Shown: piece after piece, positions 1 through 33,678 of the stretch
Numbering within the stretch: the stretch's first letter is position 1
Layout: each line of letters starts with the position of its first letter
NCBI GenBank assembly: GCA_012719415.1
Contig: JAAYAK010000068.1
Coordinates: forward strand, 1 to 33,678
Length of the DNA: 33,678 bases
Origin: Syntrophorhabdus sp.
GTDB taxonomy: Bacteria; Desulfobacterota; Syntrophorhabdia; Syntrophorhabdales; Syntrophorhabdaceae
Direction of reading: 5' to 3'
Notes under the pieces: generated by a model
Database searches by the model: none
Told to the model about the DNA's origin: nothing
The model's input: the letters and a program-made list of their open reading frames with translations, nothing else
Position numbers and translations under genes: made by a program

Positions 1-785
1 AGGGACTTCTGGATGAATGGGTTTTAGACACCACTATAGAGCGCCAGTGTAGGAAATGGAAAATAAACCTCAAGCATCTTCCACAAATTGAATTTAAACT
101 GATGCGGGATTTTCAGAGAAAATATCCCGATACTGCACCTAAACCTGAACCGAAAGAGGATTATCTCTGGTGGCTTGCCCTGATGCAACACCACGGTGCG
201 CCGACAAGATTGCTGGATTGGACTTATTCCCCCTATGTAGCTTCATATTTTGCTTTCGAATATGCATTGCTTCAAGGGAATAATAACTCTAAGGCCGCAA
301 TATGTGCGGTAAATCGGAAAGGATGGTTTGATATAGAATCTAAATCAATAGTAGAAAAGATACTTGAAGATGAAAATTGTGAAGACAAAGATTTCTTCAG
401 AAAATTACAGGCTTCGGAACCGAATACATTCAAACCGTTATTAATGAAAAAAGAACGAAAAAGACCTTTTTTGTGCGTGTTAAACCCGTGGCGCTTAAAC
501 CAAAGACTCGCGATCCAACAGGGGGTGTTTATGATACCCGGGGATATATCAAAACCTTTTATGGAAAATATGAGGGGAATGGATGGCTGGGACAATAAAA
601 ACAATTTAGTTAAATATGTTGTTGAAAGTGATATAAAAGAAATCGAAAAGGTATTGAGTGAACTTTATGCTATGAATATGTCACGAAACACCCTTTTTCC
701 GGGGCTTGATGGATATGCAGCATCTCTTAATATGAGGATAAAGTTTTTTAAGGATTTATGGGTACCTGAAGATAGCGGAGCATAA
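1..785 (+). CDS. FRG-domain protein, 5'-truncated by window edge
   Basis: The reading frame is open from the first bases of the window, so the real start lies upstream; the first in-frame ATG is at 102 and the stop is at 783-785. The hallmark of the FRG domain is the stretch QHHGAPTRLLDWT (about residues 29-41 counted from the ATG at 102), followed by an aromatic-rich helix (SPYVASYFAFEYA). FRG domains have no established biochemical activity and are often seen in accessory or phage-related regions; no role can be assigned here. The gene is visibly AT-richer than everything to its right and uses A/T-ending codons freely, unlike the GC-rich hydrogenase genes, which suggests separate acquisition. 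The FRG assignment is confident; the function is unknown. Confidence 0.8.
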   Translation, partial: GLLDEWVLDTTIERQCRKWKINLKHLPQIEFKLMRDFQRKYPDTAPKPEPKEDYLWWLALMQHHGAPTRLLDWTYSPYVASYFAFEYALLQGNNNSKAAICAVNRKGWFDIESKSIVEKILEDENCEDKDFFRKLQASEPNTFKPLLMKKERKRPFLCVLNPWRLNQRLAIQQGVFMIPGDISKPFMENMRGMDGWDNKNNLVKYVVESDIKEIEKVLSELYAMNMSRNTLFPGLDGYAASLNMRIKFFKDLWVPEDSGA

Positions 786-1122
786 TATTTCTCTGCGCAA
801 TACACAACTCTCTGTTTTGCTTCGTATACTCGACTTGTAGGTGTACTTCCAACCCTCACTCCCCGCTCCTTTCTTACGCTGCTACCCTAAGATGAATTAA
901 GATGACTTGATCAGGATGGAGACCCCTAGCGGGCAGGGTCTTGAGTCTTAAGGAAACCACAGCACCCCGCGCGGCCTCCGCACCAACCTTACACCAAAAC
1001 GAACAAAGCCCCCAACCTGCACCGTCTTTTCGCTTCTAACCCGCAACCCGCAACGCGTAACTCGCAACCGCCTTTCTCCTGAAACTTGAAACTCGCAACG
1101 GTCTTTATGTTACACTTCCATC
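786..1122. other. intergenic gap with degenerate short repeats
   Basis: No credible gene was seen in these roughly 340 bases. The left part stays AT-rich like the FRG gene, and composition shifts towards GC at about 940. A weak 6-bp stem (920-925 with 936-941) is present. At about 1036-1098 there is a run of imperfect short units built on CGCAAC/GAAAC, recorded separately. No convincing promoter or ribosome binding site for the following gene was found. Confidence 0.5.
1036..1098. repeat. degenerate short-period tandem repeat
   Basis: Imperfect 7-9 base units of the type CCGCAAC, GCGTAAC, TCGCAAC, TTGAAAC follow each other just upstream of the TatD-like gene. The same style of unit, ending in AAC or GAAC, recurs in other gaps of this window (5421-5460, 7069-7105, 16816-16904). 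This looks like a genome-wide class of intergenic repeats rather than a coding sequence. Confidence 0.5.
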
Positions 1123-1923
1123 ATGACCCATCCCCCTGACAGGACCATTCTCATCGACACCCATTGCCACCTCAACGATCCGTCCTTTGCAGACTCGCTC
1201 GACGACGTCCTTGACCGCGCCCGGCGCGCGGGTGTCGTGCGGTTCATCATCCCCGCCTACGACCGTGTTTCTTTGCCCCGGACGCTTGAGCTTGCGCGGC
1301 TTTACCCGGGGGTTGTCTTTCCGGCCTTTGGCGTCCATCCGTGGTACCTGGAGGACGGGGCTTTGGATGAGCTGGGGGGTTATCTGGATGCGGAGGAGAC
1401 CGTGGCGGTCGGCGAGATCGGGCTTGATCTCGCGCCGGGGATGGCGCCGGTGGAGGTGCAGGAGCGGGCCTTTGTCGCGCAGCTCGATATGGCGGCCGGT
1501 AGGGGGCTGCCGGTGCTTGTTCACTGCAGGAAGGCACATGAGAGGATGCTGGACATCCTGAGAGATTACAGGGGGAGGGTGACGGTGGTGCTGCATTCCT
1601 TTTCGGGGAGCGCGGAGGTGATGGAGAGGTTTCTGGAGATCGGGTGTTACGTCTCCTTTTCCGGTTCCGTGACTCGGGAGAGGGCGAAGAAGTACCATCG
1701 CTGCGCACGGCTCGTGCCGGCGGAGCGGTTTCTCCTCGAGACCGACGCCCCTTCCATCGCGACGCAGACGACGGTGGCCTCCCTGGTTGAGCCTTTGCAC
1801 ACCCGTGAGGTTGCCGTGAAGGTAGCCGAGCTGAGGGGTGTCTCCCTGGAAGAGGTGTGCCGTATATCCACGGAAAGCGCGTGCAGGCTCTTCGGGTTGG
1901 AAAGGATGGAAAGAGAAAGATGA
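1123..1923 (+). CDS. TatD-family metal-dependent hydrolase
   Basis: A 266-residue protein of the TatD/YcfH family of amidohydrolase-fold, metal-dependent nucleases or hydrolases, presumably cytoplasmic. Visible family motifs in order: the N-terminal metal-binding HxH in DTHCHL (about residues 12-17), GEIGLD (about 97-102) carrying the conserved Glu, VHCRKAHE (His ligand, about 132), LHSFSGS, and LLETDAP with the catalytic Asp. Length is normal for the family. The last bases overlap the next start codon (ATGA at 1920-1923), so it is translationally coupled to the ThiF/TcdA-type gene. The substrate is not known for most members, and the upstream sequence shows no good ribosome binding site. Confidence 0.87.
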   Translation: MTHPPDRTILIDTHCHLNDPSFADSLDDVLDRARRAGVVRFIIPAYDRVSLPRTLELARLYPGVVFPAFGVHPWYLEDGALDELGGYLDAEETVAVGEIGLDLAPGMAPVEVQERAFVAQLDMAAGRGLPVLVHCRKAHERMLDILRDYRGRVTVVLHSFSGSAEVMERFLEIGCYVSFSGSVTRERAKKYHRCARLVPAERFLLETDAPSIATQTTVASLVEPLHTREVAVKVAELRGVSLEEVCRISTESACRLFGLERMERER

Positions 1924-2702
1924 CGTCGCCGGAGGAGTATTTTTCCCGGAGCATCATGCTCTACGGGCGGGAAGGTTTCGAGGTGCTCGGGAAGAGCACC
2001 GTTGCGGTTGTGGGGCTGGGAGGCGTCGGCTCCTGGGCTGCCGAGGCCCTGTGCCGGGCGGGTGTTGGGGGGTTGCGACTCATCGATTGCGATACCGTCA
2101 AGGCAACGGACGTGAACCGGCAGCTCATCGCCTTAAGGACGAACGAGGGTGTCCGGAAGGTGGACGCGGCGGAAGAGCGCCTCCGGCAGGTGAACCCCGA
2201 AGCGCGCCTCGATCCCCGCCATGCCTTCTTCCATCACGACACCGCCGACGAACTCCTCGGAGGGGACATCGACTTCGTGATAGATGCCATCGACAGCATG
2301 AACCCGAAGGCGGAGCTCATCAGCCAGTGTATCGGGCGCTCGTTACCGATCGTCTCCGCGCTGGGGGCCGCCAGCAGGACGGACCCCATGAAGGTGCGCC
2401 TGGGGCTGCTCACCGAAACCGAGGTGTGCCCCCTTGCCCGGACGCTGAGGCGCTACCTGAGAAACCGGAATGTCACGACGGATATCCCCGTCGTCTATTC
2501 GACGGAGAGGCCCATCCGTCCCCATCCGGACGGTCCGGCCGCGTCCCGCGAGACGACGGGTGCCCACGTAAGGGGAAGGGCGCGCGAATCCCTGCCCAGC
2601 CTGCCGACCCTCCCGGCCATCTTCGGCCTCGTCGCGGCGAACCATGTCATTATGGAACTGGTAAAAGAGGTCGCAGGTCACACGTCGCAGGTCACAGGTT
2701 GA
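1920..2702 (+). CDS. tcdA: tRNA threonylcarbamoyladenosine dehydratase (TcdA, ThiF/E1-like)
   Basis: A ThiF/E1-like adenylating enzyme of about 260 residues. The start was set at the ATG overlapping the TatD-like stop (ATGA). Motifs: nucleotide-binding VVGLGGVGSWAAEAL (about residues 30-44), then LIDCDTVKATDVNRQ, the E1 signature holding the ATP-binding Asp and the NRQ arginine, then FVIDAIDSMNPKAEL and GAASRTDP. This combination is typical of TcdA (CsdL), which cyclises N6-threonylcarbamoyladenosine in tRNA to ct6A using ATP. The C-terminal ten residues ([10 protein letters not shown]) are encoded by an intergenic-type repeat arm and are identical to residues at the C-terminus of the convergent kinase, so the native end has probably been replaced or extended. 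Other E1-like sulfur-transfer roles cannot be excluded. Confidence 0.82.
   Translation: MTSPEEYFSRSIMLYGREGFEVLGKSTVAVVGLGGVGSWAAEALCRAGVGGLRLIDCDTVKATDVNRQLIALRTNEGVRKVDAAEERLRQVNPEARLDPRHAFFHHDTADELLGGDIDFVIDAIDSMNPKAELISQCIGRSLPIVSALGAASRTDPMKVRLGLLTETEVCPLARTLRRYLRNRNVTTDIPVVYSTERPIRPHPDGPAASRETTGAHVRGRARESLPSLPTLPAIFGLVAANHVIMELVKEVAGHTSQVTG
2670..2698 (+). repeat. left arm of 29-bp inverted repeat ending tcdA
   Basis: The arm consists of two consecutive 14-base units (GTCGCAGGTCACAC, then GTCGCAGGTCACAG) plus a G. It is read in frame as the last residues of the TcdA-like protein, followed at once by TGA. Its reverse complement occurs at 2775-2803 with a single mismatch, and the two arms bracket the ends of two convergent genes. 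Confidence 0.8.
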
Positions 2703-2764
2703 AGACAGTTCCAGGTCGCAAGTCTAAAGGTAAGAAATTTCGCCGGGAGTCCCGTTTTCCTCTT

Positions 2765-4660
2765 TTAGTCTTTGCCTGTGACCTGTGACGTGTGACCTGC
2801 GACAGTTTTTTCTTCGTCCAATTTCCTTCGGATCTCGGTGAGGAGTGTGTCGGTTTCGATGGGTTTGAATATGCAGGGGGTGATGGAATCACCGAACCCC
2901 TGTTTGTCCAGGCTGTCCGTGGAGTATCCCGTCATGAAGATCGTCTTCACCATGGGATTGATCTCGAGTATGGCGTCATAGACGTCCTTTCCGCTCTTCT
3001 TCGGCATCATCACGTCGAGGAGGACGAGTGCCACCTTGTCCTTGTAACGATTGAAGGCGTCTATCCCCTCTTCGCCGTCCTTTGCCTCGACGACGGTGTA
3101 CCCGTTGGATTCGAGGACCTCTCTGACGAAGTTCCTGATGTCCGTCTCGTCCTCGCAGACGAGGATCGTTTCCGTGCCCCTGAGATGCTCCGCCAGCCGT
3201 ATTGCCTTCCGTGTGTCGACGGGGATATCCACGAGGGGCAGGTAGATGTTGAAGGTCGTGCCTGAGCCGATGTTCGTCTGGACCGAGATGAACCCCTTTT
3301 GCTGTTTCACGATCCCGTAAATGGTGGCAAGGCCGAGACCGCTTGCCTTCCCCGGTTCCTTGGTCGTGAAGAAGGGGTCGAAGATCTTGTCGATCATCGA
3401 CTCGTCCATGCCTTCCCCGGTGTCCTCGAAGGAAAGGAGCGCATAGCGGCCGTCCTTTCTTTCGCCGTTCTCCCCGGCGGCAGACGTGTCGGGATTCTCC
3501 ACCGTCTCCGTCCGTATCGTCACTTTACCCCCTTTGGGCATGGCATCGCGGGCGTTCGTCGCGAGGTTGATGAGCACCTGTATTATCTGATTGCTGTCGG
3601 CAAGGACCACGGGGCTTGTCTTCGAAAAGATGACGGAGAACTCGATGTGCTCTCCTATGATGCGGCGAAGCATCTTTTCCGCGCCCTTGATGACGTCGTG
3701 AAGGTCCGTCGGGCGGGGGTCGTTCACCTGCTTCCTGCTGAAGGCGAGAAGCCCCTTCACCAGATTTGCCGCGCGATTGGAGCAGGCCAGGATGTTCCGG
3801 GCATACCTGTTCAAGGCGGGATCGTTGTCGGTCTTTATCCTGAGCAGGTTTCCGTACCCACTGATGGCGGTGAGGATGTTGTTGAAATCGTGGGCGATCC
3901 CTCCTGCAAGCTGCCCGATGGCCTCCATCTTCTGGGCCTGGAGGAATTGCTGTTCCATCTTTTTGCTCTCCGTTATGTCCGAGAAGATGCAGAGGATGCC
4001 GGGCGTGCCTTTCCAGGTGATGCCGACCCAGCAGTTATATACCCATTTTGTTTCGCCGTTCTTGCAGGTTATCCTGACGGGAAGTCTGAGGCTCCCGATC
4101 TCGGACCTCATGATCCTGCGATGGGCTTCCTTTATCGTATCGCTGTCCTGGGAACCCGTGATCTCCGAAAGGGCGCGGGGGGTGATCTCATGAGGAGAGA
4201 ACCCGGTGATCTGTGAGGCCCTCTCATTCATGAAAGTTGCCTTTCCGGCAACGATGACCATGACGCCTTCCAGGGTGTTCTCAAGAAGGAGACGGTAGCG
4301 CTCGTTAAGCGTCTTCAACTGTTTCCTGCGCCGCCTCGCGTACCTGATGAGTATCCAGGTCCACAGAAGGAGGAAGAGAACGAGGCCTGCAGCGATGCGC
4401 AGGGCCGATACGATGTGCCGGGCATCTCCTTCGTCAGGGGCGTTTCCTCCCAGGATGGCGCACCATTTCTCACAGAACTCGAAGAATCCCCCCGGAGCCG
4501 TCAGGAGAAACTGTCCCGCGGAAGGGCTCAGGGACGACAAAAAGGTGGTCCATTCATCTGTGAGTGGTGACGCCCCGCCGGGAACGGGAAACAGGGCGGT
4601 GAGAACGGCCGATACCATGATCACGGCGGCAAGACATCTATATAGAGTACGACAGCGCAT
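2765..4660 (-). CDS. membrane hybrid histidine kinase (PAS-HisKA-HATPase-REC)
   Basis: About 631 residues from the ATG at 4660; an in-frame TTG at 4705 would add 15 residues but looks less likely. Order: N-terminal hydrophobic segment (about 9-25), a short extracytoplasmic stretch, a second membrane segment (about 88-106), a PAS domain (about 120-235), and the HisKA motif GGIAHDFNN with the phospho-accepting His near 257. An HATPase with N-box NLATNARDA and G-boxes DTGEGMD and GLGLAT comes next, followed by a C-terminal receiver with acidic pair EDE, phospho-acceptor in LLDVMMP (Asp near 549) and a conserved Lys in FKP. The attached receiver suggests autophosphorylation with intramolecular transfer; no DNA-binding partner is adjacent. 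The signal is unknown. Its last residues come from a repeat arm shared with tcdA. Confidence 0.88.
2775..2803 (-). repeat. right arm of 29-bp inverted repeat ending the kinase gene
   Basis: On the minus strand this is the same 29-base unit as at 2670-2698 with one substitution (A for G in the second half). It encodes [10 protein letters not shown] near the kinase C-terminus, followed by Lys-Asp-stop. Together the arms could form a long stem with a 76-base loop and act as a bidirectional terminator, although no T-tract follows. Confidence 0.8.
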
Positions 4661-4761
4661 TTTCCGGTCAGTTATGAAAACCTTTCGATGATGGAAACCC
4701 CTCAACTGCCTGCGCTAAAAAAAGCAACATTGCATGTTATTGTTTGTTTTATTTGTTCTAT

Positions 4762-4789
4762 TCTATACCACGACGGACGGTCATGGCAA
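4762..4789 (-). promoter_or_regulatory. candidate sigma70 promoter for the hybrid kinase
   Basis: On the minus strand TTGCCA (4784-4789) is followed after 16 bases by TATAGA (4762-4767), with TG just before the -10 (TGGTATAGA), an extended -10 arrangement. It lies about 100 bases upstream of the kinase ATG. This is a pattern match only. Confidence 0.4.
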
Positions 4790-4842
4790 CAACAAAAACA
4801 CGGGTCGGAGCGCCCTGTGTATCGGGTTGCGGTGGAGGTGTA

Positions 4843-4871
4843 TTGCAATGTTGTCGAGCGAATGCTATATT
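4843..4871 (+). promoter_or_regulatory. candidate sigma70 promoter for the lipoprotein gene
   Basis: TTGCAA (4843-4848), a 17-base spacer and TATATT (4866-4871) stand about 45 bases before the lipoprotein ATG at 4915, in a locally AT-rich stretch between divergent genes. The match to the consensus is good and the spacing optimal. Confidence 0.5.
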
Positions 4872-4914
4872 CCGTACTTAACGCTTGAATGAGATATCCT
4901 CTCAGGGAGGTACC

Positions 4915-5421
4915 ATGAAGATCATGACCGGCATCGCCAACATCGCTTGCATCTTTGTCGCCGTCTGCATGCTCCTCATCCAGCCGGGGTGTACCGGCGA
5001 GGGAGAGAAATCCCCGGGGCCCCAGGACGCAAAAACTGAGCCGCAGACCCGCCAGGCGAAAGCGGGAGGCTTCACCGTTCCCGAGGAAGGGACGCCGGGC
5101 CAAAGGGTGAGGATGCTCTGGGAAGCGACGGGTCCCGTCATGAAGGCAGACGCACAGACCAACCTTGCCGACAGGGAATACCAGAGCAAGAGAACGCCCC
5201 TTTTCTCCGTCTGGGTTACGCTTCAGGGAAAACTCTCCCTCGCCCCCGAAAAAGACGACAAGGCCCAACAGGTCATCCCCGAGGTCCTCAAGTTCATAGA
5301 CAACCTCTACGGCTTCCCGGGCTTCGCGGAGGAACGCCGCGAGAAGGACCGCGAAACGGCCAGGAAGTTCTTCGACAAGCGATACGGCAAGCTGGAGAAA
5401 GAGATAAAAGCACTGAAATGA
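4915..5421 (+). CDS. putative lipoprotein of unknown function
   Basis: A protein of about 168 residues. The ATG at 4915 was chosen because GGGAGG stands a few bases upstream; an in-frame ATG at 4885 lacks a good site. The N-terminus is a lipoprotein signal peptide: Lys after Met, a hydrophobic stretch (IACIFVAVCMLLI) and a lipobox QPGC with the lipidated Cys near residue 26. The mature part is hydrophilic, proline-rich at first, then has a helical charged C-terminus rich in Arg, Lys and Glu (EERREKDRETARKFFDKRYG). I do not recognise a family. It is most likely membrane-anchored on the periplasmic side. It is flanked by its own putative promoter and by a repeat cluster after the stop. Confidence 0.65.
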   Translation: MKIMTGIANIACIFVAVCMLLIQPGCTGEGEKSPGPQDAKTEPQTRQAKAGGFTVPEEGTPGQRVRMLWEATGPVMKADAQTNLADREYQSKRTPLFSVWVTLQGKLSLAPEKDDKAQQVIPEVLKFIDNLYGFPGFAEERREKDRETARKFFDKRYGKLEKEIKALK

Positions 5422-5460
5422 GCTGCTTGAACCGCTTGAACAGCTTAAGCTGCTTGAACG
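5421..5460. repeat. degenerate short-period repeat (GCTTGAAC-type)
   Basis: Directly after the lipoprotein stop there are consecutive imperfect units GCTGCTTGAAC, CGCTTGAAC, AGCTTAA, GCTGCTTGAAC, including the 12-base palindrome CAGCTTAAGCTG. This is the same repeat style as in other gaps of the window. The remaining bases up to 5573 show no gene. Confidence 0.5.
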
Positions 5461-5573
5461 TTAAAAACAAAAGACTGTAGAGAAGGAGTACGGCCTGACT
5501 CCCGGTTGTGATCCGGGGGGCGAATTGCGTCTGTGTCTTTGTTCTTAGGGGCCACACAGTTTTTTGCGCTCAA

Positions 5574-5607
5574 GCGGTCTTCACCGTACCGTTACGGTGA
5601 AGACCGC
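5574..5607 (-). terminator. 15-bp perfect stem-loop overlapping the I42 gene stop
   Basis: Bases 5574-5588 pair perfectly with 5593-5607 around a 4-base loop (CCGT). The stop codon of the I42-type gene (5581-5583 on the minus strand) lies inside the stem. On the minus strand the stem is followed after about ten bases by an A-run rather than a T-run, so it is not a classical intrinsic terminator; it may protect or end the cytochrome/I42 transcript. Confidence 0.45.
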
Positions 5608-5994
5608 CGTTCTTGCCGGTTCGGCGTTCTTTTCCCAGGGGCGGAGATAGTGAAAGGTCAACTGTTCCGTTCCCGGTGCCGTGGCCGTGAAGGTCATGTG
5701 TTCCCTTCCGCCGGCCCCGGCGAGGTCCGTTCGGGCCGGCACGAACCTGCTGCCCGTGAAGGCAACGACACCGTTTCCGGCTTTGTCCTGTCTCCGCCAG
5801 CTATAACCCGTTGTGGGATTCGAGTCGAGAACGATGGAGAATGTCTCGCCCACCGCGGCCTGTATCGTCCGCAAAGGATCGGTGAATTCCCTGGTTTTTT
5901 CCGGAAGCACACCCGCCGTTCTCTGATCCCCCGCGCATGCCGAGATGCACAGGACCGCCAGAAGGGCGGGCATCAGCAGGAACATTCTGGTCAC
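5581..5994 (-). CDS. chagasin-type (I42) protease inhibitor lipoprotein
   Basis: A 137-residue protein starting at GTG (5994), preceded by GGGAG at proper spacing; an ATG at 5985 is the alternative. A short hydrophobic signal with lipobox ISAC (Cys near 20) predicts a lipoprotein. The mature part has the three loops of the I42/chagasin fold: NPTTGYSW (about residues 59-66), a Gly-rich GAGG with F downstream, and RPWE near the C-terminus. Family members inhibit papain-like cysteine proteases, and bacterial copies are usually periplasmic. It follows the multiheme cytochrome gene by 58 bases on the same strand and is probably co-transcribed; a functional link is not obvious. A 15-bp stem overlaps its end. 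Confidence 0.8.
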   Translation of the reverse strand: MTRMFLLMPALLAVLCISACAGDQRTAGVLPEKTREFTDPLRTIQAAVGETFSIVLDSNPTTGYSWRRQDKAGNGVVAFTGSRFVPARTDLAGAGGREHMTFTATAPGTEQLTFHYLRPWEKNAEPARTAVFTVTVR

Positions 5995-6052
5995 AATCTC
6001 TCCCGCAAGTATCTTACGGTGACGTTACCGGCTGACGCTTTCCCACACCTCT

Positions 6053-6802
6053 TCACCGCGCTTTTTTGTCGGTGGCCGCTTTTGTTCCCGCCCCGTTCTC
6101 GCCAAAAGGTATCTTCATATTGAAATTCTTGTGACACTCGAGGCAGTAGGTCTTCGATGCCGCGTGGGCTTTGTGGCAAACGGTACAGTTGATGGTCCCG
6201 AGATGGGACTTATGGGGGTTCCTGTCAGGAAAATCTTTGGGTTCTGTCTTCGCGGCGAGCTTTTCCATGTCGCCATGACAGGCGAGACACCGGTCGTTCT
6301 CGACGGAGTCGCCGGGCTCGGGCAGTTTCTCATGGCAACCGGCACAGGTGACGTTCTTCTTGCCGTGGTGTGCGTCGAGATATTTCGATGAGGCCCAGGA
6401 GGCAAAGACCTTTTTCGTCTGGTCCATGTTTTCCTGCGTGAGTACGCCAATGGGTTTCTTCGCTCCCTTTACACCAAAGGCCTTCCCCGGCTGCCAGGTG
6501 TGGCACACGAGGCAATCAAGTTCGTTGCCCGGCTGCATGTGACCGAGATGAAGCTTTGCCGAGTAGGCTTTGAGTTTCGCCTTGCTCTGGGGGTCGGGGG
6601 CATGGCAGGGTGTGCACGCCCTGAGGTCTTTGCCCGTTACGCGGGGGTGCTTTGCCGAAAGGAGCGAGGAGAAGTCGCTATGGCAGCTCGCACAGGTCTG
6701 CTGTTTGGAAGCGACGGGTTTCGCGGGTCCCGCCTCCGCAAAAGAATGGAATGACAGGAGGAATATGAAGACGATCGCCACACTGAAGAATGTTCTGGTC
6801 AT
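6053..6802 (-). CDS. periplasmic multiheme c-type cytochrome (7 CXXCH)
   Basis: About 249 residues from the ATG at 6802; a longer frame to 7018 exists, but the ATG at 6802 opens a classical Sec signal peptide (MTRTFFSVAIVFIFLLSFHS, cleavage near AEA-G). Seven CXXCH heme-binding motifs follow: CASCH, CTPCH, CLVCH, CAGCH, CLACH, CTVCH, CLECH, with many extra His residues available as distal ligands. This spacing resembles the small multiheme cytochromes of the tetraheme/NrfB-like group. It should shuttle electrons in the periplasm; the partner is unknown because no reductase gene is adjacent. The C-terminal tail is Lys/Ala/Gly-rich. The I42-type inhibitor gene follows on the same strand. Confidence 0.87.
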   Translation of the reverse strand: MTRTFFSVAIVFIFLLSFHSFAEAGPAKPVASKQQTCASCHSDFSSLLSAKHPRVTGKDLRACTPCHAPDPQSKAKLKAYSAKLHLGHMQPGNELDCLVCHTWQPGKAFGVKGAKKPIGVLTQENMDQTKKVFASWASSKYLDAHHGKKNVTCAGCHEKLPEPGDSVENDRCLACHGDMEKLAAKTEPKDFPDRNPHKSHLGTINCTVCHKAHAASKTYCLECHKNFNMKIPFGENGAGTKAATDKKAR

Positions 6803-6955
6803 TTCTCGGCCCTCTTTCTTTCGTTTGGGGAACGGAGTCGACTCCCAACCCCGGATGCACCGTATCTGCCGCGTCGATCCTCTGCTGCTGCAAAGCTGAT
6901 GTGTCAATCCCGGCATCGATCGCCTCTTCCACACCTCAAATACCTGCTTCATATA

Positions 6956-6985
6956 TCTATAACCCCGGTCATACCCGTTGTTCAA
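6956..6985 (-). promoter_or_regulatory. weak candidate promoter for cytochrome gene
   Basis: On the minus strand TTGAAC (6980-6985) and TATAGA (6956-6961) are separated by 18 bases, about 150 bases before the cytochrome ATG. The -10 match is only four of six. This is the best pattern in the gap but remains tentative. Confidence 0.25.
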
Positions 6986-7018
6986 GGACAAATTCCTGAC
7001 ATCCCCGGGGCAGATCAA

Positions 7019-7045
7019 CCCTCCCCATCATAGAGACGGGGAGGG
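7019..7045 (-). terminator. candidate stem-loop terminator after benzoate-CoA ligase
   Basis: CCCTCCCC (7019-7026) and GGGGAGGG (7038-7045) form a perfect 8-bp GC-rich stem with an 11-base loop, about 65 bases past the ligase stop. The tract after it on the minus strand begins TTGATC, a poor U-run, so efficiency is doubtful. Confidence 0.4.
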
Positions 7046-7068
7046 CCTTTCGTATCTTTAAGTATTAA

Positions 7069-7105
7069 GGTTCTTGAACTCTTGAACCCTGGAGCCCTTG
7101 AACCT
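7069..7105. repeat. degenerate short-period repeat (CTTGAAC-type)
   Basis: Units TTCTTGAAC, TCTTGAAC, CCTGGAGC, CCTTGAAC follow one another just after the ligase stop. They are similar in style to the units at 5421-5460. Confidence 0.5.
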
Positions 7106-7108
7106 TCT

Positions 7109-8689
7109 TTATCTCAACCTGAACCGCTGTATCTTGCCCGTCGCGCTCTTCGGAAGCTCGTCGACGAATTCGACCCAGCGGGGGTACTTGAACTTTGCCT
7201 GCCTGTCGAGGACCCATTTCTTCAATTCTTCCTTCAATTCGTCGGTTTTCTTGTACCCGTTCCTCAGTATGACGAAGGCCTTGGGCTTGACAAGGTTCTT
7301 CGCGTCGGGGGCCCCGACGACGGCGCATTCCAGAACAGCCGGGTGCTGGCTCAGGGTGTTCTCCACCTCGATGGGGGACACCCAGATGCCGCCCACCTTG
7401 AGCATGTCATCGGCGCGTCCGGCGCACCAGTAATAGCCTTCCTCGTCCATGTAATACTTATCGCCCGTATTGACCCATTCTCCCTGCATGGTGACCCGCG
7501 TTTTTTCGCGCTTGCGCCAGTATTGCTGGGCGGCGCTGTCGCCCTTGACGTGCAGGGTACCTATATCGCCCCGGGGGACTTCCTGGCCGTTCTCGTCGAC
7601 GAGTTTCAGTTCGTAGCCGGGAACGGGTTTTCCCGTGGACCCCGGCTTGATGTCGCCGGGCCTGTTGGAGAGGAATATGTGGAGCATCTCCGTGGAGCCG
7701 ATGCCGTCGATGATCTCGATGCCGAAGCGCTTTTTCCAGCGCTCGAAGATGTCCACGGGCAATGCCTCACCGGCGGACACGCAGATCCTGACCGACGAGA
7801 GTTCGTGCTGGTCGTTGGGATTCGCCTTCTTGATGCCTTTTTCCTTGTCTTCTTTGGCCTTGTACTCCAGCATCTGCCCGTAGAGCGTGGGGACGCCGAA
7901 GAAGATGGTGGGACGGAATTTCTCGAGGTGCTTGAAGACGTTCTCGGGCGAAGGGGCGTGCGCGTTGAGCACGGCCGAGGCGCCGACGGACATGGGGAAA
8001 TACATACCGTTGCCGAGACCGTAGGAGAAGAAGAGCCGTGCGGCCGAGAAGACAATGTCGTCCTCGGTGATGCCGAGTACGCCCTTGGCGAAGGACTCGG
8101 AGGTGACCACCATGTCGTACTGGGAGTGGATGGCCCCCTTTGGCGAGCCCGTCGAGCCCGAGCTGTAGAGCCAGAAACCAACGTCATCCTTCGTGGTGAA
8201 CTCCGTTTTCACCGTGTTGGGAGCATGGCGGTATTTCTGCTTGAAGGGAATGTGGGCCCCTTTCGTCTCGGATATGACGACGAGGTCACGCAGGTACAGG
8301 AGATCGCCCTTGATCTGCGCGAGGACGGGCAGGAGCTGCTCGGAGACGACGAGGACCTTGGCGCGGCTGTCGTTGAGGTAGTACTCGTAGTCCTCGGGTG
8401 TCAGCATGGTGTTGACGGGAATGGGGACGGCGCCGATCTTCATGGCGCCCCAGAAAACGGCGTAGAACTGCGGCACGTCGAGCATGATCACCAGGATGCG
8501 GTCGTCTACGGTTATGCCGACCTCGCGGAAGGCGTTCGCTGTCTTGTTGGCCATCTTCTGGATGTCGTTGTAAGTGTAGTTCCGGTATTCCGTGTAAACG
8601 GCTATCTTATGACCCCGTCCCTGGCGGACGTTGCGGTCCACGAAATAATCGGCTGCGTTGAAAAAGTCAAGTGGTGCTCCAGCTGTCAT
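7109..8689 (-). CDS. benzoate-CoA ligase family protein
   Basis: A 526-residue acyl-CoA synthetase of the adenylate-forming superfamily. The start is secure: AAGGAGG is placed 5 bases before the ATG. Motifs: P-loop YSSGSTGSPKG (about residues 175-185), FFSYGLGNG, a GSTEMLH motif contributing to the acyl-adenylate site, the hinge region TGDKYYMDEEGYYWCAGRADDMLKVGG, and the C-terminal catalytic Lys in PKSATGKIQRF. The N-terminus (NAADYFVDRNV) and the block PVNTMLTPEDYEYYLNDSRA are typical of benzoate-CoA ligases, which convert benzoate, CoA and ATP to benzoyl-CoA, the entry point of anaerobic aromatic degradation. A substituted benzoate is also possible. It is the last gene of the rex-hyd run, 57 bases after the phosphatase gene, where a G-run/C-run could form a stem but no clear terminator exists. 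Confidence 0.85.
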   Translation of the reverse strand: MTAGAPLDFFNAADYFVDRNVRQGRGHKIAVYTEYRNYTYNDIQKMANKTANAFREVGITVDDRILVIMLDVPQFYAVFWGAMKIGAVPIPVNTMLTPEDYEYYLNDSRAKVLVVSEQLLPVLAQIKGDLLYLRDLVVISETKGAHIPFKQKYRHAPNTVKTEFTTKDDVGFWLYSSGSTGSPKGAIHSQYDMVVTSESFAKGVLGITEDDIVFSAARLFFSYGLGNGMYFPMSVGASAVLNAHAPSPENVFKHLEKFRPTIFFGVPTLYGQMLEYKAKEDKEKGIKKANPNDQHELSSVRICVSAGEALPVDIFERWKKRFGIEIIDGIGSTEMLHIFLSNRPGDIKPGSTGKPVPGYELKLVDENGQEVPRGDIGTLHVKGDSAAQQYWRKREKTRVTMQGEWVNTGDKYYMDEEGYYWCAGRADDMLKVGGIWVSPIEVENTLSQHPAVLECAVVGAPDAKNLVKPKAFVILRNGYKKTDELKEELKKWVLDRQAKFKYPRWVEFVDELPKSATGKIQRFRLR

Positions 8690-8746
8690 GATACCTCCTT
8701 CTGTTATGCGGGGGAAGGGCTGCGCCTGCCCGTTTCACGTCCCCCT

Positions 8747-9916
8747 CTATAGATATATGATATTCACCAGCTTCCCCATGGATCTCAGTTTGTCCGCGAG
8801 GAGCCTGACGATAACGTCTCTCGGGTATACACCCATCTGCCTGAAGACTATATGTTCGTGTCCCGGATTTGCCGCCGTTCCAACGAGGAAATTGATCGTA
8901 TCGGAGGCGTGGAAGAACCTGTAGAGATCTGAAACTGATGAATCAGGCTCGAGTTTCTCGGGTGCCTCCCCCAGGATATTGTACACCTGGTTGAGGGTGA
9001 TCGCACCCTCCGTCGCATAGTCCACGCCTTTTATATCATAAGACGGTGGTTTATGGTAGGCATTTGACATGTTCTTCATCTCGACAGGGACGCCGAGATT
9101 GCGGGCGACGATCTCGGCGGTGGACGACCCGCACACGATCCTCATTCCCTTCGTGTCCATGAATTCCCTGACCACTCTGGCATCGTCCATCTTCCGCGCC
9201 GGCGGCCCCGTCAGGATGTTGAGGACCCGTGCCTCGCGGCAGAGCAGGAGACTGCACGTGGTGTCATCCCCGTACGTCGCGCCCGAGATATCCCGCACGT
9301 TGGCCACGATCCTGCCGGGGATGTCCTTCATGAGCGTGCCCTGCGCAAGGAGGCCGTTTATGAAGTCGCAGGCCCCCTGAATGCCCCAGCCCATGCGGTA
9401 CTGCTGGCCGAGGCCTGCCTGACTGACCCCGTCGCTTACCATGACGACGCTGTCACCGTATTCGAGCATGCAGTTGACCTCGCCCACCATCTCGAGACCC
9501 ATGGGAAAGACACGCTGCTTCGGCAGGTAAGCGGCCAGGCGGTTGTTGATGAGGATGGGAGAGGGGATCTCGTAGGAGACCACCGTCGCGTGGCCGCTCA
9601 CGAGGACACGGCAAACGGAAAAGGCGGAGAAGGGAATGTCCATGGTCCGTGCCGCGTGCATGGTCTCGACGACCTTCTGGCATGCCTCACGAAGCGTGAA
9701 GCCCACCCGGATGAGCTCCATGAGACGGGAGGCGCACATGACAGCGGCAACCCTCGCCTTGATGCCTGTGCCGATCCCATCGGCCACGATCACGGTTGTT
9801 GCCTCGGCCGTACGCTCGGTTGTTATGTAATCTCCGCATATGCCGCCCGGCTTCTTTGCCGCCTGGGCGTTCGTCGCTTCGATGTACTTTCTCGGTTCAT
9901 CGGGTACTGCTTTCAT
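8747..9916 (-). CDS. SpoIIE-family PP2C phosphatase with extra C-terminal domain
   Basis: A 389-residue protein whose start overlaps the end of the sensory hydrogenase gene by 20 bases. The first 230 or so residues form a PP2C/SpoIIE fold with its metal-binding aspartates: VIVADGIGTG (about residues 43-52), VVMVSDGVSQ (about 158-167) and YGDDTTCSLLL (about 216-226). Such phosphatases dephosphorylate STAS anti-anti-sigma proteins in partner-switching systems. The C-terminal 150 or so residues (from GPPARKMDD onward, with IVCGSSTAEIVARNLG and GVDYATEGAITLNQVYNIL) are a separate domain that I cannot name. Overlap with the [FeFe] sensory hydrogenase points to H2 or redox control of phosphatase activity (inference). 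No STAS protein is visible in the window, so the target is unknown. Confidence 0.83.
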   Translation of the reverse strand: MKAVPDEPRKYIEATNAQAAKKPGGICGDYITTERTAEATTVIVADGIGTGIKARVAAVMCASRLMELIRVGFTLREACQKVVETMHAARTMDIPFSAFSVCRVLVSGHATVVSYEIPSPILINNRLAAYLPKQRVFPMGLEMVGEVNCMLEYGDSVVMVSDGVSQAGLGQQYRMGWGIQGACDFINGLLAQGTLMKDIPGRIVANVRDISGATYGDDTTCSLLLCREARVLNILTGPPARKMDDARVVREFMDTKGMRIVCGSSTAEIVARNLGVPVEMKNMSNAYHKPPSYDIKGVDYATEGAITLNQVYNILGEAPEKLEPDSSVSDLYRFFHASDTINFLVGTAANPGHEHIVFRQMGVYPRDVIVRLLADKLRSMGKLVNIIYL

Positions 9917-11633
9917 CGCCTTCGCTCAGACTCATCAGTTTTCTCACCAGTTCCTCACCGCGGGCGGTGCTCTCACCCAGGAACTGCGCTATGTTCTGGG
10001 CCATCTTTATCTGGTGTTCAAGGAGTTCGTTTGCCTGTTCCACCGTCTGGGAACGGATCTCCTTGAGCTTCTTCTCGTGTTCCTGCTGGCTCGTTATGTT
10101 GATGAAGATACCGACGATCTGCTTGTCCTCCTTGAGCATGTACAGGAGTTGGCGGCACAGGAGGTTGTACGGGCGGTGCAGGACGGTGATGTCCATGGTC
10201 TCCGTGATGCCGGATATGAGCTTCTCGAAGGGAGCCGGGTCCATGAGATAGGATATGTGCCGCCCCAGAATGACGTCGCTGCAGGAAAAGAACTTCTTGA
10301 ACGCCGGGTTCATGCCGAGGATGTTCAGTTCATCGTCGAGCAGGAGAACGCCGTTGGGCGTGGTGCTGAAGATCTGGTCCGTGCGTCTTTCCGCTAGACG
10401 TCTCATGTAGGGGATGCACATCTCGGGTTCCGCCATGCCGAGAACCACGGCGATGGCCTTTTCCCTGCAGCTGTCGTAACCGCAGGCCCCGCAGTTCAGC
10501 TGTTGTTCGGGGTCCTGTTTGCCGGTGCGCGCCAGGACCTCCTGGATCTGCTGTTCCGTAATGTTGCCCGGCGATGGGCCGCTGTCGTTCCTGGTGAAGG
10601 CGGCCTTCAGGAGATCGCTTTCCACGGGGTCGGGAGTGATCGAGACGGCCGCGCTTTCCGCAGTGTATTCGATGATCTCCTGCCTGCGTTCGAAGAGGTT
10701 CTTGCCGGAGTCTACGCCGGGACCGTTGATGCACCCCTGGCTGCAGAACAGGGGTTCAATGAGGGCGTGCCCCGTGTCTTCTCCGACACCGTTCAGGAGT
10801 TCGCGAACGCCCTGGGGGCTGTCGACGCGCAGAAGGCTGAGGTTCAATCCATCGTCGTCGAGGCCGGCCGTCTTGATGAGACCACCGGGCAACGGGTACA
10901 ATTGCGCATTGTGGACGGGCTTTTCGTCGAAGCTGCTCTCCTCGCACATGGACAGGTCAATGTTCTTCTGCTCAAGCCAGGCGTTGAGTTCCTTGAAGGT
11001 GAGGACGCAATCCACGACGCCGGCAATGTCCGGCCGGTTCAATTCGGATTTTTTGGCCACACAGGGGCCGATGAAGATGACCTTGGTGTCCTTGCCGAGT
11101 TTTTCTTTGAGGAGCCTGGCGTGCGCCACCATCGGGGATGCGATGGGGAGCAGGTAGTCGATCAGCTCGGGTTTGTACTTTTCGATGTAGTTTATCAGGG
11201 CGGGACACGCCGTGGTTATGTGGGGCTTTGTCGTATCCGCTTTGGCGAGCCTCTGTGATTCGAGTGATACCTGGTATGCCCCGTGGGATGTTTGCCCCAC
11301 GTAGCGGATGCCAAGGGCGCGGAGGGCCGATGCCAGACGCGAGCGCTGCCATTTGTTGAACACGGCAGGAAAGGAAGGGGCTATGCTGGCAGCGACAAAG
11401 TGCCCTTCGTCAATGAGGCTCTGAGCCACGTTGATGTCACTGCGGAATGTTTTTGCCTGCTGGGGGCATTCCCTGATGCAGGTGCCGCAGGCGATGCAGC
11501 GTTTCTCATCCACGTACGCCTGCCCGTTCTGCATGCGGATCGCCTTCACGGGACAGGCCCTGAGGCACCTGTAGCAGTCCCGGCAGCGGGCTGTCAGCGT
11601 GTAGACGATCTGCGGTTTCTGTGTTTCAAGCAT
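9897..11633 (-). CDS. hydS: sensory [FeFe] hydrogenase (group C-like) with FeS and PAS domains
   Basis: A 578-residue protein. Order: two N-terminal [4Fe-4S] motifs (Cys 17-27 and 46-56 regions), H-cluster domain, an FeS domain CGACGYDSC...C (381-406), PAS (about 412-515), and a C-terminal coiled coil (about 516-570) with no kinase or DNA-binding domain. H-cluster loops: TTACPAL (Cys143 kept), GPCVAKKSE (Cys191), LFCSQGC (Cys297, Cys301). All four cluster cysteines are present, but the proton-transfer Cys of catalytic enzymes (TSCCP) is Ala142, as in characterised sensory hydrogenases such as HydS of Thermotoga maritima. It probably senses H2 or redox state and signals through the PAS/coiled coil to the overlapping phosphatase gene product. 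It overlaps hydA upstream by 8 bases. Confidence 0.88.
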   Translation of the reverse strand: MLETQKPQIVYTLTARCRDCYRCLRACPVKAIRMQNGQAYVDEKRCIACGTCIRECPQQAKTFRSDINVAQSLIDEGHFVAASIAPSFPAVFNKWQRSRLASALRALGIRYVGQTSHGAYQVSLESQRLAKADTTKPHITTACPALINYIEKYKPELIDYLLPIASPMVAHARLLKEKLGKDTKVIFIGPCVAKKSELNRPDIAGVVDCVLTFKELNAWLEQKNIDLSMCEESSFDEKPVHNAQLYPLPGGLIKTAGLDDDGLNLSLLRVDSPQGVRELLNGVGEDTGHALIEPLFCSQGCINGPGVDSGKNLFERRQEIIEYTAESAAVSITPDPVESDLLKAAFTRNDSGPSPGNITEQQIQEVLARTGKQDPEQQLNCGACGYDSCREKAIAVVLGMAEPEMCIPYMRRLAERRTDQIFSTTPNGVLLLDDELNILGMNPAFKKFFSCSDVILGRHISYLMDPAPFEKLISGITETMDITVLHRPYNLLCRQLLYMLKEDKQIVGIFINITSQQEHEKKLKEIRSQTVEQANELLEHQIKMAQNIAQFLGESTARGEELVRKLMSLSEGDESSTR

Positions 11634-13650
11634 TCTGCCTTACCTCTTCGGCGAGGTCCACCCCCTCGCGCTTGATGGCCTCGATGGCCCTTTCTATGGT
11701 GCAGCCTTCAATGATCCTGCTCCCTACCTTTATTGTCGGTCCAGTCTTGCATTTCTCAAAGCAAAAAGAAGCTTTCACGTTCACCCTGCCGCCGAGGCCG
11801 TTTGAACGTATATGCTCAAGTATATCACGGAGCAGCTTCTGGGAGCCCTTGAGGAAGCAACTGGTGCCGAAGCAGACGCTGACGTCGACACTTCTCTCGC
11901 CGCCGGCGTTTATGTCAACATCCTCATCGGATATACGTTTTCGGGTCCTGTAGCTCGTGTGGAGGAGTTCGTGGGCTTTGTGGCTTCCCACGTCACCGAG
12001 GACGTTCTCGTAGAGGTTCTTGATGTAGGGGTTGTCCTGGGACTTATGGAGTTCCAGCATGCGGTCGTTCTCGTAGAGGCCCTTTGTCCTTTTCTGCCTG
12101 ACGGCCTGGTCGGAGAAAACGGGCTGGCCGGCGCCGCCGACGCAGCCGCCGGGGCACGCCATTACCTCGACGAGGTCGTAGTGGGTCTCCCCGGATTTTA
12201 TTTTCTCGAGGACACGCCTCGTGTTGCCGAGGCCGCTGACGACGGCGAGGGTGAAAGTCTTGCCCGCCACGGTGAGTTTTGCCTCGCGAAGGCCATCCTC
12301 TCCGCGGACAGAGGCAAACTCGTAGCTGTCGAGTCTCTGGTCTGTGAGTCTTTCGGTGACGTAGCGCAGAACGGCCTCGCTGACACCTCCGGAATTGCCG
12401 AAGATGACCCCGGCACCGGTCTTGAAGCCGAAAGGCAGATCGAACGATTCCAGGCCCAGTTCCCTGAAATTGAGACCGGCTTCTTCGATCATCCTGCCGA
12501 ATTCCTGGGTGGTGAGGACATGGTCCACATCCCGCACCCCGTCCCTCTCGAATTCCGGCCTTTTCGCCTCGAACTTCTTCGCCGTGCAGGGCATTATGGA
12601 AACAACGATCACATCCTCGCGCTTAACGTTCAGCTCGCTGGAGAGCATTTCCTTCGCCAGGGCGCCGAACATCTGCTGTGGCGAACGGCAACTTGAAAGA
12701 TGGTCCACGAACTCCGGATAGTATTGCTCGACGAACTTGACCCACGCCGGGCAGCATGACGTGAACTGCGGTATTCTGTCGCCGGCCGTGACACGCTTTA
12801 TGAATTCGTTGCCTTCTTCCAGCACGGTAAGATCGGCGGTGAAGGATGTGTCATAGATCTTGTCGAAGCCGATCGCTCTCAGTGCCGCCGCGATCTGCCC
12901 CGTGGTTGTGGTTCCCGGGGGGAGGCCGAACATCTCTCCAACGGCTACCCTTACAGCGGGAGCCACCTGCGCCACCACGACCCTGGAGGGGTTGTGAATG
13001 TCGGCCCACACGTCATCGACCTCGGATTTCGGAGTGAGGGCACCGGTGGGACAGACGCGGACACACTGTCCGCAATTGACGCATTCCACCTTGTCGAGCG
13101 CCTTGCCGAAAGAAGGGATGACGACCGTTTGCGCTCCCCTGTAGGCGAAGTCGATGGCGCCGACACCCTGCACTTCGGAGCAGATGCGCACGCAGTCGCC
13201 GCAGAGGACACACTTGTTCGGGTCCCTGACGATGGACGGTGAGGATTCGTCGAGGGGCATTTCTTTCAGCTGGTTCTTGAAACGCACCTTCGTGATGCCG
13301 AATCGTTTCGCGAGCGCCTGAAGCTGGCAGGTGGTGCTCTTCTGGCAGGTGGGGCAGTTCTGGCTGTGGTTGGCAAGGAGAAGCTCCACGATGATCCTGC
13401 GCATCTTCCGGATCTCCTCCGTGTTGGTACTCACCTTCATATCGGGGGCGGGCGGGGTGGAGCAGGCCGGAACGAGGCCCATACCCTCGACCTGCACCAT
13501 GCATAGCCTGCAGGCGCCGTATATGCTCAACTCCGAATGGTAGCAGAAGGTGGGCAGATCGATCCTCGCCTTCCTGACAAGCTCCAGGAGGTTCTGCTCG
13601 TTCTCAATGGATATCTCTTTATTATCGATGTAGACAACGTCGCCGTTCAT
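11626..13650 (-). CDS. hydA: [FeFe] hydrogenase catalytic subunit HydA (group A3-like), copy 1
   Basis: A 674-residue protein; AAGGAGA precedes the ATG. Order: N-terminal [2Fe-2S] (Cys36, 47, 50, 63), the His-ligated [4Fe-4S] motif (His95, Cys99, 102, 108), two [4Fe-4S] clusters (Cys147-157 and 190-200), H-cluster domain with FTSCCPAW (Cys299, Cys300), MPCTAKKFE (Cys355) and EVMACPGGC (Cys499, Cys503), and a C-terminal thioredoxin-like [2Fe-2S] domain (Cys593, 598, 630, 634). All catalytic and proton-transfer residues look intact. With HydB and HydC encoded just upstream it should form a cytoplasmic NAD(P)H- and ferredoxin-dependent bifurcating or confurcating hydrogenase. It is the only one of the three HydA proteins here with the extra C-terminal [2Fe-2S] domain. 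Confidence 0.93.
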   Translation of the reverse strand: MNGDVVYIDNKEISIENEQNLLELVRKARIDLPTFCYHSELSIYGACRLCMVQVEGMGLVPACSTPPAPDMKVSTNTEEIRKMRRIIVELLLANHSQNCPTCQKSTTCQLQALAKRFGITKVRFKNQLKEMPLDESSPSIVRDPNKCVLCGDCVRICSEVQGVGAIDFAYRGAQTVVIPSFGKALDKVECVNCGQCVRVCPTGALTPKSEVDDVWADIHNPSRVVVAQVAPAVRVAVGEMFGLPPGTTTTGQIAAALRAIGFDKIYDTSFTADLTVLEEGNEFIKRVTAGDRIPQFTSCCPAWVKFVEQYYPEFVDHLSSCRSPQQMFGALAKEMLSSELNVKREDVIVVSIMPCTAKKFEAKRPEFERDGVRDVDHVLTTQEFGRMIEEAGLNFRELGLESFDLPFGFKTGAGVIFGNSGGVSEAVLRYVTERLTDQRLDSYEFASVRGEDGLREAKLTVAGKTFTLAVVSGLGNTRRVLEKIKSGETHYDLVEVMACPGGCVGGAGQPVFSDQAVRQKRTKGLYENDRMLELHKSQDNPYIKNLYENVLGDVGSHKAHELLHTSYRTRKRISDEDVDINAGGERSVDVSVCFGTSCFLKGSQKLLRDILEHIRSNGLGGRVNVKASFCFEKCKTGPTIKVGSRIIEGCTIERAIEAIKREGVDLAEEVRQNA

Positions 13651-13653
13651 TGC

Positions 13654-15546
13654 TCAGTCTCCTTTGATCGCCTTGAATTTGCAGGCTTCCACGCAGATGT
13701 AGCATTTTCTGCATATGCTCTGGTCGATGACATGGGGTTTCCCTTTCTCTCCCGATATGGCGCCGACGGGGCACTTGGCCGCGCAGAGCGTACAGCCTTT
13801 GCATAACTCCGGGTCTATCGTGAGCCTCACCAGGGCCTTGCATTTTCCCGTGGGGCAGCGCTTGTCACGCACGTGCGCGATGTACTCGTCGCGGAAGTGC
13901 TTCATCGTCGAGAGGACCGGGTTGGGTGCCGTCTTGCCGAGCCCGCAGAGCGAGCCTTTCTGGACGGCGACCGCGAGGTCCTCGAGAAGGTCGAGCGTCT
14001 CCATTGTGGCCCGTCCCCCTATGATATCGTCGAGGAGGGCAAGCATTTGCTTCGTCCCTTCACGGCAGAGAACGCACTTGCCGCAGGACTCGTGCTGTGT
14101 GAACTGCATGAAGAAGCGTGCCACGCTGACCATGCAGGTGTTCTTGTTCATGACGACGAGGCCGCCGGAGCCGACCATGGCGCCGACGGTCTTCAGGGAA
14201 TCGAAGTCGATGGGAAGGTCGAGATGGTCACGGGTGAGGCAGCCCCCCGAGGGACCACCTATCTGCACGGCCTTGAAGCCGTCGCTCACGGCCTTTCCCG
14301 TATCGGAGGTCATACCTCCCGCGACACCGTAGATGATCTCGCGCAGCGTAGTGCCGAAGGGCATCTCTATGAGGCCCGAATTCGCCACGTGGCCGGTAAG
14401 GGCAAAGGTCTTCGTGCCCGGGGATCCCTTCGTGCCCATCTTGCGGTACCCCTCGGGGCCGGCGGCAAGCACCAGGGGCACCTGCGACAGGGTCTCCACA
14501 TTGTTGATCACCGTCGGCTTGCCCCAGAGGCCGCTGACGGAAGGGAAGGGCGGTTTCGGGGAGGGCATGCCCCTTTTCCCCTCGATGGAGGCGATGAGGG
14601 CCGTTTCCTCTCCGCAGACGAAGGCGCCGGCGCCCTCCATTATGTTCAGGTTGAAGGCGCGTTCCGTGCCGAAAAGGTTCTTGCCGAGCAGGCCGACGCG
14701 GTAGGCATCGTCTATGGCCTTGCGCAGGCGCTTGACGGCGAGCGGGTATTCGGCTCGTACGTATATGTAGCCTTCATCGGCCTCAATGGCCCGCGCGGCT
14801 ATGATCATGCCCTCGATGACGCTGTGGGGATTGCCTTCCATGATGCCCATGTCCATGAAGGCGCCAGGGTCTCCCTCGTCACCATTGCAGATGACGTACT
14901 TCTTTGCGTTTGTCTCGCGCCGGGCGACATCCCACTTCCTTCCCGTGGGGAAGCCGCCGCCTCCCCGTCCGCGCAGACCCGCGGCGAAGATGAGCTGGCA
15001 GATGTCCTCGGGGCTCATTTCGAGATAGGCGCGAATGGCCTGCCTGTATCCGCCGGACGCGATGTATTCCTCTACGCTCTCGGGGTCGATGGCGCCGCAG
15101 TTGGAAAGCGCGAAGCGGTGTTGTTTCCGGTAGAAGGGGATCTCGTCCTTGGTGCGGCACACCCTCTGCGAGTCGGGTTCGACGTAGAGAAGCCTCTCCA
15201 CGACGTCTCCCTTCCGTATCGTTGTCTCCACTATTTCGGCGACGTCGCCCGGTTTCACCTTCGTGTAGAATATGTTCTCGGGAAGGACGGTGACGAGAGG
15301 CCCTATCTGACAGAACCCCTGGCAGCCGGTGCGCGACACGAAGACGCCCTCTTCCTCCTTCTTGAGCTCGACGATGGCGTTGAGCCCGCTTTCCTTCAGG
15401 GCCTTCACGAAGGCCTCGTACACCTTGAGGGACCCGTTCACCAGGCATCCCGTTCCCGCGCAGACGAGGACGCGGTGTTGGGCGGCCGCCGAGCGGGCCT
15501 GAAAATCCTTGGTTATCTTGTTAAGCCCCGTGAGCATCAGATTCAT
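13654..15546 (-). CDS. hydB: hydrogenase subunit HydB (NuoF-like flavoprotein), copy 1
   Basis: About 630 residues from the ATG at 15546, chosen for AAGGAGG directly upstream; this start overlaps hydC by 26 bases. Domains: N-terminal thioredoxin-like [2Fe-2S] (Cys29, 34, 75, 79), NuoF core with the glycine-rich NADH/FMN region GLRGRGGGGFPTGRKW (about 190-205) and NGDEGDPGAFMD, a SLBB-type section, the [4Fe-4S] motif CGKCVLC (Cys488, 491, 494 plus Cys534), and a C-terminal two-cluster ferredoxin (Cys582-592 and 612-622). This is the complete HydB architecture of trimeric bifurcating hydrogenases, oxidising or reducing NAD(P)(H) through FMN. It is the reference against which the two degenerate or fused copies in the right-hand operon can be compared. 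Confidence 0.93.
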   Translation of the reverse strand: MNLMLTGLNKITKDFQARSAAAQHRVLVCAGTGCLVNGSLKVYEAFVKALKESGLNAIVELKKEEEGVFVSRTGCQGFCQIGPLVTVLPENIFYTKVKPGDVAEIVETTIRKGDVVERLLYVEPDSQRVCRTKDEIPFYRKQHRFALSNCGAIDPESVEEYIASGGYRQAIRAYLEMSPEDICQLIFAAGLRGRGGGGFPTGRKWDVARRETNAKKYVICNGDEGDPGAFMDMGIMEGNPHSVIEGMIIAARAIEADEGYIYVRAEYPLAVKRLRKAIDDAYRVGLLGKNLFGTERAFNLNIMEGAGAFVCGEETALIASIEGKRGMPSPKPPFPSVSGLWGKPTVINNVETLSQVPLVLAAGPEGYRKMGTKGSPGTKTFALTGHVANSGLIEMPFGTTLREIIYGVAGGMTSDTGKAVSDGFKAVQIGGPSGGCLTRDHLDLPIDFDSLKTVGAMVGSGGLVVMNKNTCMVSVARFFMQFTQHESCGKCVLCREGTKQMLALLDDIIGGRATMETLDLLEDLAVAVQKGSLCGLGKTAPNPVLSTMKHFRDEYIAHVRDKRCPTGKCKALVRLTIDPELCKGCTLCAAKCPVGAISGEKGKPHVIDQSICRKCYICVEACKFKAIKGD

Positions 15547-16027
15547 TGCGCGCCTCCTTGAGTATGATCTCGTCGATAATGTCCGATACCCGCTGGGGTG
15601 TAAGCTGGCCAAAGACCTCGTCGTTGATGACCATGGCCGGCGAAAGACCGCAGGCACCGAGGCAATTGACGGTCTCCACCGTGAAGAGCATGTCCGACGT
15701 GGAATCCTGGCCTTCGGCGAGGCCGAGCTTCTTCACTATGGCTCCGTAGATTCCCATCGAGCCCTTGACGTGGCACGCCGTCCCGTTACAGACCCGTATC
15801 AGGTACTTCCCCTTGGGTTTCAGGGTGAAGAGCGAGTAGAAGGTCGCCACTCCGAACACCCTTGCGGGAGATATCCCGAGGGATGTTGCCACGAAGGTCA
15901 GTATCTCTTCCGGCAGGTAACGATACTCCGCCTGCACTGCCTGGAGAATGGGTATGAGCCTCGCGGCGTTTCGCTGGTTGTTGTCGATGATCTCGCAAAC
16001 CCGTTCGAATTTTCGCATTGTCTCCAT
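15521..16027 (-). CDS. hydC: hydrogenase subunit HydC (NuoE-like [2Fe-2S] protein), copy 1
   Basis: A 168-residue thioredoxin-like [2Fe-2S] protein with the NuoE pattern: helical N-terminus (LIPILQAVQAEYRYLPEE), FGVATFYSLF, then CNGTACHVKG (first ligand pair) and CLGACGLSPAM (second pair). It forms the electron-transfer subunit of the HydABC complex. A GGA-rich stretch precedes the ATG at 16027. It lies 15 bases after rex and overlaps hydB by 26 bases, so rex, hydC, hydB and hydA are almost certainly one transcript. Confidence 0.92.
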   Translation of the reverse strand: METMRKFERVCEIIDNNQRNAARLIPILQAVQAEYRYLPEEILTFVATSLGISPARVFGVATFYSLFTLKPKGKYLIRVCNGTACHVKGSMGIYGAIVKKLGLAEGQDSTSDMLFTVETVNCLGACGLSPAMVINDEVFGQLTPQRVSDIIDEIILKEARNESDAHGA

Positions 16028-16042
16028 TATTCCATCCCGTCC

Positions 16043-16714
16043 TTACGATTGGTTTTGTCTTGCCAGTGTCAGTTTCTTTGCCAGGACCACGAGAGACGAG
16101 GCGAGGTTCTCGTGCTGGACGATGATGCCGGGAGGGACGCTCACCTTCACCGGCGAGAAGTTCCAGATCGCCTGCATGCCGGCGCGGACCATCTCATTCG
16201 TCAGTTCCTGGGCGGGGGGTGCGGGAACGGTAAGGATCCCGATCTTGATGCCCATGCGTTTCACCATGTTGTGGAGCTTGCCCATGTGAAAGACCTTGAC
16301 CCCATGGATGGTCTTCCCTATCTTTTCCTTGTCGATATCGAAGGCGGCTATGATGTTGAGACCGTACTCCTTGAACCTCTCGAAACCGAGGAGCGCCGTG
16401 CCGAGATGGCCGACACCGACGAGATAGGCATCCTTCGTGTTGTTCCAGCCAAGGAAGGCCTCTATGATCGAGATGAGCTCGTCAATGCTGTAGCCGAGCT
16501 TCGGTTTCCCGACGGCCTCGGCGATCCCCAGGTCCTTGCGGACCTGAATGGGAAGTATGCTCAGGTCGTTCCCGATCTGCGTGCAGGAGATGAAATCCCC
16601 CTTCTGTTCATCACGCACTTTCTTCAGGTACTGGTAATAGAGAGGGAGCCTCCTCAGTGTTGGTTCCGGGATGGGTTTGGTTGGAAGATCTATCCTGTCC
16701 TCCACGTCTGCCAT
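16043..16714 (-). CDS. rex: redox-sensing transcriptional repressor Rex
   Basis: About 223 residues from the ATG at 16714, selected because GGAGGT stands 5 bases upstream; an in-frame ATG at 16735 would add seven residues. The N-terminal winged helix includes PEPTLRRLPLYYQYL and a recognition region around LSILPIQVRKDLG (about residues 45-65). The Rossmann domain shows the NAD(H)-binding GVGHLGTALL (about 97-106) and the acidic loop AFDIDKEKIG, and the C-terminal NFSPVKVSVP motif is conserved. Rex dimers bind DNA when NAD+ is high and release at high NADH. As first gene of a hydrogenase operon, it probably derepresses H2 production when NADH accumulates. A palindrome fitting a Rex operator overlaps its own promoter. 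Confidence 0.93.
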   Translation of the reverse strand: MADVEDRIDLPTKPIPEPTLRRLPLYYQYLKKVRDEQKGDFISCTQIGNDLSILPIQVRKDLGIAEAVGKPKLGYSIDELISIIEAFLGWNNTKDAYLVGVGHLGTALLGFERFKEYGLNIIAAFDIDKEKIGKTIHGVKVFHMGKLHNMVKRMGIKIGILTVPAPPAQELTNEMVRAGMQAIWNFSPVKVSVPPGIIVQHENLASSLVVLAKKLTLARQNQS

Positions 16715-16763
16715 GCTTACCTCCATCTCGTTCATTCGATAATTTCCTATCTATAAAAATGTA

Positions 16764-16781
16764 TCGATAAAAATATATCGA
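16764..16781. promoter_or_regulatory. candidate Rex operator upstream of rex
   Basis: TCGATAAAAATATATCGA is a palindrome with two perfect 6-base half-sites around a 6-base AT-only spacer, which is the layout of known Rex sites (TTGTGA-N6-TCACAA type) with different half-site bases. It overlaps the -10 of the rex promoter. A third copy of the half-site (TATCGAATGA versus TCATTCGATA at 16732-16741) forms a wider 10-base inverted repeat. Assignment to Rex is inference from position and geometry. Confidence 0.5.
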
Positions 16782-16800
16782 ATGACCCTCCCCGAGTCAA
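16772..16800 (-). promoter_or_regulatory. sigma70-like promoter of the rex-hyd operon
   Basis: On the minus strand TTGACT (16795-16800), a 17-base spacer and TATATT (16772-16777) give a near-consensus promoter about 50 bases before the rex start. The -10 lies inside the palindrome at 16764-16781, so a bound repressor would block polymerase. Confidence 0.6.
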
Positions 16801-16815
16801 TATGTTTTTGAAACC

Positions 16816-16904
16816 GTTTTAAGTTTTAAGTGGTTAAGTGTTAAGTTGAGGCGAAAGACAAGAACTCTTTTCATCTGTAACCTGGAACCTGGAACCTGGA
16901 ACCG
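16816..16904. repeat. degenerate short-period repeats (TTAAGT- and CCTGGAA-type)
   Basis: First come TTTTAAG, TTTTAAG, TGGTTAAG, TGTTAAG, then, after a break, three tandem copies of the 7-base unit CCTGGAA. This is the clearest tandem example of the intergenic repeat style found across the window. Confidence 0.6.
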
Positions 16905-16918
16905 CCTCCAAAAGGGTT

Positions 16919-16940
16919 GCCCCCGGGAGGCGCCGGGGGC
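16919..16940 (-). terminator. GC-rich hairpin, possible terminator
   Basis: GCCCCCGG (16919-16926) pairs with CCGGGGGC (16933-16940) around the loop GAGGCG. On the minus strand it is followed by AACCCTTTTGG, a weak T-tract. It would separate minus-strand transcription arriving from the small 17.5-kb gene from the rex promoter. Confidence 0.4.
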
Positions 16941-17015
16941 ATGTAAAAACGCATAAGGGGGGGGGTGATGGTATCGTGAAGATGACTCTTCAGAGCCTCA
17001 GTTGCAATTTAATTT

Positions 17016-17244
17016 GTGAGTCGGGGACATGGCCTCGGGTACACCATTTGAGGTCCTTGCCGACAGCGGTGATTTCGTCTGCCGGTAGGGGAGGGACGAA
17101 GTGGAGGTGGTGTGGGGAGCTCGATCGTGTGCGTAGAGAGGGCTTAGAGGTGGTCCAGATAGTTGCGAAGGCGAACATGAGGGTCAACATGAGCATGAGG
17201 TTATTCAGTATCAGGTCGGACATTCTTCACGTCCCCCGACTCAC
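17016..17244. repeat. possible MITE-like element bounded by imperfect inverted repeats
   Basis: GTGAGTCGGGGACATG at 17016-17031 is the inverted counterpart of CACGTCCCCCGACTCAC at 17228-17244, with one base difference and one extra C. The two ends are 229 bases apart. No transposase is encoded between them. Small size, inverted ends and intergenic position suggest a miniature element or a relic of one, but no target duplication was identified. Confidence 0.35.
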
Positions 17245-17249
17245 GTTAT

Positions 17250-17294
17250 GGGAAGGAAAGGTGAGGGACTTGCGGTACCTCACATTTCCTTCCC
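17250..17294. repeat. 17-bp near-perfect stem-loop
   Basis: Bases 17250-17266 and 17278-17294 are inverted repeats of 17 bases with one mismatch, around an 11-base loop. The structure begins about 40 bases after the stop of the small minus-strand gene. No T-run follows on the minus strand, so it is a stable RNA hairpin or repeat element rather than a standard terminator. Confidence 0.55.
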
Positions 17295-17333
17295 CTGATA
17301 GGTTGCAGCATGTGCTGAATGATGCCGTGGATG

Positions 17334-17675
17334 TCATCGCGTCACCCGCCCGTGAGGGTCGCTGCCGTTGTTCCCCTTCCTGAGCCACACGGTGTGATCG
17401 AGAATGCCGTATTTTTTCAACGTCTCGGCAGCCATCAATCCTATTTCGCTCTCCGCGTGGATATTCTGCGCGGTGTTCCACAATATGTGCAGGCTCACAT
17501 CTCCGGGGACGGCCGAATGGGTGTAGATCCGTGCTTCGTTGAGACCGGGCGTTCCACCGATGCTGTGGACCAGATCTTTCAGCCACTTCACCACAAGCGG
17601 CTCGACATCGGGCTGGGTTCTCAATCGTATGATCTCTATCCATTCCATCATTCTTCCGTGTCCAATCTTAAGCAT
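17334..17675 (-). CDS. small conserved-looking protein of unknown function
   Basis: Up to 113 residues; paired ATGs at 17651 and 17648 (protein beginning MMEWIEIIRLRT) with GGAAGA upstream may be the true start. The sequence alternates hydrophobic and charged residues in a pattern like a ferredoxin-like or dimeric alpha-beta barrel fold (EWIEIIRLRT, ARIYTHSAV, DVSLHILWN, then AAETLKKYGILDHTVWLRKG), but no family can be named with confidence. It diverges from the sigma54-activator gene across a shared palindrome and could be controlled by it. A strong hairpin lies past its stop. It is likely a real gene because the frame is well composed and the start region is plausible. Confidence 0.6.
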   Translation of the reverse strand: MLKIGHGRMMEWIEIIRLRTQPDVEPLVVKWLKDLVHSIGGTPGLNEARIYTHSAVPGDVSLHILWNTAQNIHAESEIGLMAAETLKKYGILDHTVWLRKGNNGSDPHGRVTR

Positions 17676-17786
17676 TCCTCGTGCCAGAACTCATTCCCCT
17701 GTGTATTCGGAGTGTTACGTTATGCAGGAAAGACTACTGTGAAATGTGACGGAAAGTTGCTGGTATATTTGTCAGTTTTCGTCTAT

Positions 17787-17804
17787 ACTATCGTATACGA
17801 TAGT
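17787..17804. promoter_or_regulatory. perfect 18-bp palindrome between divergent genes
   Basis: ACTATCGTATACGATAGT is a perfect palindrome 20 bases before the activator ATG and adjacent to a TATACT (17784-17789) that could be a -10. It is in the right place for an operator controlling the activator, the divergent small gene, or both. The binding protein is unknown. Confidence 0.5.
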
Positions 17805-17824
17805 GGCGGAAAGGGGAGGAGACA

Positions 17825-19384
17825 ATGAACGCCGATGAGAATGACTTTTTCCGTGAGATGACCCTGAGGATATGCGGCACCCTGGACCTGGAAAGCGCTC
17901 TTCATCAGTGCTTTCTCTACGTGCGCAACGTCATACCGGCGGACGAACTCGATCTTTTTGTCTACGATGCCACCATCGGCACCGTGGATGTGGTGGCGAC
18001 GGCGAAAGAGGCAGGGGGGACGACGAGGACGGACAAGACGCACCTGCCGCCGGACCTGCGCCAGGAGCTCGAAGAACCCTACCGCCGGCCCCGGGTCCGC
18101 GTTGCCGAGAATATCTTCGAGGACCCCATTCTGGGGAGGGTCGCGCGGAACCTCGGGTGGGAGGAGTGCTCGATAATGCTGGGACGCCTTATCATCGACG
18201 GCAAATACATCGGCGCCCTCGGGATACGGGCGCGGGGGACGGGCCGGTTCACAGAGGACCATGTCCGCTTGTGGTCGGTGGTCAACGAACCGGCGGCAAT
18301 AGCCGTTGCGAACAGCCGCAGGCTCCGGGAGGTGATCGATCTCAAGGACATGCTTGCCGATGACAACCGGTACCTCAGGGAAGAGCTCAGGAAGAACACC
18401 GTCGAGATAGTGGGGGCCGATTTCGGGCTGAAGGCTGCCATGGAAAGCGTGAGGAAGGTGGCGCCCCTTGCCAGCCCGGTGCTCATCATCGGCGAGACGG
18501 GAACGGGCAAGGAGGTCATCGCCAACGCCATCCACAACCTGTCTCCCCGTTATAACGGGCCTTTTGTGAAGGTAAACTGCGGTGCGATCCCGGAGTCTCT
18601 CATAGACAGCGAGCTTTTCGGCCATGAAAAGGGTGCTTTCACGGGGGCGCTGGCACGGAAGAGGGGACGCTTTGAGCGTGCCCATGGGGGGACGATCTTT
18701 CTCGACGAGATCAGCGAGCTCCCGCCCCACGCGCAGGTGAGGCTTCTGCGCGTCCTCCAGGAGAAAGAGATAGAGAGGGTGGGGGGAACGGAACCTGTCC
18801 ATGTTGACATCAGGATCGTATCGGCCACGAACCGGAACCTGGAGAAGATGGTGGAGGACGGCGATTTTCGGGAAGATCTCTATTTCCGCATCAAGGTCTT
18901 TCCCATTGAGGTCCCTCCTTTGAGGGCGAGAAAGAACGATATACCCGCCCTTGTCCAGCACTTTGTCCGAAAGAAGAGCCGGGAGATGGTCCGCCACAGC
19001 ATACCCCCGCTTGCCCCGGGATCCATCGATGCACTCATGACGTATGATTGGCCGGGGAATGTCCGGGAAGTGGAGAACGCCGTGGAGAGGGCGCTCATAC
19101 TTTCCGATGGCAAACCCCTGAAGTTCGAGGGTGTTCTGGGGGTATCCGGAGCCTCCCACGACCGTGCCCCGTCTTTGGCCGGTGAGAGTCCGGGCCCTGT
19201 CGCGCTCAACGACGTCGAGGCCGAGCACATAGGCCGCATCCTGAGAGCGGCCGGAGGCAGGATCGAAGGTCCCGGAGGCGCCGCCGAGCTTCTTGACATG
19301 AACCCGGGAACGCTCCGCCATCGCATGAGAAAACTGGGTATACCTTTCGGCAGGAAATCCCGTGTCAGCGACGGCGGACGGTGA
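17825..19384 (+). CDS. GAF-domain sigma54-dependent transcriptional activator
   Basis: A 519-residue FhlA/NorR-like enhancer-binding protein; AGGGGAGGAG precedes the ATG. Domains: N-terminal GAF (about 10-165), AAA+ ATPase with Walker A GETGTGKE (223-230), the sigma54-contacting GAFTGA (270-275), Walker B TIFLDE (290-295), and the arginine-finger region DLYFRIKVF; then a C-terminal Fis-type helix-turn-helix (about 460-505, GGAAELLDMNPGTLRHRMRKLGIP). The GAF domain could bind a small molecule or a metal. It sits between the two hydrogenase operons and is a candidate regulator of one of them, although both promoters seen here look like sigma70. A T-rich stretch follows its stop. Confidence 0.9.
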   Translation: MNADENDFFREMTLRICGTLDLESALHQCFLYVRNVIPADELDLFVYDATIGTVDVVATAKEAGGTTRTDKTHLPPDLRQELEEPYRRPRVRVAENIFEDPILGRVARNLGWEECSIMLGRLIIDGKYIGALGIRARGTGRFTEDHVRLWSVVNEPAAIAVANSRRLREVIDLKDMLADDNRYLREELRKNTVEIVGADFGLKAAMESVRKVAPLASPVLIIGETGTGKEVIANAIHNLSPRYNGPFVKVNCGAIPESLIDSELFGHEKGAFTGALARKRGRFERAHGGTIFLDEISELPPHAQVRLLRVLQEKEIERVGGTEPVHVDIRIVSATNRNLEKMVEDGDFREDLYFRIKVFPIEVPPLRARKNDIPALVQHFVRKKSREMVRHSIPPLAPGSIDALMTYDWPGNVREVENAVERALILSDGKPLKFEGVLGVSGASHDRAPSLAGESPGPVALNDVEAEHIGRILRAAGGRIEGPGGAAELLDMNPGTLRHRMRKLGIPFGRKSRVSDGGR

Positions 19385-19428
19385 CGCCAAATAAGGTTTT
19401 TTTCTTCACTTTTTTCTTCACTGTCCTT

Positions 19429-19457
19429 TTGACTTCGGAAAGAAAATACACTATACT
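19429..19457 (+). promoter_or_regulatory. strong sigma70-like promoter of the 13-gene hydrogenase operon
   Basis: TTGACT (19429-19434), a 17-base spacer and TATACT (19452-19457) match the sigma70 consensus at ten of twelve positions. Transcription would begin near 19464, leaving about 150 untranslated bases before the first gene. No copy of the palindrome seen at the rex promoter was found here. Confidence 0.6.
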
Positions 19458-19612
19458 GAACAAGCGTGCTCGTCCCTGCAATTAAACAGACAATATTACC
19501 GGGCAGCGAGGCTTTCTGAGGTCGACCCGGGGCAGGTTTGCCGGTCTAAGGAACCGGGGCACGATAACAGTATCGATATACCACCGGTCGACATCCGGAC
19601 GTGAGGTTCTGC

Positions 19613-19963
19613 ATGACATTGAAAGAGGTCCAGGAGCTGCTGGAAGCGCAGGTGCTCTGCGGGAATGACGACTGTCTGGAACGCGGGGTGCGGGTCTGCT
19701 TTGCCTGCGACCTCATCAGCGAGATGCTCCTTTACCTGAAACCCCATTCTCTTCTGATCACGTCGTTGACCAATGCTCATGTGATCCACGCGGCGCAGGT
19801 GATGGACGCGAAGGCGGTCCTCTTCGTCGGGGGACGCAGACCCGACGAGTCCGTTATCAGGAGCGGGGAATCGAACAAGATCCCTCTGCTCACCACAACA
19901 CTGCTCACGTTCGACTGTTGCGGCCGGCTTTACGAGAAGGGCGTCAGAGGAGATAAGCAATAG
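19613..19963 (+). CDS. DRTGG-domain protein, copy 1
   Basis: About 116 residues from the ATG at 19613, which has GTGAGG seven bases upstream; an in-frame GTG at 19601 would add four residues. The sequence (MTLKEVQELLEAQVLCG at the start, SLLITSLTNAHVIHAAQVMDAKAVLFVGGRRPD in the middle, IPLLTTTLLTFDCCGRLY at the end) fits stand-alone DRTGG-domain proteins, whose name-giving motif is degenerate. DRTGG domains occur in phosphotransacetylases and CBS proteins and are suspected ligand-binding modules. Free-standing copies are common beside [FeFe] hydrogenase genes. It is the first gene of the operon; a sensory or adaptor role is inference. A second, diverged copy is encoded at 21.9 kb. Confidence 0.75.
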   Translation: MTLKEVQELLEAQVLCGNDDCLERGVRVCFACDLISEMLLYLKPHSLLITSLTNAHVIHAAQVMDAKAVLFVGGRRPDESVIRSGESNKIPLLTTTLLTFDCCGRLYEKGVRGDKQ

Positions 19964-19985
19964 CCCGGTTAGGAGAGACTAACCA

Positions 19986-20453
19986 ATGGTCGACAGCTTA
20001 GCGTACACCCCGCAGATAACGCTCGAGTTCGAGATAGGCGAAAAGGACTTCTTTGTTGCCGGAGAGTGCGCGTCGCGGGTGAAGAAGACCCTTCAGCAGT
20101 TGGGGCTCAAACAGGATGTCATCAAGCGGATCGCGATCATCATATACGAGGCGGCGATGAACGTTGCGATCCACGCCACGTCGGGAAAACTCGTCGTCCA
20201 TGTCGAGCCCGACGCGGTCACCATTCGGACGGAAGATGTGGGGGCCGGGATCGAGGATATCGACCTTGCGATGAAGGAAGGGTATTCGACGGCGTCCTAC
20301 GAGATCCGGGAGATGGGTTTCGGGGCCGGCATGGGCCTCTCCAACATCAAGCAGTGCTCCGATGATCTCAACATCGAATCCAGGGTAGGTGTGGGGACCA
20401 CACTGAACGCCAGGGTGTCCTTCAAGGACGAGAGACGGCACGAGGGCGCATGA
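19986..20453 (+). CDS. RsbW/SpoIIAB-like ATPase (anti-sigma kinase type)
   Basis: A 155-residue HATPase_c protein without a histidine-phosphorylation domain; AGGAGAG precedes the ATG. N-box YEAAMNVAIHA (about residues 55-65), G1 region EDVGAGIEDIDLA (about 81-93) and the G2 lid FGAGMGLSNIK (about 111-121) are visible, matching RsbW/RsbT-like serine kinases of partner-switching systems. Its last four bases overlap the start of the sensory hydrogenase gene (ATGA at 20450-20453), which indicates coupled synthesis and probably physical interaction. The natural partner of such a kinase would be a STAS protein or sigma factor, none of which is in this window. A SpoIIE-type phosphatase, the opposite activity, is encoded in the rex operon. 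Confidence 0.83.
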   Translation: MVDSLAYTPQITLEFEIGEKDFFVAGECASRVKKTLQQLGLKQDVIKRIAIIIYEAAMNVAIHATSGKLVVHVEPDAVTIRTEDVGAGIEDIDLAMKEGYSTASYEIREMGFGAGMGLSNIKQCSDDLNIESRVGVGTTLNARVSFKDERRHEGA

Positions 20454-21808
20454 ACCGATATTTCCATTCCGTGACGCTGGAGACGGAGAAGTGCAAGGGA
20501 TGCACCAACTGCATCAAACGGTGTCCCGTCGAGGCCATCCGCGTTCGGGACGGTAAGGCGATGATCGTTGAGGAACGCTGCATCGACTGCGGCGAATGCA
20601 TTAGGGAGTGTCCGAACCACGCGAAGGTGGCGGTGACGGACACCCTCGCGAAGCTCTCGGAGTACAAATACAGGATCGCCCTGCCGGCGCCGTCGTTCTT
20701 CGGCCAGTTCAAGGAGCAGGTCAACATCGAGGATGTGCTCGGGGCCTTCAGGGGGATCGGTTTCGACGAGGTCTTCGAGGTCGCCCTTGCAGCGGAGATC
20801 GTCGGCTACATCGTTCACGAGTTCCTGAAGGATTACAAGGGCAAGCGCCCCATCTTCTCCTCCGCCTGTCCGGCGGTGGTGCGCCTCATGCAGATCAAGT
20901 ACCCGGACCTCCTCGAACAGGTGGCGCCCTTCCTCACGCCCATGGAGGTGGCGGCGCGCATCGCCAAGGAGCAGGCGTCACGGAGAACGGGTATCCCTTA
21001 CGAGGAGATAGGGGCGTTCTTCATATCTCCCTGCCCGGCGAAGGTCACGGAAATGAGAAATCCCATGACGACGAAACACTCCGCTGTGAACGGCGTCATC
21101 GGGGTCAACCTTATATACAAGGATATCATCAGGCACCTTGGCGACAGGTTCGCAAACGGCGGACCTGAAAAGCTGCAGCGCGCCACCAAGTTCGGCATGG
21201 CCTGGGGATACGTCACGGGAGAGTCGCGGAATGTCGCCGCGGCCACTACCCTGGCCGTCGGCGGCATCCACAACGTCATCAGCCTCCTGGAAGAGATCGA
21301 GAGGGGAGAGCTCAAGGACGTCGATTTTGTCGAGCTGCAGGCCTGCACCGGCGGCTGCGTGGGAGGGCCTCTCAACATCCAGAACCTCTTCGTGGGGCGT
21401 ATCCGGCTTCGGGACCTCATAAAGCGGTTTGGGACGAAAGAAACCTATTTCACGGAGGCCGAGCTCCAGGATATGTATCTGCAGAACCGGTTTGCCGCCA
21501 CTGAGCCCGTGGAACCGAGGGCGATAATGACCCTCGACGAGGACGTTTCCCGGGCGATCATGAAGATGGAGCGCCTCGACCAGATAACGAACGAACTGCC
21601 CGGTCTTGACTGCGGAGCATGCGGCTCGCCAAGCTGCCGGGCCCTTGCCGAGGACATCATCCGCGGCGTAGCCTTCGAGACGGATTGTGTTATCAAGCTC
21701 CGTGAAAAGGTGAAGATACTGGCAAAGGAGATCCTCGATCTTTCCCGCATCGTCCCGACGTCGATGAGCGGCAATGCGAAGGAGGGCGACCCCGGGCAGG
21801 GATACTGA
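20450..21808 (+). CDS. sensory-type [FeFe] hydrogenase (group D-like)
   Basis: A 452-residue protein: two N-terminal [4Fe-4S] motifs (CKGCTNCIKRC, residues 15-25, and CIDCGECIREC, 44-54), the H-cluster domain, then an FeS domain CGACGSPSC...C (388-413) and a short tail. H-cluster loops: SSACPAV (Cys140), SPCPAKVTE (Cys195), LQACTGGC (Cys299, Cys303). The four cluster ligands are retained, but the proton-transfer Cys is Ala139. It lacks a PAS domain, unlike the sensory hydrogenase of the other operon. The neighbourhood (DRTGG, RsbW-like ATPase, PHP, HydCBA) matches that of group D putative sensory hydrogenases such as that of Thermoanaerobacter mathranii. A signalling role is inferred; very low catalytic turnover is expected. 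Confidence 0.85.
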   Translation: MNRYFHSVTLETEKCKGCTNCIKRCPVEAIRVRDGKAMIVEERCIDCGECIRECPNHAKVAVTDTLAKLSEYKYRIALPAPSFFGQFKEQVNIEDVLGAFRGIGFDEVFEVALAAEIVGYIVHEFLKDYKGKRPIFSSACPAVVRLMQIKYPDLLEQVAPFLTPMEVAARIAKEQASRRTGIPYEEIGAFFISPCPAKVTEMRNPMTTKHSAVNGVIGVNLIYKDIIRHLGDRFANGGPEKLQRATKFGMAWGYVTGESRNVAAATTLAVGGIHNVISLLEEIERGELKDVDFVELQACTGGCVGGPLNIQNLFVGRIRLRDLIKRFGTKETYFTEAELQDMYLQNRFAATEPVEPRAIMTLDEDVSRAIMKMERLDQITNELPGLDCGACGSPSCRALAEDIIRGVAFETDCVIKLREKVKILAKEILDLSRIVPTSMSGNAKEGDPGQGY

Positions 21809-21891
21809 CGGTTATCGGGTTGGTCAGAGGAATATCGGCCTGGTATTATATATGTTTAGAGACGCAATGACACGTTTACAGGGAGGGGATG

Positions 21892-22230
21892 ATGACTGTT
21901 CGTGAACTTGCCGAGGCGCTCGGGCTTGAGGTGCTGACGGGACAGACGAACCTCATGAGGCCGGTGAGGTCGGGGTACACCTCCGACCTGCTCTCCGACG
22001 TCATCGCGAACATTGGCGACGACGCGGTGTGGATCACCATTCAGCGGCACGTGAACATTCTGGGGGTGGCAAAACTCAAGGACGTGTCCGCCATCATCAT
22101 CCCGCGGAAGCTGGGATTGGAAGAGTCGTTCCTGGAAAAGGCAAGACAGGAGGGCATAGCCATTCTCCGGGGGGCTCCTTCGGCGTTCGAGCTTTCTGCT
22201 CTCGTGTATGAACACTTGAAGAGGGGTTAG
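21892..22230 (+). CDS. DRTGG-domain protein, copy 2
   Basis: About 112 residues. Two adjacent ATGs (21889, 21892) exist; the second has better spacing from GGGAGGGG. It resembles the first DRTGG protein in layout: MTVRELAEALGLEVLTG at the N-terminus, YTSDLLSDVIANIGDDAVWITIQRH, then VAKLKDVSAIIIPRKL and IAILRGAPSAFELSALVYEHL. Such proteins may bind a nucleotide or phosphorylated ligand, but no activity is established. It sits between the sensory hydrogenase and the PHP phosphoesterase, with the PHP start 7 bases after its stop. Confidence 0.75.
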   Translation: MTVRELAEALGLEVLTGQTNLMRPVRSGYTSDLLSDVIANIGDDAVWITIQRHVNILGVAKLKDVSAIIIPRKLGLEESFLEKARQEGIAILRGAPSAFELSALVYEHLKRG

Positions 22231-22237
22231 AGAGGGC

Positions 22238-22987
22238 TTGGCGGAATTTGCCTGTGACCTTCATATACACTCGACATTGTCGCCCTGCGGCAGCCTTGAC
22301 ATGTCGCCCCGGGTCATTGTCGAGAAGGCGCGGGAGGCGGGGCTCGATATTATAGCAGTTACGGACCATAACATGGCGGAGAACACACCTTACGTCAAGG
22401 AAGCGGGAGACCGCAGCGGACTCGTGGTCCTGGCAGGCATGGAACTGCAGACCAGGGAGGAGATACACGTCATCGCCATCTTCGACGACTATGACACGGC
22501 ACACGCTCTCCAACGCATGGTCTATGATCTTTTGCCGCCGGTGGCCAACGATGTCGAGTTCTGGGGTGACCAGGTGGTCGTGGACGGGGAGGATAACATA
22601 ATCCGCAGCGAGGAGAGGCTTCTCATAAGCTCGGCAGGGATCTCCATAGAGGATGCCGTCTCCTGGGTAAAGTCGCACGGGGGCCTGGCGATAGCCTCCC
22701 ATATCGACAGTCCGACGTTCAGCATCATAAGCCAGCTTGGCTTCATACCGGCGGACATCCCCTTCGACGCCCTGGAGATACGTGATCTGGAAAAGGCCGG
22801 GAGCTTCATACCCTTCATCATGAAGAAGGACATTCCCTTCGTGACGTTCTCCGATGCCCATTACCCGGGGGACATAGGCAGGAGAAGAACGAACCTGACG
22901 CTCGATGTGCCTGATTGCGCGAACATAGAAGGCGCCCTGAGGTCCATGGGAGAAAGGATGCTCCCGGGACGGGCACGGCAGTTGTGA
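22238..22987 (+). CDS. PHP-domain phosphoesterase
   Basis: A 249-residue protein starting at TTG (22238) with AGAGAGGG upstream. The PHP metal-binding motifs are present: DLHIHSTLSPCG near the N-terminus, VTDHN (about residues 41-45), the Glu in GMELQTREEIHVIAIF, ASHIDSP, and FSDAHYPGD at the C-terminal side. The PHP fold carries di- or trinuclear metal phosphatases and nucleases. Stand-alone members of this kind (TrpH-like) act on nucleotides or short oligonucleotides in some bacteria, but the substrate here is unknown. Placement within the hydrogenase operon, between a DRTGG protein and an ATPase, suggests a signalling or nucleotide-turnover role (inference). Confidence 0.82.
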   Translation: MAEFACDLHIHSTLSPCGSLDMSPRVIVEKAREAGLDIIAVTDHNMAENTPYVKEAGDRSGLVVLAGMELQTREEIHVIAIFDDYDTAHALQRMVYDLLPPVANDVEFWGDQVVVDGEDNIIRSEERLLISSAGISIEDAVSWVKSHGGLAIASHIDSPTFSIISQLGFIPADIPFDALEIRDLEKAGSFIPFIMKKDIPFVTFSDAHYPGDIGRRRTNLTLDVPDCANIEGALRSMGERMLPGRARQL

Positions 22988-23006
22988 ATATGCGGAAGTC
23001 GGCATT

Positions 23007-23537
23007 ATGATGGAGGATATCTCATCCCATATCATGGATATAGCGATGAATTCAGTTTCGGCAGGGGCGCAGCGCATCCGTGTCGCCGTGGAAAAGGACC
23101 CGCGGACGGCAATGCTGAGCCTCACGATAACCGATGACGGGGTCGGGATGGACCAGGAGACGCTGCAAAAGGTGCAGGACCCCTTCTTTTCAACGAAAAC
23201 GGGAAGGAAGGTGGGGCTCGGCATACCCCTTCTGAAGGGGACGGCAGAGACGACGGGCGGCAGTTTCGAAATGACGAGCGCGAAGGGAGCGGGAACGACG
23301 ATACGGGCGACCTTCGACTGTCGTCACCCTGATCTGCCCCCGCTGGGGAAGATACGGGACACCTTTCTCGTTCTTGTCGTGAGCCATCCCGAGGTCGATT
23401 TCGATCTTCGCTATTCAGTGGATGGCAGGTCCTTCGAGCTCGACACGGAGGAACTGAAAAGGGAACTGGACGGTGTCCCGGTGAACCACCCGGAAGTCAT
23501 CAGTTTCCTTGGCAAATATCTTGACGAACATCTGTGA
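23007..23537 (+). CDS. stand-alone histidine-kinase-like ATPase
   Basis: A 176-residue protein with an HATPase_c core: N-box SHIMDIAMNSVSAGA (about residues 7-21), G1 ITDDGVGMD (about 41-49), F-box PFFSTK, and G2 GRKVGLGIPLLKG. No DHp domain and no phospho-accepting His are present. The C-terminal 65 or so residues (from KIRDTFLVLVVSHPEVDFDLRY onward) form an additional small domain of unknown type. This is the second free ATPase of the operon, only distantly similar to the RsbW-like one. It may phosphorylate a Ser/Thr or act as a regulatory ATPase. The gene lies 40 bases before the HndB-like gene. Confidence 0.78.
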   Translation: MMEDISSHIMDIAMNSVSAGAQRIRVAVEKDPRTAMLSLTITDDGVGMDQETLQKVQDPFFSTKTGRKVGLGIPLLKGTAETTGGSFEMTSAKGAGTTIRATFDCRHPDLPPLGKIRDTFLVLVVSHPEVDFDLRYSVDGRSFELDTEELKRELDGVPVNHPEVISFLGKYLDEHL

Positions 23538-23575
23538 TTTTATATAGATTGTTATCATCATAAGGAGGCCGAGAG

Positions 23576-23926
23576 ATGAATCTTGAAGAGCTGAAGAAAA
23601 TAAGGGAAAAGGCGCAAAAGGATGTGGAGCTGCGGCAGAAGCAGGCACGGGTGCGGATCGTCGTTGGGATGGGGACGAGCGGCATAGCCGCCGGCGCGCG
23701 TGACGTGCTCAAAACATTCGTTGAAGAGGTGGGGAAGCGCAACCTTTCCGACGTGGTCGTGACGCAGACGGGCGAGAAGGGCCTTGCCTCGCAGGAGCCG
23801 ATGGTGGAGGTCTTCGAGGAGGACAAACCCGTCGTCGTGTACGGGAACATGGATTCGGAGAAGGCAAAAAGGGTGGTGGTGGAGCACGTGGTCAACGGGC
23901 ACCCCGTTTCGGAATTTGCCATTTAG
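23576..23926 (+). CDS. HndB-like thioredoxin-fold protein lacking all cysteines
   Basis: A 116-residue protein; AAGGAGG precedes the ATG. The body (RIVVGMGTSGIAAGARDVLK, VVVTQTG, MVEVFEEDKPVVVYGNMD) is clearly that of the thioredoxin-like [2Fe-2S] ferredoxins encoded as separate small subunits in NAD(P)-linked hydrogenases, such as HndB of Desulfovibrio. However, there is not one cysteine in the protein: the places where the family carries its C-x4-C and C-x3-C ligands are occupied by Gly/Ser and Glu/Ala-type residues (MGTSG, TGEKGLAS). It cannot hold the usual [2Fe-2S] cluster and is probably structural or regulatory. The next genes are hydC2, hydB2 and hydA2. Confidence 0.82.
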   Translation: MNLEELKKIREKAQKDVELRQKQARVRIVVGMGTSGIAAGARDVLKTFVEEVGKRNLSDVVVTQTGEKGLASQEPMVEVFEEDKPVVVYGNMDSEKAKRVVVEHVVNGHPVSEFAI

Positions 23927-23947
23927 GCAACCAAAAAGGAGGCTGGC

Positions 23948-24406
23948 TTGGACAGGGAAGCTATTCTCAAGAAATTTGAACCAAACCTCAGCAACATACT
24001 TTACATCATGCACGATCTCCAGGATAACAACCCGGAGAGGTATCTCGCCAAGGAAGACATCGAGGTCTGTGCGGACTATCTCAACGTCCCGTACAGTTAC
24101 GTGCACAGCGTTGCAAGCTTCTACACGATGTTCAGCCTCAAACCCCGGGGCAGGAACATCATACGCCTCTGCGAGTCCCCTCCGTGCCATCTCATGGGGG
24201 CGCACTCGCTTCTCGAATACCTCAAGGGTTCACTGAAGGTCGACGTGGGGGGGACAACCAAGGACGGAATATTCACGCTGGAACTGACGAGCTGCCTCGG
24301 CGCCTGTGGTGTGGCACCAGCCATGATGCTTAACGAAGAGATGTTCGGCAATCTCACACCGGAGAAGGTCGATGCCATCCTTGACAAGAGGAGAAAAGAG
24401 ATATGA
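23948..24406 (+). CDS. hydC: hydrogenase subunit HydC (NuoE-like), copy 2
   Basis: A 152-residue protein starting at TTG (23948) behind AAAAAGGAGG. NuoE-like [2Fe-2S] protein: HSVASFYTMFSLKP, ligand pairs CESPPCHLMGA (about residues 81-86) and CLGACGVAPAM (about 120-124). Unlike the HndB-like protein before it and HydB2 after it, this subunit keeps all four ligands, so it is the only thioredoxin-fold [2Fe-2S] protein in this subset. Its stop overlaps the hydB2 start (ATGA at 24403-24406). Confidence 0.9.
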   Translation: MDREAILKKFEPNLSNILYIMHDLQDNNPERYLAKEDIEVCADYLNVPYSYVHSVASFYTMFSLKPRGRNIIRLCESPPCHLMGAHSLLEYLKGSLKVDVGGTTKDGIFTLELTSCLGACGVAPAMMLNEEMFGNLTPEKVDAILDKRRKEI

Positions 24407-25983
24407 ACCTCGTAAGAAACCACGTATTGATCAGTATCGATGCAGGGACGATCATGGCGGGCGCCCGTGCCGTCGAGAAGGCACTGGTGGAGGAGATCAA
24501 CAAGCAGGGTCTTTCCGGCGAGATAGCGGTACTGGAGACTGGCAGCATAGGGGCGACGGGTCAGGGGGTTGTCATCGTTGTCTATCCCGAAGGTGTTTAC
24601 TATGCGAATGTGACACCCGCGGACGCGGCCGAACTTGTCGAGGAGCACCTGCTGAAGGGAAGGCCCGTCAAAAGGCTCATAATGACGGAGATGCCCAAAC
24701 AGCACGTCATCAAGAAGGAAAAGACAGGCCTGCTCAGGGAGCAGCCGCGGATCGTGCTGCGCAACAGCGGTGTCATCAACCCGGAGAACATTGACGAATA
24801 CATCGCCGAGGGCGGATATGAGGCCCTCGAAAGGGCCTTTACCGAACTCAAGCCTGCCGGGGTCATCAAAGAGGTCAAGGACTCGGGGCTCATGGGCAGG
24901 GGTGGTGCGGCCTTTACGACGGCCATGAAATGGGAATTTGCCTCGAGGGCACCGGGCGATGTGAAATACATCATATGCAACGCCGACGAGGGCGAGCCGG
25001 GAACGTTCAAGGACAGGCTCATCCTCGAAGGAGATCCCCACAAGCTCATCGAGGGCATGATACTCGCGGGATATGCCGTGGGCGCGACGAAGGGCTTTGT
25101 CTACATCCGCGGCGAGTACGCCCTTTCCATCGAGCGGTTGGAAAAGGCCATCACCCAGGCACGGCTCTACGGGCTTCTTGGCGACGACATACTCGAGAGC
25201 GGCTTCAGTTTTGACATTTCGGTCATGAAGGGCGCGGGTGCCTACGTCTGTGGTGAAGAGACGGCGCTTATCGAGTCCCTGGAAGGGAAGAGGGGTCATC
25301 CCCGCAACAAGCCTCCCTACCCCGTGACGGAGGGCCTCTGGGCCAAACCGACCGTTGTGAACAACGTGGAGACGCTGGCGAACGTGCCGGAGATCGTCCG
25401 CAACGGAGCCGCCTGGTACCGCGGTTACGGCACGGACAAGTGCCCGGGGACGAAGGTCTACACCATAATCGGCAACGTGGCGACGCCGGGGCTCATCGAA
25501 GCGGAGATGGGCACCACCCTGCGCGACATCATCTATGAATACGCCGGCGGCATCAAGGACGGCAAGAAATTCAAAGGCGCTCTCGTCGGCGGAGCCGCGG
25601 GTGCCTTCATGGGGCCCGAGATGCTCGACGCGAAGATGGACTTCGTGAACCTCAAGGAATACGCGGCCGTGCTGGGCTCGGGCGCCATTCTCGTCATGGA
25701 CGAGGATGCCGACATCGTGGGGATGCTCCAGAGCGTCCTCCACTTCTTCAGGCATGAGTCCTGCGGCCATTGCGTGCCCTGCCGCCTCGGCACGAACCAG
25801 CTCGCCGAGATAGTCGACCGCATAGCGGAAGGGAAGGGGAAGGCCGAGGACGTGGACAAGCTCGTCTCCATATCGGAGGTGATGCGCGACACGTCGTTCT
25901 GCCCACTGGGCCAGTCGCCGGTCCTGCCCATAACGAGTTCCCTGAGATTCTTCAAGGACGAGGTATACAGCAGGGTGCAGTGA
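24403..25983 (+). CDS. hydB: HydB-like NuoF homologue, reduced cofactor set, copy 2
   Basis: A 526-residue HydB/NuoF homologue. The N-terminal thioredoxin-like domain is still there (VLISIDAGTIMAGARAV, ETGSIGATGQGVVIVVYPEG), but all four [2Fe-2S] ligands are replaced (Ser11, Thr16, Ser48, Thr52). The NuoF core is present with NADEGEPGTFKD and CGEETALIESLEGKRG. The glycine-rich NADH motif reads GLMGRGGAAFTTAMKW instead of the usual ...FPTG.KW. The [4Fe-4S] motif CGHCVPC (Cys454, 457, 460; Cys500) is intact. The protein ends soon after it, without the two-cluster C-terminal ferredoxin of HydB1. It may act with a different acceptor or as a simplified diaphorase. Operon partners are hydC2 and hydA2. 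Confidence 0.88.
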   Translation: MNLVRNHVLISIDAGTIMAGARAVEKALVEEINKQGLSGEIAVLETGSIGATGQGVVIVVYPEGVYYANVTPADAAELVEEHLLKGRPVKRLIMTEMPKQHVIKKEKTGLLREQPRIVLRNSGVINPENIDEYIAEGGYEALERAFTELKPAGVIKEVKDSGLMGRGGAAFTTAMKWEFASRAPGDVKYIICNADEGEPGTFKDRLILEGDPHKLIEGMILAGYAVGATKGFVYIRGEYALSIERLEKAITQARLYGLLGDDILESGFSFDISVMKGAGAYVCGEETALIESLEGKRGHPRNKPPYPVTEGLWAKPTVVNNVETLANVPEIVRNGAAWYRGYGTDKCPGTKVYTIIGNVATPGLIEAEMGTTLRDIIYEYAGGIKDGKKFKGALVGGAAGAFMGPEMLDAKMDFVNLKEYAAVLGSGAILVMDEDADIVGMLQSVLHFFRHESCGHCVPCRLGTNQLAEIVDRIAEGKGKAEDVDKLVSISEVMRDTSFCPLGQSPVLPITSSLRFFKDEVYSRVQ

Positions 25984-26023
25984 GCCCGATCTGGTCCGGG
26001 CGGTCACATCAAGGAGAGATAGC

Positions 26024-27790
26024 ATGAGCATGGTACAACTGACCATAAACAATATACCCGTGGAGGTGCCGGAAGGCACGACCATCCTGTGGGCGGCGAA
26101 GAAAGCGGGATTCACGATCCCCACGCTTTGCCATCATCCCGATCTTACGCCGGGAGGGCAGTGCGGGATCTGTGTTGTCGAGATAGAGGGCATACCGGGC
26201 CTGAAAAGGTCCTGCATGACCCCCGCGGCCGATGGTTTCAAGGTGAAGACCCACACGCCCCGGGTCATGGCCACACGCAGGCAGCTCGTCGAACTTATTC
26301 TGTCCAACCACGATACCGATTGCCTGACGTGCGTGAAGAACAACAACTGCGAGCTCCAGCAGCTTGCCGCCACGGTCGGCATCAATACCCTCGATTATGC
26401 GAACGCCGAGCGGGAGAAGCTTCCCATAGACCGTTCCAGCGTCGCCATTGTCCGGGACCCCAACAAGTGCATACTCTGCGGACGTTGCATAGAGGTCTGC
26501 AGCAGGGTTCAGACGGTGAATGCCCTCGCCATCAATCACAGGGGTTTCGACACGGTCATCACGACGGCCTTCGACGCCGGTCTCGGGAACAGCGTCTGCA
26601 TCAATTGCGGACAGTGCGTCGTTCATTGCCCCGTCGGGGCCCTCTACGAGAAGAGCGCCGTCGATGAGGTGTGGGACGCTATCCACGACCCCGACAAGTT
26701 TGTCGTCGTCCAGGAGGCACCCGCGGTGAGGGTGCAGCTCGGCGAGGAGTTCGGGATGCCGACGGGCTCGCTGGTCAGCGGGAAGATGCACGCGGCCTTG
26801 AGGAGGCTTGGTTTCGACGCGGTGCTGGAAACGAACTTCACCGCCGACCTTACCATTATGGAGGAAGGGACGGAGCTTATAGGCCGGCTGACCTCGGGGA
26901 AGAACCTGCCTCTTATCACCTCCTGCAGTCCGGGATGGATAAAGTTCATGGAGACCTTCTTCCATGACATGATCCCCCATATGTCCACGGCCAAATCCCC
27001 GCAGCAGATGTTCGGCACCCTCGCGAAGACATACTACGCCGAGGCAAAAGGTATAGACCCGGCGAAGATAGTCTCTGTTTCCATCATGCCCTGCACCGCG
27101 AAGAAGTTCGAGTGCTTGAGGCCCGAGATGACATCGAGCGGCTATCAGGACGTCGATTACGTCCTTACGACGAGGGAACTGGGCAGGATGATGCGCGAGG
27201 CCGGCCTCGACATAAAGGAAATGCCCGATGAGCCCGCCGACGACATCCTCGGCGATTACACCGGTGCGGCCACCATCTTCGGCGCCACAGGCGGGGTCAT
27301 GGAAGCCGCGGTGCGGAGCGCTTACCGTCTCGTAACCGGACGGGAGCTTGAGGATGTGGAGATAAAACCCGTCAGGGGCCTCAAGGGAATAAAAGAGGCG
27401 GAGATCGACATCGACGGGACAAAGGTCAAGGTTGCCGTGGCCCACAGCTGCGGCCAGGCGCGGGCGCTTCTTGACAAGGTGAGGGACCAGATCGCGAAGG
27501 ACGGAAAGTCCGAATACCAGTTCATCGAGGTCATGGCCTGCCCCGGTGGATGCGTTGGCGGCGGCGGCCAGTCCTGGGGCAGCAACATCGCGAAACGTGC
27601 CCGCAGGGGAGAGGCCCTTTACGAAGAGGACCGCAGTCTGCCACTGAGGCGTTCCCACGAGAACCCCTCCGTTCAGGCGGTGTACGAAAAATATCTCGAG
27701 AAACCAAATTCGGAGAAGGCCCACAAACTTCTCCACACTCATTATTATAAAAGGAGTACCGTGGACGGCAAGATACTGCCGAACCAGTAG
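26024..27790 (+). CDS. hydA: [FeFe] hydrogenase catalytic subunit HydA (group A3-like), copy 2
   Basis: A 588-residue protein; AAGGAGAG precedes the ATG. N-terminal [2Fe-2S] (Cys36, 47, 50, 64), His-ligated cluster motif (His96, Cys100, 103, 109), two [4Fe-4S] motifs (Cys149-159 and 192-202), then the H-cluster domain with TSCSPGW (Cys301, Ser302), MPCTAKKFE (Cys357) and EVMACPGGC (Cys506, Cys510). The proton-transfer Cys is kept; the adjacent residue, a cluster-ligand Cys in TSCCP enzymes, is Ser. It lacks the C-terminal thioredoxin-like domain of copy 1 and ends with the typical LLHTHYYKRS. With HydC2, HydB2 and the HndB-like protein it should form a second soluble hydrogenase complex of HndABCD-like composition. 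Confidence 0.92.
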   Translation: MSMVQLTINNIPVEVPEGTTILWAAKKAGFTIPTLCHHPDLTPGGQCGICVVEIEGIPGLKRSCMTPAADGFKVKTHTPRVMATRRQLVELILSNHDTDCLTCVKNNNCELQQLAATVGINTLDYANAEREKLPIDRSSVAIVRDPNKCILCGRCIEVCSRVQTVNALAINHRGFDTVITTAFDAGLGNSVCINCGQCVVHCPVGALYEKSAVDEVWDAIHDPDKFVVVQEAPAVRVQLGEEFGMPTGSLVSGKMHAALRRLGFDAVLETNFTADLTIMEEGTELIGRLTSGKNLPLITSCSPGWIKFMETFFHDMIPHMSTAKSPQQMFGTLAKTYYAEAKGIDPAKIVSVSIMPCTAKKFECLRPEMTSSGYQDVDYVLTTRELGRMMREAGLDIKEMPDEPADDILGDYTGAATIFGATGGVMEAAVRSAYRLVTGRELEDVEIKPVRGLKGIKEAEIDIDGTKVKVAVAHSCGQARALLDKVRDQIAKDGKSEYQFIEVMACPGGCVGGGGQSWGSNIAKRARRGEALYEEDRSLPLRRSHENPSVQAVYEKYLEKPNSEKAHKLLHTHYYKRSTVDGKILPNQ

Positions 27791-27826
27791 GTTTGATCGC
27801 CAGGTAACTCTGAGGGAGGGATGAAG

Positions 27827-28321
27827 ATGTCAGAAAAGCAATGCCATTGTGCCGAGGTTCAGGAGGAAGAACTCTATCCCCGGCTCGAAGAAGTCATCAT
27901 GGAACATAAGGGGAAGGGAGAAGACCTCATCATGGTGCTGCACAAGGCGCAGAACCTGTTTGGTTATCTTCCGAGAAGGGCCCAGGAGATGGTCGCGGAA
28001 GGCCTCAATGTTTCGCTCAACGAGGTGTACGGCGTCATCACCTTCTACAACTTCTTCTCGACCGTGCCCCAGGGACGCAACAGTGTGAAGGTCTGTCTCG
28101 GCACGGCATGCTACGTGAGAGGTTCACAGGAGGTTCTCGACAAGGCCCAGAAGGAACTCGGTATCAAGGTGGGCGGCACGACGGAAGACCGGCGGTACTC
28201 CCTCGACGTTGTCCGTTGCATAGGCGCGTGCGGCCTCGCGCCGGCGATGCTGGTCAATGAGGACGTCTACGGGCGGGTCAAGCCACCGCACCTCATGGAT
28301 GTGCTTGAAAAGTACGAGTAA
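27827..28321 (+). CDS. hydC: hydrogenase subunit HydC (NuoE-like), copy 3
   Basis: About 164 residues from the ATG at 27827, seven bases after GGGAGG; an ATG at 27821 is too close to that site. NuoE-like protein with YGVITFYNFFS, CLGTACYVRG and CIGACGLAPAM, all four [2Fe-2S] ligands present. The N-terminus contains two extra Cys and a His (QCHCAEV) of unknown purpose. It belongs with hydB3 (15 bases downstream) and hydA3 as the third hydrogenase complex. Confidence 0.9.
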   Translation: MSEKQCHCAEVQEEELYPRLEEVIMEHKGKGEDLIMVLHKAQNLFGYLPRRAQEMVAEGLNVSLNEVYGVITFYNFFSTVPQGRNSVKVCLGTACYVRGSQEVLDKAQKELGIKVGGTTEDRRYSLDVVRCIGACGLAPAMLVNEDVYGRVKPPHLMDVLEKYE

Positions 28322-28336
28322 GGAGGAAGGATAAAC

Positions 28337-31300
28337 ATGGAGGTATCTCGCGCTCACATATTGATTTGTGCTGGGGCTGCATGCGTCTCGTCCGGTTGCC
28401 GTCAGATCAGGGATGCGGTTGTCAACAAGATCATCGAACAGGGTCTGCAGAATGAGATCAAGGTCATTGAGACGGGTTGCATCGGCTCCTGCGACCTGGG
28501 TCCTCTGGCGCTTGTTTACCCGGAAGGGGTTCTCTATCAGAAGCTCACGCCTGCGGACGCCGAAGAAATAGTAACGGAACATCTTCTCAAGGGCAGGATA
28601 GTCGAGCGCCTTCTTTACAAGGAGGCGGTAACTGCAAAGACCATCCCCTCGATGAAGGAGATCGATTTCTTCAAGAACCAGGTCAAGATCGTCCTGAGGA
28701 ACTGCGGTGTCATCAACCCGATGAACATCGAAGAGTATATTGCCCGCGACGGCTATCTGGCCCTCGGCAAGGCATTGACATCGATGACCCGCGAAGAGGT
28801 CATCGACGAGGTCCTCAAGTCGGGCCTCCGCGGCCGCGGTGGCGGCGGTTTTCCCACGGGGATCAAGTGGAAGTTCGCCTTTCAGTCCCCCGGCGATGTG
28901 AAGTACGTCGTCTGCAACGCCGACGAAGGCGACCCGGGCGCGTTCATGGACCGCAGCGTTCTTGAAGGCGATCCGCACAGCGTCATAGAGGCGATGGCAA
29001 TAGCCGCGTACGCGATCGGCGCCCAGCAGGGATACGTCTATGCCAGGGCCGAGTATCCCCTTGCCATCGAGCGGCTTAACTGGGCCATCGGGCAGGCGAG
29101 GGAATACAAGTTCCTCGGAAAGAACATCCTCGAGACGGGCTTCAATTTCGACCTCGAGATCCGCATCGGCGCGGGCGCCTTCGTCTGTGGCGAGGAAACG
29201 GCCCTCATGATCTCCATCGAGGGCAAACGCGGTGAGCCGAGACCGAGACCTCCCTTCCCCGTGGTCAAGGGTCTTTTCAATGCCCCGACGCTCCTCAACA
29301 ATGTTGAGACATACGCCAATATCCCCGCCATCATCAACAACGGAGCCGCCTGGTATGCCCAGTATGGCACGGAAAAGAGCAAGGGTACGAAGGTCTTTGC
29401 CCTCGCCGGCGCCGTTAACAACACGGGCCTTGTCGAAGTGCCCATGGGCACGCCGCTGGGGGACATCGTCTTCAATATCGGCGGCGGCATCAAGGGGGGC
29501 AAGAAATACAAAGCCGCGCAGCTCGGTGGTCCTTCCGGCGGCTGTATCCCCATCGATCACCTCAACGTTCCCGTCGATTATGAATCCGTTGCGGAGCTCG
29601 GCGCCATCGTCGGGTCGGGCGGTCTCATCGTCGCCGACGAGGACACATGCATGGTCGACTTTGCCCGGTTCTTCCTCGATTTCATCCAGCATGAGTCGTG
29701 CGGAAAGTGCCCACCCTGCCGCATAGGCACGAAGCGTATGCTCGAGATCCTAAGGCGCATCACGCACGGCGAGGGAAAGCCGGAGGATATCGACAACCTC
29801 GTTGAACTCGCGACGCGCATCAAGGATTCGGCCCTGTGCGGCCTCGGCCAGACGGCGCCGAACCCCATTCTCTCAACGCTCCAGTACTTCAAACACGAGT
29901 ACATGGAACATATCGAGGACAAGCATTGCCGGGCGGGTGTCTGCAGCGCCCTCTTTGACGCCCCCTGCCAGAACGCCTGTCCCGCGGACCAGAATGCGTG
30001 GGGATACGTGACCCTCATCAGCGAAGGCCGGATGAAAGAGGCCATTGCCGTCATCAAGGAATCGAATCCCTTCCCGGCGACACTGGGCCGGGTCTGTGTC
30101 CATCCCTGCGAGGCGAAATGCCGCAGGGCCCAGATAGACGCTCCCATCTCGATCTGCTCCCTGAAGCGGTACGCGGCGGATGTGGACATGAAGTCCCACC
30201 CCCGCTACCAACCTCTGGCGGAGGAACCGAAGGGCAAAAAGGTCGCCGTCATCGGCGCCGGCCCGGCCGGGCTTGCGGGAGCCTATTTCCTCGCCCTCAA
30301 GGGGTACGGCGTGACGGTCTTCGAGGCGCTCCCCGTGGCGGGCGGCATGCTCGCCGTGGGCATCCCCGACTATCGTCTGCCCAGGGAGATACTGGAGAAC
30401 GAGATAAGGTCCATCACCGACCTCGGCGTGGAGATCAAGTACAACATGGCCTTCGGCAAGGACATCACCGCGGAGAAGCTGTTCGGTGATGGATACAGTG
30501 CCATCCTTGTTGCCACAGGTGCCCACAAGGGACAGAGGCTTGGCATCCCCGGCGAGGAAACACCGGGAGTGCTTGACGGCGTGACATTCCTGCGTGACGT
30601 CAATCTCGGAAAAACGGTCAAGGTCGAGGGTAAGGTCGCCGTCATCGGCGGCGGCAACGTGGCCATCGACGCGGCACGGGCTGCCCTGCGGCTCGGGGCC
30701 AGCGATGTCTCCATACTCTACCGGCGCGAGCGGTCGGACATGCCGGCGTACGTTGAGGAGATCGACGAGGCAGAGAAAGAGGGCATCGCCATCAACACCC
30801 TCACGGCCCCTTTGAGCATAGTGGCGAAGGGCGGCAAGGCCGCGGGAGTGGGGTGCTCCCGGATGAGCCTCGGGAAGTTCGACAAGGGCGGCAGGCGCAC
30901 ACCACAGGCCATACCCGGTTCCGATTTCGTGTTCGACGCCGACATGGTCATAGCCGCCATAGGCCAGACGCCCGATCTTTCGTGGATGAACGGGGATGGT
31001 ATCAAGGCCGGCAAGGCCGGCACCGTTGAAGTGAATATGAAGACCCTTGCCACGGGCGCTGACGGCATCTTTGCCGCCGGCGACAATGTCAGGGGACCCG
31101 CCACGGTCGTCGAGGCCGTCGGCGACGGCAAGACGGCTGCCATGGCCATTGATGAATATCTCGGTGGCGACGGAAAGGCGCCAAACGCCTTCCGTGATGA
31201 GCTCGTCAACATGGTCGTCTCCTATGACGAGACGATGTACCAGAAGGAACTGGGCAGGGCGGTGATGCCGCATCTGCCTGTATCGAAACGGGACCGCAAT

Positions 31301-31390
31301 TTCAACGAGGTTGTTCTCGGTTACGACGAAAGGACCGCAGTCGAAGAGGCCAAGAGATGCCTTCACTGCTACGTCAGGCAGACCGAGTAG
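28337..31390 (+). CDS. hydB: HydB-GltD/NfnB-like fusion flavoprotein
   Basis: A 1017-residue protein with GGAGG upstream of the ATG. Residues 1-530 are HydB: thioredoxin-like [2Fe-2S] (Cys11, 16, 48, 52), NuoF core GLRGRGGGGFPTGIKW, NADEGDPGAFMD, and [4Fe-4S] motif CGKCPPC (Cys455, 458, 461; Cys501). Where HydB1 has its C-terminal ferredoxin, this one continues into a GltD/DPYD-type N-terminal FeS domain (CQNACPA, CVHPCEAKC; about 531-610). It then runs into two Rossmann modules: FAD-binding VIGAGPAGLAGA (about 638-650) and NAD(P)H-binding VIGGGNVAIDAA (about 769-780), with ILYRRERSDMP typical of NADPH-binding relatives. It ends near TGADGIFAAGDNVRGPATVVEAVGDG and a Cys pair (RCLHC). It could join NAD(H) and NADP(H) sites to one hydrogenase (inference). 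The frame is uninterrupted, so the fusion appears genuine. Confidence 0.92.
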   Translation: MEVSRAHILICAGAACVSSGCRQIRDAVVNKIIEQGLQNEIKVIETGCIGSCDLGPLALVYPEGVLYQKLTPADAEEIVTEHLLKGRIVERLLYKEAVTAKTIPSMKEIDFFKNQVKIVLRNCGVINPMNIEEYIARDGYLALGKALTSMTREEVIDEVLKSGLRGRGGGGFPTGIKWKFAFQSPGDVKYVVCNADEGDPGAFMDRSVLEGDPHSVIEAMAIAAYAIGAQQGYVYARAEYPLAIERLNWAIGQAREYKFLGKNILETGFNFDLEIRIGAGAFVCGEETALMISIEGKRGEPRPRPPFPVVKGLFNAPTLLNNVETYANIPAIINNGAAWYAQYGTEKSKGTKVFALAGAVNNTGLVEVPMGTPLGDIVFNIGGGIKGGKKYKAAQLGGPSGGCIPIDHLNVPVDYESVAELGAIVGSGGLIVADEDTCMVDFARFFLDFIQHESCGKCPPCRIGTKRMLEILRRITHGEGKPEDIDNLVELATRIKDSALCGLGQTAPNPILSTLQYFKHEYMEHIEDKHCRAGVCSALFDAPCQNACPADQNAWGYVTLISEGRMKEAIAVIKESNPFPATLGRVCVHPCEAKCRRAQIDAPISICSLKRYAADVDMKSHPRYQPLAEEPKGKKVAVIGAGPAGLAGAYFLALKGYGVTVFEALPVAGGMLAVGIPDYRLPREILENEIRSITDLGVEIKYNMAFGKDITAEKLFGDGYSAILVATGAHKGQRLGIPGEETPGVLDGVTFLRDVNLGKTVKVEGKVAVIGGGNVAIDAARAALRLGASDVSILYRRERSDMPAYVEEIDEAEKEGIAINTLTAPLSIVAKGGKAAGVGCSRMSLGKFDKGGRRTPQAIPGSDFVFDADMVIAAIGQTPDLSWMNGDGIKAGKAGTVEVNMKTLATGADGIFAAGDNVRGPATVVEAVGDGKTAAMAIDEYLGGDGKAPNAFRDELVNMVVSYDETMYQKELGRAVMPHLPVSKRDRNFNEVVLGYDERTAVEEAKRCLHCYVRQTE

Positions 31391-31423
31391 ATGTGGGTAA
31401 CTGACCCAAGGGAGCAGACCGCT

Positions 31424-33148
31424 ATGATGATAAACATTACCATTGACGGCCGACCCGTCGAAGTGGAAGAAGGGACATCGATACTCAACGCCGCAGCAAT
31501 GGCAAATGTCCACATACCGACCCTGTGCTACCTGCCCGAGGTCCAGGCGATAGGCGCCTGCAGGGTTTGCCTTGTCGAGGTGGAGGGCAACAAGACCCTC
31601 CAGGCGGCGTGCGTCGCGCCCGTGGCCAACGGGCAGGTCATTCACACGAATACGGAGAGGGTCCGCAAGGCAAGGCGCTTCTCGGTGGAGATGCTTCTCT
31701 CGAACCACCCCTTTGAGTGCTTAAGCTGCGCGAAGAACCTTCACTGCGATCTTCAGTCGCTTGCGTACGACCTCGGTATCAGGGAGATCCGTTTCACCGG
31801 GGAGAAGAGCGGCGGCCGGATCGATGAATCATCCCCGTCGATACGGCGGGACCAGAACAAGTGCATCCTCTGCAGGCGCTGTGTGACGGTCTGCCAGGAG
31901 ATACAGTCAGTAACGGCCCTTTACATGCAGGGCAGGGGCTTCGAAACACGCGTGGAGCCTGCCTTTGACCGCGACATCAACGACGTGGCCTGCACGAACT
32001 GCGGCCAGTGTTCGCTCGTTTGCCCCGTTGGGGCCATAACGGAGAAGGAATACATAGACGACGTCTGGGCGGCCCTTAATGACCCGACCAAGTTTGTCGT
32101 CGTCCAGGACGCTCCCGCGGTCAGGGCGGCGCTGGGCGAGGAGTTCGGGTATCCCCCGGGTACCCTGGTGACGGGCAAGATGCTCGCCGCGGCCCGGAGG
32201 CTCGGCTTCGACCGCGTCTTTGACACGAACTTCGCCGCCGACCTCACCATTCTGGAGGAAGGGACGGAGCTCCTGACGCGGGTGAAGAAGGGCGGCGTCC
32301 TGCCGATGATAACAAGCTGCAGCCCGGGCTGGATAAAATTCATCGAGCATTTCTACCCCGAGCTCCTGGATCACCTCTCGACCTGCAAGTCGCCACACAT
32401 GATGCTCGGCGCCCTGGCGAAGACATATTTCGCTCAGAAGGCCGGAATCGATCCGAATAGCATAGTTGTTGTTTCTGTCATGCCCTGCACGGCAAAGAAA
32501 TTCGAGTGCAATAGGCCCGAGATGTATGACAGCGGTTACAAGGACGTCGATTACGTCCTGACGACCAGGGAGTTCGCGAAGATGATCAAGCAGGCCGGCA
32601 TCGACTTCCAGGGTCTGCCCGATGAAAGTTACGACGACCCCCTGGGAGAATACACCGGAGCCGCCACGATCTTCGGGGCAACGGGTGGTGTCATGGAAGC
32701 AGCCCTTCGAACGGCCTATGAGGTGGCAACGGGAAAGACCCTCGAAAACGTGGAGTTCACGGGTGTGCGGGGTCTTGACGGCATCAAGGAGGCATCAGTC
32801 CCCGTTGACGGCATAGGAGATGTGCGGGTTGCTGTGGCCCACGGGTTGGGCAACGCCCGCAGGCTCCTTGAAAAGATCAAGACCGGGGAGGCGGATTATC
32901 ACTTTATCGAGGTCATGGCGTGCCCCGGCGGATGCGTCGGGGGCGGCGGCCAGCCCATCCCCGTCAACAACGAGATCAGGTCGCTCAGGGCCCAGGCTCT
33001 GTACAACGAGGATTGCGCCCTGACCTACAGGAAGTCCCACGACAACCCCTCGATAAAGAAGATATACGAGGAGTACCTGGGGCAGCCGCTGGGAGAGAGG
33101 TCGCACCATCTCCTCCACACGCATTACACGCCGCGAAGCAAATTCTAG
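31424..33148 (+). CDS. hydA: [FeFe] hydrogenase catalytic subunit HydA (group A3-like), copy 3
   Basis: About 574 residues from the ATG at 31424 (AAGGGAG about nine bases upstream); an in-frame ATG at 31391, right after the hydB3 stop, has no ribosome binding site of its own. Domains as in copy 2: [2Fe-2S] (Cys35, 46, 49, 63), His-ligated cluster (His95, Cys99, 102, 108), two [4Fe-4S] motifs (147-157, 190-200), and H-cluster loops TSCSPGW (Cys299, Ser300), MPCTAKKFE (Cys354), EVMACPGGC (Cys500, Cys504). It ends with LLHTHYTPRSKF without a C-terminal [2Fe-2S] domain. It is more like copy 2 than copy 1. It partners with HydC3 and the HydB-GltD fusion and is the last gene before the terminator. 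Confidence 0.92.
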   Translation: MMINITIDGRPVEVEEGTSILNAAAMANVHIPTLCYLPEVQAIGACRVCLVEVEGNKTLQAACVAPVANGQVIHTNTERVRKARRFSVEMLLSNHPFECLSCAKNLHCDLQSLAYDLGIREIRFTGEKSGGRIDESSPSIRRDQNKCILCRRCVTVCQEIQSVTALYMQGRGFETRVEPAFDRDINDVACTNCGQCSLVCPVGAITEKEYIDDVWAALNDPTKFVVVQDAPAVRAALGEEFGYPPGTLVTGKMLAAARRLGFDRVFDTNFAADLTILEEGTELLTRVKKGGVLPMITSCSPGWIKFIEHFYPELLDHLSTCKSPHMMLGALAKTYFAQKAGIDPNSIVVVSVMPCTAKKFECNRPEMYDSGYKDVDYVLTTREFAKMIKQAGIDFQGLPDESYDDPLGEYTGAATIFGATGGVMEAALRTAYEVATGKTLENVEFTGVRGLDGIKEASVPVDGIGDVRVAVAHGLGNARRLLEKIKTGEADYHFIEVMACPGGCVGGGGQPIPVNNEIRSLRAQALYNEDCALTYRKSHDNPSIKKIYEEYLGQPLGERSHHLLHTHYTPRSKF

Positions 33149-33170
33149 AGAGGAAGAGCGGAACCATTAT

Positions 33171-33210
33171 GCATCCCCGCCCGGAATGAGGGCGGGGATG
33201 CCTTTTTCTT
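33171..33210 (+). terminator. strong intrinsic terminator of the hydrogenase operon
   Basis: A perfect 12-bp GC-rich stem (33171-33182 with 33190-33201), 7-base loop GGAATGA, is followed directly by CTTTTTCTT. It lies about 20 bases after the hydA3 stop and closes the 13-gene operon. Confidence 0.9.
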
Positions 33211-33367
33211 GCGAAAGCCTTCGGTTCATTGGCGCACGGACCTTTTGCCGGACCAGAGAACGGTGCATTTTGAAGTTGCATCTGAGCGGGAATTGAGGGA
33301 GAATGAGGCAACCTTCATCGAGATGCAGTTAACCGCATCGTCCCCGTCGGTCGTTGAAGTCAAAGAC

Positions 33368-33678
33368 ATGAACGTGATCCTGAAAATAGTCCCCGTTGTG
33401 CTCATATTCCTCCTGGGATATGCGCTGAAACGTCTGAACATACTCAAGAAGGAAGACGGCGACCTCTTTCTCAAGGTGGTCTATTACATAGCGTTACCCG
33501 CCCTGGTAATAATATCCATAGCGGACATCGAACTCCGCCTGAACTTTGTGCTTCTGCCGGTCAGCGGCGCTCTTGTCGTATTGACGACAACGGGGGTCTC
33601 GTTCCTTTTAGGTAAAGCCCTCCGGCTTCCCCGGGCGACCCTGGGCACTTTCATTGTCGGCTCGACGATCATGAACAT
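33368..33678 (+). CDS. AEC-family (auxin efflux carrier-like) transporter, 3'-truncated
   Basis: The frame runs open to the window edge, giving the first 103 or so residues. The protein begins MNVILKIVPVVLIFLLGYALKR, a first membrane helix typical of the AEC/MdcF family of secondary transporters, followed by DLFLKVVYYIALPALVIISIA (second helix with the conserved N/Y-x-x-LP-like turn), a third helix (FVLLPVSGALVVLTTTGVSFLL) and the start of a fourth. Substrates of such permeases are usually organic acids; here unknown. The start is uncertain: an in-frame ATG at 33323 also exists, and neither has a strong ribosome binding site. It is separated from the hydrogenase operon by the terminator. Confidence 0.7.
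   Translation, partial: MNVILKIVPVVLIFLLGYALKRLNILKKEDGDLFLKVVYYIALPALVIISIADIELRLNFVLLPVSGALVVLTTTGVSFLLGKALRLPRATLGTFIVGSTIMN

Follow-up and report, generated by a model that had tools for sequence, protein, structure and literature searches.

Previous studies gave the canonical Rex sites as TTGTGAA-N4-TTCACAA or TTGTTAA-N4-TTAACAA (the Ravcheev 2012 consensus, as cited in PMC5317091 and PMC8457756). The rex-hyd operon of Caldithrix abyssi (Cabys_3675-3679) resembles the locus studied here in that rex lies directly before a bifurcating [FeFe]-hydrogenase operon and a palindrome was proposed to be autoregulatory, but its site, cTGTGAATCAATTCACAt, is single and near-canonical (PMC5317091). 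In the Rex-NAD-DNA complex of T. maritima (PDB 7WB3), Arg48 reads G5, Lys49 contacts G7 and A8, and in the wing Arg60 touches T4 and Gly61 touches T3 (PMC8836258); counted from the symmetry centre, G5, G7, A8, T4 and T3 are half-site positions 3, 5, 6, 2 and 1.

The window, that is, the whole stretch of DNA analyzed here (33,678 nucleotides of Syntrophorhabdus sp.), carries rex followed by hydC, hydB and hydA. On the minus strand, TTGACT-17-TATATT is the only promoter-like match within 16650-17400 (0.6 expected by chance), and the predicted rex promoter is of the sigma-70 type. The features are as follows:

16795 to 16800, minus strand: -35 hexamer TTGACT; TTGAC(A/T/C) is kept here in relatives
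16772 to 16777, minus strand: -10 hexamer TATATT, inside site A
16764 to 16781, no strand: putative operator site A, TCGATA-N6-TATCGA, with the -10 inside it; kept in relatives
16750 to 16767, no strand: putative operator site B, TCTATA-N6-TATCGA, one mismatch; overlaps A and C by 4 bp each
16736 to 16753, no strand: putative operator site C, TCGATA-N6-TATCTA
16043 to 16714, minus strand: rex, PK-wing clade; the open reading frame opens at 16735, the likelier start being the ATG at 16714 after GGAGGT
15521 to 16027, minus strand: hydC, thioredoxin-like 2Fe-2S protein
13654 to 15657, minus strand: hydB, NuoF-like; start of the open reading frame uncertain, overlaps hydC
11626 to 13650, minus strand: hydA, [FeFe]-hydrogenase large subunit

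After hydA, positions 8747-11633 of the minus strand encode a protein that has both a hydrogenase and a PAS domain, and a SpoIIE-type phosphatase; the two are possibly a sensory branch of the operon. On the plus strand, more [FeFe]-hydrogenase genes and their NuoF-like partners (20450-21808 and 24403-33148) lie behind a sigma-54 activator gene (17825-19384), and a scan of the window found no GATA-N6-TATC before the plus strand hydrogenase genes (17825-33148).

An earlier, sequence-only reading had placed a palindrome on the rex promoter, and the palindrome is real: TCGATAAAAATATATCGA, a TCGATA-N6-TATCGA repeat at 16764-16781, encloses the -10 of the promoter upstream of rex and hydCBA. As that reading noted, the half-sites are unlike TTGTGA/TCACAA; they read T(C/A)GATA and keep the 18-bp Rex geometry. 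Palindrome A taken alone is unremarkable, with a single perfect 6-6-6 palindrome in 907 of 20,000 dinucleotide shuffles (~4.5%) of the 150-bp region; the 3.7-Mb genome holds a single exact copy of TCGATA-N6-TATCGA. Sites A, B and C together form three overlapping 18-bp palindromes in 14-bp steps over the -10 and start region of rex-hydCBA, A and C being exact matches of TMGATA-N6-TATCKA and B having one mismatch. Four near-palindromic octamers (ATTCGATA, TATCTATA, TATCGATA and TATCGAAT) stand at this 14-bp pitch, and the rex-strand sequence TTCGATATATTTTTATCGATACATTTTTATAGATAGGAAATTATCGAA contains all of them. When the 150-bp region was shuffled 20,000 times with dinucleotides preserved, three palindromes (at least 5 of 6 pairs) at 14-bp steps appeared once, and the 14-bp self-match never. 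By the predicted promoter position, the array spans about -16 to +29. A 10-base inverted repeat (16732-16741 with 16776-16785), earlier thought to be a possible second, looping site, does exist, but its arms form the margins of a single unbroken array, and looping between two distant sites was rejected on that ground. With 10.5 bp per helical turn, each 14-bp step amounts to a rotation of about 120 degrees, so neighbouring dimers would sit on different faces; sites A and C do not overlap, lie 28 bp apart and could be occupied jointly.

When characterizing related genomes, which were mostly metagenome-assembled, we observed that every one of the 39 genomes of the same family has a Rex 31-37% identical to that of the window, with a canonical wing (e.g. 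YFGEFGIRGMGY) wherever the wing was read. A second Rex, of the window type, is present in 22 of them; GATA-N6-TATC precedes this second rex in 22/22, nearly all with extra units at 14-bp steps, and it is absent before the canonical-wing rex paralogues among those upstreams read. In two close relatives, a fifth unit is inserted in register. Moreover, all relatives with a PK-type wing have hydC and hydB on the same strand after rex, usually 13-60 bp away. Searches of Omnitrophota, Elusimicrobiota and the same phylum returned more Rex genes with GATA-N6-TATC, whose wings read GKPKxGY, GTAKIGF, GKSGVGY, GRPRIGF and SKLRAGF. After clustering at 80% identity, the site was found before 24/33 genes with a non-canonical wing vs 0/9 with a canonical wing, at a chance rate of about 0.8% per upstream (Fisher p = 1.1e-4, uncorrected for relatedness). 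In the tree, all 24 site-bearing rows fall inside a group of 30 that holds no canonical-wing Rex; the fork joining these 30 has fair support (92/91, drawn open) and the next fork outward 99/92. Six of the 30 lack an exact core (none in L104 and L105; degenerate by eye in L111, L128, L130 and L139). At least two core sites (up to one mismatch) in exact 14-bp register occur in 20/30 rows, and no shuffle gave such a pattern. Rows with a single intact site also exist, some of them elusimicrobial, and therefore the 14-bp array is typical, not essential. The G at position 3 and the A at position 6 are invariant in 74/74 half-sites, which had been preselected by the GATA core.

The position of the -10 within the site is fixed across many lineages. 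In Syntrophorhabdus and relatives, and in most PK-wing Elusimicrobiota, it begins at the fifth base of the 18-mer and reads TATATT, TATAAT or TAAAAT after GA, with TTGAC 16-18 bp upstream. In the closest Omnitrophota it falls in an imperfect unit that precedes the exact site by one unit; the sites of the GTAKIGF and SKLRAGF branches start shortly after the -10.

The Rex of the window matched PF06971 (winged-helix N-terminus, E 2.6e-14) and PF02629 (Rossmann domain, E 5.2e-21), scored 281.8 bits against NCBIfam NF003994 (cut-off 130) and matched PDB Rex chains with E down to 8e-35; its GxGxxG nucleotide-binding loop reads GVGHLG. The sequence-only reading had suggested comparing the recognition helix with a Rex of known specificity. 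Against T. maritima, Arg48 and Lys49 of the helix are kept, but positions 45, 52-54, 60 and 61 differ (PMC8836258). Among the 30 clade rows, position 48 is Arg in 29/30 and position 49 is Lys in all 30; position 60 is Pro in 23/30 or Ala in 5/30, position 61 is Lys in 26/30, and position 45 is Ile in 23/30 (mostly Ala in the canonical set). Tyr53-Phe54 is replaced mostly by Ile/Val-Thr.

The site is, like the canonical Rex operator, an 18-bp inverted repeat whose half-site G and A lie equally far from the centre, and the protein family is the same; against the consensus as cited, half-site bases 2, 4 and 5 are changed, the wing Arg-Gly is replaced and the sites overlap in a 14-bp array. T(C/A)GATA thus keeps positions 1, 3 and 6 (T1, G3, A6) and does not match the TTGTGA/TTGTTA half-sites. 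The half-site base contacted by residue 60 is among those altered, Pro-Lys mostly replaces Arg-Gly at wing residues 60-61, and the wing alignment is unambiguous from sequence. We infer that the residue changes in wing and helix may have caused the base changes in the operator.

The Tyr-Asp switch pair (Tyr100 and Asp191 in T. maritima) is without match in the Rex of the window, where Phe takes the place of Tyr100 and an Asn is aligned to Asp191 (PMC8836258). In the clade, Tyr is present in 28/30 and Asn in 20/30 members, and the pair is not a strict requirement for Rex membership because it also varies among canonical Rex. The Phe recurs within the genus Syntrophorhabdus and the SKLRAGF branch; most of the clade has the Asn. 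With the altered pair, the NADH response of this Rex is not assured, and its redox response may differ from that of known Rex.

As for other targets, the earlier expectation of copies before redox genes was borne out in relatives, by their other rex-hyd operons and by adhE in one branch, but not in the genome of the window, where no second target of the new site was found beyond rex-hyd. Several NADH-linked operons with the site in one genome, the mark of a Rex regulon, were not seen there, and one-mismatch matches outside the rex promoter were rejected as targets, lying mostly inside long open frames. Outside rex promoters, the 22 genomes gave 10 exact matches of the new pattern vs 13 for the reversed control, which points to a predicted regulon of the rex-hyd operon alone in the family genomes. 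In the elusimicrobial branch with wing SKLRAGF, rex and adhE are divergent, and the stretch separating them holds two sites spaced by about 107 bp; in 8/10 genomes of this branch they are the sole matches of the pattern. This adhE encodes 889 aa with an aldehyde dehydrogenase and an iron alcohol dehydrogenase; in other bacteria, Rex is known to target adhE (PMC5886521). TAGATATAATTATATCAA, found in two genomes and considered as a second elusimicrobial target, was rejected since it falls inside coding sequence.

The canonical pattern TTGTKAA-N4-TTMACAA gave 42 sites in the 39 genomes vs 2 for the reversed control. In the genome of the window, a canonical site lies between an acetyl-CoA synthetase gene and a divergent carbonic anhydrase gene, and in other genomes of the family one precedes an acyl-CoA dehydrogenase gene. 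Canonical sites and the putative sites of the second Rex are found in the same genomes, so both predicted codes occur within the same cells. Before canonical rex paralogues (L003, L058-L065) there is a conserved element like CTTGWTAAATTTTTCTCTTGC, sometimes twice, which does not have the form of a canonical Rex palindrome.

We consider it highly likely that the array serves as operator for the adjacent downstream Rex, a member of the PK-wing clade with changed specificity that would autoregulate rex-hydCBA. The changed recognition sequence, raised earlier as a possibility, is supported by footprinting, the co-occurrence of the altered wing, the retained G and A, and canonical Rex and its sites as an internal contrast. 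The winged helix of the clade would read T(C/A)GATA-N6-TATC(G/T)A instead of TTGTGA/TTGTTA half-sites, with the 18-bp geometry unchanged. By homology with known Rex, an NAD+-bound dimer would sit on one or more overlapping sites and cover the -10 and start region, blocking RNA polymerase and repressing rex and hydCBA; NADH would release it, and the NADH-using hydrogenase would be made as NADH accumulates. The array would probably accommodate two dimers (A and C) or a ladder of dimers on the promoter. Binding, repression and NADH response are proposed here by analogy with the Rex family, and the number of dimers is likewise a proposal.

The sites are conserved in the vicinity of rex, so a different regulator could conceivably act on this operon, with rex merely the first gene under its control; all the evidence is positional, and the sigma-54 activator gene at 17825-19384 lies nearby. 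We regard this as improbable, because the site accompanies this Rex clade even in distant phyla, the changed bases coincide with the expected contacts of the changed Rex residues, the promoter is of sigma-70 type, and in the branch where gene order differs, with rex divergent from adhE, the site still stands beside rex. That the repeats reflect an AT-rich promoter and start region, or chance, with no regulator at all, fits the -10 within the repeat and the frequency of one such palindrome in shuffles, but it is the least credible reading, given the 1/20,000 for the array, a core kept across phyla, units reaching past the promoter hexamers and sites before both rex and divergent adhE. A diverged Rex relative very probably binds the sites; their recurrence in three or more bacterial phyla suggests that the DNA code of a sensor has changed in nature.

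If Rex is the binder, site A could still be its sole operator, B and C being by-products of repeat duplication. Some elusimicrobial members do have one intact site only, but we think this unlikely in view of the exact 14-bp register of at least two sites in 20/30 members, never seen in shuffles, and of the fifth unit inserted in register in two relatives. Returning to the array as a Rex operator, we propose tentatively, at somewhat less than even chances for the whole, that a large Rex subfamily, spread over three or more phyla, switched to GATA-N6-TATC through wing and recognition helix, became insulated from the canonical Rex of the same cells, and binds as a 14-bp ladder of overlapping sites, with adjacent dimers having half-sites in common as they wind around the helix. 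To our knowledge, such a ladder has not been described for Rex.

Rex is usually treated as having a single conserved operator; annotation that relies on the canonical motif would therefore overlook these hydrogenase operons of syntrophs, Omnitrophota and Elusimicrobiota. Our literature search, which covered papers citing Ravcheev 2012, found no description of a GATA-type Rex site. Two Rex proteins with apparently separate codes would share one cell, candidate residues and bases change together, and a specificity switch in an NADH sensor becomes directly testable with a few point mutants. Further, the control of H2-forming hydrogenases would be tied to NADH in largely uncultured anaerobes.

Upstream of rex, at 16918-16941, we also observed a G+C-rich hairpin-forming sequence, GCCCCCGGCGCCTCCCGGGGGC, present at varying distance in L005, L006, L008, L009, L012 and L013 as well, which may be a dispersed repeat or a terminator.
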